Source: Lachnospiraceae bacterium (GTDB lineage: Bacteria > Bacillota > Clostridia > Lachnospirales > Lachnospiraceae). Taken from it: 64,000 bases of DNA. Where the stretch lies: assembly GCA_022647575.1 (NCBI GenBank), contig JALCKY010000006.1, positions 62,001-126,000 of the forward strand, read 5' to 3'. A model generated the notes under the pieces. The model was not told the DNA's origin. It worked only from the letters and a program-made list of their open reading frames with translations, and ran no database searches. Positions 1 to 64,000 of this stretch are shown here, one piece after another. The stretch's first letter is position 1; each line of letters starts with the position of its first letter. A program made the position numbers and the translations under genes.

Positions 1-1
1 C

Positions 2-178
2 CGCAGGGTCGAAAACATTCCGGAACCGGATAAAACGCAGAAGACGGAAGAGCACCGCATCAGCGGCGGAGAAGTGATCGACGGGGCCGTGCAGCATACG
101 GCCGGGAACGAAGCACAGCCTTCGGGAGAGGATCCGCAGAAGGAACTGGACATCCGGGATCAGATCAAACCTGTATAG
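2..178 (+). CDS. C-terminal end of an unidentified protein (partial)
   Basis: An open frame enters from the left edge and stops at TAG 176-178. The visible 58 residues are highly charged and rich in Glu, Lys, Asp, Gln and Pro, with no hydrophobic segment, so they look like a flexible hydrophilic tail. I recognise no domain. It is followed by a GC-rich hairpin and then uvrC on the same strand. The frame is supported by coding-like composition and by the terminator-like hairpin just past its stop, but function and N-terminus lie outside the window. Confidence 0.5.
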   Translation, partial: RRVENIPEPDKTQKTEEHRISGGEVIDGAVQHTAGNEAQPSGEDPQKELDIRDQIKPV

Positions 179-194
179 GAAAATGAAAACAGAA

Positions 195-217
195 CCGCCG
201 GGCCGAATGCCCGGCGG
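195..217 (+). terminator. GC-rich hairpin after the first partial gene
   Basis: A perfect 9-bp stem (CCGCCGGGC / GCCCGGCGG) closes a CGAAT loop. The tail (ATTTGATG) has only a short T stretch, so it may be a weak intrinsic terminator or an mRNA 3'-end stabiliser between the partial gene and uvrC. Confidence 0.5.
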
Positions 218-238
218 ATTTGATGCAGCGGAACCAAC

Positions 239-2080
239 ATGACGGATAAGAACGATTTCTCAATTGAAGAAGAACTGAAAAAGCTCCCGGCCAAACCGGG
301 AGTTTATATCATGCACGATGCATCCGATGAGATCATTTACGTGGGGAAAGCGGTCAGCCTGAAAAACCGGGTACGGTCTTATTTCCGGAAGGTCGTGAAC
401 CGCGGGCCGAAGATCGACCGGATGATTTCCAAAATCGATCATTTCGAATACATCGTGACAGACTCTGAACTCGAAGCCCTGGTCCTGGAATCGAATCTGA
501 TCAAGGAATACCGTCCGAAGTACAACACGATGCTGATGGACGACAAGAGCTATCCGTACATTAAGGTGACGCTCGGCGAGAAATACCCGCGGGTGCTTCT
601 GGCGCGCGGCATGAAGAAGGACAGTTCGAAATATTACGGGCCCTACTCCAATGCGGGAGCGGTGCACGATACGATTGACCTGACGCAGAAGGTGTTCGGC
701 ATCCGGCCCTGCAGCAAGAAGATTGACGGGGATGAGAAAATACGGCCGTGCCTTTATTATCACATCGGGCAGTGTCCGGCTCCCTGCGACGGGAAAATCT
801 CGGAAGAGGAATACCGCGCAAATGCGGAGAGGGCGGTTGCCTTCTTGAACGGAAATGACAGGCAGGTAACGGATGAGCTGACGGCAAAGATGAACGCCGC
901 CTCCGAAGCGATGCGCTTTGAAGAGGCAGCGGGATACCGGGATCTTCTGGAAAGCATCCGCCAGATCGGCGAGAGACAGAAAATCACCGGTACGGACGGA
1001 GACGACCGCGACGTCATCGCCATTGCGATGGAAGACCGGGATGCCGTCGTGCAGGTTTATTTCGTGCGCGGGGGAAAGCTGATCGGAAGGGAGCATTTCT
1101 ATCTGACGGCGGATGATACGGACGACCCGAAGTCCGTGCTCAGAAGCTTCATTTCCCAGTACTATGCGGGGACGCCGTTCATCCCGAAGGAAATGATGCT
1201 GAAAGAGGATATCGAAGACAGGGCGCTTCTCGAAGAATGGCTCTCCGGAAAGAAAGGTTCGCGCGTCACGATCCGGATTCCGCAGAAGGGCATGAAGGAG
1301 AAACTGACGGAGATGGCGGAAGAGAATGCCAGGCTCGTCCTGTCCCGCGACCGGGAGAGAATGAAGAGGGAAGACAGCCGGACACTGGGAGCGGTCAGGG
1401 AAATTTCTTCCCTGCTCGGCATTCCGTCGGCCGGACGCATCGAGGCTTTTGATATCTCGAATATCAGCGGCTTTGAATCGGTCGGTTCGATGATCGTTTA
1501 TGAAAAAGGAAAACCGAAGAGAACGGACTACCGGAAATTCCGAATCAAGAGCGTCCGGGGCGCAGACGATTACGCCAGCATGGAAGAAGTGCTGACGCGG
1601 CGTTTTAAACGGGCGAAGGAAGAATCGCAGGGTTTTGAAAAGATGCCGGACCTGATTCTGATGGACGGAGGTAAGGGACAGGTCAATGTCGCGCTGCGCG
1701 TGCTCGGGGAAATGGAACTGTGCATACCGGTCGCGGGCATGGTGAAAGACGACTTCCACCGTACGCGCGGACTTTATTTTCATGATACGGAGATGCCGAT
1801 CGACCGTTCCTCGGAAGGCTTCAAGCTGATCACGCGGATCCAGGATGAGGCGCACCGCTTCGCGATTGAATACCACCGGCTGCTCCGCAGCAAGGAACAG
1901 GTGCATTCGGTGCTGGATGATATTGAGGGCATCGGGCCTGCGCGCAGAAGGGCTCTTATGAAGAGTTTTGAATCGATTGAAAAACTCCGCGGCGCATCGG
2001 TTGAAGAGCTGGCCGGGACACCTTCCATGAATGAGAAAGCTGCCCGTACGGTTTGGTCTTTTTTTCATGAATCACGTTGA
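239..2080 (+). CDS. uvrC: UvrABC excinuclease subunit C
   Basis: Makes the dual incisions of nucleotide excision repair after UvrA/UvrB load on damaged DNA; cytosolic. The 613-residue length is normal for UvrC. Seen in order: a GIY-YIG nuclease domain at the N-terminus ([19 protein letters not shown], about residues 20-38), a UVR UvrB-contact motif near residues 205-235, the RNase H-like C-terminal endonuclease region ([11 protein letters not shown] near 405), and tandem helix-hairpin-helix DNA-binding motifs at the end ([17 protein letters not shown]). The ATG at 239 has only a weak Shine-Dalgarno. hprK follows after 50 bp with its own likely promoter, an order seen in other Clostridia. Confidence 0.97.
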
Positions 2081-2105
2081 GATAAAATCATGATTATGAT
2101 AAACT
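2077..2105 (+). promoter_or_regulatory. Predicted sigma-A promoter for hprK
   Basis: TTGAGA (2077-2082), a 17-bp spacer, then TAAACT (2100-2105). The -35 overlaps the uvrC stop codon and the box pair sits 26 bp before the hprK ATG, giving hprK-glk a promoter separate from uvrC. Confidence 0.5.
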
Positions 2106-2130
2106 AATCTTTGCGGGAGGAAGGAAACTT

Positions 2131-3063
2131 ATGAATACAGTCGCTTTGTCAAAGCTGGCGGATTCGCTTCATCTTAAGAATCTGACGCCGGAAATCGATA
2201 TGAGCAAAATCGAACTTACGACTCCGGATATCAACAGGCCGGCACTTCAGCTGGCAGGCTATTACGAACATTTCGCACATGAACGCGTACAGATCATCGG
2301 GTATGTCGAATATACCTATATCATGCAGATGGATGTGCAGGAACGTTCAAAATCCTACGAAAAATTCATGTCCAGCGGAATCCCCTGCGTCATTTTCACG
2401 ACACTGACGGAACCGTCCGAGGACATGCTCGAGATTTCAAGAAAGTATAAAGTCCCGACTCTGGTGACGGAGCGGACGACCAGCGGCTTCATGGCGGAGA
2501 TCATCCGCTGGCTGGGCGTGGAGCTGGCGCCGAGCATTTCCATCCACGGGGTTCTCGTCGATGTCTACGGCGAAGGCGTGCTGATCATGGGAGAAAGCGG
2601 AATCGGGAAGAGCGAAGCTGCTCTGGAGCTGGTCCGCCGCGGACACCGTCTCGTCAGTGATGACGTCGTCGTGATCCGCAAGGTTTCCGATGTCACTTTA
2701 GTCGGATCCGCACCGGACGTCACCAGACATTTCATTGAACTGCGGGGCATCGGAATCATTGACGTCAAAACCCTTTACGGTGTTGAGCATGTGAAGGATA
2801 CGCAGCAGATCGATCTGGTCATCAAGTTCGAGGAATGGGACAAGGACCGTGAATATGACCGTCTCGGACTCGAAGAAGAATATACGGAATTTCTGGGAAA
2901 TAAAATCGTATGCCATTCCATCCCGATCCGTCCGGGCAGAAACCTGGCCGTCATTGCGGAAACGGCGGCTGTCAATCACCGCCAGAAGAAGATGGGCTCC
3001 AATGCGGCGCAGGAGCTTCTCCGCCGCGTGCAGCAGAATATCTCTTCCAAGAAAGGAGAATAA
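2131..3063 (+). CDS. hprK: HPr kinase/phosphorylase
   Basis: Phosphorylates and dephosphorylates Ser46 of HPr (and Crh where present), the switch for carbon catabolite repression in Bacillota. The 310-residue length matches the family. The C-terminal kinase domain shows the P-loop GESGIGKS at residues 154-161, the catalytic SDD at 176-178 and the HprK signature around ELRGIGIIDVKTLYG; His139 precedes the core. The start has an ideal GGGAGGAAGG Shine-Dalgarno. The downstream ROK glucokinase starts 3 bp after the stop, so HPr regulation and sugar phosphorylation are translationally linked. Its presence implies a PTS elsewhere in the genome. Confidence 0.97.
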   Translation: MNTVALSKLADSLHLKNLTPEIDMSKIELTTPDINRPALQLAGYYEHFAHERVQIIGYVEYTYIMQMDVQERSKSYEKFMSSGIPCVIFTTLTEPSEDMLEISRKYKVPTLVTERTTSGFMAEIIRWLGVELAPSISIHGVLVDVYGEGVLIMGESGIGKSEAALELVRRGHRLVSDDVVVIRKVSDVTLVGSAPDVTRHFIELRGIGIIDVKTLYGVEHVKDTQQIDLVIKFEEWDKDREYDRLGLEEEYTEFLGNKIVCHSIPIRPGRNLAVIAETAAVNHRQKKMGSNAAQELLRRVQQNISSKKGE

Positions 3064-3065
3064 CC

Positions 3066-4016
3066 TTGTCAGAATACTGCTTCGGTATTGACGTCGGAGG
3101 AACGACTGTCAAGTGCGGTCTCTTTAAGAAAGACGGTACGCTGGTTGAGAAATGGGAGATACCCACCCGTCAGGAAAATGGCGGCGATCAGATCCTGCCG
3201 GATGTAGCCGCGACGATTCTGGCCAAGATGGCGGAAAAGGAAATCACCGCGGACAATGTCAGCGGAGTCGGCATCGGAATTCCGGGACCCGTCCGCAGCG
3301 GCGTGGCGGCTGTGGCCGTCAATCTCCACTGGGGTGAAACGAAGGTGGAGGAAATTCTTTCCGGCCTCACCGGGCTCCGTGTGCGTGCAGAAAATGATGC
3401 CAATGTCGCAGCTCTGGGCGAGATGTGGCAGGGCGGCGGTGTCGGCAGGAAGAACCTGATCCTCGTGACTCTGGGGACAGGAATCGGCGGCGGCATCATC
3501 GTGGACGGACGCATCGTTGAAGGGGCTCATGGCTCCGGCGGCGAAATCGGACATGCCCATGTCGATGACAGCATCACGGATCCGTGCAACTGCGGAAACT
3601 GCGGCTGCCTTGAACAGGTCGCTTCCGCGACGGGCATCGTGCGTCTGGCGAAGGAAGAAATCAAGAAGCATCCGGAGATGAATTCTCCGCTTCAGAGGGA
3701 TGATTCCCTGAATTCAAGAAATGTTTTTGCGGCATACCGTGACGGCGATCCGCTGGCGGACATCATCGTCAATCGTTTCGCCCATTACCTGGGATTTGCC
3801 CTTTCGACCTTTGCAGCCGTAACGGATCCGGAAGCTATTATTATCGGCGGCGGAGTGAGCAAGGCAGGGCAGCCGCTGATCGATATCGTCAGCCGCTACT
3901 ACCGCGAGAAAGCTTTTTCAGGCTGCAGGAATACGCCTCTGGTTCTGGCAAAGCTGGGAAATGATGCAGGTATCTACGGATCCGCGTACATGGTATCCGG
4001 TACGGCGGATTTCTGA
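3066..4016 (+). CDS. glk: ROK-family glucokinase
   Basis: ATP-dependent phosphorylation of glucose or a related hexose. The 316-residue ROK fold starts at TTG 3066, with AGGAGA placed 6 bp upstream inside the end of hprK; longer upstream readings only run through hprK. Seen: N-terminal phosphate-binding DVGGTTVKCGLF, ATP-site GTGIGGGIIVDG and the ROK zinc motif CNCGNCGCLEQ (near residues 177-187), with the upstream His expected in the substrate-binding loop (GEIGHAHV). Distance and start choice point to co-transcription with hprK. Glucose specificity is inferred from family and length; a ManNAc or fructose kinase is possible but less likely. Confidence 0.88.
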   Translation: MSEYCFGIDVGGTTVKCGLFKKDGTLVEKWEIPTRQENGGDQILPDVAATILAKMAEKEITADNVSGVGIGIPGPVRSGVAAVAVNLHWGETKVEEILSGLTGLRVRAENDANVAALGEMWQGGGVGRKNLILVTLGTGIGGGIIVDGRIVEGAHGSGGEIGHAHVDDSITDPCNCGNCGCLEQVASATGIVRLAKEEIKKHPEMNSPLQRDDSLNSRNVFAAYRDGDPLADIIVNRFAHYLGFALSTFAAVTDPEAIIIGGGVSKAGQPLIDIVSRYYREKAFSGCRNTPLVLAKLGNDAGIYGSAYMVSGTADF

Positions 4017-4044
4017 TCCGCTGTATTCCGAAAAATCAACTTCA

Positions 4045-6615
4045 TTACTGAGATTCTGAAGCCGGCTCCCCGTTCAGCGGATTAACGTCTGTTGACTGGG
4101 GGGCCGGAGTTTCTTCCGGAACGGATGAAGTATCGGATGCCGGGACGGACTCGGCCGCGGAAGAAGTATCCGGAACCGATGTTTCCGGCGTCGGGGTCGG
4201 CGTCAGGGATTCGGTCGGTGTCGGAGTCGGCGTCAGGGATTCGGTCGGCGTCGGTGTCGGGGTCGGCGTGGCGGTTCCGCCTCCTCCGCCGTGCTCATTG
4301 CAGTACTTGGTCGGAGCCGTGTCATCAGAGAAATATTCCGTGGTTTTCGGGCATCCGCTGCGGGCCAGAAGTCCGGTCTCCGAGCAGATGGTTACCTTTT
4401 TCACGTCGTCCGGAACTTCAAAATCCGTGATCAGCTGATCCTCGGAAATCTGCGTCATGATTTTTTTCCATAAGAGCTTGTGATATTCACGCGCGTCATC
4501 CGCCAGTTTTTCGTTGTTGTCATAGCCGGACCAGATTCCGCAGGTGTAATACGGAGTATAGCCGACGAACCACAGATCGTTGTATGCGGAAGTCGTTCCG
4601 GTCTTGCCGGCGACAGGCATGCCGCTGTCCAGTTTGACGGCGGTTCCGGTGCCTTTTGTCACGACGTCTTCCATCGCGCTGGTCAGAAGATAAGCCGTGC
4701 TGTCGGAAATGGCCCTGCTTTCTTCCGGCGTATTGTCGATGACGGTATTCCCGTACTGATCGGTAATCTTTGTATAGAACAGAGGCTTGATGTATTCGCC
4801 GCTGTTGGCGACAGCCGCATAGGCAGCCGTCAGCTCCAGGTTGGAAACACCGTTGTAAATACCGCCGAGTGCGAGAGGCTGGTAGACATCATTGTTTTTA
4901 CTAAGAGTGGTAAAACCGAATTTCAGAAGCTGATTGAAGGCGGCCAGAGGCGTGATGTCCGTGATGCATTTGACGGCAACGACGTTGACGGATTTCGTGA
5001 TGGCCGTGCGGATCGTGATCGGTCCCAGATAATTGCCGGATTCCGCATCGTTGACGGCACGTCCGTTGGAGTACGTGTACGGTTCGTCCGTGTAGACCGT
5101 GGCGAGCGTCATGTCATCGTCATTGAGGGCTGTCGCATACGTGGAAAGAATCTTGAAAGTGGAGCCAGGCTGGCGGGTCGTATTCGTGGCACGGTTCAGC
5201 GTCAGGGACGCCGTCTTTTCGCCGCGTCCTCCTTCGATCGCTTTGACGTAGCCGGTATGCTGGTCCATGATGACGATGGAAGACTGAGGCTCCGGTGAGA
5301 AGCTGGTCCTTTCCGCCACGATCGTATCCGTGCTCTTTACCACATGGCTCTTGTAATCGTCAATGCAGGCCTGTGCCTCCTCTGTTGTATCGAAGAGAAG
5401 CTGGAATTCCGGATTCCCGTTGTCGCGGTAGTATTTCCGCAGCATTTCCTTGCTGTAATTGGTGATTTTTCCGTCCGCATCCTTGACGGAGAGAGCCCAG
5501 TCAAAACTGTACTGGACACCTGCCGGGAAATTTGATTCATCCGTATATTCTTTGTCGCAGATGCTCTGGATGTTCTGATCCTGCGTCGTATAGATCCGCA
5601 GGCCGCCGGAATAAAGCATCTGGTAAGCCTGCTTTTCCGTATAGCCCTTCTGACTCTCCAGATCCTGGACGACCTGTTCCGTCAGCTCATCCACGAAATA
5701 AGAATAGACGGTGCTGGTTTCTTCCTGTACTTTCTGGGCTTCGGCAATGCGGGTGTAGACATCGTCCGCCTCTGCCTCATCCATCTGTGCCTGCGTGATG
5801 TATCCCTGCTCGACCATTCTGGTCAGGACTTTCTTGCGCCGCTCCGCATTGTAATCGGGATGGCGGATCGGGTTGTATTTCGCAGGGTTCTGCGAAATGC
5901 CGGCAATGACCGCGCACTCGGAAAGCGTCAGGTCCTGGACATTTTTATTGAAATATTTCTTGGCGGCAGCCTGCACGCCGTAAGTGCCGGCCCCCAGATT
6001 GATCGTATTGAGATAGTTTTCGAGAATCAGGTTCTTGTCCTTGATTTTTTCTTCCAGAAGAACAGCCAGATACTGTTCCTGGAACTTTCGCTTGACCCGG
6101 TCGACCAGGGACTTCTCCTGTGTCCAGGTCGTAAAGACATTGTTTTTCAGAAGCTGCTGGGTAATGGTGCTGGCGCCTTCCGTGAAACGGAACTTGTTTT
6201 TAACGCCGGTCAGAAGCGCACGGATAATGCCGCGGATGTCGATGCCGTTGTGCTGATAGAAGCGTTCGTCTTCGATGGCGACCACGGCATGCTGCAGGTC
6301 GACGGGAACATTGTCGATGGAGACAGCCATGCGGTTCGCATTGGAAGAGACGAGTTTCTGCATCTGGTTGCCGTCGGAATCGTAGACGAAGGTTGCAAAG
6401 CCGGTGGGGGAAATGCTGATGCTGTCGATGTCCGGGGCATTTGCGATGATTCCCCGGATGACGCCGACGGAACCGCAGACGGCAATGACGCAGATGGCAA
6501 TGACCGTAAAGAAGATTGCACGCACCGCAATTGCGCCCACGCGTTTTTCTGCCGCCTGGGAAGATGAGTCAAGCATGTCCTTTTTATATTCAATACTGTG
6601 TCTGCTGAAATTCAT
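4045..6615 (-). CDS. Class A penicillin-binding protein (transglycosylase/transpeptidase, PBP1a type)
   Basis: Bifunctional peptidoglycan synthase of 856 residues. A cytoplasmic stub and one N-terminal membrane anchor (about 29-55) precede a GT51 glycosyltransferase domain with EDERFY (catalytic Glu115). The transpeptidase shows STFK (Ser485 nucleophile), SVN and KTGT (Lys671). The C-terminus carries a PASTA-less tail of Thr-Pro repeats split by ESL (DNA repeat about 4190-4270), then a Ser/Thr/Pro/Glu-rich end likely exposed in the wall. A -10 box lies 6 bp upstream of this ATG, so either the mRNA is leaderless or the start is Met14 (6576). Convergent with glk, divergent from yigZ. Confidence 0.93.
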   Translation of the reverse strand: MNFSRHSIEYKKDMLDSSSQAAEKRVGAIAVRAIFFTVIAICVIAVCGSVGVIRGIIANAPDIDSISISPTGFATFVYDSDGNQMQKLVSSNANRMAVSIDNVPVDLQHAVVAIEDERFYQHNGIDIRGIIRALLTGVKNKFRFTEGASTITQQLLKNNVFTTWTQEKSLVDRVKRKFQEQYLAVLLEEKIKDKNLILENYLNTINLGAGTYGVQAAAKKYFNKNVQDLTLSECAVIAGISQNPAKYNPIRHPDYNAERRKKVLTRMVEQGYITQAQMDEAEADDVYTRIAEAQKVQEETSTVYSYFVDELTEQVVQDLESQKGYTEKQAYQMLYSGGLRIYTTQDQNIQSICDKEYTDESNFPAGVQYSFDWALSVKDADGKITNYSKEMLRKYYRDNGNPEFQLLFDTTEEAQACIDDYKSHVVKSTDTIVAERTSFSPEPQSSIVIMDQHTGYVKAIEGGRGEKTASLTLNRATNTTRQPGSTFKILSTYATALNDDDMTLATVYTDEPYTYSNGRAVNDAESGNYLGPITIRTAITKSVNVVAVKCITDITPLAAFNQLLKFGFTTLSKNNDVYQPLALGGIYNGVSNLELTAAYAAVANSGEYIKPLFYTKITDQYGNTVIDNTPEESRAISDSTAYLLTSAMEDVVTKGTGTAVKLDSGMPVAGKTGTTSAYNDLWFVGYTPYYTCGIWSGYDNNEKLADDAREYHKLLWKKIMTQISEDQLITDFEVPDDVKKVTICSETGLLARSGCPKTTEYFSDDTAPTKYCNEHGGGGGTATPTPTPTPTESLTPTPTPTESLTPTPTPETSVPDTSSAAESVPASDTSSVPEETPAPQSTDVNPLNGEPASESQ

Positions 6616-6621
6616 GGCTCA

Positions 6622-6627
6622 ATTATA
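6622..6627 (-). promoter_or_regulatory. -10 box for the PBP gene, placed for a leaderless transcript
   Basis: On the minus strand TATAAT is followed by only six bases (TGAGCC) before the PBP ATG. There is no Shine-Dalgarno. The -35 is poor (T-rich stretch 17 bp upstream). If this box is used, transcription starts at or next to the A of the ATG. Confidence 0.45.
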
Positions 6628-6712
6628 GCAAAAGAAGCGGGTAAAAAAAAGGAATCGGCTGAAGAGTTCACAAATTTTGAGCGGCGGGCACGGGGCAGAA
6701 CGGCGAAAAAAG

Positions 6713-6741
6713 GTTACAAGGCGGGGAAAATAGGTTAGAAT
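6713..6741 (+). promoter_or_regulatory. Predicted promoter for yigZ, placed for a leaderless transcript
   Basis: GTTACA (6713-6718), 17-bp spacer, TAGAAT (6736-6741). The ATG at 6749 comes 7 bp after the -10, so the first transcribed base would be at or next to the start codon. No Shine-Dalgarno is visible. Confidence 0.45.
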
Positions 6742-6748
6742 AGTGAGC

Positions 6749-7405
6749 ATGAGCGAAGGAAGAAAAACCGTATACCGGGGCGCATCCGCTGAAATCACCG
6801 AGAAGAAGTCACGCTTCATCGGTGCGGTTTCGCATGCGGAATCCGAGGCGGAAGCCCTTGCTTTCCTGGAATCGCAGCGAAAGCTCTATTACGATGCCCG
6901 GCACCACTGCTCTGCATTTCTTACGGGAAATGGATCTGAAACGGTCCGTTCCAACGATGACGGAGAGCCCGGCGGATCTGCCGGACGTCCGATCCTCTCG
7001 GTTCTGGAAGGAGTGGGACTCCATGATACGGTCTGCGTCGTCACGCGCTATTTCGGCGGGACGCTGCTGGGTGTCGGAGGTCTGATCCGTGCCTATACCT
7101 CCGCTGCGCAGGAAGCGCTGAAGGCAGCAGAGCTGATTGAAAAATTCCGGGGAGAAGTGACTGCCGTGACAGCGGACTATTCTTCGGACGGAAAACTGAA
7201 ATACCTGTTTGCCGAACGAAAGATTCCGGTTCTCGGAACCGAATACGGGAGCAGCGTTACGACGAGGCTTCTGGTTCCGGAAGATGAGTGCGAAGGGCTG
7301 ATTCATCTGATAACGGAAACGACCGGCGGGCGTGCGGAAATCGTAAAGGAAAAAGAAATCGTCTATGGTATGGCCGACGGAAAACTGGTCCTTCCGGAGA
7401 CATGA
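6749..7405 (+). CDS. yigZ: YigZ/IMPACT family protein
   Basis: IMPACT-family protein of 218 residues. The N-terminal UPF0029 domain is recognised from KSRFIGAV, the DARHHCSAF segment and NDDGEPGGSAGRPIL, followed by the conserved VVTRYFGGTLLGVGGLIRAY. The C-terminal DUF1949 ferredoxin-like domain follows. Eukaryotic IMPACT inhibits Gcn2; the bacterial role is not settled, though RNA or ribosome binding is suspected. A GTG at 6743 is in frame two codons earlier; I prefer ATG 6749 because of the promoter position. Divergent from the PBP gene and convergent with ppiB across a terminator. Confidence 0.9.
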   Translation: MSEGRKTVYRGASAEITEKKSRFIGAVSHAESEAEALAFLESQRKLYYDARHHCSAFLTGNGSETVRSNDDGEPGGSAGRPILSVLEGVGLHDTVCVVTRYFGGTLLGVGGLIRAYTSAAQEALKAAELIEKFRGEVTAVTADYSSDGKLKYLFAERKIPVLGTEYGSSVTTRLLVPEDECEGLIHLITETTGGRAEIVKEKEIVYGMADGKLVLPET

Positions 7406-7440
7406 AAAAAGGAGCTTCTGCCAAAAGGCGGAGGCTCCTT
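7405..7440 (-). terminator. Intrinsic terminator between convergent yigZ and ppiB
   Basis: A 13-bp stem with G-T pairs (arms near 7410-7422 and 7427-7439, AAAA loop). Read on the minus strand it is followed by TTTTTT, so it best serves the cyclophilin gene. It overlaps the yigZ stop codon. Confidence 0.8.
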
Positions 7441-7456
7441 CTGCATGCAGGATGCC

Positions 7457-7975
7457 TTATGCTTTTTTCGGTTCCGGATAATCCGTCCCGAAGGTCTCGA
7501 CCGTCATCTTCTCGATGACCTGATCAGTCTTCGGACGGTCGCTGTAATCGGTATCTGTTCCGGCAATCTTATCCACGACGTCCATGCCTTCGGTGATTTT
7601 TCCGAAAGCGGCATAGGAGCCGTCAAGGTGCGGCGCGTCTTTATGCATGATGAAGAACTGGGAGCCGGCAGAATCCGGATCCATTGAGCGGGCCATGGAA
7701 AGCACGCCTTCCGTATGCTTCAGCTTGTTGGTAAAGCCGTTGGATGTGAACTCGCCCTTGATCTCATATCCGGGGCCGCCCATTCCGGTGCCGTCCGGGC
7801 ATCCGCCCTGTATCATGAAGCCGGGAATGACGCGGTGGAAAATAAGACCGTTATAGAAGCCTTTTTTTATCAGGCTGATGAAGTTGTTGACGGTGTTCGG
7901 AGCGACATCGGGATAGAGTTCTGCTTTCATGATGCCGCCGTCTTTCATTTGTATCGTAACGACTGGATTCGACAT
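7457..7975 (-). CDS. Cyclophilin-type peptidyl-prolyl cis-trans isomerase
   Basis: Catalyses proline isomerisation during folding; no signal peptide, so cytosolic. The 172-residue product has the cyclophilin core: FHRVIPGFMIQGG with the catalytic Arg, the GSQFFIM segment, then HLDGSYAAFGKITEGMDVVDKI. The start at ATG 7975 is chosen because GGAGG lies 7 bases upstream; a longer in-frame extension would read back through the promoter. It is single-gene, ended by a strong terminator, and driven by two near-identical tandem promoters (see 8001-8128), which suggests high or buffered expression. Confidence 0.95.
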   Translation of the reverse strand: MSNPVVTIQMKDGGIMKAELYPDVAPNTVNNFISLIKKGFYNGLIFHRVIPGFMIQGGCPDGTGMGGPGYEIKGEFTSNGFTNKLKHTEGVLSMARSMDPDSAGSQFFIMHKDAPHLDGSYAAFGKITEGMDVVDKIAGTDTDYSDRPKTDQVIEKMTVETFGTDYPEPKKA

Positions 7976-8000
7976 GGCAACCTCCGTAACTTTTCTTTTC

Positions 8001-8128
8001 CGCTCATTATACCCTTGCCGGCCCGCCGCCGCAAGTATCTGACGGCACACAAGCCTTCAGCCGGAGAACATCTTCTGCGCTCATTATACCCTTGCCGGCC
8101 CGTCGCCGCAAGTATGTGACGGCACACA
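8001..8128 (-). promoter_or_regulatory. Tandem duplicated promoters upstream of the cyclophilin gene
   Basis: A 51-bp direct repeat occurs at 8001-8051 and 8078-8128 (period 77 bp, two mismatches). On the minus strand each copy carries TTGCGG, a 17-bp spacer and TATAAT (boxes at 8029-8034/8006-8011 and 8106-8111/8083-8088). Both point at the cyclophilin start at 7975. The 26 bp between copies is unique. This is a duplicated promoter unit, not just repeated filler. Confidence 0.8.
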
Positions 8129-8137
8129 TCCGCCGTC

Positions 8138-8181
8138 ATCGCATCGTGCAGAAATGCCGGCGAAGCTGACGCTATCGTCAT
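8138..8181. repeat. Dispersed intergenic repeat, copy 1
   Basis: About 44 bp that match the reverse complement of 24122-24164 at roughly 38 of 44 positions, and its first 20 or so bases also match 24314-24334 directly. It contains CATCGCATCG, CAGAAATGCCG and CGCTATCGTCA. It lies in the gene-free stretch between the cyclophilin promoters and tsaE. No coding potential is seen. The rest of 8182-8248 holds a T7 run (8221-8227) and nothing else I recognise. Confidence 0.65.
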
Positions 8182-8248
8182 CAGGCAGAACCTCCGACTC
8201 CCGTCTGTAGTTAGAACTCCTTTTTTTCGTCAGCCCTCCCGGACAGCC

Positions 8249-8405
8249 GATGCACAGGTTCATCCGGCAGCGGCGTGTTCCGTGAGAGGGCGTCCGAGGA
8301 GGCCGGTACACGGCGAGGTCATATCGAGCCGATGTACCGCTGCACGACGAGCGAGCGGGAGCGTCCCGAGCACGGAATATGCCGTGCGGATGAACCGTAC
8401 GCATC
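8249..8405. repeat. Large imperfect palindrome upstream of tsaE
   Basis: Outer arms GATGC/GCATC (8249-8253, 8401-8405) and GGTTCATCCG/CGGATGAACC (8257-8266, 8387-8396) continue through TTCCGTG/CACGGAA (8277-8283, 8371-8377) with two bulged G and two G-T pairs. An inner stem CGGTACA/TGTACCG (8304-8310, 8333-8339) extends into CGGC/GCCG, and a side hairpin CGGGA-GCG-TCCCG sits near 8356-8368. It ends just before the tsaE promoter. It may be a structured RNA, a mobile-element relic or a repetitive palindromic element. Confidence 0.65.
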
Positions 8406-8428
8406 ACCTGTCCCTCAGGCGTCCGGCG

Positions 8429-8457
8429 TTGTGCGGCGCGGCCGGTTGTGCTATACT
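8429..8457 (+). promoter_or_regulatory. Predicted promoter of the tsaE operon
   Basis: TTGTGC (8429-8434), 17-bp spacer, TATACT (8452-8457), 30 bp before the tsaE ATG. It would drive the overlapping genes that follow, at least through ispD. Confidence 0.6.
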
Positions 8458-8487
8458 GAAATCCACCGAATAGACGAGGAAAAAGAT

Positions 8488-8919
8488 ATGGTTTATGAAA
8501 CCTGCAGTGCGGAAGAAACTTTCGCACTTGGCAAAAAAATGGGAGAAACAGCCTCTGCCGGACAGGTATACGCTCTGATCGGAAATCTCGGGGCGGGCAA
8601 GACCGTATTCACGCAGGGGTTCGCAGAAGGACTGCACGTGGAAGGCCCGGTTGTCAGCCCGACCTTTACGATTCTGCAGGTCTATGACGACGGACGGCTG
8701 CCCTTCTATCATTTCGATGTATACCGCATCGAAGAACCTGAAGAAATGGACGAAATCGGATACGAAGAATGCTTCTACGGCGACGGGGTCTGTCTGGTTG
8801 AATGGGCAGATCAGATTGCCGACCTGATGCCTCCCGGCACCATCCGAATTGAGATTGACCGCGTAAGGGAAAAGGGAGATTCCTTCCGAAGGATTACCGT
8901 GAAAGGACCTGAAAAATGA
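8488..8919 (+). CDS. tsaE: tRNA t6A37 biosynthesis ATPase TsaE
   Basis: P-loop ATPase that works with TsaB and TsaD to transfer the threonylcarbamoyl group to A37 of ANN-decoding tRNAs. The 143-residue product shows Walker A GNLGAGKTVFTQGF near residue 33, SPTFTILQVYDDG, and the FYHFDVYRI and LVEWADQI segments typical of TsaE. Start ATG 8488 has GAGGAAA 6 bp upstream; longer readings run into the promoter and the palindrome and are rejected. Its stop overlaps the tsaB ATG by 4 bp. Confidence 0.95.
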   Translation: MVYETCSAEETFALGKKMGETASAGQVYALIGNLGAGKTVFTQGFAEGLHVEGPVVSPTFTILQVYDDGRLPFYHFDVYRIEEPEEMDEIGYEECFYGDGVCLVEWADQIADLMPPGTIRIEIDRVREKGDSFRRITVKGPEK

Positions 8920-9686
8920 AACTGATTGCTCTGGACAGCTCGGGACTTGTCGCGTCAGCCGCCATTCTGGCAGACGGACAGCTTCTTGCCGAGTATTCCG
9001 TCAATTATAAGAAAATGCACAGCAGGACGCTCCTGCCGATGCTGGATGCCATTGCGAAAATGACCGAGCTGGACCTGGCATCGGTCGATGCCATTGCGGT
9101 CGCAGCAGGACCGGGTTCCTTTACCGGACTCAGGATCGGCTCGGCAACGGCCAAGGGAATCGGCCTGGCACTGGAAAAGCCGATTGTTGAAGTTCCGACT
9201 CTGGCGGCACTGGCTTACAATCTCTATGATGCAAAGGGAATCATCTGCCCGATCATGGATGCGCGCCGTCAGCAGGTCTATAATGCCCTGTACCGTTTTG
9301 AGAATCATCAGCTGAAAGAGATCTCGGAAGAGCGGGCAATTTCCGTGGAGGAACTGTGCGCGGAGCTGAACGCGGCAGGAACGGAATCTCAGGAAGCTGG
9401 CAGTTCCGCTGCGGCTGAACCGGTCATTTTCCTCGGAGACGGAGTCAGCGTCTACCGGGAGACGATTGATGAACTTATGAAGCGTCCGTATTCCTATGCA
9501 CCTGCGCATCTTGCCAGGCAGAGAGCGGGGGCCGTCGGGGCGCTCGGGGAAGTCTTATTTGCCGAAGGAAAGTTCGTGAAGGCAGAAGAGCACGTACCGG
9601 TCTATCTGCGCAAGTCGCAGGCAGAACGGGAAAGAGAAGCCGGTGAGGCTGAAAAAAGTCAGAAGGAATCCGGAAAAAAGGTATGA
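8916..9686 (+). CDS. tsaB: tRNA t6A37 biosynthesis protein TsaB
   Basis: Non-catalytic ASKHA-fold partner of TsaD in t6A synthesis. The 256-residue protein has the N-terminal LIALDSSG and the AVAAGPGSFTGLRIGSATAKG signature. It is slightly longer than typical (about 230) owing to a Glu/Lys-rich hydrophilic tail after residue 235, and a short Ala/Ser/Glu insert near residue 165. AAAGGAC lies upstream of the ATG, which overlaps tsaE. The rimI frame begins 4 bp before its stop, so translation is probably coupled. Confidence 0.93.
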   Translation: MKLIALDSSGLVASAAILADGQLLAEYSVNYKKMHSRTLLPMLDAIAKMTELDLASVDAIAVAAGPGSFTGLRIGSATAKGIGLALEKPIVEVPTLAALAYNLYDAKGIICPIMDARRQQVYNALYRFENHQLKEISEERAISVEELCAELNAAGTESQEAGSSAAAEPVIFLGDGVSVYRETIDELMKRPYSYAPAHLARQRAGAVGALGEVLFAEGKFVKAEEHVPVYLRKSQAEREREAGEAEKSQKESGKKV

Positions 9687-10144
9687 AGGAAGAATCCATG
9701 CAGATTCGTGAAATGGGGATTGATGATCTTGCCGAGGTCGAAGATATTGAACAGGACAGTTTCGGGGACGAGGCCTGGTCGGGAACCGGTTTCCTGACTT
9801 ATCTCATCCGCGACGACACCCTGTTTTTAAGTGCAGAGGAAAACGTAGAAATCGTCGGCTACGCCGGGCTTTTGATGGTGCCGGAGGAGGCCGATATCCT
9901 GAACATCGCCGTGAGAAAAGACCGGAGACAGTCCGGCATCGGAACGGCACTCATGGAAGAACTGATCCGCCGGGCGCCGGAGCACGGGGTTACGACGATT
10001 CATCTGGAAGTGCGCGAAAGCAATCCGCAGGCGGCAGCGCTCTATGAAAAAGAAGGCTTCGTCCGGACCGGAATCCGCAGGGACTACTACACCAACCCGC
10101 GTGAGAATGCCGTGACGATGACAAGAACTGAGGTAAAGAAATGA
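9683..10144 (+). CDS. rimI: Ribosomal protein S18-alanine N-acetyltransferase (GNAT)
   Basis: GNAT acetyltransferase of 153 residues. The acetyl-CoA site is VRKDRRQSGIGTALMEEL (Q/RxxGxG/A), followed by IHLEVRESNPQAAALYEKEGF, diagnostic for RimI. It sits between tsaB and tsaD, the usual Bacillota arrangement. The first ATG (9683) overlaps the tsaB stop; a second ATG at 9698 has a better-spaced AAGGAAG and could be the real start. The target is by family S18 N-terminal alanine, though other N-termini are possible. Confidence 0.88.
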   Translation: MKEESMQIREMGIDDLAEVEDIEQDSFGDEAWSGTGFLTYLIRDDTLFLSAEENVEIVGYAGLLMVPEEADILNIAVRKDRRQSGIGTALMEELIRRAPEHGVTTIHLEVRESNPQAAALYEKEGFVRTGIRRDYYTNPRENAVTMTRTEVKK

Positions 10145-11058
10145 TCGATATCAGCCTGCTGGGGACAGGAGGAATGATGCCGCTGCCGAAAAGGTGGCTG
10201 ACTTCCCTGCTTCTCCGCTATAACGGCAGCAGTCTTCTGATTGACTGCGGCGAGGGAACACAGATTGCCCTGAGGGAAGTCGGATGGTCGTTCAAGCCGA
10301 TTGATACCATCCTGCTGACTCATTTCCATGCGGACCATATTTCCGGCCTGCCGGGAATGTTCCTGACGATGGGAAATGCGGACCGCACGGATCCGGTGAC
10401 GGTCATCGGTCCGAAGGGAGTCGAGCGGGTCATTGCTGCGGTAAGGGTCATGGCGCCCGAGCTTCCTTTTGAAATCCGCTGCGTCCCGATTGACGGAAAT
10501 GAACAGGAATTCGATGTCTCCGGACTGAAGGTGAAAGCGTTCCGCGTGAATCACAACATTCCCTGTTACGGCTACAGCGTGAGCCTGGCAAGGGCGGGCC
10601 GCTTCGATGCGGAGGCTGCAAAGGCGGCGGATATTCCGCTGAAGTTCTGGAATCCTCTCCAGAAGGGCAGCACGATTGAGTATGAGGGCAGGACGCTGAC
10701 GCCGGACATGGTCATGGGCGGCGCAAGAAAAGGACTGAAGCTGACATACTGCACGGATACGCGTCCGACGAAGTCCATCGTCGACAATGCATCCGGTTCC
10801 GATCTTTTCATCTGCGAAGGAATGTACGGGGATCCGGAGAAAGAGGCGAAGGCAAAAGATTACCGTCACATGACGATGGAAGAGGCGGCAAATCTTGCAA
10901 GGGATGCCGGCGTGAAGGAAATGTGGCTGACGCATTACAGTCCGTCGCTGGTACGTCCTTCCGAGTATATGGAGAAGGTCAGGAAAATATTTCCGAATGC
11001 AGCTGCCGCCAAAGACGGCAGGACTGCGGTTCTGAATTTCGAGGATGAAGATGAGTGA
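10141..11058 (+). CDS. rnz: Ribonuclease Z
   Basis: Metallo-beta-lactamase-fold endonuclease that cuts tRNA 3' trailers. The tRNA genes in this window lack an encoded CCA, which is the usual substrate type for RNase Z. Seen in 305 residues: GTGGMMP, zinc motif [12 protein letters not shown] (near residues 60-71), the His/Asp ligands further on ([15 protein letters not shown]). Length matches the short RNase Z form. GAGG lies 8 bp before the ATG, which overlaps rimI by 4 bp; its end overlaps tsaD. Confidence 0.94.
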
Positions 11059-12073
11059 TGTAAAGATTCTGGCAATTGAAAGTTCCTGTGATGAAACGGC
11101 GGCATCGGTCGTCGTCAACGGGCACGAAGTCCTTTCCAATGTCATTTCCTCGCAGATCGACCTGCATACGCTGTACGGAGGCGTCGTGCCGGAACTGGCT
11201 TCGAGGAAGCATATCGAGAAGATCAATTACGTCGTGATGCAGGCGCTTTCCGATGCGGGAATGAAGCTGGCGGATGTCGATGCGGTTGCCGTGACCTACG
11301 GGCCCGGACTGGTCGGCGCCCTGCTGGTCGGCGTGGCCGAGGCGAAAGCGATCGCCTGGGCTGCCGGAAAACCGCTGATCGGCGTGCATCACATCGAAGG
11401 ACACATTTCCGCCAATTATATCGAGCATCCGGATCTGGTGACGCCGTATCTGGGGCTCGTCGTTTCCGGAGGCCATACGCACCTGATCATCGTGGAGGAA
11501 CCCGCGAAGTTCCGGATTCTCGGAAGAACGGTGGACGATGCGGCGGGCGAGGCTTTTGACAAGGTGGCACGCGCCATCGGCCTCGGCTATCCGGGAGGAC
11601 CGAAAATCGACAGGCTGTCGAAAGAGGGAAATCCGGATGCCATCGAATTCCCGAAGGCGAAAGTCAACGGATCGAAATATGACTTCAGTTTCAGCGGTCT
11701 CAAATCGGCTGTCCTGAATTATCTGAACCACGCGGAAATGACGCATGAAGAAGTCAATCGTGCGGACCTGGCTGCCTCCTTCCAGAAAGCGGTCGTCGAC
11801 GTCCTGTGCGAACACACCGTGGAAGCGGCAAAGGAATTTGAAATGAAGCAGGTGGCCATGGCAGGCGGAGTCGCCTCCAACAGCGCCCTGAGGGCAGGCA
11901 TGCGGAAAGCCTGCAGCGATGCGGGACTTTCGTTCTTTATTCCGTCGCCGATTTTCTGCACGGACAATGCGGCGATGATCGGCGTGGCAGCTTATTATGA
12001 ATACCAGAAAGGTCATTTAAGCGGATGGGACCTCAATGCCATCCCGAATCTGAAACTGGGAGAGCGGATATGA
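11051..12073 (+). CDS. tsaD: tRNA N6-adenosine threonylcarbamoyltransferase TsaD
   Basis: Catalytic subunit of t6A synthesis that transfers threonylcarbamoyl to tRNA A37. The 340-residue protein shows [16 protein letters not shown], the metal site HHIEGH (near residues 111-116), SGGHTHLI and [13 protein letters not shown] 11051 is favoured over ATG 11045 because GAGG would abut the earlier codon. It overlaps rnz by 8 bp and ispD by 4 bp. With tsaE and tsaB the window holds three of the four t6A genes; the TsaC-type gene is not here. Confidence 0.96.
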
Positions 12074-12759
12074 AAAATATCGCCATTGTCCTTGCAGCCG
12101 GAGAAGGCAGGAGAATGGGCGGCACGCTGCCGAAGCAGTTCCTTGTCCTGGACGGGGAGCCCCTGATCTGCAAGTCCCTGCGCGTCTTCGAGAAAAGTCC
12201 CGAAATCGACGGGATTCTGATCGTGACCTCTGCGGACTGGATGGAATACTGCCGGAAGGAAATCGCCGAAGGATACGGGTTCAGCAAGGTCACCGGCATT
12301 ATTGAAGGAGGAGCGGAGCGCTACGATTCTGTCTATGCCGGCCTCTGCGCCTGCAGGGACTGCGGGTATGTTTTCATCCACGATGCCGCACGGCCTTATG
12401 TGACGGAGGAAATCGTGAAGCGGACCTATGACTGCGTCATTTCCCACAGGGCCTGCGTCGCGGGAATGCCTTCGAAGGATACGGTCAAGATCGCGGACGA
12501 TGAGGGAGCGATTGAAAGCACGCCGCCGCGCAGCCGCGTCTGGATCGTGCAGACGCCCCAGGTATTTGAATATGCTTTGATCCGACAGGCTTACGACATC
12601 ATGATGAGAAAAGGAATGAACGGCATCACGGACGATGCCATGGCAGTTGAGCGGGCAGGACTCGGAAAGGTCATGCTCGTGGAAGGTTCCTATGCAAACA
12701 TCAAAATCACCACTGCGGAAGACCTTGGAAAAGGAGAAAGAAATGGCGGAAAAATTTGA
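12070..12759 (+). CDS. ispD: 2-C-methyl-D-erythritol 4-phosphate cytidylyltransferase
   Basis: Third step of the MEP isoprenoid pathway: CTP plus MEP to CDP-ME. The 229-residue protein has the nucleotide-binding [16 protein letters not shown] at the N-terminus, HDAARPYV, and a C-terminal TTAEDL. Start ATG 12070 overlaps the tsaD stop; an upstream in-frame ATG at 12025 lies inside tsaD. No ispF follows, unlike many genomes. A tarI-type cytidylyltransferase is the main alternative, but the absence of teichoic acid genes nearby favours IspD. Confidence 0.85.
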
Positions 12760-14191
12760 TGTGATCATCATCGGAGGAGGAGTGACAGGCTGCGCCGTCG
12801 CACGGGAACTGTCACGCTATCATGTGAATGCCTGTCTTCTGGAAAAAGAGGAAGACGTCTGCGACGGGACTTCGAAAGCCAACAGCGCCATCTGCCACGG
12901 GGGATACGATACGGAACCCGGGACGCTGAAATCGCGCTTCAACCGCGAAGGCAACCGCAGGATGGCGGAAGTTTCCAAGGAACTGGATTTCCCATTCAAG
13001 CCGATCGGTTCCCTCGTTCTGTGCAAGAGCACGGAAGAACTGCCCAAGCTGCAGGCCCTTTATGAAAAAGGACTGGCGAACGGAATTGACGGACTGAAGA
13101 TCCTGTCACAGGAAGAAGTCGCAGCCATGGAACCGAACATTACGGAGAAAGCGGTAGCGGCTCTCTACGCGGAGAAGGCAGGAATCGTCGATCCGTTCCT
13201 GATGACGGTTGCATTTGCCGAAAATGCCTTTACGAACGGCGTGCAGTTCCGTTTCAATACAAAGGTCCTGAAGATTGAAAAGGCGGAAGGCGGCTATCGT
13301 CTCGAAACCGGCAGCGGTGAATATTTTGCCAAAGCAGTCGTCAATGCCGCCGGCGTCTATGCAGACGTTTTCCACAACATGGTCAGCAGCCGGAAGATCC
13401 GGATTACGGCACGCAAGGGCGAGTACTGTCTTCTCGACCGGAGCGACGGGAACCTGGTTTCACACGTGATTTTTGAACTTCCCAATCCGATGGGAAAGGG
13501 CGTCCTGATCACGCCGACGATTCACGGCAATCTGATGATCGGACCGACGGCGGTCGACGTGGAGGACAGGGAGTCGACGAACACGACGGCGGCCGGAATG
13601 GAAAATGTCATCGACAGGGCAGCTGACAATCTCAAGAATCTGCCGCGGCGCGATTTCATCACTTCCTTTGCAGGCCTCCGCGCCCATGAGGATTCGGATG
13701 ATTTCGTGATCGGCGAAGCGGAAGGAGCGGAAAACTTCTTCGACTGCGCAGGCATTGAATCCCCGGGCCTGACGAGTGCACCGGCAATCGGGACAGCGGT
13801 CTCGGAAAGCATTGCCCTGAAAATGAACCTGTCTCCGAATCCGGATTTCAATCCTGTCCGGAAAGGTATCCTGAAACCGTCCGAACTGACGGCGGAAGAA
13901 AGGAATGAACTGATTGCAAAGGAACCTTCCTACGGCCGGATCATCTGCCGCTGCGAATCGGTTTCGGAAGGAGAAATCCTGGACGCGATCCGCAGGCCGC
14001 TCGGGGCAAGATCCCTGGACGGAGTCAAACGGCGCGTGAGAGCGGGCATGGGAAGATGCCAGGCAGGTTTCTGCAGCCCGAAGACGATGGCCATCCTCAA
14101 CCGTGAACTGGGAATGCCGATGGAGGAGATCACGAAGACCGGAGCCGGTTCGGAAATCGTGGAAGGGAGGACCAAGGAAAATGATCGGTGA
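12743..14191 (+). CDS. GlpA-like FAD-dependent oxidoreductase with BFD-like [2Fe-2S] tail
   Basis: A 482-residue flavoprotein resembling the catalytic subunit of anaerobic glycerol-3-phosphate dehydrogenase. Seen: FAD Rossmann motif IIIGGGVTGCAVARELSRY (from residue 7), a DAO-type core, and a C-terminal bacterioferritin-ferredoxin-like domain with IICRCESVSEGEI and CQAGFC cysteines. ATG 12743 has AAGGAGAAAG upstream and overlaps ispD by 17 bp. With the next two genes it forms the common Bacillota set of GlpA-like, GlpB-like and DUF1667 proteins. Glycerol-3-phosphate as substrate is inferred; no glycerol kinase or facilitator is adjacent. Confidence 0.85.
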   Translation: MAEKFDVIIIGGGVTGCAVARELSRYHVNACLLEKEEDVCDGTSKANSAICHGGYDTEPGTLKSRFNREGNRRMAEVSKELDFPFKPIGSLVLCKSTEELPKLQALYEKGLANGIDGLKILSQEEVAAMEPNITEKAVAALYAEKAGIVDPFLMTVAFAENAFTNGVQFRFNTKVLKIEKAEGGYRLETGSGEYFAKAVVNAAGVYADVFHNMVSSRKIRITARKGEYCLLDRSDGNLVSHVIFELPNPMGKGVLITPTIHGNLMIGPTAVDVEDRESTNTTAAGMENVIDRAADNLKNLPRRDFITSFAGLRAHEDSDDFVIGEAEGAENFFDCAGIESPGLTSAPAIGTAVSESIALKMNLSPNPDFNPVRKGILKPSELTAEERNELIAKEPSYGRIICRCESVSEGEILDAIRRPLGARSLDGVKRRVRAGMGRCQAGFCSPKTMAILNRELGMPMEEITKTGAGSEIVEGRTKENDR

Positions 14192-15470
14192 AAAGAAATC
14201 CTACGACATCGTGATCATCGGCGGCGGTCCTGCCGGACTTGCCGCGGCTGTTTCCGCGAAAAAGAACGGCATCGATTCCGTTCTTGTCATCGAAAGGGAC
14301 AGCATCCTCGGCGGCATTCTGAACCAGTGCATCCATAACGGCTTCGGACTGCATACCTTCAAGGAAGAGCTGACCGGGCCGGAATACGCAGCGCGTTTTA
14401 TCCGGATGGCAGAAGAAGCAAATGTCGAAATCATGCTGGACACGATGGTTATGGACATCGATTCCGATCGTCATGTCACGGCTATGAACCGGACAGACGG
14501 ACTCTTTACGATCGATGCCAAAGCCGTGATCCTGGCAATGGGCTGCCGCGAACGTCCAAGAGGCGCCCTGAATATCCCGGGCTACCGTCCGGCCGGCATC
14601 TACACGGCGGGTATGGCCCAGAGGCTTGTCAATATGGAAGGATATCTTCCGGGAAAGGAAGCCGTCATTCTCGGCTCCGGGGATATCGGACTGATCATGG
14701 CAAGACGCCTGACGCTGGAAGGCGCGAAGGTGAAAGTCGTAGCCGAAATCATGCCGTATTCAGGCGGGCTGAAAAGGAATATCGTTCAGTGCCTCGACGA
14801 CTTCGGCATTCCGCTGAAGCTGTCGCACACGGTCGTCGATATCCGCGGAAAAGAAAGAGTGACCGGCGTGACGATCGCCGAAGTGGATGAGCACATGAAG
14901 CCGGTTCCGGGAACGGAAGAGGACTACGACTGCGACACGCTGCTCCTTTCCGTCGGACTCATTCCCGAAAACGAACTTTCAAAAGATGCCGGCGTTGCGC
15001 TTTCCCGAGTGACTTCGGGACCGCTGGTCGATGAAGAACTGGAGACGGAACGCGAAGGAATCTTCGCCTGCGGAAATGTGCTGCATGTCCATGACCTGGT
15101 CGATTATGTTTCCGAAGAAGCGACGGAGGCAGGACGCTGTGCGGCGGCTTATGTGCGGCGCCTGAAAGAAGGGGCGGCACCGGAAGAGAAATCGGCAACT
15201 GTCCCGATTGAGGCAGCCGGCGGCGTGCGCTATACGGTGCCCGTGAAGGTCCATCCTGAACGCCTCGGCGATTTCCTGACGGTGCGTTTCCGCGTCGGTG
15301 CGGTTTACCGCAATTCCTTTATCAGCGTCTATCTGGATGACCGCAGAGTACTGCATAAAAAGAAGCAGATCCTGGCACCGGGGGAAATGGAAACTGTCCT
15401 TATTAAGAAAGACGAGTTCATTTCCGGCGGACCTGTCGAACGCATGACGGTGAAGATCGAGGAGGCATGA
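14181..15470 (+). CDS. GlpB-like pyridine nucleotide/FAD oxidoreductase
   Basis: A 429-residue two-dinucleotide-fold flavoprotein: FAD motif IVIIGGGPAGLAAAVSAKK at residues 9-27, CRERPRG in mid-protein, the second nucleotide motif AVILGSGDIGLIMARRL, and a C-terminal FACGNVLHVHDLVDYVSEEA. The ATG at 14181 has AAGGAAA directly upstream and lies inside the end of the previous gene (11-bp overlap); the DUF1667 gene starts 4 bp before its stop. It probably passes electrons from the GlpA-like subunit to NAD or another carrier. Exact acceptor cannot be read from sequence. Confidence 0.85.
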   Translation: MIGEKKSYDIVIIGGGPAGLAAAVSAKKNGIDSVLVIERDSILGGILNQCIHNGFGLHTFKEELTGPEYAARFIRMAEEANVEIMLDTMVMDIDSDRHVTAMNRTDGLFTIDAKAVILAMGCRERPRGALNIPGYRPAGIYTAGMAQRLVNMEGYLPGKEAVILGSGDIGLIMARRLTLEGAKVKVVAEIMPYSGGLKRNIVQCLDDFGIPLKLSHTVVDIRGKERVTGVTIAEVDEHMKPVPGTEEDYDCDTLLLSVGLIPENELSKDAGVALSRVTSGPLVDEELETEREGIFACGNVLHVHDLVDYVSEEATEAGRCAAAYVRRLKEGAAPEEKSATVPIEAAGGVRYTVPVKVHPERLGDFLTVRFRVGAVYRNSFISVYLDDRRVLHKKKQILAPGEMETVLIKKDEFISGGPVERMTVKIEEA

Positions 15471-15841
15471 CGATGAAGGAAAACAAGCAGCTGACCTGCA
15501 TCGGCTGTCCGATGGGATGCACGGTCACCGTGGAGATGGAAGACGGGAATATTATTTCGGTTGCGGGAAACACCTGTAAGCGGGGAGAAATCTATGCCCG
15601 CAAGGAAGTGACCCATCCGACAAGAATCGTTACTTCGACGGTGCGGATTTCCGGCGGGACATTTGACATGCTTCCCGTGAAGACCGCTTCCGATGTTCCG
15701 AAGGATAAGATCTTTGCCTGCATGAAATCCCTTGACGGCGTCACGGTGAAGGCTCCGATCAAAATCGGAGATGAGGTCGTGAAGGACGCCGGCGGGACGG
15801 GGGTCAGCTTTATCGCGACGCGGGACGTACCGACGGCTTAA
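15467..15841 (+). CDS. DUF1667 protein, third subunit of the GlpAB-like set
   Basis: A 124-residue DUF1667 protein. The N-terminus holds CIGCPMGC and a later CKRGEIYA, a cysteine pattern suited to an Fe-S cluster, and THPTRIVTSTVRI is family-typical. It almost always follows the two flavoproteins seen here, so it is likely an electron-transfer or assembly subunit. GAGGAGG stands just upstream of ATG 15467 (alternative ATG 15473). It ends the long operon; three 21-bp tandem repeats follow immediately. Confidence 0.85.
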   Translation: MTMKENKQLTCIGCPMGCTVTVEMEDGNIISVAGNTCKRGEIYARKEVTHPTRIVTSTVRISGGTFDMLPVKTASDVPKDKIFACMKSLDGVTVKAPIKIGDEVVKDAGGTGVSFIATRDVPTA

Positions 15842-15903
15842 CGGCGGTCCGCAGCTGCCTGACGGCGGTCTGCGATTGCCTGACGGCAGTCTGCAATTGT
15901 GTT
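15841..15903. repeat. Three 21-bp tandem repeats
   Basis: Units at 15841-15861, 15862-15882 and 15883-15903, consensus ACGGCGGTCTGCRRYTGCCTG with a few changes, the last unit most diverged. They begin at the last base of the DUF1667 stop codon and end just before the tRNA-Ser promoter. No hairpin plus T-run is evident. Confidence 0.8.
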
Positions 15904-15904
15904 C

Positions 15905-15933
15905 TTGCCAAATCGTCCGGCGTTTGCTATAAT
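15905..15933 (+). promoter_or_regulatory. Predicted promoter of tRNA-Ser(UGA)
   Basis: TTGCCA (15905-15910), 17-bp spacer, TATAAT (15928-15933). The sequence around the -35 (TTGCCAAATCGT) resembles the promoter of the tRNA cluster at 41868 (TTGCAAATCGT). A short hairpin, CCGTG/CACGG, lies between it and the tRNA. Confidence 0.75.
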
Positions 15934-15961
15934 CATCATGCCGTGTGAAAAGCACGGCTAC

Positions 15962-16047
15962 GGAGAGGTATCGAAGCGGTCATAACGAGGCGGTCTTGAA
16001 AACCGTTTGTCCTTCGGGGCGCAAGGGTTCGAATCCCTTCCTCTCCG
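15962..16047 (+). tRNA. tRNA-Ser(UGA)
   Basis: Acceptor stem GGAGAGG/CCTCTCC, anticodon loop CTTGAAA (TGA), a long variable arm typical of class II serine tRNA, and T-arm GGGTTCGAATCCC. The discriminator is G at 16047 and no CCA is encoded. Length 86 nt. Confidence 0.95.
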
Positions 16048-16050
16048 CTG

Positions 16051-16093
16051 AAAATCACAGAAACGCCATGTGCGCTTCTGTGATTTTTCTTTT
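16051..16093 (+). terminator. Intrinsic terminator after tRNA-Ser
   Basis: A 12-bp perfect stem, AAAATCACAGAA/TTCTGTGATTTT (16051-16062, 16076-16087), with a 13-nt loop, ending in TTCTTTT. It isolates the tRNA from the PSD-like gene. Confidence 0.88.
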
Positions 16094-16124
16094 ACGGAAA
16101 ATAAATGAAAGCCGGGAGGATTCT

Positions 16125-17294
16125 ATGCACGGTAAAACGGCAGAAAAACTGAAGGAATTGATCCGGGACAATCCGGCTATCGGGGAGCTTCTTGCGGAAT
16201 CCATCCGGGCCGGGCGGACAGTCAATCCGGATCCGGAAAAGAATCCGGTTCATGATCTGGAAACTTTCTGTGACTATCTGGACTGGACGGAGTGTCCGCT
16301 GCCCTGGGAGAAAATGAAATTTGCACAGAGCGGAGAACTGACGGAAACCATCGATCAGGCCATGGCCTATTTCTATTTCCTGCTTGATCAGCCGCTGCCC
16401 GGACTGGAAGGACGCGGTCTGTTCCGTCCGTGCCTGGTGTATGCAGAGGAGATGAGAAACTGGGTCAATGAGGCCGTGTCGGCCTGGGGACGTTCCCTGG
16501 CGCTTCCGCAGTCCTGGACGGACAGCACGCTGGCCTACGTGCAGGAGACGCCGGCCTTCCGCATGCAGGAAGGCTGGTATGAGGATCCGTCGAACTGGCA
16601 TTCCTTCAATGATTTCTTTTCGCGGAAGCTGAGGGATCCCTCGGTACGTCCGGTTTCGCAGCCGGAAAATGATGCGGTCTGCGTCTCGCCGGCGGATTCG
16701 GAATTCCAGGGCGTCTGGGACATCGGGGAAGATTCAGTCCTTGCGGCGGATGACGGCGTCTGCGTCAAGTCGAAAACATTCCGGAGCGTGGCTTCGATCC
16801 TCGGAGAGGACAGTGCGTATGCCGGCTGTTTTGCCGGCGGGAAAATGACGCATTCCTTTCTCGGCATTACGGATTATCACCGCTATCATTTTCCGGTCAG
16901 CGGGATCATCCGGGAAGTCCGCCTCATACCGGCGCTCGATGCGGCGGGAGGCGTCATGTTCTGGGATACCAAGAGAAAGAGATACAACCTGGAACTCGGG
17001 GAACCGGAATGGCAGTCGATCGAGACGAGGGGCTGCGTCATCGTTGAGACGGAATCCTTCGGAAATGTTGCCGTTATCCCGATCGGGATGTGCCAGGTTT
17101 CCTCCGTCAATTTCACCGGCGGACTGGAGATCGGAAAGAAAGTCAGGAAGGGAGATCCGCTGGGGCATTTTCTGTACGGAGGCTCGGACTTCATGATGCT
17201 GTTTGAGAAAAGGACGGGATTTGAATATACGGTCGGCCCGTCCCCGAAGCATCTGCTGGTCGGGGAAGAATTCGGAAGAATGCAAAAAAAATAA
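16125..17294 (+). CDS. Phosphatidylserine decarboxylase-like protein
   Basis: Pyruvoyl-dependent PSD-family protein of 389 residues. The C-terminal half shows CVSPADSEF, GITDYHRYHFPVSG, and GHFLYGGSDFMMLFE, where Gly-Ser is the expected self-cleavage site making the pyruvoyl group. Classic bacterial PSDs read GST; here it is GSD. It is about 100 residues longer than usual because of an N-terminal domain (about 1-150) I do not recognise. ATG 16125 has GGGAGGA; the tRNA terminator upstream rules out a longer start. No phosphatidylserine synthase is adjacent, so lipid synthesis is plausible but not proven; another pyruvoyl decarboxylase role is possible. Confidence 0.75.
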   Translation: MHGKTAEKLKELIRDNPAIGELLAESIRAGRTVNPDPEKNPVHDLETFCDYLDWTECPLPWEKMKFAQSGELTETIDQAMAYFYFLLDQPLPGLEGRGLFRPCLVYAEEMRNWVNEAVSAWGRSLALPQSWTDSTLAYVQETPAFRMQEGWYEDPSNWHSFNDFFSRKLRDPSVRPVSQPENDAVCVSPADSEFQGVWDIGEDSVLAADDGVCVKSKTFRSVASILGEDSAYAGCFAGGKMTHSFLGITDYHRYHFPVSGIIREVRLIPALDAAGGVMFWDTKRKRYNLELGEPEWQSIETRGCVIVETESFGNVAVIPIGMCQVSSVNFTGGLEIGKKVRKGDPLGHFLYGGSDFMMLFEKRTGFEYTVGPSPKHLLVGEEFGRMQKK

Positions 17295-17317
17295 AACCGG
17301 CATCGCTGCCGGTTTTT
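17293..17317. terminator. Bidirectional intrinsic terminator
   Basis: Stem AAAACCGGCA/TGCCGGTTTT with a TCGC loop and T6 on the plus strand. The minus-strand reading also ends in T's. It lies between the convergent PSD-like gene and the alanine symporter gene. Confidence 0.85.
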
Positions 17318-17324
17318 TCATGGA

Positions 17325-18722
17325 TTAAAGAACGCCTTTTCTGGAATTCTTGAGGACCGGGATTTCGGTCGTGTCTTTGTCCATCAGGTGTTCGCCGCTG
17401 TATTTTTTGGTATCGGAAACGATGACCTTTGAAAGCAGCAGGACGGCAAAGATGTTCGGGATGGCCATCAGGCCGTTCATGAGGTCTGCGAGGTTCCACA
17501 GAAGATTGAGCTCGGCGACGGAGCCGACGAAGACGCCGAGGACCCAGAGAATCTTATACGGGAAAATGATCTTCTCGCCGAGAAGATAGACGGCGCAGCG
17601 TTCGCCGTAATAATACCAGCCGAGAATCGTGGAGAAGGCGAAGGTCACGAGACCGACAATCAGGATCGGCGTGCCGACCAGCGGAATCTGAGCGAAGGCA
17701 AGAGAAGTCAGTTCTGCGCCGTTTCCGGAAAGGCCGTTGATGCTCGGGTATTTGATGATGCAGGAGACAAGGACGAGGCCGGTCATCAGGCAGATGACGA
17801 CAGTGTCCCAGAAGGTTCCGGTCATGGAGACCATTGCCTGTCTCTTCGGGTTCCGTGTCTGGGCTGCTGCCGCGACCAGCGGAGCGGAACCCATGCCGGA
17901 TTCATTGCTGAAAAGTCCGCGGGCAAAGCCGTAGCGGCAGGCGACCATGACCGTGCTTCCGACGAAGCCTCCGCCCATCGCCTTTGCTGTGAAGGCTGCG
18001 GAGCAGATGGTCTGGACCGTCTGGCCGAGGACGTCGCGGTTGAGAATCAGGATCCAGAGGCAGCCGACGAAATAGAAGATGGCCATGAAGGGAACCAGTT
18101 TCTCCGAAACGGATGTGATGGACTGGATGCCGCCGATGATGACGAGGGCAACGAGCGCTGCCATGATGATGGCGACGACGATGGGGCTGACCTGCGGGAA
18201 GTTGGTCGTGATGTTGGCCGTGACGGCATTTGCCTGAACGGTACATCCGATTCCGAAGGCGCAGACGGCAGCGAGGAAAGCGAAAACGATGCCGGCCCAT
18301 TTGGCATGGAGGCCGCGGTCGAGCGCATACATCGCTCCGCCGATCATGGTCCCGTTTTCACTCTTCACGCGGTACTTGACCGCAATCAGGGTCTCTGCAT
18401 ATTTGGTGGCGATGCCGAAGATGCCGGTCAGCCACATCCAGAGGACGGATCCGGGACCGCCGAGGGCGATGGCCGTTCCGACGCCGATGATGTTGCCGGT
18501 GCCGATGGTCGAGGAAAGAGCGGTCGTCAGCGCACCGAACTGCGAGACGTCGCCTTCTGCATCGGGGTCTTTCTGAAAGGACATTTTAATCGCCTTGAAG
18601 ATGTCTTTCTGGATGAAACCTGTCCTGACTGTCATGTAGATGTGTGTTCCGAACAGCATGATGATGAGCGGCCATCCCCAAAGGAAATTATCGACCGTAC
18701 TGATGATAGAAGAAAAGTCCAT
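17325..18722 (-). CDS. Alanine/glycine:cation symporter (AGCS family)
   Basis: Sodium- or proton-coupled uptake of alanine or glycine across the cytoplasmic membrane. The 465-residue protein is hydrophobic throughout with about ten helices. AGCS hallmarks: ALSSTIGTGNIIGVGTAIALGGPGSVLWMW near residues 65-95 and GFARGLFSNESGMGSAPLVAA. Start 18722 is chosen for GGGGGGAAA upstream; an in-frame extension lacks such a site. A second, longer AGCS gene is at 49069. Divergent from carD. Confidence 0.92.
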   Translation of the reverse strand: MDFSSIISTVDNFLWGWPLIIMLFGTHIYMTVRTGFIQKDIFKAIKMSFQKDPDAEGDVSQFGALTTALSSTIGTGNIIGVGTAIALGGPGSVLWMWLTGIFGIATKYAETLIAVKYRVKSENGTMIGGAMYALDRGLHAKWAGIVFAFLAAVCAFGIGCTVQANAVTANITTNFPQVSPIVVAIIMAALVALVIIGGIQSITSVSEKLVPFMAIFYFVGCLWILILNRDVLGQTVQTICSAAFTAKAMGGGFVGSTVMVACRYGFARGLFSNESGMGSAPLVAAAAQTRNPKRQAMVSMTGTFWDTVVICLMTGLVLVSCIIKYPSINGLSGNGAELTSLAFAQIPLVGTPILIVGLVTFAFSTILGWYYYGERCAVYLLGEKIIFPYKILWVLGVFVGSVAELNLLWNLADLMNGLMAIPNIFAVLLLSKVIVSDTKKYSGEHLMDKDTTEIPVLKNSRKGVL

Positions 18723-18880
18723 ATGGTTTCCCCCCTGACTTTTGAGCCGGTTCCGATCCGGCGAAAAAAATATGATGTTATTATAACCGATGCAGGAAAG
18801 CATGGCTATAAAAAAATGAAATTCAGCCTCATGCAATTTGTTTGCGAAAATGATAAAATAAAAGCGAAAGAGAGGCTGAA

Positions 18881-19390
18881 ATGCTGAAAATCAATGACAG
18901 CGTCATGCACAGGACAAGCGGCGTCTGCCGCGTGAAAGCCATCCGGGAGGATGATCTGGGTGCCGGAAGACAGCAGTATTATGTGCTGGAACCGACATAC
19001 GACAAGGGCATGACGATTTATATCCCGACATCGAAAGAGCATGACCAGCTGCGCCGCCTGCTGACGGCCAGGGAAATCAAGAGCCTGATCGAGAATGTTT
19101 CCGGGCAGGAAAATGTCTGGATCAGCGATGACCGGAAGCGCCGGCAGTATTACCGGGACGTCCTGAAGAGCGACGATCCGCAGAAGCTGATCTGTCTCAT
19201 TTCCACGCTGTATCAGAAGAAGAACGAAAGAGAAAAGGAAGGCAAGAAGTTCTACGCGGAGGATCAGGGCATTATGGAGGAAGCGGAAAAGATCCTTCAC
19301 GGGGAAATTGCTTTCGTTATGGATATCGAACCGGACGAGGTCGTCAGCTACATCGGCAGTGTCCTGGGCGGGGAAAAAGCGAAGGCTTAG
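18881..19390 (+). CDS. CarD family transcriptional regulator
   Basis: A 169-residue protein with an N-terminal CarD/TRCF RNA polymerase-interacting domain (NDSVMHRTSGVCRVKAI, residues 4-20, then YYVLEPTYDKGMTIYIPT) and a helical C-terminal domain. CarD proteins bind the RNAP beta subunit and stabilise or adjust open complexes, often at rRNA promoters. AGAGAGG precedes the ATG. It stands alone between the symporter and the diguanylate cyclase gene, which has its own promoter. Confidence 0.9.
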   Translation: MLKINDSVMHRTSGVCRVKAIREDDLGAGRQQYYVLEPTYDKGMTIYIPTSKEHDQLRRLLTAREIKSLIENVSGQENVWISDDRKRRQYYRDVLKSDDPQKLICLISTLYQKKNEREKEGKKFYAEDQGIMEEAEKILHGEIAFVMDIEPDEVVSYIGSVLGGEKAKA

Positions 19391-19428
19391 ATGAAGTCCG
19401 GCGAAGGCCCGGGTACGGCCCGGATTTG

Positions 19429-19457
19429 TTGACGTTTCCCTGTTTTCCTGTTATCAT
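19429..19457 (+). promoter_or_regulatory. Predicted promoter of the diguanylate cyclase gene
   Basis: TTGACG (19429-19434), 17-bp spacer, TATCAT (19452-19457), 21 bp before the ATG. A short CCGGG/CCCGG hairpin (about 19409-19423) just upstream may end carD transcription. Confidence 0.6.
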
Positions 19458-19478
19458 GAATCATTCAGGTACGGGAAA

Positions 19479-20957
19479 ATGAGGAAAATGATGCAGCTGT
19501 TTCATCGCTCCGACCGCTATTTCGCGATGGATGCCGATGGAATTCAGGAACATAACTGGCGCCGTGTCCGTCTGATGACCGGCATTTATCTGATTGCTCT
19601 GGCAGTCTATTTTTTTGCTGTCTGTCTTCCCGGGGGAAATGATACCCAGACGACGGCCGTTCTTGCGGCCATTGCCGCGCAGGGCATCTACAGTCTTCTG
19701 GTCTGGAAAAAGAAAGAGCGTCCGGAATCATCCTTTGCGGAAAACGGAATCATACTCTTTTTCGGCGGCATGATCATCGCCGAAGCCGTGGGGCTCGGGG
19801 CTTTCATTTTTAAAGAGAACAGCGCCTGGTTTTTCCCGATTGCCCTGATCCTTCTTACACAGATTTACATCATGCCTCCCAGGGAAAAAGTGACGGAACT
19901 GACGGTCTACACGGTTCTGTTTATTTTCTGCGTCTTTCTCACCAAATCCTCCCTGCTGGCCGGCGTGGATACGATTGCAGCCGTCGCGGCTTACTGCATC
20001 GGAACCATTTCCTATTTCGCATCGCTCAATACCAAAATCGAAAGTTTCGAAACGCGTCTTCAGCTCCGGAGAATGTGCTCGGTGGATGCCATGACCGGAC
20101 TCCTCAATAAAAATACTTTTGAGTATTATTTCCATGAATTTACGCGGAGAGTCCCGTCCGGACATGCCTATGCCCTGGCCATCATGGACATCGACCGCTT
20201 CAAGGCCATCAATGATGAAAGAGGACATCTGGCAGGAGACCTGGCGCTCCAGGGAGTGACTGCCGTCATCAACAAGGCATTTCCGGATTCTGCCGATGCG
20301 GAAAAGGGAAGATTCGGCGGGGATGAATTCGTCATCCTTCTGAAGAACACCGCCGGAGGCGAAGAGACGGAAAAGTTCTTCCGGAATTTTCTGGCGGAAA
20401 TGGCCCGGGAGCTGGAAAAGGGCACGGGCATTCCCGTGACGGGAAGCATCGGCGCCGTCATCCTGAAGAGACCGGACGTGCCGTTTTCGGCGGCATTTCT
20501 GTCCGCGGACCGCATGCTCTATGCTGTCAAGGAAAACGGCGGAAATTCTGCCCTTGTCACGGTCAGCCTGGATAACCGTCAGGAGAAGCCGTATATCCTG
20601 ACCGTGGATTTCCCGAAAAAGGAAATGGAAGTTGCCGCCGGCGCGCTCGGAAAGAGATACCACGTGCTGCGTGCGGATACGTTGCGGGAAACCGTGGCGA
20701 CGATCGAACGCTATCAGAACGGTCTTTCGGCTGTCTTCATCCATTATGAACCGGACAGCTGGACAGTCACGAACCTGAAGCAGGAACTGGACCGGATGAG
20801 CCGGGCCAACCAGATTCCGCTGGTGCTGGTCACGGCGGGAGGACACGTGCCGCCGGAATGGAAAAAGAGGTCTGCCATGATCCTTCAGCTGCCGCTGGAT
20901 GCGGAAGCCTATGGGCGTGCGGCGGCTGAAGTGTGCGGCCGTCAGAGAAGATACTGA
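19479..20957 (+). CDS. Membrane diguanylate cyclase with a C-terminal pseudo-receiver-like domain
   Basis: A 492-residue c-di-GMP synthase candidate. Residues about 30-190 form five to six hydrophobic helices, a membrane sensor of unknown ligand. The GGDEF domain follows with IMDIDRFKAINDERGH (metal and GTP site) and intact GGDEF at residues 280-284; no RxxD inhibitory site is seen five residues before it. The last 120 residues (from YILTVDF) follow a receiver-like pattern ending in IPLVLVTAGG, but the phospho-acceptor Asp position reads AVFIHYEP, so it would not be phosphorylated. That last assignment is my inference. Start 19479; ATG 19488 or 19491 are possible alternatives. Confidence 0.88.
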   Translation: MRKMMQLFHRSDRYFAMDADGIQEHNWRRVRLMTGIYLIALAVYFFAVCLPGGNDTQTTAVLAAIAAQGIYSLLVWKKKERPESSFAENGIILFFGGMIIAEAVGLGAFIFKENSAWFFPIALILLTQIYIMPPREKVTELTVYTVLFIFCVFLTKSSLLAGVDTIAAVAAYCIGTISYFASLNTKIESFETRLQLRRMCSVDAMTGLLNKNTFEYYFHEFTRRVPSGHAYALAIMDIDRFKAINDERGHLAGDLALQGVTAVINKAFPDSADAEKGRFGGDEFVILLKNTAGGEETEKFFRNFLAEMARELEKGTGIPVTGSIGAVILKRPDVPFSAAFLSADRMLYAVKENGGNSALVTVSLDNRQEKPYILTVDFPKKEMEVAAGALGKRYHVLRADTLRETVATIERYQNGLSAVFIHYEPDSWTVTNLKQELDRMSRANQIPLVLVTAGGHVPPEWKKRSAMILQLPLDAEAYGRAAAEVCGRQRRY

Positions 20958-20961
20958 GGTT

Positions 20962-20978
20962 TTACCACATTATGGTAA
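20962..20978. promoter_or_regulatory. Palindromic operator-like site upstream of hxlR
   Basis: Perfect dyad TTACCA-CATTA-TGGTAA, 49 bp upstream of the hxlR -35. A further GTTACC sits across the -35 at 21028-21034. HxlR proteins often bind such dyads at their own promoters, so this is a candidate autoregulatory site. Confidence 0.45.
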
Positions 20979-21026
20979 CCTGCAATAGAAAAATGACCTG
21001 ATAACGAAAAAAATATTAGTTTCTAG

Positions 21027-21055
21027 TTGTTACCTCGCGCGTGTTGTGATATGAT
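21027..21055 (+). promoter_or_regulatory. Predicted promoter of the hxlR-moxR-vwa operon
   Basis: TTGTTA (21027-21032), 17-bp spacer, TATGAT (21050-21055), 27 bp before the hxlR ATG. Confidence 0.65.
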
Positions 21056-21082
21056 GTGAAAAGAAATCGGCGGGGTGATGAT

Positions 21083-21418
21083 ATGGCTGACTTTGAACTT
21101 TGTCCCTATTTTGAACAGGCAATCTCTATAATCGGCAAGAAATGGACGCCTTTAATCCTTCGTATTCTTATGGAAGGACCCAGGCGTTTTTCTGAACTCT
21201 CAAGGACAATTCCTCAGATTTCCGCGAAGATGCTCGCGGACCGCATGCGTGAACTCGAAGAATGCGGGGTCGTACGGAGAAAGGTATTTCCGGAGACGCC
21301 CGTGCGGGTCGAGTACAGCCTGACTGAAAAAGGCAGGGCACTCAAACCGACACTGGATGCCATCCAGAACTGGGCCACCGACTGGCTTAAGACGAATGAG
21401 GCTCTGATTCATGATTGA
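21083..21418 (+). CDS. HxlR family winged-helix regulator
   Basis: A 111-residue HxlR/DUF24 protein. The N-terminal Cys of CPYFEQAISIIGKKWTPLIL is the residue used for redox or electrophile sensing in several relatives (for example YodB/HypR types). The winged helix covers RFSELSRTIPQISAKMLADRMRELE. GGGGTGAT precedes ATG 21083. Its end overlaps the MoxR-type ATPase gene by 8 bp, so regulator, ATPase and VWA protein are one transcript. It probably autoregulates through the upstream dyad. Confidence 0.9.
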   Translation: MADFELCPYFEQAISIIGKKWTPLILRILMEGPRRFSELSRTIPQISAKMLADRMRELEECGVVRRKVFPETPVRVEYSLTEKGRALKPTLDAIQNWATDWLKTNEALIHD

Positions 21419-22325
21419 CTTTTTAAAAGAAGAAAAAGTAGATTCCCATCTGATTGCAAGAGTTGAAGAATTCCGGAAGAATCATTCCGTTCCGAAAGAG
21501 GAGAAGAGCAGGATTCCCGATCCGAAGTTCCGCTATTACGGCAGGGATATCTGGGAGCAGGCAATTTCTGCCCTGCTGTGCGGCAAGAACCTTCTCCTGG
21601 CAGGACCGAAGGCAACGGGAAAGAACGTCCTTTCCGAAAATCTCGCGGCCGTCTTCGGACGCCCTTCTTATGATATTTCTTTTCATGTCAATACCGATGC
21701 CTCAACCCTGATCGGGGCAGATACGCTGAAGGACGGAAACGTCATTTTCCGCGAAGGCCCGGTCATGCGCTGCGCTTCCTGCGGCGGCTTTGGCATCCTT
21801 GATGAAATCAACATGGCGAAAAATGAAGCAATCTCCGTTCTCCACGGCGTTCTCGATTACCGGAGGATCATCGATGTGCCCGGCTACGACCGGATCCATG
21901 TGGACGATGCGGCTCGCTTCATTGCGACGATGAATTACGGCTATGCGGGGACACGGGAACTGAATGATGCTCTCGAATCCAGGTTCGTCGTCATTTCCAT
22001 GCCGTTTATTTCTGCGGACGGACTTCAGAAACTGATCCGCAGGCAGTTCCCGGCACTGGTCAATCCCTATCCGGAGCAGTTCGGGGCGCTGTTTTTTGAT
22101 ATCAAGAAGAAGAGCGACAACGGGGAGATTTCCGAAAAGCCGCTTGACTTACGGGGACTTCTCGATGCGATCGACCTGATGAACAGCGGTCTCGAAGCCA
22201 ATCTGGCCCTGGACATGGGAATTACCAACAAGTCGTTCGATCCGTTTGAGAAGAAAATGGTCCGGGACATGATCAAGGCAAGAATCCCGAAAAAACTGGA
22301 ACGGAACAAGCTGTTCAGTGACTGA
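21411..22325 (+). CDS. MoxR-type AAA+ ATPase
   Basis: A 304-residue AAA+ ATPase. Walker A reads GPKATGKN (about residues 64-71), a slight variant that keeps GK, with Asn where Ser or Thr is usual. Walker B is GFGILDEINMA, and sensor 1 is FIATMNYG. Such ATPases pair with VWA proteins as metal-dependent chaperones that insert cofactors or remodel a partner enzyme. The next gene is exactly that kind of VWA protein and overlaps its stop. The client protein is not obvious here. Confidence 0.87.
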   Translation: MIDFLKEEKVDSHLIARVEEFRKNHSVPKEEKSRIPDPKFRYYGRDIWEQAISALLCGKNLLLAGPKATGKNVLSENLAAVFGRPSYDISFHVNTDASTLIGADTLKDGNVIFREGPVMRCASCGGFGILDEINMAKNEAISVLHGVLDYRRIIDVPGYDRIHVDDAARFIATMNYGYAGTRELNDALESRFVVISMPFISADGLQKLIRRQFPALVNPYPEQFGALFFDIKKKSDNGEISEKPLDLRGLLDAIDLMNSGLEANLALDMGITNKSFDPFEKKMVRDMIKARIPKKLERNKLFSD

Positions 22326-24076
22326 TGGAATCGTATGAGGAAGCAAACCGGCGGGCATTGAATGCGGTATGGAACGCGGCGGAGGACTATCACGTCAATC
22401 CCGTGTTTCTTTCGTGCACGGTTCATGAGGATACGGATTTCTACCTCAACACGATTGTCGGGCTGGTGCATAAATGGTATGACGAGGGACCGCTCCTGGA
22501 ACTGTTCCGGAGCTTCGAGGGCAGTGCCTTTCAGGTGCAGTACGACACGCTGGCGCTGATCGCCCTGGAAAATGCGGCCTTTGAAAAAGAAAAGAAATAC
22601 CGGCCGGTCCTGCCCGAACTCCGGAGGGCTTACGCCGTCGAAGGCCTGCAGATCAGCCGGGGACGCACGAAAGAGCAGATGTATGAAATCATCCTGGACG
22701 GACATTTCCACAGGATTCTGAATGAAAGGTTTTTTCTTCCGAAACGGGAGCAGGCACTGCTCGATGCCCTGAGTTTCGAACCGGACATGACTTCTTCGGA
22801 AATGAAGCTGAAGCTGCAGTCGCTGCTGTCTGTCTATTTCCGTTCGCACATCACCGACGGAGGAACGAAGGACACCATCCGCGTCACCCTGCCTCATTTC
22901 ATGAAATGGATTCCGTCCGGGCATACGGTGCTGAGGAATCCGGGCTATCACGACAAGGATGCCGATACCGAGGAAACCGGCGGCAGGCAGAGCGAGAAGA
23001 AGCATTTCTTCGGTGCCAGGGCCAGGGAAGAAGAGGATGAATTGGTACGGCAGAAGCTGGTCGAATATTTCGGGGCTTCCCTGTTCGGGCGGAAGGAAAA
23101 TGCGGCCATCGACCGCATGCTGTGCACCGGAAGCCATAAGGGCTGCCACCTGCTTTACACCGACGGACAGAGAAGTTCCGCCGCTGCGGATGCGAACATC
23201 CCGCACAGCCTCTACGAGGATTCAACGCAGATCCGCGTGCAGAGACAGGAGCAGAGGAATCTCGACTTCTACAGCGAGTATCACGGAAAATTCCAAAGTG
23301 CCGTCACGAGACTCTACGAGAAAATCATGAACGTGCTTCTGACGGAGCAGACCGATGAAATCTACCGTTCGAAAAACGGCATCCTGGATTCGGCCCGCGT
23401 CTGGCGCAGCATCGCTTTCCGGGAAGAGAAAGTTTTCCTGAAGAAGGAAATTCTCAATTCGGGCAATCTCTGCGTGACGCTGCTTCTGGATGCTTCGGCT
23501 TCGCAGATCAACCGGCAGGAAATCATTGCGGCGGAAGCCTATATCATCGCGGAGGCGCTCCGCCTGTGCGAAATACCGACGCAGATCTTTTCCTACTGCA
23601 GCACGGGCGGCTATACGGTGCTGAACCGGCTGAAGGAGAGACGGGAGACGGCTGAAAATTCCGCAAGGGAGAACCGCAGGATCTTCCGCTATGCGGCGGT
23701 CGGCTGGAACCGCGACGGCCTGGCGCTGCGCGGCATTACGAAAATGATCGACCGGAAGAGATATAAGAACAACCTGCTGCTGATGCTGACGGATTCGGCG
23801 CCGAATGATGAGAGGCGGATTCCTTCGTCGGATTCGCCGATCCGTTCGAAAGCTTACACGACAGCGGAAGGAATCCGTGACACCGCCGTCGAGGTGCGCT
23901 CGCTTCGGAAGGACGGCGTGAGGGTCGCCGGCATTTTCTACGGCTCGGACATGGACTGGCCTTCAGCCGGCCAGATTTTCGGAGAGGATGTCGCCCGGAT
24001 CGGCGACATCGCCGACCTGGCTGCCAGCGCCGGCGAGTTCATCCAGAGCGAAATCGGACGCGTTTCGGCATCCTGA
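22325..24076 (+). CDS. VWA-domain protein paired with the MoxR-type ATPase
   Basis: A 583-residue protein with a C-terminal von Willebrand A domain. The MIDAS motif is LLDASASQ (Asp389, Ser391, Ser393); the later NRDGLALR and LLMLTDSAPND supply the remaining metal-site residues. The N-terminal 380 residues are charged and helical and match nothing I can name; the layout resembles NorD/CobT/CoxE-type partners of MoxR ATPases. The ATG shares bases with the upstream TGA. The stop is followed at once by the large palindrome. Function unknown, chaperone-like activation of another complex inferred. Confidence 0.82.
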   Translation: MESYEEANRRALNAVWNAAEDYHVNPVFLSCTVHEDTDFYLNTIVGLVHKWYDEGPLLELFRSFEGSAFQVQYDTLALIALENAAFEKEKKYRPVLPELRRAYAVEGLQISRGRTKEQMYEIILDGHFHRILNERFFLPKREQALLDALSFEPDMTSSEMKLKLQSLLSVYFRSHITDGGTKDTIRVTLPHFMKWIPSGHTVLRNPGYHDKDADTEETGGRQSEKKHFFGARAREEEDELVRQKLVEYFGASLFGRKENAAIDRMLCTGSHKGCHLLYTDGQRSSAAADANIPHSLYEDSTQIRVQRQEQRNLDFYSEYHGKFQSAVTRLYEKIMNVLLTEQTDEIYRSKNGILDSARVWRSIAFREEKVFLKKEILNSGNLCVTLLLDASASQINRQEIIAAEAYIIAEALRLCEIPTQIFSYCSTGGYTVLNRLKERRETAENSARENRRIFRYAAVGWNRDGLALRGITKMIDRKRYKNNLLLMLTDSAPNDERRIPSSDSPIRSKAYTTAEGIRDTAVEVRSLRKDGVRVAGIFYGSDMDWPSAGQIFGEDVARIGDIADLAASAGEFIQSEIGRVSAS

Positions 24077-24077
24077 G

Positions 24078-24396
24078 AAAATGATCGTCACCGATGCCTG
24101 TGCCGGAACCGACATGCATGCTGACGATAGCGCCGGCCTCGTCGGCATTTCTGTGCGATGCGATGGGCTGCTCCGAAAACTCAGTGGGCTCTCTTTATGC
24201 ATATAACAGGAATCCGTGCAGGGCAGAAGCAAGCGTGTCAGAGGGGCACTGCCCTGCACGGATGCCTGCTGCAGGCTGCAGAATGAGCCCGCTTCAGACA
24301 GTTCTGCGCAGCCCATCGCATCGCGCAGAAATGGCAGGGGCAAGCGTGTCAGCATGCATGTCAGTTCCGGCGCTGGACGGCAAGGATCATTTTTTT
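24078..24396 (+). repeat. Large nested palindrome with terminator-like end
   Basis: No gene fits here. Outer arm AAAATGATC (24078-24086) pairs with GATCATTTT (24385-24393) and runs into T's. Next CCGGAAC-GACATGCATGCTGAC (24103-24124) pairs with GTCAGCATGCATGTC-GTTCCGG (24348-24370). Then GCATTTCTG-GCGATGCGATGGGCTG (24145-24170) pairs with 24309-24333. Inside, AGTGGGCTC/GAGCCCGCT (24183, 24285) encloses a perfect 15-bp stem (24212-24226 with 24249-24263). The direct repeat GCAAGCGTGTCAG occurs at 24229 and 24340. The whole could fold as one cruciform or multi-branched RNA. Confidence 0.75.
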
Positions 24397-24415
24397 GGAT
24401 GAAGGGAGAAGGACT

Positions 24416-24826
24416 ATGCAGATTATGGTAGTAGACGGACAGGGCGGAAGGATCGGCTGCGAGATCATCGAGGAAATCGTGTCGAGGAAGATCGACTGCA
24501 GCATTCTGGCCATAGGCACCAACAGCCAGGCGACGGCACAGATGCTGAAGGCCGGGGCAGCGATGGGCGCTTCCGGTGAAAACCCGATCATCGTGAACGC
24601 GCCGAAAGCAGACATCATCGCAGGCCCGATCGGAATCATTGCCGCGAATTCCCTGCTGGGAGAAATCACGCCGGCCATGGCTGCGGCCATTTCCGAAAGC
24701 CCGGCGGAAAAAGTACTGATACCGGTCAGCCGCTGCCATGTCAAAGTGGCCGGCAGCCGGGAAATGAAAGTCAGCGAGTATATCAAAGATACCGTTGATA
24801 TCATTGCGCAGATACTGTCAGAATAA
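24416..24826 (+). CDS. DUF3842 family protein
   Basis: A 136-residue protein of the DUF3842 family, widespread in Clostridia and without a known role. It opens with a dinucleotide-fold look, IMVVDGQGGRIGCEIIEEI, and continues ILAIGTNSQATAQMLKAGA, suggesting a small Rossmann-like nucleotide or ligand binder. The C-terminus has HVKVAGSREMKVSEYI. ATG 24416 has GGGAGAAGGA upstream, so the longer in-frame start at 24395 is rejected. It sits between the large palindrome and a strong terminator, so it is probably monocistronic. Confidence 0.85.
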   Translation: MQIMVVDGQGGRIGCEIIEEIVSRKIDCSILAIGTNSQATAQMLKAGAAMGASGENPIIVNAPKADIIAGPIGIIAANSLLGEITPAMAAAISESPAEKVLIPVSRCHVKVAGSREMKVSEYIKDTVDIIAQILSE

Positions 24827-24829
24827 ACG

Positions 24830-24866
24830 AAAGGATGCAGGGCGGAAATGCCCGGCATCCTTTTTT
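24830..24866 (+). terminator. Intrinsic terminator after DUF3842
   Basis: Stem AAAGGATGC/GCATCCTTT with inner GGC/GCC pairs and a T6 run. It also separates the convergent REC-GGDEF-EAL gene, whose stop is 30 bp further on. Confidence 0.88.
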
Positions 24867-24895
24867 CAGTTCAGTCCAAAGATGGAAGGAAGCTC

Positions 24896-26590
24896 TCAGC
24901 TGTCCTTCACCATCCGCTTTTCAAATTCCTCCGGCGGGAGAGGCTTCGAGAAATAATATCCCTGCACATACTCGCAGCCGAGGTGCTTCATCAGATCGAC
25001 CTGTTCCTTTGTTTCGGCGCCTTCCGCGACAACAGGGACATTCATCCATTTGGCGATACCCATGATGTAAGTCATCAGCCCCGGATCCTCCATCGTGATT
25101 TTGCTGTTTTCGAGGAACTTCAGATCCAGCTTCAGCACGTCGATCGGCAGGCGGTTCAGCATGTTGAGGGACGAATAGCCGGAGCCGAAATCATCCATCT
25201 CAATCGTAAATCCCTTTTCCTTCAGTTTCTTCACGATGTCGATCAGCTGTTCCGGATCTCGCGTGTAGGCGCTTTCCGTTATTTCCAGATAAATGTTTTC
25301 GGAAGTCACGCCGCTGTCCGTGATGATCTTCTCCAGAACTTCCGGAAGCAGAGGCTCGTAGACATCGACGCGGGAAATGTTGACGGACACCGGCACCGAT
25401 TTGCCGTATTTGTCAATCCATCCCCGGACCGATTCGGAAGTCTTCTTCCAGACGTATTTATCCAGGGAGGAAATCTGACCGTTCCGTTCGAAGAGCGGGA
25501 TGAAAAGGTTCGGCGGGATGAGGCCGCGTTCGGGGTGATTCCAACGGACCAGGGCTTCGGCACCTGCCAGCTTTCCGTCTGAAAGGCGGTATTTCGGCTG
25601 GAAATAGACGATGAACTGGTTTTCCGCCAGGGCATTTTCCAGACTGCCGGATAGTGCCTGCTCATCCATCAGCTTGCGGCGCATCTCATCATCATAACGG
25701 ACGAAGAGAGTGTTGTACTGATCTTTGGCAGAGTCGGAGGCAATGAAAGCGCGGTCGCACATCGTGCTGAAAGGAATGCCGCGGTTCGTGATTTCATAGA
25801 GACCGAAGCGGAAACGGATGCGCGGTCCGTCCGGGTCTGTTTCAACGCCGCGGAAAAGATACGGAAGGAACTGGGCATAATCGCTGCGCCTCGGGAGGAA
25901 GATCAGGAAATGGTCGCCTCCGGTGCGGCAGACAATGCCGCCGGTCATGTGAACAGAATCGCGGGCACTGTCCGCAATCTTCCGCAGGACCCGGTCGCCG
26001 ATGCTGCGGCCGTAAAGGTCATTGACCAGCTTGAAATTCGTGACATCGATGGCAATGATGTCGTAGGAAGTGTCGCTGTGCTCCGACATCAGCTCTTCGC
26101 AGTAGGTGTAGAAGAACTCCCTCGTATAAAGACCGGTCAGCGCGTCGTGCTCGGTCATGTTGATGATCGCGGTGGATTCCATCAGATTGATGGTGTTGGC
26201 CACGCGGTATTTGATGATCTGCTGGTTGTAGGGCTTGGTTACGAAATCGGCGGCGCCCAGGGAGAGCGCCTTGATCTCATCCTCATCGCCGTCGGAGGAC
26301 GTCGTGACGATTACCGGAATCGCGGAAAGAATAGAATCTTTCTGGATGGCGGCGAGGACTTCGTAGCCGTTCATGTTCGGCATCTTGAGATCGAGAAGGA
26401 CAGCCGCAATCCGTTTTCCGGAGCGAAGGATTTTCAGGGCCTCGATTCCGTCGGTCGCGGTCACGATATTGTAATCGGTTTTCAGGAGATTTGTCAGGAT
26501 CAGACGGTTGATCTCCTCATCGTCGACGACGAGGACCGTCCTGCGGATATTCTCTACGGGATTGACTTTTATCTGAGAAGATGCCATCAT
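24896..26590 (-). CDS. Response regulator with degenerate GGDEF and active-looking EAL domain
   Basis: A 564-residue c-di-GMP phosphodiesterase candidate. Order: receiver (acidic pair VVDDEE, acceptor Asp67 in LLDLKMPNMNG), GGDEF domain with the motif changed to GGDHF, then EAL with GAEALVRW, DDFGSGYSS, KLDLKFL and VAEGAE all intact. So it should be a phospho-controlled phosphodiesterase with a GGDEF that may only bind GTP. Start 26590 has GAAGGGGGACAA upstream (ATGATG pair). No histidine kinase is adjacent. It is a likely counterpart to the cyclase at 19479. Confidence 0.9.
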   Translation of the reverse strand: MMASSQIKVNPVENIRRTVLVVDDEEINRLILTNLLKTDYNIVTATDGIEALKILRSGKRIAAVLLDLKMPNMNGYEVLAAIQKDSILSAIPVIVTTSSDGDEDEIKALSLGAADFVTKPYNQQIIKYRVANTINLMESTAIINMTEHDALTGLYTREFFYTYCEELMSEHSDTSYDIIAIDVTNFKLVNDLYGRSIGDRVLRKIADSARDSVHMTGGIVCRTGGDHFLIFLPRRSDYAQFLPYLFRGVETDPDGPRIRFRFGLYEITNRGIPFSTMCDRAFIASDSAKDQYNTLFVRYDDEMRRKLMDEQALSGSLENALAENQFIVYFQPKYRLSDGKLAGAEALVRWNHPERGLIPPNLFIPLFERNGQISSLDKYVWKKTSESVRGWIDKYGKSVPVSVNISRVDVYEPLLPEVLEKIITDSGVTSENIYLEITESAYTRDPEQLIDIVKKLKEKGFTIEMDDFGSGYSSLNMLNRLPIDVLKLDLKFLENSKITMEDPGLMTYIMGIAKWMNVPVVAEGAETKEQVDLMKHLGCEYVQGYYFSKPLPPEEFEKRMVKDS

Positions 26591-26693
26591 TTGTCCCCCT
26601 TCTAAATGGCTGTTCATTTATATTTTACGGTCGCGGAAAGACAAAGTCAATAAGAGGAAAATGTCAGAATCCATTCCGGATCCGGCGACGGCT

Positions 26694-26713
26694 AAATTGT
26701 CTGAAAATCAGAA
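26694..26713 (+). promoter_or_regulatory. Shared 20-bp nitrogen promoter element, copy at glnN
   Basis: AAATTGTCTGAAAATCAGAA, identical to 35605-35624 upstream of gltB. The core TCTGA-AAA-TCAGA (26700-26712) is a perfect dyad. It ends 16 bp before the -35 (17 bp at gltB), placing it around -60, a standard activator position. Confidence 0.8.
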
Positions 26714-26729
26714 CATAAGAAATGCACTC

Positions 26730-26758
26730 TTGACAGACTGGGGACGGGAAGGTATTAT
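26730..26758 (+). promoter_or_regulatory. Promoter of glnN
   Basis: Consensus TTGACA (26730-26735), 17-bp spacer, TATTAT (26753-26758). Transcription should begin near 26765, just before a terminator hairpin. Confidence 0.85.
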
Positions 26759-26769
26759 TATCCCCGAAC

Positions 26770-26805
26770 AAAGGCGTTCAAGTCAATCTTGAGCGCCTTT
26801 TTTTT
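26770..26805 (+). terminator. Promoter-proximal terminator (attenuator) in the glnN leader
   Basis: Arms AAAGGCGTTCAAG (26770-26782) and CTTGAGCGCCTTT (26788-26800) with TCAAT loop and a T8 run. It starts within about 5 nt of the predicted transcript start and 54 bp before the glnN ATG, so glnN expression requires read-through. I see no clear anti-terminator or ANTAR double-hairpin motif. Confidence 0.82.
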
Positions 26806-26853
26806 ATTTTCCGGAGCGCTCAGAGAATCAATTAACCAGAGAGGATGAGTGCT

Positions 26854-28971
26854 ATGGAAGAAAAAACAGTGAAAAGCGCAGCAGATCTTTTCGGAGAAGA
26901 TGTATTCAACGCATCCGTCATGATGGAAAGGCTGCCGAAGAGCGCCTATAAGAAACTGCAGCAGGTTCAGAAAAACGGCGCGGAGCTCGATCTTGCAACG
27001 GCCGATGTCATTGCCCATGAAATGAAAGAATGGGCTATTGAAAAGGGTGCGACCCATTATACGCACTGGTTCCAGCCTTTGACCGGCACGACGGCCGAGA
27101 AACATGATTCCTTCATTACCTCTCCGATGCCGAACGGGCATGTCCTCATGAGCCTGTCGGGAAAAGAACTGATCAAGGGAGAGCCGGATGCTTCTTCATT
27201 TCCGTCGGGCGGTCTCCGTGCAACCTTTGAAGCACGCGGCTATACCATCTGGGACTGCACGTCCCCGGCTTTCGTCCGGCACGACGAGAGCGGCGCGATC
27301 CTTGTCATCCCGACGGCTTTCTGTTCTTATACGGGCGAGGCGCTCGACCAGAAGACGCCTCTTCTCCGTTCCATGCAGGCAATCAATGAACAGTCTCTGA
27401 GACTGCTCCGCCTGTTCGGAAATACGACTTCCAAGAAAGTAACTCCTTCGGTCGGGCCGGAGCAGGAGTATTTTATCGTTGACCGTGAGAAATACCTGCA
27501 GAGGGATGACCTGATCTTCACGGGCAGAACGCTGTTCGGCGCGATGCCGCCGAAGGGACAGGAACTCGACGATCATTATTTCGGCACGATCCGTCCGAGG
27601 ATTGCCTCCTTCATGAAAGACGTCAACACGGAACTGTGGAAGCTCGGAGTTCCTGCCAAGACGCAGCATAACGAAGTGGCTCCTGCCCAGCACGAGCTCG
27701 CTCCGATCTATGAAGAGGCCAATGTGGCCATCGATCACAACCAGGTCGTCATGCAGACGCTGAAGAGGGTGGCGACCCGTCACGGCCTCCGCTGCCTGCT
27801 TCACGAGAAGCCGTTCGACGGAGTGAACGGTTCCGGCAAGCACAACAACTGGTCGATCACGACGGATGACGGCATCAATCTGCTGGAGCCGGGCAAGACG
27901 CCTCACGAGAACATCCAGTTCCTTCTGGTGCTGGCCTGCATCCTGAAGGCAGTCGATACGCACGCAGACCTGCTCCGCGAATCCGCAGCCGATGTCGGAA
28001 ATGACCACAGGCTCGGAGCAAACGAGGCGCCGCCGGCAATCATCTCCATTTTCCTCGGAGAGCAGCTGGAGGATGTCATGAAGCAACTGGTAAAGAGCGG
28101 ATCCGCCAAGAGCTCCCTGAAGGGCGGCAAGCTGAAGACCGGCGTCATGTCCCTGAACGACGTCAACAAGGATGCGACGGACCGCAACCGTACTTCGCCG
28201 TTTGCCTTTACGGGAAATAAGTTCGAGTTCCGCATGGTCGGTTCGCGTGATTCCATCGCGGCACCCAACACGGTGCTGAATGCCATCGTGGCGGAATCCT
28301 TTGCCGAAGCCTGCGACAAGCTCGAGAAGTCAAAGCATTTTGATACCGACGTGCACGACCTGATCAAAGAATACATGACGGATCATCAGAGAATCGTCTT
28401 CAACGGAAACGGCTATTCCGAGGAATGGGTAAAGGAAGCGGAGAAGAGGGGACTTCCGAACATTACTTCCATGGTGGATGCGATTCCGACCCTGACTTCC
28501 AAGAAAGCTGTCAGCCTGTTCGGCGATCTGAAGATTTTCACGAAGGCAGAACTGCTGTCGAGAGTCGAAGTAAAATATGAAGCTTATTCCAAGGCAATCA
28601 ATATTGAAGCGCTGACGATGCTGCAGATGGCCGGTGAAAAGATTATTCCGGCGATGATGAAGGAGACCGCAAAACTGGCGGATACGATCCTGGCAGTCAA
28701 GAACTGCGGCGGGGATGCCTCGGTCCAGGAGGAACTTCTTTCGGAAGTCACGAAATACCTGAAGGAAAGCGCAGCAGCCAAGGCCGGACTTGAGAAGGCA
28801 GTCCGGAAGGCGCAGGCAGCACCGGAAGGAAGAGAGCAGGCTGTCCGGTTCCGCGACGATGTCATCCCGGCCATGGCGGAGCTCCGGAAACCGGTGGATG
28901 AGGCAGAGCGGATCATTGACAAGGAAATCTGGCCGATGCCGACTTATTCAGACTTGCTATTTGAGGTCTGA
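26854..28971 (+). CDS. glnN: Glutamine synthetase type III
   Basis: ATP-dependent amidation of glutamate with ammonium. The 705-residue length and sequence (THYTHWFQPLTGTTAEKHDSF, GPEQEYFIVDRE, FDGVNGSGKHNNWS, NRTSPFAFTGNKFEFRMVG) are diagnostic for GSIII, a large dodecameric form common in Bacteroides and Clostridia. Start ATG 26854 is better spaced from AGAGAGG than the in-frame ATG 26845. It is preceded by the shared nitrogen element, a consensus promoter and a leader terminator, and followed 64 bp later by a type I enzyme. Confidence 0.97.
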   Translation: MEEKTVKSAADLFGEDVFNASVMMERLPKSAYKKLQQVQKNGAELDLATADVIAHEMKEWAIEKGATHYTHWFQPLTGTTAEKHDSFITSPMPNGHVLMSLSGKELIKGEPDASSFPSGGLRATFEARGYTIWDCTSPAFVRHDESGAILVIPTAFCSYTGEALDQKTPLLRSMQAINEQSLRLLRLFGNTTSKKVTPSVGPEQEYFIVDREKYLQRDDLIFTGRTLFGAMPPKGQELDDHYFGTIRPRIASFMKDVNTELWKLGVPAKTQHNEVAPAQHELAPIYEEANVAIDHNQVVMQTLKRVATRHGLRCLLHEKPFDGVNGSGKHNNWSITTDDGINLLEPGKTPHENIQFLLVLACILKAVDTHADLLRESAADVGNDHRLGANEAPPAIISIFLGEQLEDVMKQLVKSGSAKSSLKGGKLKTGVMSLNDVNKDATDRNRTSPFAFTGNKFEFRMVGSRDSIAAPNTVLNAIVAESFAEACDKLEKSKHFDTDVHDLIKEYMTDHQRIVFNGNGYSEEWVKEAEKRGLPNITSMVDAIPTLTSKKAVSLFGDLKIFTKAELLSRVEVKYEAYSKAINIEALTMLQMAGEKIIPAMMKETAKLADTILAVKNCGGDASVQEELLSEVTKYLKESAAAKAGLEKAVRKAQAAPEGREQAVRFRDDVIPAMAELRKPVDEAERIIDKEIWPMPTYSDLLFEV

Positions 28972-29035
28972 GGAATTAAGATTAGTGATATTTTTTAGAA
29001 AAGGCTGAGGCCGAACATCACAAAGGGGTGATACC

Positions 29036-30370
29036 ATGAAGCATTATACGAAGAAAGACATCATCAATCTGGTCAAGGAAGAGGACGTTGCTTTCATCCG
29101 GCTTCAGTTTACGGATATTTTCGGAACGCTGAAGAACGTGGCCATCACGTCGAGCCAGCTGGAAAAGGCACTGGACAACGAATGCATGTTTGACGGTTCT
29201 TCCATCGAAGGCTTCGTGCGTATCGAGGAGTCCGATATGTATCTGCATCCGGATTTCGATACCTTCTGCATTTTCCCGTGGAGGCCTCAGCAGGGCAAAG
29301 TCGCCAGGATGATCTGCGATGTCTATAAGACCGACGGCACTCCGTTCGAAGGAGATTCCCGCCACATCCTGAAACTGGCGGTGGCGGAAGCCGACAAAAT
29401 GGGGCTGACGCTGGAAGTCGGACCGGAATGCGAGTTCTTCCTTTTCCAGACCGATGACGATGCGGTGCCGACGACGGATACCCGCGAGCAGGCCGGATAC
29501 TTTGACCTCGGCCCGGTTGATTTCGGCGAGAATGCACGCCGCGACATGGTGCTGACGCTTGAGGAGATGGGCTTTGAAATCGAAGCATCCCATCATGAAA
29601 GCGCACCGGCGCAGCATGAGATCGATTTCCGCTACGACGATGCACTGGCGACGGCGGACAACATCATGACCTTTAAGCTGGCCGTCAAGACGATTGCCAA
29701 GCAGCACGGCCTGCATGCGACATTCATGCCGAAGCCGAAGGCCGGCGTGGACGGATCGGGCATGCATATCAATATGTCCCTCGTCCGGGACGGCAAGAAC
29801 ATTTTCTCAGACCCGAAGGATCCGGAAGGACTTTCGGAAGAAGCATACTGGTTCATGGGAGGAATCATGCAGCACATCAAGGGCATGTGCGCAATTCTGA
29901 ATCCTCTCGTGAATTCCTATAAGAGGCTGGTGCCGGGATACGAGGCACCGGTCTATATCGCGTGGAGCGCCAAGAACAGGAGCCCGCTGATCCGCATCCC
30001 TTATGCACCGAATGAGGAGCTGAAGCGTATCGAACTGAGAAGTCCGGATTCCTCGGCCAATCCGTATCTGGCTCTGGCCCTGTGCCTCCGCGCAGGACTT
30101 GACGGCATTAAGAATAAGATCAATCCGCCGGCATCCGTGAACCGGAACATTTTCCAGATGAGCGAGGCTGAGAGGGCAAAGCAGGGGATCGAGATGCTGC
30201 CGGGAACACTCAACCAGGCCCTTGCGGATTTCCGGGGAGATCTTTTTGTCCAGAAGGTACTGGGCAGCCATATTTCCGATAAATATCTTTCACAGAAACA
30301 GCTGGAGTGGTCGCAGTACTGCAGTCAGATTACGCAATGGGAGATTGATCAGTACCTGAACAGATTCTGA
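29036..30370 (+). CDS. glnA: Glutamine synthetase type I
   Basis: A 444-residue GSI, the alpha subtype length without the adenylylation-loop Tyr region of beta types. Seen: LQFTDIFGTLKNVAI, MFDGSSIEGF, GPECEFFLF, HHESAPAQHEIDFRY, GSGMHINMSL and NRSPLIRIP. AAAGGGGTGAT precedes the ATG. It follows GSIII by 64 bp with no terminator, so both may share the glnN transcript. The next gene, an ANTAR protein, begins 15 bp after its stop. Two synthetases in tandem suggest different roles or conditions of use. Confidence 0.96.
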   Translation: MKHYTKKDIINLVKEEDVAFIRLQFTDIFGTLKNVAITSSQLEKALDNECMFDGSSIEGFVRIEESDMYLHPDFDTFCIFPWRPQQGKVARMICDVYKTDGTPFEGDSRHILKLAVAEADKMGLTLEVGPECEFFLFQTDDDAVPTTDTREQAGYFDLGPVDFGENARRDMVLTLEEMGFEIEASHHESAPAQHEIDFRYDDALATADNIMTFKLAVKTIAKQHGLHATFMPKPKAGVDGSGMHINMSLVRDGKNIFSDPKDPEGLSEEAYWFMGGIMQHIKGMCAILNPLVNSYKRLVPGYEAPVYIAWSAKNRSPLIRIPYAPNEELKRIELRSPDSSANPYLALALCLRAGLDGIKNKINPPASVNRNIFQMSEAERAKQGIEMLPGTLNQALADFRGDLFVQKVLGSHISDKYLSQKQLEWSQYCSQITQWEIDQYLNRF

Positions 30371-30385
30371 TGCCGGAGGCGCCTT

Positions 30386-30931
30386 TTGGTTAATATCATC
30401 GTGGTTTTCAGAAAAATCGAAGACGCCAGGAATATCAAGAATATCCTGATGCGCAGCGGCTTTTCTTCCACGTCCGTAAGCAGCACCGGAATACAGACCA
30501 TCGGACAGATCGACAATCTGAAGAACGGAATCATTATCTGCGGATACCGTCTGACGGATATGCTGTATTCCGAACTGCGCGAAAACCTGCCGGAAGATTT
30601 TGAAATGCTTCTGATGGCGAAGGAAGACGTGCTTCCGGCGCTCCGGGACAATGATCTCGTCTGCCTGCCGCTTCCGGCAAGGGCGAAGGATCTAGTCGAT
30701 ACCGTTGCAATGATGCAGCGGAATGTCGAAGTCCGCATCAAAAAACGGAAGCTCCGGCCGCGCATGCATACGGAAGAGGAAGAAGAAATCATCCTCGAGG
30801 CAAAGCGCGTCCTGATGAACCGGAACAACATGACTGAACCGGAGGCGCACCGCTACATCCAGAAAAGCGCCATGGATACGGGAACAGGATTCGTAGAGAC
30901 CGCACAGATGGTCCTCGATCTTTTCCAATAG
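30386..30931 (+). CDS. ANTAR-domain antiterminator with degenerate receiver (NitR-like)
   Basis: A 181-residue protein: N-terminal receiver-like fold (about 1-115) and C-terminal ANTAR three-helix RNA-binding domain (EAKRVLMNRNNMTEPEAHRYIQKSAMDTG). ANTAR proteins bind leader RNA hairpins and prevent termination. The receiver lacks its acidic pair (VVFRKIED) and the acceptor Asp (IIICGYRL), so control is probably by protein contact or ligand and not phosphorylation. TTG start with CGGAGG 6 bp upstream. Downstream of glnA this matches the clostridial glnA-nitR arrangement. The terminators before glnN and gltB are its obvious candidate targets. Confidence 0.87.
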   Translation: MVNIIVVFRKIEDARNIKNILMRSGFSSTSVSSTGIQTIGQIDNLKNGIIICGYRLTDMLYSELRENLPEDFEMLLMAKEDVLPALRDNDLVCLPLPARAKDLVDTVAMMQRNVEVRIKKRKLRPRMHTEEEEEIILEAKRVLMNRNNMTEPEAHRYIQKSAMDTGTGFVETAQMVLDLFQ

Positions 30932-30974
30932 AAGTTCTGCAAGACTGAAACATCTTTGAAAGGAGGATGGAGCA

Positions 30975-32327
30975 ATGGCAGCAAGTGAAATCATTTATAT
31001 GAAAGGTGTCACGGAAAATAATCGCAATCTGGAAATGGCGGAGCTCCTGAACCCGTCAAAGATCGGAACAGCCGTCACGACGCGCGGAGCCGTGCACACG
31101 ATCCGCCGCTTAAGCCGCGTGACGTTTCTCGTGCTGAGAAAACGGGACGGCCTGATCCAGTGCGTTTCCGAAGGGGACAAATCACCCGAAGGTCTGGAGA
31201 GCCTGACCGAGGCATCGACTGTCGAGGTGAACGGCATTCTGAAGGAAAATGAGAAAGCCCCGAACGGGGTGGAAATCAGTCTCATTTCCATCCGGGTGCT
31301 TTCCGTTCCGGCGGAGCCTCTGCCGGTGCCGATTTCCAAACTGAAAATGAACATTTCGCTGGAAAAGAATTTGAATCTCCGCCCTGTCACGCTTCGCAAT
31401 CTGCGTGAGAGGGCTAAGTTCAGGGTGCAGGAAGGAATTGTTCGGGGCTTCCGTGATTATCTGTATCAGCAGGGATTTACGGAGATCCATACACCGAAGA
31501 TTTCATCCAGAGGCGCCGAGGGAGGCGCCAATATTTTTAAGCTGGAATATTTCCACCGTCCGGCAGTCCTGGCACAGAGTCCGCAGTTCTGGAAGCAGAT
31601 GACGGTCGGCGTGTTCGACCGGGTCTTCGAGGTGGGACCGGTCTTCCGTGCGGAGAAGCACAATACCAAGCGGCACCTGAACGAATATACTTCTCTGGAT
31701 TTTGAGATGGCCTATATCGACAGCTTCTACGACATCATGGAAATGGAAACCGGCGTCATCCGCTCGATGGTTTCGATGCTGGCCGAAAACTATCAGAAGC
31801 CGCTGGAGCTTCTGGGCGTGACGGAGCTGCCGAAGACCGACCGGATTCCGTCCGTGCGCTTTGACAGGGCCAAGGAACTGGTGTCGGAAAAATACGGGAG
31901 GCCGATCCGCAACCCGTATGACCTTGAGCCGGAGGAGGAAGCCCTGATCGGGCGCTACTTCAAGGAAGAGTGCGATGCGGACTTCGTGTTCGTGACGCAT
32001 TACCCGTCGAAGAAAAGACCGTTCTATGCAATGGACGATCCGCAGAATCCGAAATTCACGCTGAGCTTCGACTGTCTGTTCCGCGGACTGGAAATCACGA
32101 CCGGCGGGCAGAGAATCCATGACTACGCCGAACTGATGAAAAAGATTGAGAAGAAGGGCATGACGGCGGAAGGAATGGATGCTTATCTGATGGCCTTTAA
32201 GCACGGCATGCCGCCTCACGGAGGACTCGGCATCGGACTGGAAAGATTCACGATGCAGATGCTGAATGAAGAAAATGTCAGGGAGACGACGCTCTTCCCG
32301 AGGGATATGACGAGGCTGGAACCATGA
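30975..32327 (+). CDS. aspS: Aspartyl-tRNA synthetase, archaeal type, probably non-discriminating
   Basis: Class II synthetase of 450 residues: OB-fold anticodon domain at the N-terminus, then the catalytic core with IHTPKISSRGAEGGANIFKLEYF, FRAEKHNTKRHLNEYTSLDFEM and GGLGIGLERF (motif 3). It lacks the GAD insertion of bacterial AspRS (about 590 residues). The archaeal-like form usually charges both tRNA-Asp and tRNA-Asn. gatC begins inside its stop codon, so the Asp-tRNA(Asn) it makes can be amidated by the neighbouring enzyme. That pairing is strong support for non-discriminating activity. AGGAGG lies just upstream of the ATG. Confidence 0.92.
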   Translation: MAASEIIYMKGVTENNRNLEMAELLNPSKIGTAVTTRGAVHTIRRLSRVTFLVLRKRDGLIQCVSEGDKSPEGLESLTEASTVEVNGILKENEKAPNGVEISLISIRVLSVPAEPLPVPISKLKMNISLEKNLNLRPVTLRNLRERAKFRVQEGIVRGFRDYLYQQGFTEIHTPKISSRGAEGGANIFKLEYFHRPAVLAQSPQFWKQMTVGVFDRVFEVGPVFRAEKHNTKRHLNEYTSLDFEMAYIDSFYDIMEMETGVIRSMVSMLAENYQKPLELLGVTELPKTDRIPSVRFDRAKELVSEKYGRPIRNPYDLEPEEEALIGRYFKEECDADFVFVTHYPSKKRPFYAMDDPQNPKFTLSFDCLFRGLEITTGGQRIHDYAELMKKIEKKGMTAEGMDAYLMAFKHGMPPHGGLGIGLERFTMQMLNEENVRETTLFPRDMTRLEP

Positions 32328-32620
32328 GCGGACAGAAAATTACGGATGAGACGATTGATGAGATTGAAATCCTCGCAAAGCTGACGCTGTCGCCCAAGGA
32401 GCGGGAACAGGCAAAGTCCGATCTTTCGGAAATGCTTTCCTATATTGATACGCTGAAGGAACTGGACACCGAAGGCGTCGAGCCGATGTCCCATGCATTT
32501 CCCCTTGTCAATGTGATGCGGGAAGATGTCGTGACGAACGGTGACGGAAAAAAGGATTCGCTGGCCAATGCGCCGGCGGAAAAAGACGGCATGTATCAGG
32601 TGCCGCGCACATTTGAATAG
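32324..32620 (+). CDS. gatC: Asp/Glu-tRNA amidotransferase subunit C
   Basis: Small 98-residue GatC that tethers GatA and GatB. Family pattern: ILAKLTLSPKEREQAKSDLSEMLSYIDTL, then DTEGVEPMSHAFPLVNVMREDV. ATGA overlap with aspS. gatA starts 9 bp after its stop. Confidence 0.95.
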   Translation: MSGQKITDETIDEIEILAKLTLSPKEREQAKSDLSEMLSYIDTLKELDTEGVEPMSHAFPLVNVMREDVVTNGDGKKDSLANAPAEKDGMYQVPRTFE

Positions 32621-32629
32621 GAGGCTGCC

Positions 32630-34087
32630 ATGAAACTGGAAGAGATGACAGCCCTTGAGCTGTCGGAAAAAATCAGGAACAGGGAATGCACGGTGCAGGA
32701 GGCACTTTCCTCGGTGCTGGAAAGCATCCGCGAAAAGGAAAGCATCAATCACTGCTATGTGACGCAGGAAGACGAAGAGAAGCTTTTTGAGAAAGCGGAC
32801 GCCCTGCAGGTCGCCGTCGGAAGCGGCGAGCTCAGCGGAGCCCTGGCCGGAGTGCCGGTCGCGGTGAAGGACAACCTCTGCGTGGAAGGAATGCCGTGCA
32901 CCTGCTCTTCAAAGATCCTGGAGAATTTCCGTCCGTCCTATACGGCGGAAGCGGTCAGGAACCTGGAGAAAGCAGGAGCCCTGATCATCGGAAAGACAAA
33001 TATGGATGAATTCGCGATGGGAAGCACGACCGAGACTTCTGCCTTCGGACCGACCAGGAATCCGGTCAATCCGGACTATGTGCCGGGCGGTTCTTCCGGC
33101 GGCTCTGCCTGCGCCGTGGCAGCAGGAGAGGCCTTTGCGGCGCTCGGCTCCGATACCGGAGGTTCGATCCGCGAGCCGGCTTCCTACTGCGGCATCGTCG
33201 GCCTCAAGCCGACCTACGGAACGGTTTCCCGCTTCGGACTGGTTGCCTACGGTTCTTCCCTTGACCAGATCGGGCCTCTGACGAAAGACGTATCCGATGC
33301 GGCCGCTGTCCTGGGAATCATTTCCTCACATGATCCGAAGGATTCAACTTCCGTCAGGAGAGAGGACACCGATTTCCTTTCGGCTCTTCAGGACGACGTG
33401 AAGGGAATGAAAATCGGAGTGCCGGAGGAATACTTCGGAGAAGGCCTGGATCCGGAAGTCTCCAGAGCCGTGCTGGAAGCAGCCGGCGTGCTGAAGGAAA
33501 AGGGAGCTTCGGTCGAGAAGTTCAATTTAAGTTATGTAAACTACGCCGTGCCCTGCTATTATACCATCGCAGATGCGGAAGCCAGCTCGAATCTTGAAAG
33601 ATTCGACGGCATCAAGTACGGCTACCGGACCAAAGAGTATGAGGACCTGCACAGCATGTACAGGCGGACGAGAAGCGAAGGCTTCGGTCCGGAAGTGAAG
33701 CGGCGGATCATGCTGGGAAGCTTTGTCCTGAGCTCCGGCTATTACGATGCCTATTATCTGAAAGCACTGAAGGTCAAAGCCCTGATCAAGAAAGCATTTG
33801 ACGAAGCCTTTGCGAAATACGACCTGATCCTGGGACCGGCTTCCCCGACGACCGCGCCGCGCATCGGGGAAAGTCTTTCGGACCCGATGAAGATGTATCT
33901 GGGCGACATCTATACGGTGCCGGCCAATCTGTCAGGTCTCCCGGGACTCTGCGTCCCTTGCGGGAAAGATTCCAGAGGACTGCCGGTCGGACTGCAGCTG
34001 ACCGCGGACGCTTTCTGCGAGAAAAAGCTGATCCGTGCCGGCTATGCCTATGAATGCGCGGGGAAGGAGGCACGGAAGGATGTCTGA
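32630..34087 (+). CDS. gatA: Asp/Glu-tRNA amidotransferase subunit A
   Basis: Glutamine-hydrolysing amidase subunit, 485 residues. The amidase-signature triad is visible: Lys in PVAVKDNLC (near 79), and the Ser pair in PGGSSGGSACAVAAGEAFAA and GSDTGGSIREPAS (near 155-180). GGAGG precedes the ATG. Ammonia is channelled to GatB. It draws on the glutamine pool made by the upstream synthetases. Confidence 0.97.
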   Translation: MKLEEMTALELSEKIRNRECTVQEALSSVLESIREKESINHCYVTQEDEEKLFEKADALQVAVGSGELSGALAGVPVAVKDNLCVEGMPCTCSSKILENFRPSYTAEAVRNLEKAGALIIGKTNMDEFAMGSTTETSAFGPTRNPVNPDYVPGGSSGGSACAVAAGEAFAALGSDTGGSIREPASYCGIVGLKPTYGTVSRFGLVAYGSSLDQIGPLTKDVSDAAAVLGIISSHDPKDSTSVRREDTDFLSALQDDVKGMKIGVPEEYFGEGLDPEVSRAVLEAAGVLKEKGASVEKFNLSYVNYAVPCYYTIADAEASSNLERFDGIKYGYRTKEYEDLHSMYRRTRSEGFGPEVKRRIMLGSFVLSSGYYDAYYLKALKVKALIKKAFDEAFAKYDLILGPASPTTAPRIGESLSDPMKMYLGDIYTVPANLSGLPGLCVPCGKDSRGLPVGLQLTADAFCEKKLIRAGYAYECAGKEARKDV

Positions 34088-35516
34088 AAGATATGAGACC
34101 GTTATCGGCCTGGAGACCCATGTCGAACTGGCAACGAAGACGAAGCTGTTCTGCGGCTGCTCCACGGAATTCGGAGGAGCGCCGAATACCCACACCTGCC
34201 CTGTCTGCACCGGCATGCCGGGCTCCCTGCCCGTCCTGAACCGCCAGGCGCTGAAGTATGCAATCGCGGTGGGACTGGCGACCAGCTGCGAAATCACGCG
34301 TCACAGCAAATTCGACCGGAAGAATTATTTCTATCCGGACAACCCGCAGAACTATCAGATCTCGCAGCTCTATCTGCCGATCTGCCGGAACGGACATATC
34401 GAGATCGAGACGGCGGCGGGAAAGAAGAGCGTCGGCATCCACGAAATCCATATGGAAGAGGACGCGGGGAAACTGGTCCACGATGAGTGGACGGACACGT
34501 CGCTCGTCGACTACAACCGTTCGGGAGTGCCCCTGATTGAAATTGTCTCGGAACCGGACATGAGAAGTCCGGAAGAAGTCATTGCCTATCTGAAGAAGCT
34601 GAAGAGCATCATCGGTTATCTGGGAGCCTCGGACTGCAAGCTGCAGGAAGGCTCGATGAGGGCAGACGTGAATATTTCCGTGAGGCCGTTCGGCTCCGAC
34701 GTGCTCGGGACCAGGACGGAAATGAAGAACATCAATTCCTTCAAGGCGATTGCCCGCTGCATCGAGGGAGAACGGGAAAGACAGATCGAAATTCTGGAGG
34801 GAAAGAAGGAAGTCGTTCAGGAAACCCGCCGCTGGGATGACAACAAAGAGTATTCGAAGGCGATGAGAAGCAAGGAAGACGCCAAAGACTACCGCTATTT
34901 CCCGGACCCGGATCTTGTGCCGATCGATGTCAGCGACGAAATGCTGGAGGAAATCAGAAAGGAGCAGCCGGAATTTGCCGAGGCGAAGGCACTCCGTTAT
35001 CAGAAAGAGTACGGGCTGCCGGAAAAGGATATTGCCATCCTGACCGGAGACCGGCATCTGGCGGATCTTTTTGAAAAGTCGGCGGCTCTTTCGGGAGAGC
35101 CGAAGAAAACCGCCAACTGGCTGATCGTCGAGACGCAGCAGCTGCTGAAGGAAAAGGAAGAAGATCCGGAGGATCTCCGCTTCAGTCCGGGGCACCTGGC
35201 ATCGCTTGTGAGGATGACGTCGGAGAACAGGATCAGTTCCGGTTCCGCAAAAGAGATCTTCCTGCATATGTATGAGGATGACTGCGATCCGGAGAAATAT
35301 GCGGAAGAACACAGGCTGCTGATCGTGCGGGATGAAGGAGCTCTGAAGGTGGCTGTGCAGAAGGCAGTTGCCGAGAACCCGCAGGCCGTCGAGGACTTCC
35401 GGAACGGAAAGAAGAAAGCGGTCGGCGCCCTGATCGGCAGCGTTATGAAGGAGACGCACGGAAAGGCCGATCCTGCCGAGGCCGGGAAGCTGCTGGAGGA
35501 AATCCTGAGTTCCTGA
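34080..35516 (+). CDS. gatB: Asp/Glu-tRNA amidotransferase subunit B
   Basis: ATP-dependent kinase and transamidase subunit, 478 residues. Family marks: VIGLETHVELATKTKLFCGC, CPVCTGMPGSLPVLN, YPDNPQNYQISQ, the C-terminal helical YqeY-like tail (DFRNGKKKAVGALIGSVMKET). Start 34080 overlaps gatA by 8 bp and has GGAAGG before it; an earlier ATG at 34035 lies inside gatA. With aspS it completes the indirect Asn-tRNA route. Confidence 0.96.
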   Translation: MSERYETVIGLETHVELATKTKLFCGCSTEFGGAPNTHTCPVCTGMPGSLPVLNRQALKYAIAVGLATSCEITRHSKFDRKNYFYPDNPQNYQISQLYLPICRNGHIEIETAAGKKSVGIHEIHMEEDAGKLVHDEWTDTSLVDYNRSGVPLIEIVSEPDMRSPEEVIAYLKKLKSIIGYLGASDCKLQEGSMRADVNISVRPFGSDVLGTRTEMKNINSFKAIARCIEGERERQIEILEGKKEVVQETRRWDDNKEYSKAMRSKEDAKDYRYFPDPDLVPIDVSDEMLEEIRKEQPEFAEAKALRYQKEYGLPEKDIAILTGDRHLADLFEKSAALSGEPKKTANWLIVETQQLLKEKEEDPEDLRFSPGHLASLVRMTSENRISSGSAKEIFLHMYEDDCDPEKYAEEHRLLIVRDEGALKVAVQKAVAENPQAVEDFRNGKKKAVGALIGSVMKETHGKADPAEAGKLLEEILSS

Positions 35517-35604
35517 ACTTACAGGAAATGCCGGAGGAAGTCCAGACTTCCTGAACTTTCGGAAAATCGGATACCCCGGGGCCTGCGGAAAACAGATTTT
35601 CAGC

Positions 35605-35624
35605 AAATTGTCTGAAAATCAGAA
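35605..35624 (+). promoter_or_regulatory. Shared 20-bp nitrogen promoter element, copy at gltB
   Basis: Identical to 26694-26713. Here a second half-site, GATTTTCAG (35595-35603), forms a 9-bp inverted repeat with CTGAAAATC (35612-35620), 8 bp apart. The element ends 17 bp before the -35. Confidence 0.8.
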
Positions 35625-35641
35625 AACTTTCCCGCGAACTC

Positions 35642-35670
35642 TTTACAATTGAAAAGTTGTGTTGTATAGT
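35642..35670 (+). promoter_or_regulatory. Promoter of gltBD
   Basis: TTTACA (35642-35647), 17-bp spacer, TATAGT (35665-35670). Predicted transcript start near 35677. Confidence 0.8.
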
Positions 35671-35679
35671 TTCTCAAAA

Positions 35680-35722
35680 GGTCGCAAAGAAGCGCATCGA
35701 ACTTCTTTGCGACCCTTTTTTT
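35680..35722 (+). terminator. Promoter-proximal terminator (attenuator) in the gltB leader
   Basis: Perfect 13-bp stem GGTCGCAAAGAAG/CTTCTTTGCGACC (35680-35692, 35702-35714), 9-nt loop, then CT7. It begins about 4 nt after the predicted transcript start and 28 bp before the gltB ATG, the same design as glnN. Confidence 0.85.
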
Positions 35723-35749
35723 ATGTTTTGAACACAGGAGGGCTGTCAA

Positions 35750-38700
35750 ATGTTTCAAGTCAGAAATCCGCTTCCGGTTCCGCCGCTTTATGATCCTTCG
35801 TACGAGCATGATGCGTGCGGCATCGGAGTATGCGTCGATATCAAGGGAAGGAAAAGCCGCCGCAATGTGGACGACGCGCTGAAGATCGTCGAGAACCTGG
35901 AGCACCGTGCCGGGCGCGATGCCGAAGGAAAGACCGGCGACGGCGTCGGAATCCTTACCCAGATCCCGCACAAGTTCATGCAGAAGGTGACGAAGCCTTT
36001 GGGCATCGTGCTGGGAAATGAACGCGAATACGGCGTGGGCATGTTTTTCTTTCCCCAGCGGGAAATGGAACGCAGCCGTGCCAAGAAAATGTTCGAGGTC
36101 GTCATCCGAAAGGAAGGACTGAACTTCCTCGGATGGAGAGAAGTTCCGGTGGATGCTTCCGTCCTCGGGACCAAGGCGCTGGAATGCATGCCGTGCATCA
36201 TGCAGGGCTTTGTGGAAAAGCCGCCCCGCACGGAAAAAGGACTGGAGTTCGACCGGAAGCTTTATGTCGCGCGCCGCGTTTTCGAGCAGTCCAATGACAA
36301 TACATATGTCGTCTCTCTCTCGAGCCGGACGATCGTCTATAAGGGAATGCTCCTGGTCAGGCAGCTGAGGACGTTCTACAGCGACCTTCAGGACCCGGAC
36401 TATGAGACGGCCATTGCCATCGTGCATTCCCGTTTCTCGACGAATACGTTCCCGAGCTGGGAGAGGGCGCATCCCTACCGTTTCATCGTGCACAACGGGG
36501 AAATCAACACGATCCGCGGAAATGCCGACAAGATGTATGCCCGCGAGGAAAATATGGATTCCGACAATCTTCACGGCGAGATGCCGAAGATCATGCCGGT
36601 CATCAATGCGTCGGGCTCCGATTCCGCGATGCTTGACAACACCCTGGAATTCCTGACGATGAGCGGAATGGATCTGCCTCTGGCGGTCATGATCACGATT
36701 CCCGAACCGTGGGAGAACAACAAGAATATTTCCCAGGAGAAGCGGGATTTCTATCAGTATTATGCGACGATGATGGAGCCGTGGGACGGCCCGGCCTCGA
36801 TCCTGTTCTCCGACGGAGACGTCGTGGGAGCGGTTCTGGACCGCAACGGCCTGCGTCCTTCCCGGTACCTCATCACGAAAGATGAGCGGCTGATCCTCTC
36901 TTCCGAAGTCGGCGTCCTTCCGGTCCGGCCTCAGGATATCCTGGTCAAGGACCGCCTGCGTCCGGGCAAGATGCTGCTGGTCGACCTGCGGAAAGGAAAA
37001 CTGATCGACGACAACGAACTGAAGGAGAAGTATGCGACGCAGCAGCCCTACGGCGAATGGCTCGACAACAACCTTGTTTTCCTGAAGGACCTGCGCATCC
37101 CGAACAACCGCATCCCGGAATACAGGGGCGAAGAACTGCAGAGGATGCAGAAGGCGTTCGGCTACAACTACGAGGAAATCATCGACGGCATCCTGCCGAT
37201 GGCTGAGACGGGAAATGAAAAGACGGCATCGATGGGCGTCGATACGGCGCTCCCGGTATTCAATCCGGGCTACCATCCGCTGTTTCATTTCTTCAAGCAG
37301 CTGTTTGCACAGGTAACGAACCCGCCGATCGATGCGCTGAGGGAGGAAGTCGTCACGTCGACTTCCGTCTATATCGGGACGTCCGGCAATCTTCTTGAGG
37401 AATATCCGAAGAACTGCAACCTGCTGAAGGTCCACAACCCGATCCTGACCAATACCGACCTTCTGAAGATCAAGAACATGCATGCCGAAGGCTTCAAGGT
37501 CGAAGTGCTGCCGATCACGTATTACGCCAGCACGTCGCTCGAAAAGGCTATTGAGCATCTTTTTGTGGAAGCGGACCGTGCCTACCGGGACGGCGTGAAC
37601 ATCATCATCCTGTCGGACAGAGGGTTCGATGAGAACCATGTCGCGATTCCGTCCCTTCTGGCAGTCTCCGCCCTGAACCGGCATCTGGTCAACACGAAGA
37701 AGAGGACGTCGGTCGCGCTGATTCTGGAATCCGGAGAACCCTGCGAAGTGCATCATTTCGCGACGCTGCTCGGCTACGGAGCCTGTGCGGTCAATCCGTA
37801 CCTGGCCCAGGAAACCATCCGGGGCCTTATCAGCGACGGACTGCTGGACAAGGATTACTATGCCGCGGTCAACGACTATAACAAGGCGATTCTGAACGGC
37901 ATTGTCCGCATCGCATCGAAGATGGGCATTTCCACGATCCAGTCCTATCAGGGCTCGCAGATTTTTGAAGCCATCGGCATCGACCAGGATGTCATCGACC
38001 GGTATTTCACCAATACGGTCTGCCGCGTCGGAGGCCTTTCCCTGAAGGATATCGAAGAGGAAGTCGAGAAGAGACATTCGAAGGCTTTTGATCCGCTCGG
38101 ACTTTCCCTCAACCTGACGGTCGATTCCATCGGCGATCATTCCATGCGCAGCGGAGCGGAAGAGCATCTCTACAATCCTGCGACGATCCATCTGCTGCAG
38201 CTGTCGACGAGGACCGGAAACTATGATCTGTTCAGGCAGTATACGAAACTGGTTGATGAAAATTCTTCAATCATGAACCTGCGCGGACTGATGGACTTCC
38301 GATATCCGGAAAAAGGAATTCCGATCGAAGAAGTCGAGAGCGTGGATTCCATCGTAAGGAGATTCAAGACCGGGGCGATGAGCTACGGGTCCATTTCCAA
38401 AGAAGCCCATGAGACACTGGCCGCTGCCATGAATTCCATCCACGGCGAGTCGAATACCGGGGAAGGCGGAGAGGACGAAGAACGGCTGAACGTGCGGCCG
38501 GGCGCTCCGAATAAATGCTCGGCGATCAAGCAGGTCGCTTCGGCGCGTTTCGGGGTCACCTCTGAGTATCTGTGCTCCGCGAAGGAAATCCAGATTAAAA
38601 TGGCGCAGGGAGCCAAGCCCGGAGAAGGCGGAAACCTTCCCGGCGGAAAAGTATATCCCTGGGTGGCAAAGACAAGACATTCGACGCCCGGCGTGGCGCT

Positions 38701-40303
38701 GATTTCGCCGCCGCCGCATCATGACATTTATTCCATCGAGGATCTGGCTGAGCTGATCTATGACCTGAAAAATGCCAACAGGAAAGCAAGAATCAATGTG
38801 AAGCTGGTCTCCGAAGCCGGCGTCGGCACGGTTGCGTCCGGCGTTGCCAAGGCGGGAGCACAGGTCATCCTCATTTCCGGCTATGACGGTGGAACCGGGG
38901 CGGCGCCCAGGAACTCCATCCACAACGCGGGACTTCCCTGGGAGCTCGGCGTTGCGGAGACCCATCAGACCCTGATCCTGAACGGACTGCGCAGCAGGGT
39001 GCGCCTCGAGACGGACGGCAAGCTGATGACGGGACGGGACGTCTGCATCGCGGCCATGCTGGGCGCGGAGGAATTCGGTTTTGCCACGGCGCCCCTGATC
39101 ACGATGGGCTGCGTCATGATGAGAGTCTGCAATCTGGATACCTGCCCGATGGGCATCGCGACGCAGAACCCGGAACTCAGGAAGCGTTTCTCCGGCAAGC
39201 CGGAATACGTCGTGAACTTCATGAAATTCATCGCCGAGAATCTGCGCGAGTACATGGCGAAACTCGGCATCCGTACGATCGACGAGCTGGTCGGAAGAAG
39301 CGACCTGCTGAAGAAAAAAGATAATCTTGCGGACTATGAACAGAAAATCGATCTGGACAGGATCCTGGAAAATCCGTATGCGGGAAAGAAGGATACAGCC
39401 TGCATTTTCGATCCGAAGCATGTCTATGATTTCCATCTCGAGAAGACGCTGGACGAAAAGGTCCTGCTGAAGGAGTTGGAGCCGGCGATCGAAAAGAACG
39501 AAGCGAAATCGCTGGAAGTGGACGTCCGGAATACGGACCGCGCCTTCGGTACGATCCTGGGCTCGGTCATCACGGAAAAGCTCGGGAAAAAGGCCATGGA
39601 AAATCAGTACCTGATCCGATGCAGCGGTGCGGGCGGCCAGAGCTTCGGCGCTTTCATCCCGAAGGGACTGACGCTCGAACTGACCGGCGACAGCAACGAC
39701 TATTTCGGGAAGGGTCTGTCCGGAGGGACGCTGGTCCTGTATCCGCCGAAGGGCAGCCAGTTCAGGCAGGATGAGAATATCATCGTGGGAAATGTGGCGC
39801 TTTACGGAGCGACGAGCGGGAAAGCATTTATCTGCGGCGTGGCCGGGGAGAGATTCGCCGTGAGGAATTCCGGAGCGACGGCAGTAGTCGAAGGCGTCGG
39901 AGACCACGGCTGCGAATACATGACCGGCGGCCGCGTTGCGGTCCTGGGCATGACCGGAAAGAATTTTGCGGCCGGAATGAGCGGCGGCATCGCCTACGTG
40001 CTGGATGAGAAGAATGATCTTTATACACGCCTCAACAAAACGATGATCGCCTCTTACGAGCTGTCCGACAAATATGACGTAGCGGAACTGAAGGGCATGC
40101 TGGAAGAGCATGTGCTGAGGACGGGGTCCGTAAAAGGAAGCGAGATCCTGGCTCATTTCGAGGAGTATCTTCCGAAGTTCAAGAAGATCATTCCGCACGA
40201 TTATGAGAAGATGCTGAAGCGCATCGGGGAAATGGAAGAGAAAGGCCTGTCGGAATCGCAGGCCCAGATCGAGGCATTCTATGCCGCAAAGAAGGAGGCC
40301 TGA
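35750..40303 (+). CDS. gltB: Glutamate synthase large subunit
   Basis: Makes glutamate from glutamine and 2-oxoglutarate with GltD. The 1517-residue length is full. A short propeptide precedes the class II amidotransferase nucleophile Cys23 (HDACGIGV). The FMN/synthase domain has GAMSYGSISKEAHE and PPPHHDIYSIEDL; the 3Fe-4S cluster cysteines are in CVMMRVCNLDTCPMG. The C-terminal GXGXG beta-helix domain is present. ACAGGAGGGC precedes the ATG. gltD starts 3 bp after the stop. Control is by the shared element, promoter and leader terminator. Confidence 0.98.
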   Translation: MFQVRNPLPVPPLYDPSYEHDACGIGVCVDIKGRKSRRNVDDALKIVENLEHRAGRDAEGKTGDGVGILTQIPHKFMQKVTKPLGIVLGNEREYGVGMFFFPQREMERSRAKKMFEVVIRKEGLNFLGWREVPVDASVLGTKALECMPCIMQGFVEKPPRTEKGLEFDRKLYVARRVFEQSNDNTYVVSLSSRTIVYKGMLLVRQLRTFYSDLQDPDYETAIAIVHSRFSTNTFPSWERAHPYRFIVHNGEINTIRGNADKMYAREENMDSDNLHGEMPKIMPVINASGSDSAMLDNTLEFLTMSGMDLPLAVMITIPEPWENNKNISQEKRDFYQYYATMMEPWDGPASILFSDGDVVGAVLDRNGLRPSRYLITKDERLILSSEVGVLPVRPQDILVKDRLRPGKMLLVDLRKGKLIDDNELKEKYATQQPYGEWLDNNLVFLKDLRIPNNRIPEYRGEELQRMQKAFGYNYEEIIDGILPMAETGNEKTASMGVDTALPVFNPGYHPLFHFFKQLFAQVTNPPIDALREEVVTSTSVYIGTSGNLLEEYPKNCNLLKVHNPILTNTDLLKIKNMHAEGFKVEVLPITYYASTSLEKAIEHLFVEADRAYRDGVNIIILSDRGFDENHVAIPSLLAVSALNRHLVNTKKRTSVALILESGEPCEVHHFATLLGYGACAVNPYLAQETIRGLISDGLLDKDYYAAVNDYNKAILNGIVRIASKMGISTIQSYQGSQIFEAIGIDQDVIDRYFTNTVCRVGGLSLKDIEEEVEKRHSKAFDPLGLSLNLTVDSIGDHSMRSGAEEHLYNPATIHLLQLSTRTGNYDLFRQYTKLVDENSSIMNLRGLMDFRYPEKGIPIEEVESVDSIVRRFKTGAMSYGSISKEAHETLAAAMNSIHGESNTGEGGEDEERLNVRPGAPNKCSAIKQVASARFGVTSEYLCSAKEIQIKMAQGAKPGEGGNLPGGKVYPWVAKTRHSTPGVALISPPPHHDIYSIEDLAELIYDLKNANRKARINVKLVSEAGVGTVASGVAKAGAQVILISGYDGGTGAAPRNSIHNAGLPWELGVAETHQTLILNGLRSRVRLETDGKLMTGRDVCIAAMLGAEEFGFATAPLITMGCVMMRVCNLDTCPMGIATQNPELRKRFSGKPEYVVNFMKFIAENLREYMAKLGIRTIDELVGRSDLLKKKDNLADYEQKIDLDRILENPYAGKKDTACIFDPKHVYDFHLEKTLDEKVLLKELEPAIEKNEAKSLEVDVRNTDRAFGTILGSVITEKLGKKAMENQYLIRCSGAGGQSFGAFIPKGLTLELTGDSNDYFGKGLSGGTLVLYPPKGSQFRQDENIIVGNVALYGATSGKAFICGVAGERFAVRNSGATAVVEGVGDHGCEYMTGGRVAVLGMTGKNFAAGMSGGIAYVLDEKNDLYTRLNKTMIASYELSDKYDVAELKGMLEEHVLRTGSVKGSEILAHFEEYLPKFKKIIPHDYEKMLKRIGEMEEKGLSESQAQIEAFYAAKKEA

Positions 40304-40305
40304 AG

Positions 40306-41799
40306 ATGGGCAAGCCGACAGGATTCATGGAATATGAAAGGGAGGTTTCCCAGACGGTCGATCCGAGAGAACGGATCGCAAATTTCGGGGAATTCCACAT
40401 TTACCTGAGCAGGGAGGAACAGCAGATCCAGGGCGCGCGCTGCATGAACTGCGGCGTGCCGTTCTGCCAGTCCGGCATGATGCTGATGGGCATGACATCG
40501 GGCTGTCCGCTTCATAACCTGATTCCGGAATGGAATGACCTGGCCTACAGGGGAAGCTTCGAGCAGGCCTATGAAAGACTGGCCAAGACCAACAATTTCC
40601 CGGAATTCACTTCCAGGGTCTGCCCTGCGCTGTGCGAGGCAGCCTGCACGTGCGGGCTTTATGACGATCCCGTGAGCACGAAGGAAAATGAATACCGGAT
40701 TATTGAAAATGCTTTTCAGAAGGACCTGGTCAGGGCGGAGCCGCCCAAGACGCGTACCGGGAAATCGGTTGCCGTCATCGGATCGGGACCGGCCGGGCTG
40801 GCAGCAGCCGACGAGCTGAACAAACGGGGACACCTGGTGACGGTCTTTGAACGCAGCGACCGTCCCGGCGGCCTTCTGATGTACGGCATTCCCAACATGA
40901 AGCTCGACAAGAAAATCGTTGAGAGAAGAATTGAGCTCATGAAGAAAGAAGGGGTCATTTTCAGGACCGGAGAGGATGTCGGAAAGAATACGGCGGCGAA
41001 GGAAATCCTGAAAAAATTCGACCGGGTCATCCTGGCCTGCGGAGCGAAGCAGGCACGCGACATCAGCGCACCGGGGAGAGAGGCGGAAGGCATTTATTTT
41101 GCCGTTGATTTCCTCTCGGCAAATACGAAAAAGCTGCTGGATCCGGATTCGGGGAGCAGGGATTTTGTTTCTGCCAAAGGGAAAAACGTCGTCATCATCG
41201 GCGGCGGGGACACAGGCAATGACTGCGTCGGAACCTGCATCCGCCATGGCTGCAAGTCAGTCGTGCAGGTTGAAATGCTTCCGTGCCCGCCGAAGTCAAG
41301 AGCGGAGAACAACCCGTGGCCGGAGTGGCCGAAGGTCCTGAAGACCGACTACGGCCAGGAAGAAGCCATTGCCGTTTTCGGAAAGGATCCGCGCATTTAT
41401 GAAACGACGGTGAAGGAATTCCTGAAGGACGGCAAGGGAAAACTGTCCGGCGTGACCGTGGTGAAACTGGAATGGAAAAAAGATGAAAAGACCGGAAGAA
41501 TGAACCCGGTGCCCGTGGAAGGCAGCGAAAAGACACTGCCTTGCGAACTGCTGCTGATTGCAGCCGGTTTCCTCGGAAGCGAGAAATACGTGACGGATGC
41601 CTTCGGGGTCAGCCTGACTCCGAGGACGAATGTCGAGACGGAGCCCGGCAGATATGCATCGTCGGCGGATCGGGTCTTTACGGCCGGCGATATGCACCGC
41701 GGCCAGTCCCTCGTCGTCTGGGCTATCCGTGAGGGGAGAGAAGCGGCCTATGCGGTCGACTGCGATCTCATGGGCTATTCGAACCTTTCGGTTCAGTAA
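40306..41799 (+). CDS. gltD: Glutamate synthase small subunit
   Basis: NADPH-oxidising flavoprotein partner of GltB, 497 residues. N-terminal 4Fe-4S region CMNCGVPFCQSG and CPALCEAACTCG, FAD motif VAVIGSGPAGLAAADEL near residue 149, NADPH site NVVIIGGGDTGNDCVGT, and a C-terminal FTAGDMHRGQSLVVWAI. AAGGAGG sits 5 bp before the ATG. A GC-rich hairpin lies just downstream. Confidence 0.97.
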   Translation: MGKPTGFMEYEREVSQTVDPRERIANFGEFHIYLSREEQQIQGARCMNCGVPFCQSGMMLMGMTSGCPLHNLIPEWNDLAYRGSFEQAYERLAKTNNFPEFTSRVCPALCEAACTCGLYDDPVSTKENEYRIIENAFQKDLVRAEPPKTRTGKSVAVIGSGPAGLAAADELNKRGHLVTVFERSDRPGGLLMYGIPNMKLDKKIVERRIELMKKEGVIFRTGEDVGKNTAAKEILKKFDRVILACGAKQARDISAPGREAEGIYFAVDFLSANTKKLLDPDSGSRDFVSAKGKNVVIIGGGDTGNDCVGTCIRHGCKSVVQVEMLPCPPKSRAENNPWPEWPKVLKTDYGQEEAIAVFGKDPRIYETTVKEFLKDGKGKLSGVTVVKLEWKKDEKTGRMNPVPVEGSEKTLPCELLLIAAGFLGSEKYVTDAFGVSLTPRTNVETEPGRYASSADRVFTAGDMHRGQSLVVWAIREGREAAYAVDCDLMGYSNLSVQ

Positions 41800-41808
41800 G
41801 GAAAGAAC

Positions 41809-41841
41809 CCGGTTCCGGCGGTTTTCTGCGGCCGGAGCCGG
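41809..41841 (+). terminator. GC-rich hairpin after gltD
   Basis: CCGGTTCCGGC/GCCGGAGCCGG (41809-41819, 41831-41841) with an 11-nt loop. A T8 run comes about 20 nt later, so termination may be imprecise. Confidence 0.6.
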
Positions 41842-41867
41842 ACATCATGATTCTGTTATTTTTTTTG

Positions 41868-41896
41868 TTGCAAATCGTTCAGGGCTCTGATATAAT
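41868..41896 (+). promoter_or_regulatory. Promoter of the tRNA cluster
   Basis: TTGCAA (41868-41873), 17-bp spacer, TATAAT (41891-41896), 50 bp before tRNA-Ser. Confidence 0.8.
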
Positions 41897-41946
41897 TACC
41901 TTTGCTGTTTCTACAGCACAATCATTCATACATGTTCGAGCATCTT

Positions 41947-42036
41947 GGAGAAGTACCCAAGCTGGCCGAAGGGACACCCCTGGAAAGGGTGCAGGCCGTT
42001 AATAGCGGCGCAAGGGTTCGAATCCCTTCTTCTCCG
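41947..42036 (+). tRNA. tRNA-Ser(GGA)
   Basis: Acceptor GGAGAAG/CTTCTCC, anticodon loop CTGGAAA (GGA), long variable arm, T-arm GGGTTCGAATCCC, discriminator G, no CCA. First of seven clustered tRNA genes. Confidence 0.95.
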
Positions 42037-42041
42037 TCCGT

Positions 42042-42115
<74 letters not shown>

Positions 42116-42145
42116 TTGCAATTTTGCTCTTGTATCATGTATAAT
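42116..42145 (+). promoter_or_regulatory. Internal promoter within the tRNA cluster
   Basis: TTGCAA (42116-42121), 18-bp spacer, TATAAT (42140-42145), 17 bp before tRNA-Asn. It gives the last five tRNAs a second start. Confidence 0.6.
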
Positions 42146-42162
42146 GTAGGAAAGAGTTTTAT

Positions 42163-42234
42163 TCCTCGATAGCTCAATGGTAGAGCACTCGGCTGTTAAC
42201 CGAGGGGTTGTAGGTTCGAGCCCTACTCGGGGAG
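42163..42234 (+). tRNA. tRNA-Asn(GUU)
   Basis: Acceptor TCCTCGA/TCGGGGA, anticodon loop CTGTTAA (GTT), discriminator G, no CCA. This is the expected substrate of the AspRS plus GatCAB route encoded upstream. Confidence 0.95.
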
Positions 42235-42258
42235 CTGCCATGATCTGCATGGCAATCT

Positions 42259-42330
42259 GGCCCCATGGTCAAGCGGTTAAGACATCGCCCTTTCACGGCG
42301 GTAACAGCAGTCCGAATCTGCTTGGGGTCA
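42259..42330 (+). tRNA. tRNA-Glu(UUC)
   Basis: Acceptor GGCCCCA/TGGGGTC with one G-T pair, anticodon loop CTTTCAC (TTC), discriminator A, no CCA. A T8 run directly follows. Confidence 0.94.
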
Positions 42331-42338
42331 TTTTTTTT

Positions 42339-42412
42339 GGATCTTTAGCTCAGTTGGTTAGAGCAACCGGCTCATAACCGGTCGGTCCTGGGTTCGAGTC
42401 CCCGAAGATCCA
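42339..42412 (+). tRNA. tRNA with CAU anticodon: elongator Met or lysidine-modified Ile2
   Basis: Acceptor GGATCTT/AAGATCC, anticodon loop CTCATAA (CAT), discriminator A, no CCA. It lacks the C1-A72 mismatch and GGG/CCC features of initiator tRNA. The acceptor and anticodon arm also resemble some Bacillota tRNA-Ile2, so I leave Met versus Ile2 open. Confidence 0.85.
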
Positions 42413-42438
42413 CTTACCGAAGAATATGAACCTCGTTT

Positions 42439-42512
42439 GGCCCAGTGGCTCAGTTGGTTAGAGCGCCGCCCTGTCACGGCGGAGGTCAGGAGTCCGAGTC
42501 TCCTCTGGGTCG
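42439..42512 (+). tRNA. tRNA-Asp(GUC)
   Basis: Acceptor GGCCCAG/CTGGGTC, anticodon loop CTGTCAC (GTC), discriminator G, no CCA. Confidence 0.95.
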
Positions 42513-42520
42513 TTTTATTT

Positions 42521-42605
42521 GCCGGTGTGGCGGAATAGGTAGACGCAAGGGGACTTAAAATCCCTCGGAGTAAAATCCGTATCGGTTCGAGTCCGATCAC
42601 CGGCA
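42521..42605 (+). tRNA. tRNA-Leu(UAA)
   Basis: Acceptor GCCGGTG/CACCGGC, anticodon loop CTTAAAA (TAA), long variable arm of a class II tRNA, T-loop GTTCGAGTC, discriminator A, no CCA. Last tRNA of the cluster. Confidence 0.94.
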
Positions 42606-42652
42606 TCGAACCTTTTTATTCCTTTTTTTATTTCTTTCACTGGAGTTTATCC

Positions 42653-43625
42653 ATGAAAAATCCAATCCTTTATTACGTGATTCCCTGCTACAACGAAGAA
42701 GAGGTGCTTCCGGAAACTTCGAAGCGTCTGCTTGAAAAATACAATCAGCTGACGGCGAAGGGCGTGATCAGTCCGGAAAGCCGCATTCTTTTTGTGAACG
42801 ACGGTTCCTCTGACCCGCACCTGGGAAATGATCCGGAAGCTCCATGAAATGAGTCCGGTTTTCTCCGGCCTGTGTCTTTCCCGCAACCGCGGACATCAGA
42901 ATGCACTGCTGGCGGGACTGATGACGGCAAAAGATTACTGCGACGTCTCCATTTCCATGGATGCCGATCTGCAGGATGATATCGAAGCGTCGGATCAGAT
43001 GCTGGAGAAATTCGAAGAGGAAGACTGCGACATCGTATACGGCGTGCGTTCCAGCCGGGAAAAAGATACGGCGTTCAAGCGCGGCTCGGCCATGTTCTTC
43101 TACCGCCTGATGGAACATTTCGGCGCCTCCACGGTCAGCAACCATGCAGATTACCGCCTGATGAGCCGCAGGGCCCTGATCGGGCTTTCACAGTTCCGGG
43201 AGGTCAATCTCTTCCTGCGCGGACTCGTTCCGATGATCGGATACAAATCGGATAAAGTTTATTATGAAAGAGGAGAGCGCTTTGCGGGAAAGAGCAAGTA
43301 CCCTCTCAGGAAAATGATCGATTTTGCTTTTGAGGGAATCACATCGCTTTCCGTCAAGCCGATCCGCATGATCACGAATCTCGGACTGCTCGTCTTTCTT
43401 GTCAGCATTGTCTTTCTGATCTGGGGCATCGTACAGCACCTGCGCGGCGTGACTGTGCCTGGCTGGAGCTCCCTGATTGTTTCCATCTGGGCAATCGGGG
43501 GACTGGTGCTTCTGTCCATCGGCGTCGTCGGGGAGTACATCGGGAAAATCTATCTGGAAACAAAAGGCCGCCCGCGTTTCATCATTGAGGAAACGCTGAA
43601 CGAGGGACGGAAAAAGGAAGAATAA
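42653..43625 (+). pseudogene. GT2 (DPM1/GtrB-like) glycosyltransferase, interrupted by a +1 frameshift
   Basis: Polyprenyl-phosphate glycosyltransferase related to bactoprenol glucosyl/mannosyl transferases. The first frame encodes YYVIPCYNEEEVLPETSKRL and FVNDGSSD, then loses sense; the second frame resumes at once with TWEMIRKLHEMSP, SMDADLQDD, and two C-terminal membrane helices (about 43370-43560). Dropping one C from the CCC at 42814-42816 restores 324 codons. So the copy is either a recent pseudogene, an assembly error or recoded. The second frame has its own ATG (42828) but would lack the UDP-sugar-binding start. GGAG precedes ATG 42653. Confidence 0.85.
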
Positions 43626-43627
43626 GA

Positions 43628-43693
43628 AAGAACCACGGGGACGGGGGGTGATGGTTCCGAAAAGGAACCATCACCCCCGTCCCCGTGGTTCTT
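43628..43693. repeat. Long near-perfect hairpin, REP-like
   Basis: About 30 bp of stem with one bulged G: 5' arm begins AAGAACCACGGGGACGGGG, 3' arm ends CCCCGTCCCCGTGGTTCTT, closed by GAAAA. It fills the gap between convergent genes (stops at 43625 and 43696). There is no T-run, so it is less a classic terminator than a repetitive extragenic palindrome. Only one copy is in this window. Confidence 0.8.
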
Positions 43694-43695
43694 AT

Positions 43696-45456
43696 CTATG
43701 GCCGGAGTTTATTGACCTCGCGGTCATAGGTCAGAATGCCGTTCACTTCTTCTTCGACGTCCGAGAGCTGCGTATAGACTGCGGCGGCCAGGCCGTCCTT
43801 TTCCAGCGAATGAATCTTTTCCTTCAGTTCCGCGAATGATCTGCGGAGCGTTTCCGGATCCGTCACTTTCGTATAGGTAAAATCTTCCGTTGAATAGGAA
43901 TGTCCGCTGACATGCCAGGAGAGTCCGCCGTATTCCGAGAAGCAGAACGGACGCTCTTTTTCCGGCTTCACGGTCAGGGCGCGCCAGTAGTTGTGCAGGG
44001 AGACGATGTCGCCGGCTCCCTGGTCATACCAGCCGCTGGCATGATCCACCGGACGCGTGGGATCCCACTGCTTCATTTTCAGGAAGACCTTCTCTGCGTC
44101 GAACTGTCCCCAGCCTTCGTTGAAAGCGGTCCACAGGCCGATGCAGGGACAGCTGTACAGCTGCTCCATCGTATCGTGGCAGCCTTTGAGCCAGGCACGG
44201 CGGCCCTTCTCCGAAGCGCGCGAGAATATCGGGTAATTGCTGTCCGGAAAACGCCTGGTGATGAAAGGCAGCGCGGTCGGCAGGTAGAGCATGAAAGTCA
44301 TGAGCGAGCGTCCGCCTCCGTTGAGCATGTCCTGCCAGACAATCATTCCGAGACGGTCGCAGTGATAATACCAGCGCATCGGCTCGACCTTGATATGCTT
44401 GCGGATCATGTTGAAGCCGAGCTCCTTCATGGAAAGGATGTCGGATATCATCGCCTCGTCGGAAGGGGCGGTGTAGAGACCGTCTGACCAGTAGCCCTGA
44501 TCGAGGACGCCGTCCTGGAAATAAGCCCGGTTGTTGAGCGCCAGATAGGGAATGCCCCGTCCGTCGCGGATTACGGAGAATTTCCTCATAGCAAAATAAG
44601 AAGTGACGCGGTCTTCGCCGGCCGTGACTTCAAAAGGACACAGGCAGGGATCCTCCGGCGTCCACGGACGGACATGCGGAACCGGGATGCGGATTTCCTT
44701 TCCGGAAAAGCCTTCGGCGGAAGCCGTTTCTTCTCCCTGCATCTGAATGCGGACCCGGCAGGGAAGAGAGGTGCGGACCGTGATGCAGACGGACTGTTCG
44801 TCGAAAAGCGGAGTGATCTTCAGGCTGCGGATAAAAACATCGGGAACTTCTTCCATCCAGACGGTCTGCCAGATTCCGCTCTGCGCGGTGTAGAACATGC
44901 CGCCCGGCTTCAGCTTCTGCTTGCCGCGGTCCATCCAGGCCGTATCGGAAATGTCCCGGACGCGGACCGTCAGGGTATTTTCTCCCGGCACGGCAAATGA
45001 AGTTATGTCAACTGAAAAGGACAGGTAGCCGCCGAAGTGGCTGCCGGCTTTCTGCCCGTTGAGGAAGACTTCGCAGATCTGGTCGACCGCTCCGAAATTC
45101 AGGAGCAGGCGGTGCCCGCGGGGAATTTCCGGCAGTACGACGGTTTTCCGGTACCACAGGAATTCATCGGGCTGAAGCTGCCTCTCTACGCCGGAGAGGA
45201 TGGATTCCGGGGAAAAAGGCACAAGAATCCGTCCGTCATAGGAAGACGGTTCAGCAGCTTCTTTAGAGAAAGGGGAAAAGGCATATTCCCAGGTTCCGTT
45301 CAGACATTTCCAGGAAGCCCTTGCCATCTGCGGGCGCGGGTATTCCGGAAGGACGGAATCCGGACGGAGATTCCTTCCCCATTTCGTCAGAAGCTTATTC
45401 GGTACGGTTTTCTTCTTTCCGAACTGAAAAGTGGAAAGGACATCGGAGAGATTCAT
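43696..45456 (-). CDS. Glycoside hydrolase family 2 protein
   Basis: A 586-residue GH2 enzyme with no signal peptide, so probably intracellular, acting on imported oligosaccharides. The N-terminal jelly-roll sugar-binding domain covers FLWYRKTVVLPE to GGYLSFSVDITSF; an Ig-like domain follows; the TIM barrel begins near LGFNMIRKHIKVEP. The acid/base Glu is in LWTAFNEGWGQFD and the nucleophile Glu likely in FCFSEYGG. Substrate (beta-galactoside, mannoside or glucuronide) cannot be told. TATAAT stands 6 bp before the ATG with no Shine-Dalgarno, so the mRNA is probably leaderless. Confidence 0.88.
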   Translation of the reverse strand: MNLSDVLSTFQFGKKKTVPNKLLTKWGRNLRPDSVLPEYPRPQMARASWKCLNGTWEYAFSPFSKEAAEPSSYDGRILVPFSPESILSGVERQLQPDEFLWYRKTVVLPEIPRGHRLLLNFGAVDQICEVFLNGQKAGSHFGGYLSFSVDITSFAVPGENTLTVRVRDISDTAWMDRGKQKLKPGGMFYTAQSGIWQTVWMEEVPDVFIRSLKITPLFDEQSVCITVRTSLPCRVRIQMQGEETASAEGFSGKEIRIPVPHVRPWTPEDPCLCPFEVTAGEDRVTSYFAMRKFSVIRDGRGIPYLALNNRAYFQDGVLDQGYWSDGLYTAPSDEAMISDILSMKELGFNMIRKHIKVEPMRWYYHCDRLGMIVWQDMLNGGGRSLMTFMLYLPTALPFITRRFPDSNYPIFSRASEKGRRAWLKGCHDTMEQLYSCPCIGLWTAFNEGWGQFDAEKVFLKMKQWDPTRPVDHASGWYDQGAGDIVSLHNYWRALTVKPEKERPFCFSEYGGLSWHVSGHSYSTEDFTYTKVTDPETLRRSFAELKEKIHSLEKDGLAAAVYTQLSDVEEEVNGILTYDREVNKLRP

Positions 45457-45462
45457 GCGTTC

Positions 45463-45491
45463 ATTATAGCGGATGAGGCAGGGTTTGACAA
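45463..45491 (-). promoter_or_regulatory. Promoter of the GH2 gene, placed for a leaderless transcript
   Basis: On the minus strand TTGTCA (45486-45491), 17-bp spacer, TATAAT (45463-45468), then GAACGC and the ATG. The expected start of transcription coincides with the start codon. Confidence 0.7.
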
Positions 45492-45554
45492 ACGGACGGA
45501 AGAAAATTATGCTGTTTTCGGATGAGATAAGATACAGAAAGGATCTTCCGGCAA

Positions 45555-46055
45555 ATGAAACAGCTGAATCATGTTACGCACGGCTTTCCGCCGTTTTATG
45601 AAAAAGAATCCAGAATCCTGATCCTCGGGTCGTTCCCGTCGGTCAAGTCTCGCGAAGTCAGCTTCTTTTACGGTTTTCCGCGCAACCGTTTCTGGCAGGT
45701 GACAGCCGAACTCCGGAAATGTGCGGTTCCGTCATCCGAGGAAGAGAAGAGGGAGTTCCTGCACCGGAACCGGATCGCACTCTATGACGTCATTGAAGAG
45801 TGCGATATCCACGGTTCCTCGGACAGTTCCATCACGAATGTCATTCCTGCGGACATGAAGCCGATCCTGAAGAAAGCGGAGATCCGCGCCATTTTCGTAA
45901 ACGGAGCGACGGCCTCAAAACTTTACGACCGCTACCTGGAGCCGGAGCTGAAGGTTCCGGCGATCCGCCTGCCTTCGACAAGCCCGGCCAATGCGGCCTG
46001 GTCTCTGGAGAAACTGGAAGCAGAGTGGAAAGTCATCAATGAATACCTGGACTGA
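45555..46055 (+). CDS. DNA-deoxyinosine glycosylase (UDG superfamily)
   Basis: A 166-residue uracil-DNA glycosylase-fold protein of the hypoxanthine-DNA glycosylase group, which removes deaminated adenine. Seen: RILILGSFPSVKSRE, FFYGFPRNRFW (active-site loop with Asn), AIFVNGATA, and RLPSTSPANA (C-terminal motif). AAAGGAT lies 11 bp before the ATG. Monocistronic; its stop is 10 bp before the copA -35. Confidence 0.85.
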   Translation: MKQLNHVTHGFPPFYEKESRILILGSFPSVKSREVSFFYGFPRNRFWQVTAELRKCAVPSSEEEKREFLHRNRIALYDVIEECDIHGSSDSSITNVIPADMKPILKKAEIRAIFVNGATASKLYDRYLEPELKVPAIRLPSTSPANAAWSLEKLEAEWKVINEYLD

Positions 46056-46064
46056 GAACCGGGC

Positions 46065-46093
46065 TTGACACCGACACCCCGTGGGGGTATTAT
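46065..46093 (+). promoter_or_regulatory. copA promoter containing a CsoR-type operator
   Basis: TTGACA (46065-46070), 17-bp spacer, TATTAT (46088-46093). The spacer holds the dyad ACCCC-GTG-GGGGT (46076-46088), the pattern bound by CsoR repressors. Apo-CsoR sitting here would block RNA polymerase; copper binding would release it. The csoR gene lies at the far end of the same unit. Confidence 0.85.
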
Positions 46094-46110
46094 ATTCCCA
46101 GGAGGCCGGT

Positions 46111-48705
<2,595 letters not shown>

Positions 48706-48723
48706 GACAGGAGGTAAGTTGCC

Positions 48724-48984
48724 ATGATGGCAGATCCCGAAAAAATCTCGCGTCTTGTAAAGACGGCACGCGGGCAGCTGGACGGTGTGCTGAGAATGAT
48801 CGATGAAGACAAGTACTGCATCGATATCTGCAACCAGCTGATGGCGGCGGATTCCATTATCCGCAAGGCAAATAATGAGATTCTCAGAGCCCATATGAAA
48901 GGCTGCGTCAAAACAGCGATGGAAGAGGGCAGGGGCGATGAGAAAATCGACGAGCTGATCGGCATTATCGAGAAGCTCAAGTAG
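48724..48984 (+). CDS. csoR: CsoR family copper-sensing repressor
   Basis: An 86-residue all-helical DUF156 repressor. The Cu(I) ligands fit the C-H-C pattern of CsoR: Cys32, His57 and Cys61 (spacing 25 and 4, as in characterised CsoR), with an extra Cys36. AGGAGG stands 8 bp before ATG. It starts 18 bp after copA, so it is made with the pump and would feed back on the CsoR-like operator in the copA promoter. FrmR or RcnR types are unlikely given the ligand set. Confidence 0.93.
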   Translation: MMADPEKISRLVKTARGQLDGVLRMIDEDKYCIDICNQLMAADSIIRKANNEILRAHMKGCVKTAMEEGRGDEKIDELIGIIEKLK

Positions 48985-49001
48985 GCAGGATCAAAAAGAT
49001 G

Positions 49002-49030
49002 CTGACATTGATTTCTCCCCGGCGTATAAT
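49002..49030 (+). promoter_or_regulatory. Predicted promoter of the second alanine symporter
   Basis: CTGACA (49002-49007), 17-bp spacer, TATAAT (49025-49030), 38 bp before the ATG. Confidence 0.65.
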
Positions 49031-49068
49031 GAGAGAAGCGTGAAAAATGCGCACGGGGGGAACTGAAA

Positions 49069-50607
49069 ATGGAAGGTCTTTTCAACGCGATCAACAATGT
49101 CTTCGGTTTTGTGACGCCTATTTCAGATGCGCTTTGGGATTTCCCGAAGAACTTCGACTGGTGGGCAAATATCCCGGTCCTGGGGAACTTTTCCCTGGCG
49201 CTGATCCTGCTGATCGGGTCGGGAATCTTCTTCTCTTTCAAGCTCGGTTTTATTCAGGTGACTCATTTCAACCGGACCGTGAAATATCTGGCCAAGAAAG
49301 AAGAGCACCGGACGGGAATTTCTCCGCTCGCGGCTTTCTTCCTGAGCACGGCCATGCGCGTAGGCCCCGGCAACATCATCGGCGTTACGGGCGCAATCGT
49401 AGCGGGAGGTCCGGGAGCTCTTTTCTGGATGTGGATTTCCGCCTTCTTCGGAATGGCGACTGCCTATATTGAAGCGACTCTGGCCCAGATCTTTAAAGAG
49501 AAAAAAGGGACGGAGTTTGTCGGAGGCCTTCCGTTCTACGGACGCCGCCTTCTCGGGAACAGCGCTGCAGTCGGCGTCATCCTCTGCGTCATTTACCTGC
49601 TGTATGCGGTAGGCTGCCTGCCTTCTCAGGGATCTTATTCCGTTACGGCAATCGGAACGATCGTCGATACGATTGCCGGGACTCAGATGCCCAGCAATTC
49701 TCCGTTCTATTATATCGTCGGAATTCTGGTGATTGCCCTTGTCGCCGTGATTGCCTTCGGCGGCATCAAGCGGGTCACGAAGTTTACGGATATGGCCGTT
49801 CCGGTCATGGCCGTGGTTTATTTCCTGGTTGTCATCGTCATGATCGTCATCAACTTCGATCAGATCCCGTACTTCTTCTCATCGGTCTTCGGCGGAGCGT
49901 TTAAACCGGAAGCCATCTTCGGCGGTGCCTTCGGAACCGCCCTGGCACAGGGCGTGAAACGAGGCCTGATGTCAAATGAGGCAGGCCAGGGAACCATTAC
50001 GATGTCCGCGGCCGCTTCCGATGCGGATCATCCGTGCAGCCAGGGATGCATTGCTTCCGTAGGCGTTTTCCTGGACACGATTGTCATCTGCACGCTGACA
50101 GGTTTCATCATCGTCATGTCGCATCTGTGGACTTCCGTCAACGACTTTGCGGATATCGACCGCCTGCAGTATTTCCAGATTTCCATTTCAGGACTGAAAC
50201 CGGGCGAACCGTTTACCGTCGTCGTCAGCGTCCTGCTGCTGGTATGCTTCATGCTTTTTGCCTTTACGACGCTGCTCGGCATGTTCTCGTTCTCGGAAAT
50301 CGCGGGCTCCAGAATCAGCCAGAAGAAGGGATGGATCACCACGATCCATATCGTCGATCTGGCCATCTGCGCTTTCGGCATCCTGAGCAAGATCGCGGGC
50401 TATGACCTTTCCCAGATCTGGGCTTTCTCGGATCTGGCAAATATCTGCATCGTCTTCTGCAATATCCCGATTCTTTACGTCGGGTTCCGCTATGTCATGA
50501 AGGCTACGAAACATTACAAGAAACATGACGGCACGCCGTTTACTTCGGAAGTTGCCGGCATCAAAGAACATCTCTATTGGGATGACAAAGCACAAGGGAA
50601 CGGATGA
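49069..50607 (+). CDS. Alanine/glycine:cation symporter (AGCS family), second copy
   Basis: A 512-residue, multi-helix AGCS transporter. Hallmarks: STAMRVGPGNIIGVTGAIVAGGPGALFWMW near residues 84-115 and GVKRGLMSNEAGQGTITMSAAAS. It differs clearly from the copy at 17325 in its long N-terminal segment and loops, so it is not a recent duplicate. CACGGGGGGAA precedes the ATG. The exporter gene that follows overlaps its stop by 4 bp. Confidence 0.92.
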   Translation: MEGLFNAINNVFGFVTPISDALWDFPKNFDWWANIPVLGNFSLALILLIGSGIFFSFKLGFIQVTHFNRTVKYLAKKEEHRTGISPLAAFFLSTAMRVGPGNIIGVTGAIVAGGPGALFWMWISAFFGMATAYIEATLAQIFKEKKGTEFVGGLPFYGRRLLGNSAAVGVILCVIYLLYAVGCLPSQGSYSVTAIGTIVDTIAGTQMPSNSPFYYIVGILVIALVAVIAFGGIKRVTKFTDMAVPVMAVVYFLVVIVMIVINFDQIPYFFSSVFGGAFKPEAIFGGAFGTALAQGVKRGLMSNEAGQGTITMSAAASDADHPCSQGCIASVGVFLDTIVICTLTGFIIVMSHLWTSVNDFADIDRLQYFQISISGLKPGEPFTVVVSVLLLVCFMLFAFTTLLGMFSFSEIAGSRISQKKGWITTIHIVDLAICAFGILSKIAGYDLSQIWAFSDLANICIVFCNIPILYVGFRYVMKATKHYKKHDGTPFTSEVAGIKEHLYWDDKAQGNG

Positions 50608-51467
50608 TCTTTTTAGATTCTTTACTGGATACGACAATTGACTGCCTGAAGATGCTGCCTTTTCTTTTCCTGGCGTTTCTTCTGCTCGAGGCGCTCGAGC
50701 ATCATTCGTCGGAGAAAATGAACAGTCTGCTTCTGAAGGCAGGAAGCTTCGGGCCGCTGATCGGAGGACTTCTCGGCTGCATTCCGCAGTGCGGGTTTTC
50801 CATCATGGCATCGGATCTTTACGCAGGCGGCGTCATTTCTCTGGGGACGCTGCTTGCGGTTTTTTTGTCGACCTCGGATGAGGCGCTGGTCATCCTGGTT
50901 TCGACGGCCGGACATTTCGGGGACATCCTGCGTCTGATCGGCGTGAAGATCGTAATCGGAATCGTTGCCGGATATGCCGTCTATCTGATTTCCGCGGTGA
51001 TACGGAAAAGGCATCCGGAAAAGAAGAAAGAAATCGGCGATCTGTGCCGCGATGCGAAATGCGGCTGCCATGAGGAAGGCGGAGGAATCCTGAAGCCGGC
51101 GCTGAAGCATACGCTGCAGGTTTTCCTGTTCCTCTTCATTTTCACTTTCGTACTCGATGTGCTGCTGTCCCTGATCGGAATCGCCAGCCTGTCGAGAATC
51201 ATGCTGGCAGACACGGTCTGGCAGCCGGTGCTGGCGGCCCTGATCGGTCTGATTCCGAACTGCGGGGCGTCGGTCGTTCTGACGCAGCTTTATCTTGAAG
51301 GCGTCATCAGCTTCGGCTCCATCGTGGCCGGGCTTTGCTCCGCTGCCGGTCTCGGACTGGTCATGCTGTTCCGGATGAACCGGAACAGGAAAGAAGATAT
51401 CGGCATCACGCTCCTGCTTTACGGAATCTCGGTTCTGGCAGGCATCCTCCTGCAGATCTTTTTCTGA
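50604..51467 (+). CDS. ArsP_2/DUF2899-type putative heavy-metal exporter
   Basis: A 287-residue integral membrane protein with about eight to ten helices. It shows an internal two-fold pattern: GCIPQCGFSIMASDLYAGGVISLGTLLAV in the first half and GLIPNCGASVVLTQLYLEGVISFGSIVAG in the second, typical of the ArsP-like permease superfamily. The central loop has CRDAKCGCHEE, a possible metal-binding cysteine/histidine cluster. Related proteins are annotated as putative manganese or arsenic exporters; the true substrate is open. Its ATG overlaps the symporter stop (ATGA). Confidence 0.8.
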   Translation: MIFLDSLLDTTIDCLKMLPFLFLAFLLLEALEHHSSEKMNSLLLKAGSFGPLIGGLLGCIPQCGFSIMASDLYAGGVISLGTLLAVFLSTSDEALVILVSTAGHFGDILRLIGVKIVIGIVAGYAVYLISAVIRKRHPEKKKEIGDLCRDAKCGCHEEGGGILKPALKHTLQVFLFLFIFTFVLDVLLSLIGIASLSRIMLADTVWQPVLAALIGLIPNCGASVVLTQLYLEGVISFGSIVAGLCSAAGLGLVMLFRMNRNRKEDIGITLLLYGISVLAGILLQIFF

Positions 51468-51478
51468 AAGAGAATCCT

Positions 51479-52729
51479 ATGAGAAAATATTTTTCCGCCT
51501 ATGCGGGGATGAAAAGAGACGTCTATGTTCTGGCTGCGGCAAGATTCATCAACTGCCTCGGCTCTTTCATCAATCCGCTGATTACCCTGATCCTGACACA
51601 GAAGCTTCTGATGTCCGGAGCGGAAGCGGGACGCCTGGTGGCGCTTCTGGTCATCACGCAGGCTCCCTGTCTGGCCTTAGGCGGAAAACTGGCCGACCGG
51701 TTCGGACGGAAGATCGTATTTGCCGTCGGCTGCTGTCTGGGTGCGTTCTTCTATCTGGTCTGCGCCTTCGGGGCAGCAGGAGAGACGATGATCTTTTTCC
51801 TGATCCTTTCGGCGGACATGGTGGCACTGGCCATTCCGGCCGAGGATGCGATGCTGGCGGACGCGGCTCCGGAGAGCCAGAGGCAGCCGGCCTTTTCCCT
51901 GATGTATCTGGCCATCAACATGGGCATGGCGGTCAGTCCGATTCTCGGAGGTATCCTGTTCCTTCACCATCTGCAGCTGCTGTTTCTTCTCGATGCCCTG
52001 ACGACGCTTTCGTGCGTGGCGATCGTATTCATTTTCATCAAGGAAACGAATCCCGCTTCCCGGAAAAACGGAGAAGGCGGAACAGAGGAAAGCAAATCTT
52101 CCGATGCCGCTCCGAAGAAAATGACTCTTTTTCAGGCACTGAAGAAGGTGCCGGTCCTGGCCGTTTTCTTCAGCCTGATGTTCCTGTTTGATTTTGCCTA
52201 CACGCAGTGGAATTTCCTTCTGCCGATTCAGTTCGGAGAGGCATTCGGGGACGACGGGGCAAGACTCTACAGCTACCTGTGCTCGGTAAATGCGGTGACG
52301 GTCATCGTGCTGGCGCCGGTCGTCACGAAGATCGAGAAAAATCTCCGTCCTCTTTTTGCCATCGGCATTTCCGGTCTTCTGTACACGGCAGCCTATATCG
52401 GATTCGGACTGCAGGGACCGTACATCGCTTACATTTTCCTAGGGGAACTTTTCACGATCGCGGAAATCTGGACGGCGATCCGGACCGGTCCGTTCATTTA
52501 CCATTATGCGCCGGAAGAGTGCCGTGCCCGGATTGCGGCGGTCAGCAACTTTACGCGCGGCGCGGCGGGAGCCCTGGGGCCTCTTCTGATGGGCATGCTC
52601 ATTACGGTTTTCGATTACCGTACGGGCTGGTTCCTGACGGCGGCCTGCATGCTGGCCGGTGCTGCGGGAATGTTCCTGCTTGACCGTTCCGTGCGCCGGA
52701 AAGATAAAGCCGCTCCCCGTCCGGAGTGA
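51479..52729 (+). CDS. MFS transporter
   Basis: A 416-residue major facilitator with twelve likely helices. The loop 2-3 signature GGKLADRFGRKIVF (near residue 66) and AARFINCLGSFINPLITLIL at helix 1 suggest a drug or metabolite efflux type (DHA1-like). ATG 51479 starts 11 bp after the exporter stop with a weak Shine-Dalgarno; longer readings overlap the exporter gene and are rejected. It may be co-transcribed with the two genes before it. Substrate unknown. Confidence 0.87.
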   Translation: MRKYFSAYAGMKRDVYVLAAARFINCLGSFINPLITLILTQKLLMSGAEAGRLVALLVITQAPCLALGGKLADRFGRKIVFAVGCCLGAFFYLVCAFGAAGETMIFFLILSADMVALAIPAEDAMLADAAPESQRQPAFSLMYLAINMGMAVSPILGGILFLHHLQLLFLLDALTTLSCVAIVFIFIKETNPASRKNGEGGTEESKSSDAAPKKMTLFQALKKVPVLAVFFSLMFLFDFAYTQWNFLLPIQFGEAFGDDGARLYSYLCSVNAVTVIVLAPVVTKIEKNLRPLFAIGISGLLYTAAYIGFGLQGPYIAYIFLGELFTIAEIWTAIRTGPFIYHYAPEECRARIAAVSNFTRGAAGALGPLLMGMLITVFDYRTGWFLTAACMLAGAAGMFLLDRSVRRKDKAAPRPE

Positions 52730-52758
52730 CGGAAGGAAAGGACGGCGGGACTGTACCC

Positions 52759-52787
52759 TTGACGGAAGTCTACCGGGGCGTTATTAT
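52759..52787 (+). promoter_or_regulatory. Predicted promoter of the Rrf2 gene
   Basis: TTGACG (52759-52764), 17-bp spacer, TATTAT (52782-52787), 36 bp before the ATG. Confidence 0.75.
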
Positions 52788-52823
52788 ATTCATAGCATAT
52801 CTGTATGAAATGGAGACTGACTC

Positions 52824-53258
52824 ATGAAAATTTCTACGAAAGGCCGTTATGCGCTGCGGATCATGCTGGATCTTTCCATGCAGGACAGCAGTGCGCTGAT
52901 TCCGCTGAAGGATATCGCGAAGCGGCAGGAGATCACGCTGAAATATATGGAGCAGATCATTACGCCGCTTTCCAAGGCCGGCTACGTGACTTCTCTTCGG
53001 GGTTCCAGCGGCGGATACCGGCTGGCGAAAAATCCTTCCGAGTATACGGTCGGGGATATCCTCCGCGTCATGGAAGGGCCGCTTTCGCCGGTTGCCTGTC
53101 TGGAAAATGAAGCCAATGAATGTCCGAGGGCAGAGTTCTGTCCGACCCTCCCGTTCTGGAAAGGTCTTGCGAAAGTCATCAACGACTATGTCGACGGCGT
53201 GACGCTCGAAGACCTGAGGGACCGGTATCTGGCCGGTCAGAACGATTATATGATTTAA
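52824..53258 (+). CDS. Rrf2 family regulator, possibly Fe-S binding
   Basis: A 144-residue Rrf2 winged-helix protein starting MKISTKGRYALRIMLDL. The wing segment TSLRGSSGGYRLAKNP is family-typical. Three cysteines (Cys92, Cys100, Cys106) lie where IscR keeps its [2Fe-2S] ligands, so redox or iron-sulfur sensing is plausible; CymR-type regulators lack them. No isc or suf genes are adjacent. Its only visible neighbour on this strand is the tandem repeat after its stop. Confidence 0.88.
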   Translation: MKISTKGRYALRIMLDLSMQDSSALIPLKDIAKRQEITLKYMEQIITPLSKAGYVTSLRGSSGGYRLAKNPSEYTVGDILRVMEGPLSPVACLENEANECPRAEFCPTLPFWKGLAKVINDYVDGVTLEDLRDRYLAGQNDYMI

Positions 53259-53324
53259 GAGGGCCGGTTCAGTTAAGAGAGCCGGTTCAGTTAAGGGGGC
53301 CGGTTCAATTAAGAGGGGCGGTTC
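53259..53324. repeat. 18-bp tandem repeat, three and a half units
   Basis: Units at 53259, 53277 and 53295, consensus GAGGGCCGGTTCAGTTAA, and a partial fourth from 53313. The array begins at the base after the rrf2 stop codon and runs into the last codons of the minus-strand LuxR-type gene, supplying that gene's stop. Confidence 0.85.
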
Positions 53325-54870
53325 CGCTGCCTTCGCGGCGGACGAGCGTTGAGTATTTCAGAAGCTCTTTCTTTGAAGAAACGCCGAGCTTGCTGTAGAT
53401 ATTCCGGTTATGATATTTGAGGGCATTGATGGTGAAGCCTTCGATCTCCGTGATTTCCTTCGAAGAATGACCGGACATGACCAGGCCGAAAACTTCCTTT
53501 TCCTTCGGCGTCAGCTTTTTCAGATTTTCCTTGAAAATCGCATAGCTGTCATCATCGATTTCATTACGGACCTTGGGCGCCAGCCGCTCAAGGTCCTGTT
53601 TTATTTTTACGGCTTCTTCCGCCGAGGCCGCCTGTTTTGCCCGGATTTCGGTAATCTCCCGGTGAATCGGAGAGAGGAACCGGCGGCTGAAAAACAGGCT
53701 GACGGTGACCGCAAAAAAGACAAGGAGCAGGACGAGAAGAATCATAGCCGTCCAGTTCCGGCGGACGGTGCTGTCATAATCTGCTTTCGGAATCAGGACG
53801 TAAAGAGCAGAAGAATTTCCTTCGGGAAGGAAGCTTTCCGTCCGGCTGATGCCGATATAGGAGGTGTCAGCTCCGGTAAAAAGAAGGAGATTTCCGGCGG
53901 CGGGAGAAAGGGTGCATTTCCCGGAGACGGCTTCGTAATAGCCTCCGGCGATGCCGCTGCTCAGGCATGCGGAACCGTCAAGGGAAGCAGTGCTGCCGGA
54001 AGCTGCGGAACCGGCAGCGGAAGCATAACCGGCAGAGGAAGCATAACCGGCAGAGGAAACAGAGCCGCCATAAGAACCGGGATCGAGGAGGAGCGTCATC
54101 CGGGAGAAGCGGGAGGGCTGCGAGAAACGGGTCTTGAAAAGACTCTGGCTGATTTCAAAGCCGCAGACGCCGCAGGAATTTCCGTCGGGTCCTTTGACCG
54201 GAAGCAGCAGGAGCACTGCTTTTTCGGAAGTACCGGGAAGCGTGATCAGACGGCTGAAACAGCAGGAATGCTCCAAAGCGGCGCCGGAGGAGAGGACTTT
54301 CTGATATCCGGGAAATGAATTTGTCCGGAATTCCAGACGCCATTTCCTGTGGGGGAGGACGCCGTGCTGCTTTCCGATGCCGGAAATGCCGCGGTACAGA
54401 AGGACATTTTCCGGATAAGTGCTGCCGCCGAGCTCCAGATAAAGACCGGTGCGGGAATCCGCGGATTCTTTCGCGGAACTGTTGACAGTGGCATCCAGAA
54501 TCACAAAAGCGCCGGAACAGCCGGAACGCAGCAGGAACTGCCGCAGCGGTTCAAAGAGCGATTCCTGAACGGAACGGATGGCTTCTTCGGAATCGTTCAG
54601 GTCAGAGAAGGAAAGGTTCTGTTCTTCCAGGGAGGCCGTCAGGACCTGCGTCATTTTCTCGGACATCTGGATGCCTGCGGCGGCCATATTCTCCGACTGC
54701 ACGGAAACTTCTTTTTCAAAGACGGACAGATGGAGATCCAGCATGCTGAAGGTTTCGGCCCGGGCATCGGAAAAACGGCCGATCAGGAAGAGACCCGTCA
54801 CGACGGCGAAAACCAGGAGCGCGGCCAGAAGAACCATATAGCCGAAGAGTTTCCTTTTCATGGCTTCCAT
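53305..54870 (-). CDS. Membrane-anchored LuxR-type regulator with extracytoplasmic sensor
   Basis: A 521-residue one-component regulator. Residues about 8-30 form one membrane helix; roughly 320 residues lie outside (possible Cache-like sensor, with a low-complexity Gly/Ser/Ala/Tyr stretch near residues 268-300); a second helix is near 370-392; then a linker and a C-terminal LuxR helix-turn-helix (LTPKEKEVFGLVMSGHSSKEIT...HNRNIYSKLGV, near 450-505). No receiver or kinase. AAGGAGG precedes the ATG. It starts 12 bp after a solute-binding lipoprotein gene, so ligand-loaded lipoprotein probably signals to it. The tandem repeat supplies its last residues. Confidence 0.87.
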   Translation of the reverse strand: MEAMKRKLFGYMVLLAALLVFAVVTGLFLIGRFSDARAETFSMLDLHLSVFEKEVSVQSENMAAAGIQMSEKMTQVLTASLEEQNLSFSDLNDSEEAIRSVQESLFEPLRQFLLRSGCSGAFVILDATVNSSAKESADSRTGLYLELGGSTYPENVLLYRGISGIGKQHGVLPHRKWRLEFRTNSFPGYQKVLSSGAALEHSCCFSRLITLPGTSEKAVLLLLPVKGPDGNSCGVCGFEISQSLFKTRFSQPSRFSRMTLLLDPGSYGGSVSSAGYASSAGYASAAGSAASGSTASLDGSACLSSGIAGGYYEAVSGKCTLSPAAGNLLLFTGADTSYIGISRTESFLPEGNSSALYVLIPKADYDSTVRRNWTAMILLVLLLVFFAVTVSLFFSRRFLSPIHREITEIRAKQAASAEEAVKIKQDLERLAPKVRNEIDDDSYAIFKENLKKLTPKEKEVFGLVMSGHSSKEITEIEGFTINALKYHNRNIYSKLGVSSKKELLKYSTLVRREGSGTAPLN

Positions 54871-54882
54871 GAAAGAGCCTCC

Positions 54883-56211
54883 TTATCCGGCAGAGACAAT
54901 GACCTGCCAGTATTCCATGGACAGCGCATCGGACTGTTCGCCCTTGAGAAAGCGGGCGTGCCAGGCAGCCTGTTTCTCACGGACGGCGGCATATACTTTT
55001 TCGATATTCTGATAGAAGACCGGATTGGAAGGATCCGTCCGGAACGTGCAGGTATTCCTGACTTCGGATAAGGCGTCATAAAGGGAAGCATAAGCTTCAT
55101 TTGCAAAGGAATGTCCGGGGATCTGTTCAAACGAATCCGTCCGGACCGGCATATAGCCGGCAGAGACCGCAAAATCAAGATTGCGCCTGCTTTCGGTCAG
55201 CCAGTGAGCAAAGAGGGAAACGGCTTCCTGTTTCTTCCCGTCGGCGCGGAGGGCGCAGAGACCGACGCCGGCCTGGGTGGCATAAGGAGTTCCGGAGGAA
55301 GCGACCGGAGGCGGAAGAATCTTCAGATTCAGCGGTTCGGAGGTGTTGTCCGGATAGGTGACGGTGTCGTTATAGTAGAGAATGGCGGCCGAGGAACTGA
55401 TGCCGGCAAGGACTTCGCCGGTCATGACCTGCGTATTGGAATACTGGTCGGAGAGTACCGCGGTGCCTTCCGCAAGGGCTTTCCCGAAGCGCAGCGCAGC
55501 TTTCCGGAAGGAATCATTTTCCGGGTCGAACCAGCCGTCGGAGCGGATGACATCGGAGCCTGAGGCTTCCGCCTCCAGCATTTCCGAGATCAGGGGATAA
55601 TCGAAGGCGCAGAAAGGCTTGCCGCCGGACCATTTGTAATACGCATCTGCAGCCCTGTAGAAGCCATCCCATGTTGACAGGTCAGCTTCCGTAATCCCGC
55701 AGGCGGATGAGAAACGCTGAAACTGCGTACCGTTGAGAAACAGGAGAAAGGTCGATTTTGAAACCGGAAAAACGGTCAGGTGATTTTCCAGGGTTCCCTC
55801 TTTCAGGAAATCCGGCACGAAACCGGACAGTTCCTGCTCCGAAAAGCAGTCTTTCCAGTCTGTCAGGCTGCCGGTGCCAAGGGCTTCGGCATTGGACGGA
55901 TGGCAGAAGAAAAGATCGGGCATTATCCCGGAACCGGGTTTCTGATCCCTGGCATCCAGAAGCTGCTGACCGATGGCGGAAGCATTGCTCATGGCAGTCA
56001 CGTTGATCAGAACGCCCTTTTCGCGTCCGACCGTATTGTTGAATTCTTCAATCAGGACATTCATCGGTGATTCGGCCTGCTCGCCGAAGACATGCCACAT
56101 CGTCAGGGTGACAGGCGCATCCGGAGAAAGACCGGAGGCAGAACCGGAGCAGCCGGAAAAAAGAAAGGAAAGGAAAAGGAAAAAAGCCAGCAGAAAGGCG
56201 GTCTTTTTCAT
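54883..56211 (-). CDS. Orphan extracellular solute-binding lipoprotein
   Basis: A 442-residue family 1-type (carbohydrate-like) solute-binding protein. Signal peptide with lipobox FSGC (Cys21). Core features: TLTMWHVFGEQAESPMNVLIEEFNN, then YTRP-like central and a C-terminal YASLYDALSEVRNT region. No ABC permease or ATPase gene is near; the next gene in the operon is a membrane LuxR-type regulator. That context suggests a sensing role, not transport, though it could feed a permease elsewhere. AGAAGGAG lies 6 bp before the ATG. Confidence 0.87.
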   Translation of the reverse strand: MKKTAFLLAFFLFLSFLFSGCSGSASGLSPDAPVTLTMWHVFGEQAESPMNVLIEEFNNTVGREKGVLINVTAMSNASAIGQQLLDARDQKPGSGIMPDLFFCHPSNAEALGTGSLTDWKDCFSEQELSGFVPDFLKEGTLENHLTVFPVSKSTFLLFLNGTQFQRFSSACGITEADLSTWDGFYRAADAYYKWSGGKPFCAFDYPLISEMLEAEASGSDVIRSDGWFDPENDSFRKAALRFGKALAEGTAVLSDQYSNTQVMTGEVLAGISSSAAILYYNDTVTYPDNTSEPLNLKILPPPVASSGTPYATQAGVGLCALRADGKKQEAVSLFAHWLTESRRNLDFAVSAGYMPVRTDSFEQIPGHSFANEAYASLYDALSEVRNTCTFRTDPSNPVFYQNIEKVYAAVREKQAAWHARFLKGEQSDALSMEYWQVIVSAG

Positions 56212-56243
56212 AAACGGCTCCTTCTCATAAAAAAAATCCGTTT

Positions 56244-56274
56244 TCCCTACCCTTTTTGCGGTTCAGGGTAGGGA
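56244..56274. promoter_or_regulatory. Inverted repeat in the leader of the lipoprotein-LuxR operon
   Basis: Perfect 10-bp arms TCCCTACCCT/AGGGTAGGGA (56244-56253, 56265-56274) with 11 bp between, 32 bp upstream of the lipoprotein ATG. On the minus strand a T8 run follows about 11 bases later. It may be an operator for the LuxR-type regulator or a leader terminator. I see no convincing promoter boxes between it and 56381. Confidence 0.6.
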
Positions 56275-56381
56275 CAGTCCGTGCGAACATCCCTATGCTG
56301 AATCTGTCAGATAAAAAGAGGTTCCTGCTGATTTCATGATACAGCAGTCAAACCGGTGAATCAAGAAGGAGGAAAAGAAAG

Positions 56382-57719
56382 ATGAAGAAGATGAGGCATT
56401 TCACCAGGGTTCTTTGTGCAGGCGGACTTCTTTTGGCAATGCTTCTTCAGGCAGCCTGCGGAGCAGCGGCTTCAAAGCCGGGTTTTGTCGGAAAATGGCT
56501 GTTTTCTTCCATGGAATCGGGCGGGGAGAAAATGACGGCAGCCCAGCTCGGCAGCATGGATGTCGTTACGATGGAGTTTACTTCGGACGGAAAAGCCAAA
56601 CTGGGCGGCGAGGGAAACAGTGCGACCGGAAAATGGACGGAAAAGAACGGAACCATCACGATTGTTGATGACGAGAGCGGACAGACGGATACGGGAACAC
56701 TTACGGATGCGGACACAATGGTCCTGAAAAACGGAGAGGATACGATTACGCTGGTCAGAGACGGCTCGGATGCGGCGAAGAAGATCGCTGCCGGCATTCC
56801 GGCTTCCGCATCCGCAGGTGAAAGTGCAGCCGGTGAAAGCACGACCGGTGAAAGTGAAAGCAGTATGGGAAATGAAGCAGCAGGAGGCACTTCTGCGGAA
56901 TCTTCCGGTCAGACGGAATCGTCGGCAGCGTCCATGATGACGGAAAGTACAGGAACCGCCTCTTCGGCGGATTCCTCCGCTTTTACGCTGGTGCCTGTCA
57001 CGGTGGAGAATTCCGAAATCTTCAGCCAGGAAGGCGTTTCGGTTTCCATTACCGGCTATTCGGACAAGGATTATTACGGACCGGCCCTGGAGGTTCAGAT
57101 TGTCAACAGTTCTGATCAGGATATCGCTGTCCAGACTTCGGATTCTTCCGTCAACGGCTATATGATTACCTATCAGCTGTGGCAAGAGGTCGGAGCAGGC
57201 AAAAAGGCAAATTCAGAGATCTATCTGCCGGTCACCTATCTCCAGGATGCGGGAATCGATACGATTGCGGAAATGGAATTCCGGCTCAGCCTGGTGAATC
57301 CGAAAGACTATTCGACTGTCGTGACGTCGGATCCGATCACGGTGAAGACTTCCGCTTACGGCAGCTATACGCAGAAAGACCGGGATGACGGAACGGAACT
57401 CTACAATAAGGACGGAGTCCGGATCATTTCCCTCGGATACGGCACGGATGCCTTCATGAACCAGGCGGTCATGATTTTCGCGGACAACCAGACGGACAAG
57501 TCGATTGAAATTTCGGTGGACAAGACCTCAGTCGATGACACCATGGTCGATGCTTCTCTTTATATCGATCTGCTGCCCGGCAAGAAAGCCGTTTCCGGCA
57601 TCACCTTTATGGATACCCTGACGGATCCGTCCGTACTGGACTGCGTATTCGACATTGAAGACATGGCAACCTATGAGTACATCGATGAATCGGAGCATGT
57701 GCAGATCAGCATGAAGTAA
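56382..57719 (+). CDS. Lipoprotein of unknown function, two domains joined by a Ser/Gly/Thr/Glu linker
   Basis: A 445-residue lipoprotein with signal peptide and lipobox QAAC (Cys26). Residues about 30-130 read as a small beta domain (GFVGKWLFSS, VTMEFTSDGKAKLGG, GKWTEKNGTITI), like lipocalin-like/DUF domains in Clostridia. A low-complexity linker of Ser, Gly, Ala, Thr and Glu follows (about 140-200). The C-terminal 240 residues look like an Ig-like or DUF4352-like beta fold repeated twice (NSSDQDIAVQTSDSSVNG and NQTDKSIEISVDKTSVDD). AGGAGG precedes the ATG; a strong terminator follows. Divergent from the solute-binding lipoprotein. Function unknown. Confidence 0.8.
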   Translation: MKKMRHFTRVLCAGGLLLAMLLQAACGAAASKPGFVGKWLFSSMESGGEKMTAAQLGSMDVVTMEFTSDGKAKLGGEGNSATGKWTEKNGTITIVDDESGQTDTGTLTDADTMVLKNGEDTITLVRDGSDAAKKIAAGIPASASAGESAAGESTTGESESSMGNEAAGGTSAESSGQTESSAASMMTESTGTASSADSSAFTLVPVTVENSEIFSQEGVSVSITGYSDKDYYGPALEVQIVNSSDQDIAVQTSDSSVNGYMITYQLWQEVGAGKKANSEIYLPVTYLQDAGIDTIAEMEFRLSLVNPKDYSTVVTSDPITVKTSAYGSYTQKDRDDGTELYNKDGVRIISLGYGTDAFMNQAVMIFADNQTDKSIEISVDKTSVDDTMVDASLYIDLLPGKKAVSGITFMDTLTDPSVLDCVFDIEDMATYEYIDESEHVQISMK

Positions 57720-57743
57720 GAATCGGTGCGGCCCTGAAACCAT

Positions 57744-57777
57744 GACGGCTTTCCCGGGAGGGGAGGCCGTCTTTTTT
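57744..57777 (+). terminator. Intrinsic terminator after the lipoprotein gene
   Basis: A 12-bp stem including two G-T pairs (57744-57755 with 57760-57771), GGGA loop, then T6. Confidence 0.88.
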
Positions 57778-57891
57778 GGAAAACGGCCGGTATTTTATAC
57801 CACAATTCATGCCGGGTGAGGCAATCGGCGGCGGATTCGGTTGAAAAAAGGCACCGGTGTGATAAGGTTAATGACAGGGGAGGAAATCTGA

Positions 57892-58749
57892 ATGGGAGAA
57901 GAGAAAAAGATGCGCGGAACGAAAGAAGGACGGATGGAAAAAGTCGAGGCATTTGAAAATGCCGTCAAAGCAGAGCAGATCAGCCATCCGAAGTCGCGCA
58001 AAGTGCTTTTCATTCTCTGCGGACTTGTGATCCTCTGCATGATCCGCCAGTTCGTGTCCGGAAACTATGAGGGCTTTGCCCTGTGCATCCTGACGCTGCT
58101 TCTCCTGATCCTGCCGAGTACGATTGAAGTCGGACTGAACGTCGTGGTGCCGCAGAGATTTGAAATCGCCATGCTGGTTTCGATTTATGCCGCGGAAGTG
58201 CTGGGCGAGATCAATAAGTTCTACGTCATCATCCCGTACTGGGATACCATCCTGCATACCTTCAACGGGTTCCTTGCGGCAGGCGTCGGCTATTCGCTTG
58301 TCACGCTTCTCAATAAAAATGAGAAACTGACTTTCGCCCTGTCGCCTGCCTTTACGGCCCTGGTTGCTTTCTGCTTTTCCATGACAATCGGAATTTTCTG
58401 GGAATTTTTTGAATTCGGGATGGACTGTCTTTTCAATCTGGACATGCAGAAAGATACGGTTATCCATACGATCGGAAGCATCACGCTGGATCCTGCGCAT
58501 GGAAATACCCCTTACCTGATCACAGGGATCACGGGTACGGCCGTGAACGGAAAAAATCTCGGAATTGACGGATATCTGGACATCGGACTGATCGACACCA
58601 TGGAAGATCTCTTTGTGAATTTCATCGGTGCCCTTGTCTTTTCCGTCATCGGCTACCGCTACAGCAAAAGCCAGGGGAAAGACAATGCCGTGATCAAGGA
58701 TTTCATTGTGGCAAGGCCCCGCGGCTTTCAGGAAAAGAGCTCTTCATGA
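57892..58749 (+). CDS. Integral membrane protein, DUF2238/YjdF-like
   Basis: A 285-residue protein with a charged N-terminus and about six or seven helices. The segment YWDTILHTFNGFLAAGVGYSLV and the acidic IGIFWEFFEFGMD resemble the His/Asp and Glu motifs of DUF2238 (YjdF-like) membrane proteins. An ordered soluble loop (about 190-225) carries LDPAHGNTPYL. GGGGAGGAAA precedes the ATG. Role unknown. A gap of 54 bp separates it from the hydrolase gene with no terminator, so they may be co-transcribed. Confidence 0.7.
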   Translation: MGEEKKMRGTKEGRMEKVEAFENAVKAEQISHPKSRKVLFILCGLVILCMIRQFVSGNYEGFALCILTLLLLILPSTIEVGLNVVVPQRFEIAMLVSIYAAEVLGEINKFYVIIPYWDTILHTFNGFLAAGVGYSLVTLLNKNEKLTFALSPAFTALVAFCFSMTIGIFWEFFEFGMDCLFNLDMQKDTVIHTIGSITLDPAHGNTPYLITGITGTAVNGKNLGIDGYLDIGLIDTMEDLFVNFIGALVFSVIGYRYSKSQGKDNAVIKDFIVARPRGFQEKSSS

Positions 58750-58803
58750 CCGGCTGCAAAAGGTCATGTAAAAGATAAGGCTGCTTCTCAGAAAGGAGAA
58801 AAA

Positions 58804-59610
58804 ATGAGCGGAGAAATGACAGAAGTCTACGATGGCACGAAGCTGTTCTGCAACCAGGAAACATCTGAAAATGACAGGGCTGCCTGCGTGATTGTGCACG
58901 GCCTGTGCGAGCATCAGGGCCGGTATGATTACCTGGCGCAGAAAATGCACGAGGCGGGAATCGGCACCTACCGGTTCGACCACCGCGGCCACGGGCAGAG
59001 CGAAGGAGAGTGTGCATTCGTCAATAATTATGATGAGATGCTGGATGATGTGAACTTTTTTGTCGGCAAGGCACTTTCGGAAAATCCGTTCAAGCCCGTA
59101 TTCCTTCTCGGACACAGCATGGGAGGGTTCGCTGTTTCCCTTTACGGTGCCAAATACCCGGATAAATACCTGCGCGGCATCATTACCTCCGGTGCCCTGA
59201 CGGAAGATTCCGGCGGACTCATCGCAGGCATCCCGAAAGGACTGGATGTCCATATGCAGCTGCCGAACCAGCTGGGGTCCGGCGTCTGTTCAGTCAGGGA
59301 AGTCACGGACTGGTACGGAAAGGATCCGCTGAACCGCAAATCATTCAGCGCCGGGCTTGCCTATGCAATTTCCGACGGGATCAAATGGTTCGGTGAAAAC
59401 AAAAAGGATTTCGCCTTCCCGGTCCTCATGATGCACGGTGAAAATGACGGTCTTGTGAACCGTCAGGACACGATTGATTTTTTCAATGCGGCGGCATCGA
59501 AAGACAAGCAGATGAAGATCTACGGAAACTGCTGCCATGAAATCTTCAACGAATGGTGCAGGGATGAAGTGATTGCGGATGCGATCCGCTGGATGGAAAA
59601 CAGGATTTAG
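58804..59610 (+). CDS. Alpha/beta hydrolase, monoacylglycerol-lipase-like
   Basis: A 268-residue serine hydrolase of the lysophospholipase/MGL group. Oxyanion region VHGLCEHQGRYDYLA, nucleophile Ser105 in GHSMGGF, acid in MMHGENDGLVN, and His in YGNCCHEIFNE. FDHRGHGQSEG is typical. No signal peptide, so intracellular. AGAAAGGAG lies just before the ATG. Convergent with the broken P-type ATPase gene, with a weak CCTGCGG/CCCGCAGG hairpin (59611-59653) between. Confidence 0.88.
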   Translation: MSGEMTEVYDGTKLFCNQETSENDRAACVIVHGLCEHQGRYDYLAQKMHEAGIGTYRFDHRGHGQSEGECAFVNNYDEMLDDVNFFVGKALSENPFKPVFLLGHSMGGFAVSLYGAKYPDKYLRGIITSGALTEDSGGLIAGIPKGLDVHMQLPNQLGSGVCSVREVTDWYGKDPLNRKSFSAGLAYAISDGIKWFGENKKDFAFPVLMMHGENDGLVNRQDTIDFFNAAASKDKQMKIYGNCCHEIFNEWCRDEVIADAIRWMENRI

Positions 59611-59631
59611 CCTGCGGAGAACGCTGTAAGA

Positions 59632-61499
59632 CTACGAATCTTTTTCCCGCAGGAGCAGGGCGGCATTGACGACGACGAGCACGCTTCCGCAGTTGTGCAT
59701 GAGGGCGCCCGTGACCGGATTGAGCACCCCGCAGACGGCCAGCACGACGGCCGCAATATTGATGCAGAGAGACAGGATGATATTCTGACTGACTCTCTGC
59801 ATCACTTTTTTTGTTAAATGAAACAGGTAGGGCAGCCGGCGGATCTCATCGCTGACCAGTACTGCGTCAGCGGATTCGACGGCGATATCGGAGCCGATCC
59901 CGCCCATGGCAATGCCGGCATAGGCCGTGCTCAAAGCCAGCGCGTCGTTAACTCCGTCTCCCACCATGCAGACTGGTTCCTTTTTCTCATTGTATTCCCG
60001 GATGATCAGCATCTTTCCTTCCGGCAGCAGGTTGGCCCGTACATTGTCAATGCCGGCTTTTGCAGCGATACTGCCGGCAGCCTCTTCATTGTCACCCGTC
60101 AGAAGGACGGGAGTGACGCCTGCAGTTTTCAGCTTCCGGACTGTTTCCGCGGCATCGGGACGCAGGACATCTGCCAGTGCAAGAAAACCGGCCGGCTCGC
60201 TGTCGATGGCCGTATAGATGACCGTGGCTCCTGCCGCATAGTACGGAACGGTATCTGCCCTGATTTCTTCCGTAAGCGGAATCTGCAGATCCTCCATCAG
60301 CTCCGGTTTGCCGGCAGTGACCGTATGACCTTCGGTTTCAGCGGTCACGCCTTTCCCGGCGTACATTTTAAAGAATCCTGCGGTGCTGAGCAGTCCGTTC
60401 TCTGCCGTATAGCGGGCGAGAATGGCCTTCCCCAGCGGGTGCTCGCTTTTCTGCTCGGCCAGCGCCGTAAAGCGCAGGATATCTGCTTCACTGTATGCAG
60501 GGCTGACGGAAACAGCTGCCGTGACTTCCGGCCTGCCGCAGGTCAGCGTGCCTGTTTTGTCGAAGGCAATCGTCTTTACTTTCGACAGCCGTTCAAGCGC
60601 ATCGCCGGAACGAATCAGGATGCCGAATTTTGTTGCATTTCCGATACCGGCCATGATGGCGGTAGGCGTGGCGAGGATGAAGGCGCAGGGACAGAAAACA
60701 ACGAGGACGGTGACCGCACGAATCATTTCACGGGTCGCAATCCCGGTAATCACGGCAATCGTCACGGCGGCAATGACCATCCAGGTTGCCCAGCGGTCGG
60801 CCAGTCCGACAATGGGTGCTTTATTTGCGTCCGCCTCTTCGGCGAGACGGATCATTCTCTGAAGAGGAGCTGTCGGTGCAGAGCTTTGAGGCCTGCATTT
60901 CAAATGTCCCGAACTGGTTGACCGTTCCGCTCGTGACGCTGTCGCCGGCTTTTTTGTCCACCGGAATGGACTCCCCGGTCATGACGGACTGGTCAATGGA
61001 GGTTTCGCCTGAAAGAATGACGCCGTCGACCGGGATGGTTTCACCGGCAAGAACCGTCAGGAGATCGCCGACCCGGACTTCGGAAGCAGGCAGGATGCTG
61101 TCGGATCCGTTTCGCTTTATACGTGCAGTCTGGGGAGTGAGTTTGATCAGTTTTTCAATGCCGTGCCTTGCCTTGCGGGAAGTGTACTGCTCCAGAAGAC
61201 TGCCGACCTGCATGATCAGGGCAACTTCTCCTGCGGCAAAATATTCGTGAATGCAGACGGAGGCAATCAGTGCCATGGAGACCAGAACATCTGCCTTGAT
61301 GTCATGTTCTCTGATCAGGGCCGTCACGGCGCCGAAAATGATCGGGATTCCGCAGAGCACGATGGCAGCCCAGGCGACGTCAAAAGGGATGAGGGCTGAG
61401 AGCCATCCTCCCAGAGACAGAATAAGTGACGCCGCCGATATCAGGGCGCAGACAACCCGTGGGCTTTGCTTCGCCGGTCACCCAGTTTTTCAGAAGCAT
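59632..61499 (-). pseudogene. Heavy-metal P1B-type ATPase broken by two frameshifts
   Basis: Three frames together encode one 621-residue CadA/ZntA-like pump with no N-terminal metal domain. Piece 1 (from ATG 61499, AAGGA upstream) ends in the shifted run at GGG 61444-61446. Piece 2 has ALIREHDIKADVLVSMALIA and DQSVMTGESIPVDKKAG and shifts near 60861-60868. Piece 3 has VFCPCAFILATPTA, DKTGTLT, SEHPLG and GDGVNDALAL. Each break is cured by removing one base, and 1868 minus 2 is a whole number of codons. The end HNCGSVLVVVNA is unlike copper pumps, so Zn, Cd, Mn or Fe are more likely cargo. Divergent from tetR. Confidence 0.85.
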
Positions 61500-61524
61500 G
61501 TCTTTATCCTTCCGCGCAGGTTCC

Positions 61525-61553
61525 TTGACTTTCCGGAATGCGCACCATACAAT
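61525..61553 (+). promoter_or_regulatory. Predicted promoter of the tetR gene
   Basis: TTGACT (61525-61530), 17-bp spacer, TACAAT (61548-61553), 111 bp before the chosen ATG. Half-site TGTCCGTTA starts 2 bp after the -10. Confidence 0.6.
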
Positions 61554-61554
61554 A

Positions 61555-61634
61555 TGTCCGTTACAGAACACAGCGTACGGTAAAACCGGGATGAATGCAA
61601 GAAACAGTCGGCCGGCTCTGTGCGTTAACGGACA
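61555..61634. promoter_or_regulatory. Inverted 9-bp half-sites in the ATPase-tetR intergenic region
   Basis: TGTCCGTTA (61555-61563) and its exact complement TAACGGACA (61626-61634), 62 bp apart. The first covers the expected transcript start of the tetR promoter and lies just after a possible minus-strand promoter (TTGCAT-17-TACGCT). They could be sites for the TetR protein acting on both genes. Confidence 0.4.
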
Positions 61635-61663
61635 AAACGGCCAAACTGTGCGGAAAGGCGGAA

Positions 61664-62242
61664 ATGATGGACAGGCGTCAGAAGAAATCGAGAGAGGCGA
61701 TCTTTGAAGCATTCAGCAGTCTGATCATGCAGAAGGAATATTCAGAGATTACCGTGCAGGATATCACGGAAAAAGCAAATGTGGGGCGCAGTACCTTCTA
61801 TGCGCATTTCGACACAAAAGACGCCCTGCTGAAAGAGGTGTGCACCAGCCTCTTTGACCATGTGGTCCGCGATCATGCCGAGGCAGAGAAGACACATGAC
61901 TTTTCAGGCGGGAAAAATGACACGGACTCCATGATCACGCATATCCTGTATCATGTGAAGGACAACCGCTATAACATTACCGGCATCCTTCACGGTGAAA
62001 GCGGAAGCCTGTTCCTGCATTATTTCAAACAGTACCTGACAGGCATCTTCAGAAATGAATTTCACGGCCGGCTCCGGAAGACGGATGTGCCGGAAGATTA
62101 TCTTTACCATCATATTTCCTGCAGTTTTGTCGACACGCTGAACTGGTGGATAGAGGATGGGATGAAAGAATCCCCGGAGACAGTGGAGCACTATTTCCGC
62201 AGCGTGACGGGGCTTGGAAATTTATTTTCAGAAAAGGATTGA
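61664..62242 (+). CDS. TetR/AcrR family regulator
   Basis: A 192-residue TetR protein. The helix-turn-helix is SREAIFEAFSSLIMQKEYSEITVQDITEKANVGRSTFYAHF, residues about 9-50; the C-terminal part resembles the TetR_C_7 ligand domain. ATG 61664 (or 61667) has AAAGGCGG upstream; a longer in-frame start is less likely as it adds a Thr/Lys-rich stretch with no site. Divergent from the broken metal ATPase, so it was probably its repressor. Confidence 0.88.
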   Translation: MMDRRQKKSREAIFEAFSSLIMQKEYSEITVQDITEKANVGRSTFYAHFDTKDALLKEVCTSLFDHVVRDHAEAEKTHDFSGGKNDTDSMITHILYHVKDNRYNITGILHGESGSLFLHYFKQYLTGIFRNEFHGRLRKTDVPEDYLYHHISCSFVDTLNWWIEDGMKESPETVEHYFRSVTGLGNLFSEKD

Positions 62243-62267
62243 CAATCAGGAATGGATTGCCTATAAT
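62239..62267 (+). promoter_or_regulatory. Promoter of cysK
   Basis: Consensus TTGACA (62239-62244), 17-bp spacer, TATAAT (62262-62267). The -35 overlaps the tetR stop codon. The 64 bp after the -10 are AT-rich; no T-box or SAM riboswitch fits in this length. Confidence 0.9.
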
Positions 62268-62331
62268 ACATATAAATTCAATAGGAAATATATGAAATTA
62301 AAAATGCAAGTCAACCAAGGAGGACACAGTC

Positions 62332-63264
62332 ATGGCAAAAGTTTATCAGGGAACAGCACAGCTCATCGGAAATACACCGCTGGTGGAATTCGCAAACATT
62401 GAAAAGGAAGAGGGCATCGAAGCCCATGTACTGGCAAAACTGGAGTATTTCAATCCGGCTGGCTCCGTCAAGGACCGTATTGCCAAGGCGATGATCGAAG
62501 ATGCGGAAAGCAAGGGACTGCTGAAGGCGGGATCGACAATTATTGAACCGACTTCCGGAAATACCGGAATCGGCCTGGCGGCCCTGGCGGCATCCAAGGG
62601 CTACCGGATCATCCTGACCATGCCGGAGACAATGAGTGTCGAGCGCAGGAACATCCTGAAAGCTTACGGTGCGGAAATTGTCCTGACGGACGGGGCAAAA
62701 GGAATGAAGGGGGCCATTGCCAGGGCAGAAGAACTGCAGAAGGAAACACCGGACAGCTATATTCCGGGACAGTTCGTGAATCCGGCCAATCCTAAGGCGC
62801 ATTATGAGACGACCGGCCCGGAAATCTGGAAGGATACAGACGGGAAAGTCGATGTCTTCATAGCCGGCGTCGGCACCGGCGGCACCGTTTCCGGAACCGG
62901 AAAATACCTGAAGGAGCAGAATCCGAAGGTGCAGGTTGTTGCCGTCGAGCCGAAGAGTTCACCGGTTCTTTCCGAAGGACACGGCGGTCCCCACAAGATT
63001 CAGGGCATCGGTGCCGGGTTTGTTCCGGAAACACTGGATACCAAAGTCTATGATGAAGTTTTCTCTGTGGAAAATGAGGATGCCTTTGCCGCAGCGAAGC
63101 TGATCGCAAAAAAGGAAGGCGTTCTGGTCGGCATTTCTTCCGGAGCAGCTTATTATGCAGCACTGGAAATCGCAAAACGTCCGGAAAATAAGGGAAAAAC
63201 CATCGTTGCACTGCTTCCGGATTCCGGAGACCGTTATTATTCGACAGCACTTTTTCAGGAATAA
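62332..63264 (+). CDS. cysK: Cysteine synthase A
   Basis: O-acetylserine sulfhydrylase, PLP-dependent, 310 residues. PLP Lys47 is in [18 protein letters not shown]; the substrate loop [10 protein letters not shown] and phosphate-binding [13 protein letters not shown] are intact; the C-terminus is complete. AAGGAGG stands before the ATG. Strong consensus promoter. It has no neighbours from sulfur metabolism in this window. CysM-like variants are less likely given the sequence and length. Confidence 0.96.
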
Positions 63265-63293
63265 TTGACAAAAAGATAAAACAAAGGTAAAAT
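63265..63293 (+). promoter_or_regulatory. Promoter of tRNA-Arg
   Basis: TTGACA (63265-63270), A-rich 17-bp spacer, TAAAAT (63288-63293). It begins right at the end of cysK. Confidence 0.8.
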
Positions 63294-63344
63294 GTACTTT
63301 GCTGCGGTGATAAAGGCAGCCTGCAGTAAGGTTCATTTGCCTGT

Positions 63345-63418
63345 GTGAGTGTAGCTCAGCTGGATAGAGCGTCTGGCTACGGACCAGAAGGTCGCGAGTT
63401 CGAATCTTGTCACTCACG
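63345..63418 (+). tRNA. tRNA-Arg(ACG)
   Basis: Acceptor GTGAGTG/CACTCAC, anticodon loop CTACGGA (ACG, read as ICG after deamination), T-arm GCGAG/CTTGT with two G-T pairs, discriminator G, no CCA. Confidence 0.93.
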
Positions 63419-63423
63419 TGATC

Positions 63424-63460
63424 AGCCGCATGCGTTTGTGCATGCGGCTCATTTTTTTTT
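63424..63460 (+). terminator. Intrinsic terminator after tRNA-Arg
   Basis: Perfect 10-bp stem AGCCGCATGC/GCATGCGGCT with loop GTTTGT, then CAT10. Confidence 0.9.
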
Positions 63461-63471
63461 AAGGAGTTTTT

Positions 63472-64000
63472 ATGAAGAAGAAAGTTGTCATCGGGGTGAT
63501 TCTTGCCGCTGCGGCCATTGCTGCCGCCTTTTTTGTATACAGACATTTCACCGGCACGTCTTCTTCGGGAACGCCGACTGTCTATGTCAACAAAGTTTCC
63601 CTGATCATGTCTCAGATGAACGGGACGACCGATAAATTCGCAGGCGTCGTGGAACCGCAGGAGACCTGGGACGTCAAGCTTCAGGAAGGAAAAACCGTTA
63701 AAGAGGTTCTGGTAAAGGAAGGCGACGAAGTTCAGGCAGGAACTCCGCTTTTCACATACGACACCGCACAGGCGGAAACCGATCTGGCACAGGCACAGCT
63801 TGATTCCGAGAAACTGGACAATGACATCAGCAACTACAATGCACAGGTCGCGGAACTGACGGCGGAGCGCGACAAGGCTTCCGACGACGCAAAGCTGAAT
63901 TATACGACGCAGATCAGCGAAGCGCAGATGAATATCAAGAAAGCGGAGTACGATAAGAAGAGCAAGACGGCCCAGATCGAGAAGCTGCAGACAGCGATTT
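63472..64000 (+). CDS. Membrane-fusion protein / HlyD-like periplasmic adaptor (partial)
   Basis: The first 176 codons of an adaptor subunit, cut by the window edge. An N-terminal anchor (KKKVVIGVILAAAAIAAAFFVY) is followed by a beta-barrel start, then a lipoyl-like half-motif (WDVKLQEGKTVKEVLVKEGDEVQAGTPLFTYDT) and the first arm of a long coiled coil rich in Ala, Gln, Glu and Lys. In Bacillota such proteins usually precede MacB-like ABC genes (ATPase and FtsX-like permease). AAGGAG lies 5 bp before the ATG, and the tRNA terminator isolates it upstream. Confidence 0.85.
   Translation, partial: MKKKVVIGVILAAAAIAAAFFVYRHFTGTSSSGTPTVYVNKVSLIMSQMNGTTDKFAGVVEPQETWDVKLQEGKTVKEVLVKEGDEVQAGTPLFTYDTAQAETDLAQAQLDSEKLDNDISNYNAQVAELTAERDKASDDAKLNYTTQISEAQMNIKKAEYDKKSKTAQIEKLQTAI

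Follow-up and report, generated by a model that had tools for sequence, protein, structure and literature searches.

The genes glnN and gltB, coding for a glutamine synthetase and the large subunit of glutamate synthase, are each preceded by the same 20-nucleotide sequence, AAATTGTCTGAAAATCAGAA, which raises the question of whether it is a regulatory site shared by both halves of the GS-GOGAT cycle, what binds it and how far its regulon extends. In the window (the whole 64-kb stretch of DNA analysed) the sequence is present twice on the forward strand, at 26694–26713 and 35605–35624, as a first-pass annotation of this DNA had claimed.

The repeated dyad and its promoters

The operators, promoters and genes of the locus are as follows.

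26694–26713, forward strand: candidate 20-mer operator before glnN; dyad core TCTGA-AAA-TCAGA at 26700–26712; family-matrix score 15.0, minus strand
26730–26758, forward strand: glnN promoter (sigma-70-like, predicted from sequence), TTGACA (26730–26735)-17-TATTAT (26753–26758)
26845–28971, forward strand: glnN, long-type glutamine synthetase, 708 aa, weak family matches only
29036–30370, forward strand: glnA, type I glutamine synthetase
30386–30931, forward strand: putative REC-ANTAR antiterminator (NitR-like), with Gly in place of the receiver's phosphoryl-accepting Asp
35605–35624, forward strand: candidate 20-mer operator before gltB; dyad core at 35611–35623; family-matrix score 21.2, minus strand
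35642–35670, forward strand: gltB promoter (predicted, sigma-70-like), TTTACA (35642–35647)-17-TATAGT (35665–35670)
35750–40303, forward strand: gltB, glutamate synthase large subunit
40306–41799, forward strand: gltD, glutamate synthase small subunit

The family assignments of gltB and gltD are clear; glnN is placed as a type III glutamine synthetase by its length together with weak NCBIfam matches below the cut-off. Between the end of the 20-mer and the -35 element lie 16 bp at glnN (TTGACA) and 17 bp at gltB (TTTACA), and both promoters have 17-bp spacers, in agreement with the previously described TTKACA-17-TATWRT arrangement. Because of these spacings the dyad centre falls some 60–61 bp before the expected start of either transcript, as placed from the -10 element.

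A search of the window with up to three mismatches allowed returned only the two known copies. Furthermore, the 13-bp core, TCTGAAAATCAGA, has exact matches in the 3.03-Mb genome at these two sites only. With one mismatch the core matches 16 further places in the genome, none of which resembles the family box described below (six score under 13 bits and the other ten 0.5 bits or less). A second half-site proposed before gltB, CAGATTTTCAG, does exist as sequence, but it scores below 6 bits with the family matrix.

The box at gltB in other genomes and the size of the regulon

Of 80 gltB upstreams from other, mostly Lachnospiraceae, genomes (a promoter being recognisable in 53), 37 carry a box 17–18 bp ahead of TTTACA, which is the -35 element in all 37 of these promoters. 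A box is also borne by the culturable isolate Lachnobacterium bovis DSM 14045 (L129). The fuller dyad of this family is aATTnTCAAATwATCwGACAATtT, with a self-correlation of 0.70 at register 0 and at most 0.17 at other shifts of the family matrix. This matrix, built solely from other genomes' gltB promoters, exceeds 6 bits in the 64-kb window at the two 20-mer sites only. Across the gltB upstreams of named genomes, 43 of 74 have 15 bits or more and 31 fall below (training loci were scored leave-one-out, and 7 of the 43 lie outside the training set); none of 1320 shuffled upstreams reached 15 bits. The source genome's own sites stand 3–4 bp closer to the -35 element than the family's boxes. Moreover, the best-scoring strand is minus for its own sites and for relative G019, and plus for all 43 foreign sites; the strong half-site thus faces away from the promoter in the source genus.

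In the set of relatives, 27 of 28 gltB upstreams lack the box; the sole carrier is G019, whose gltB is the closest in that comparison (80% identity) and whose upstream scores 32.7 bits. No other glnN upstream carries it (0 of 28), so the conservation expected upstream of orthologues holds at gltB but not at glnN.

A search of 17 genomes with the box pattern gave 51 matches, against 4 for the reversed pattern. They fall at 47 places, of which 15 are gltB sites and 32 lie elsewhere. Ten of the 32 reach 15 bits, eight of these inside open frames; L238, also at 15 bits or more, is in the gap preceding an ispE-like gene, and L339 in G069 (again at least 15 bits), just before a gene of unknown function and with a -10-like TATAAT, is the only good box in a clear promoter position among the 32. 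A looser match in the source genome (L188, 17.5 bits) runs across the start codon of a frame of 172 codons, and in G019 (C70) an exact match to the shorter pattern stands at the start of a 120-codon frame. Some of the 32 places away from gltB may be further targets, or may reflect codon usage. The regulon looks narrow, with an extension to glnN in the source species. Of the DNA-binding activator with a shared nitrogen regulon suggested in the first-pass annotation, a dimeric DNA-binding protein near -60 is thus supported by the fixed spacing and the matrix, but a broad nitrogen regulon is not supported, with a single good promoter-placed box outside gltB in the 17 genomes.

ANTAR-type hairpins in the leaders

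Both leaders contain a hairpin overlapping a predicted terminator. The earlier annotation had mentioned neither these hairpins and terminators nor the ANTAR gene lying between glnN and gltB.

26766–26779, forward strand: ANTAR-type hexaloop hairpin GAAC-AAAGGC-GTTC (A1, G4), at the expected glnN transcript start
26770–26805, forward strand: predicted intrinsic terminator of the glnN leader, overlapping the hexaloop hairpin; z -7.29 for 26765–26808
35683–35694, forward strand: ANTAR-type hexaloop hairpin CGC-AAAGAA-GCG (A1, G4), at the expected gltB transcript start
35680–35722, forward strand: predicted intrinsic terminator of the gltB leader, overlapping the hexaloop hairpin; z -5.36 for 35677–35727

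ANTAR attenuators are marked by a hexaloop carrying A1 and G4, its stem overlapping a terminator, and both leaders show this. Among 132 upstreams, 51 have an A..G hexaloop over the 5' arm of a terminator, as against 9 at most for any other letter pair, and the hairpin covariation score was 0.718, as compared with 0.201 for shuffled and at most 0.162 for slid controls. An Rfam scan of the window returned tRNAs only.

The attenuators of EutV, NasR and AmiR likewise have an A1/G4 hexaloop over a terminator, nitrogen genes and a REC-ANTAR protein. ANTAR nitrogen regulons were reportedly treated by Ramesh et al. in 2012. However, the described systems consist of two hairpins, P1 and P2, whereas here there is one hexaloop, placed right at the 5' terminus of the RNA. 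Of the 36 leaders whose promoter is clear, 29 have the hairpin starting no more than 14 nt after the -10 element, too close for the first hairpin of the classical pair to fit. No P1-like hairpin was found in any of the 37 leaders with a promoter (the other 14 of the 51 have no recognised promoter), a second, downstream A..G hexaloop occurs in 1 of 51, and the tandem P1 and P2 arrangement is therefore not seen. The authors of PMC8934654 redefine the smallest motif bound by ANTAR as a single hexaloop, yet hold that each hexaloop needs contact for termination to be prevented, and call for studies of the extent to which single-hexaloop motifs take part.

The REC-ANTAR gene sits between its putative targets, glnN and gltB. 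Its product has an ANTAR domain (E 2.4e-13) and a predicted fold nearest to Rv1626 and EutV, with AmiR ranked lower; we infer its pairing with the glnN and gltB leaders, and likewise its signals. A frame in G002 (L011, 803–1372), just before gltB, resembles this protein over its length as judged by eye, and an ANTAR leader and an encoded ANTAR protein were seen together only in the window and at loci L141, L162 and L011. The glnA-nitR cluster of Clostridium saccharobutylicum, encoding NitR, also has an ANTAR gene right after glnA and near glutamate synthase genes; unlike it, the window has aspS-gatCAB in between and an upstream operator before both targets. Literature searches covering NitR, gltB footprinting, and CodY or ANTAR in Lachnospiraceae turned up nothing on this system.

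Among 76 gltB upstreams, 23 have the box with no detected ANTAR hairpin and 14 the hairpin with no box, showing that the two layers are separable. At this locus control of either gene appears to pass through two stages, the operator and then an RNA switch. Judged from sequence, the candidate operator is real and the predicted ANTAR attenuator unusually short.

Proposed mechanism and candidate binders

Our main reading, to which we give a probability of roughly 0.6, is that a dimeric DNA-binding protein uses the 20-mer as its operator and acts in series with the ANTAR attenuator at gltB and glnN. Such a protein, most likely an activator, would sit about 60 bp before the gltB start, and in the source species also at glnN, and would aid RNA polymerase at a weak (gltB) or good (glnN) -35 element; that it activates rather than represses is suggested by geometry alone. 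The second gate would follow immediately, the 5' end of the transcript being an ANTAR hexaloop hairpin overlapping an intrinsic terminator, and unless a REC-ANTAR protein held this hairpin, transcription would end after some 40–50 nt. With operator and ANTAR gate at both genes, the two halves of the GS-GOGAT cycle would be opened together via two serial switches.

Comparison with LysR, MerR, Lrp/AsnC and CodY tied no regulator family to the box, and no shared LysR or MerR orthologue was found among the box genomes compared. In a separate Pfam scan of gltB neighbours at 22 loci, nine recurring families included no DNA-binding regulator.

It is unlikely, though worth keeping in view, that the box is a CodY operator of two overlapping motifs, through which CodY would repress the synthesis of glutamine and glutamate in response to GTP and branched-chain amino acids. 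CodY is present in 18 of 18 genomes checked, and the box shares AT-rich arms and a CWGA...TCWG core with the overlapping CodY operator, the core CWRA-N3-TCWG retaining key letters of such sites (PMC10415144). The best match to AATTTTCWGAAAATT is 12/15 in 25 of 37 boxes (31-mers close by average 8.0) and 13/15 in the window copies. However, overlapping CodY sites form a 24-mer with a 6-nt overlap (PMC10415144), and the box arms are one base closer, giving a 23-mer; in 1.77 Mb of fetched loci this N3 form occurs 13 times, 11 of them at gltB, versus 2 loose N4 matches. Two positions are also fixed against the CodY consensus (A in 36 and C in 31 of 37 boxes), and the fixed place upstream of the -35 element is, in our judgement, unusual for a repressor. 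CodY consensus sites were few and of little help, one lying just before codY in G065.

Slightly more doubtful is a GltC-like activator of the LysR type, with a T-N11-A core, a centre near -60 and few targets. The sequence TCAnATnATCTGA is T-N11-A and the dyad stands upstream of the promoter with its centre at about -60 to -64; a typical LysR site lies near -65. GltC, a precedent that the first-pass annotation had not considered, binds boxes I and II and thereby activates gltAB of Bacillus subtilis (PMC6794564), so that there, too, glutamate synthase is controlled from an upstream dyad with a T-N11-A core. The binder in our main reading would work like GltC, as an activator of glutamate synthase, without having to be one. 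Unlike in the GltC system, no adjacent regulator gene was seen and no common LysR orthologue was found among the box genomes compared, and the window adds an ANTAR layer and a second target, glnN. The only LysR match of G068 (group L184) has no counterpart in G062 or in the compared proteins of G066 (these being MAGs, all with strong boxes, and the weak G066 match L279 left out). LysR genes resembling the source genome's own occur at only two of 110 gltB loci (L125 and L149), 6–8 kb away; none near gltB is adjacent, and no 13-bit box precedes the fetched LysR genes.

Binding by GlnR/TnrA (MerR family) or Lrp/AsnC is highly improbable. The earlier statement that GlnR/TnrA sites look different is untrue for the family consensus, since full boxes fit TGTNA-N7-TNACA, as in L102 (TGTCA-AATTATC-TGACA), and some also the G7/C13 preference (both from PMC3412718); the window copies do not match. 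The source genome (G000, 94% complete) yielded no GlnR-size MerR protein; its only MerR_1 match lies in a frame of 258 codons, for which G066 has no counterpart. Lrp-type sites resemble the 5-WWW-5 core, and an AsnC-type protein occurs in 10 of 12 genomes, but none was found in G000 or in G019 (86% complete), which carries a near-perfect dyad. Finally, a functionless AT-rich motif common to two promoters by chance would fit a box with only two sites in the source genome, missing from most near gltB upstreams and all 28 other glnN upstreams, yet it is scarcely credible given 0 matches in 100 dinucleotide shuffles of the window, an independent matrix that picks exactly these two sites and a spacing conserved in 37 promoters.

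Returning to the operator in series with the attenuator, we hold more tentatively, at somewhat less than even odds, that the binder is an undescribed regulator, mainly for glutamate synthase in Lachnospiraceae, and that the attenuator is a minimal ANTAR form with a single 5' hexaloop, contrary to the two-hairpin model. The control of ammonia assimilation in abundant gut and rumen bacteria is, in our judgement, little known, and the box offers a bait for discovering the regulator. Moreover, the short leaders make the single-hexaloop question testable, with 29 candidate natural leaders that have no room for a first hairpin.

The dyad upstream of glnN and gltB

Both copies of the 20-mer claimed by the first-pass annotation were confirmed, and its spacing of 16-17 bp to the promoters holds, with 16 bp between the glnN copy and its sigma-70-like promoter and 17 bp at gltB. 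The features concerned are:

26694-26713, 20-mer with dyad core, upstream of glnN (708-aa type glutamine synthetase)
26766-26779, hexaloop hairpin GAAC-AAAGGC-GTTC, glnN leader
30386-30931 (+), REC-ANTAR frame, directly after glnA (type I glutamine synthetase)
35605-35624, 20-mer, upstream of gltB (glutamate synthase large subunit)
35683-35694, hexaloop hairpin CGC-AAAGAA-GCG, gltB leader

With up to three mismatches allowed, the 20-mer matched twice in the window and never in 100 shuffles, and is therefore not a chance of composition. Across the whole genome (3,026,614 bases, 11 contigs) the exact core TCTGAAAATCAGA occurs solely at these two sites; one-mismatch matches were found at 16 other places, 6 scoring under 13 bits with the family matrix derived below and the other 10 at most 0.5.

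The named genomes were scanned with the whole GltB protein and 80 of 591 matching loci were kept (70-78% identity), labelled mostly as Lachnospiraceae or genera usually placed there. A promoter of the form TT[TG]ACA-16..18-TAnnnT was recognisable before gltB in 53; in the remaining 27 it was not recognisable or the sequence was too short. A dyad resembling that of the window (the box) precedes the -35 in 37 of the 53 promoters (17 bp in 11, 18 bp in 26), and the -35 is TTTACA in all 37. The family consensus is aATTnTCAAATwATCwGACAATtT, with a nearly invariant promoter-proximal half. A matrix built from these 37 foreign sites, including nothing from the window's genome, scored the gltB copy at 21.2 and the glnN copy at 15.0 bits; no other position in the 64 kb exceeded 6 bits. 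With training loci scored by leave-one-out (median 27.7, lowest 7.0), 43 of 74 gltB upstreams reached at least 15 bits, and 7 of these had not contributed to the matrix; of 1320 shuffled upstreams none reached that score. Of the six loci left out, four had no upstream sequence and two (L135, L137) had only a short stretch. The operator character of the box is well supported. Five loci (L109, L123, L127, L133, L168) carry another box, weaker in most cases, 38-39 bp farther upstream, which may hint at two bound dimers.

Both window copies deviate from the consensus in the same way and are inverted alike: their strong half faces away from the promoter, as it does in G019, whose gltB was the closest in the search (80% identity). 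They also sit 3-4 bp nearer the -35 than family boxes. It is a fair guess that they have a common origin.

Leader terminators and the ANTAR protein

A predicted intrinsic terminator stands directly 3' of both promoters. In each leader the 5' arm of this terminator overlaps a small hairpin whose hexaloop has A at position 1 and G at position 4, the rule given for ANTAR targets in PMC3369931. Such a hairpin over the terminator arm was present in 51 of 132 gltB and glnN upstreams, other letter pairs reaching at most 9. Among 39 distinct hairpins stem covariation was 0.718 versus 0.201 shuffled and at most 0.162 slid; both-sided changes occurred at all four stem pairs, with the outermost unpaired in 19 of 39, and the choice of hairpins with at least three pairs favours pairing at the inner three. 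The ANTAR character of the leaders is well supported. Among 76 gltB upstreams, 20 had box and hairpin, 23 the box alone, 14 the hairpin alone and 19 neither.

The ANTAR model in PMC8934654 requires contact with each of two hexaloops; the same source takes a single hexaloop as the smallest motif needed for binding and leaves open how far single-hexaloop motifs function. Of the 51 ANTAR-type leaders, 37 had a recognisable promoter (36 with at least 8/12 matches). For 29 of the 36, the hairpin starts at most 14 nt past the -10, so that the transcript has no room for a first hairpin. No P1-like hairpin was found in the 37 promoter-bearing leaders, and a second, downstream A..G hexaloop occurred in one of the 51.

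The protein of frame 30386-30931 has an ANTAR domain and resembles Rv1626 in sequence (E 6.7e-06), with weak matches to EutV (0.0075) and NasR (0.053). Its predicted fold (mean pLDDT 88.6, three-row alignment) comprises a receiver, a helix and a three-helix ANTAR; the nearest PDB structures are those of Rv1626 and EutV, and AmiR ranks sixth. In this protein and two relatives (L141, L162) Gly stands where the phosphoryl-accepting Asp is expected, a place that we assigned in the alignment, and phosphorylation is therefore unlikely to be its signal. In L011 (G002) a similar frame (803-1372) ends just before gltB, separated from it by a hexaloop terminator, with no box.

Between the window's glnA-ANTAR pair and gltB, 30975-35516 encodes a non-discriminating aspartyl-tRNA synthetase and gatC, gatA and gatB, a tRNA-dependent amidotransferase that uses glutamine. 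Seven consecutive tRNA genes (41947-42605) follow gltD, and the gene divergent to glnN (24896-26617, minus) encodes a response regulator that contains GGDEF and EAL domains.

Candidate regulators and breadth of the regulon

CodY and a LysR protein are the leading named candidates for the regulator of the box. CodY is encoded once in each of 18 genomes, and the likeness of the box to its motif is real (typically 12/15 matches, background mean 8.0); two box positions are fixed contrary to the CodY consensus, and the CodY-like motifs share one base more than those of the overlapping CodY site, reported as a 24-mer in PMC10415144. The 23-base form falls mostly at gltB (11 of 13 matches in 1.77 Mb of fetched loci). 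For LysR, a search over 18 genomes with comparison of the fetched proteins gave no orthologue shared by the strong-box genomes G062, G066 and G068; this absence is no proof, because the three are metagenome bins and one weak G066 match was left uncompared. The single MerR_1 match in the window's genome, a 258-codon frame akin to proteins of G070 and G071, is unrelated to the only MerR_1 protein of G066, and AsnC/Lrp proteins, searched in 12 genomes (one in nine, two in one), were not found in the window's genome or G019.

Over 17 genomes the box pattern with at most one mismatch gave 51 matches at 47 places versus 4 for the reversed control, most of the excess falling in open frames. The gltB site accounts for 15 of the 47; the two genomes that contain L104 and L144 were missed because their gltB box exceeds the permitted mismatches. 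All 32 places outside gltB were read; 10 reach 15 bits, 8 of them within open frames. In L238 a box of at least 15 bits lies in the gap preceding an ispE-like gene, and in L339 (G069) a 20.8-bit box (550-566) directly precedes TATAAT and a gene whose function is unknown, which may be an additional target.

An ammonia-dependent asparagine synthetase gene (AsnA) lies downstream of gltD in L101 (19809-20819), with counterparts in seven other loci (8 of 22 gltB neighbourhoods); no box of 13 bits accompanies these genes. The window's genome has a second long-type glutamine synthetase gene (G000:C2:154604-155347, L293), and the 2.5-kb stretch around it holds no box of at least 13 bits.

In a separate relatives' set the box preceded 1 of 28 gltB genes, that of G019, and it was absent from all 28 other glnN upstreams. 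In the window species glnN therefore seems to have come under the control of a regulator serving mainly gltB elsewhere. Upstream of glnN in G019 (L040), a short repeat (CCCCAAGTGCTTGAAAATTTCT) occurs twice at the place of the box, and the ANTAR leader is kept.

Proposed serial control

The best supported reading is that glnN and gltB are under serial control, by an upstream protein and then by an ANTAR protein. Activation, the nature of the signals, and the assignment of the 30386-30931 protein to the glnN and gltB leaders are inferred. The upstream DNA-binding protein would set how frequently polymerase initiates, and the ANTAR protein would decide whether it passes beyond the first 50 bases.
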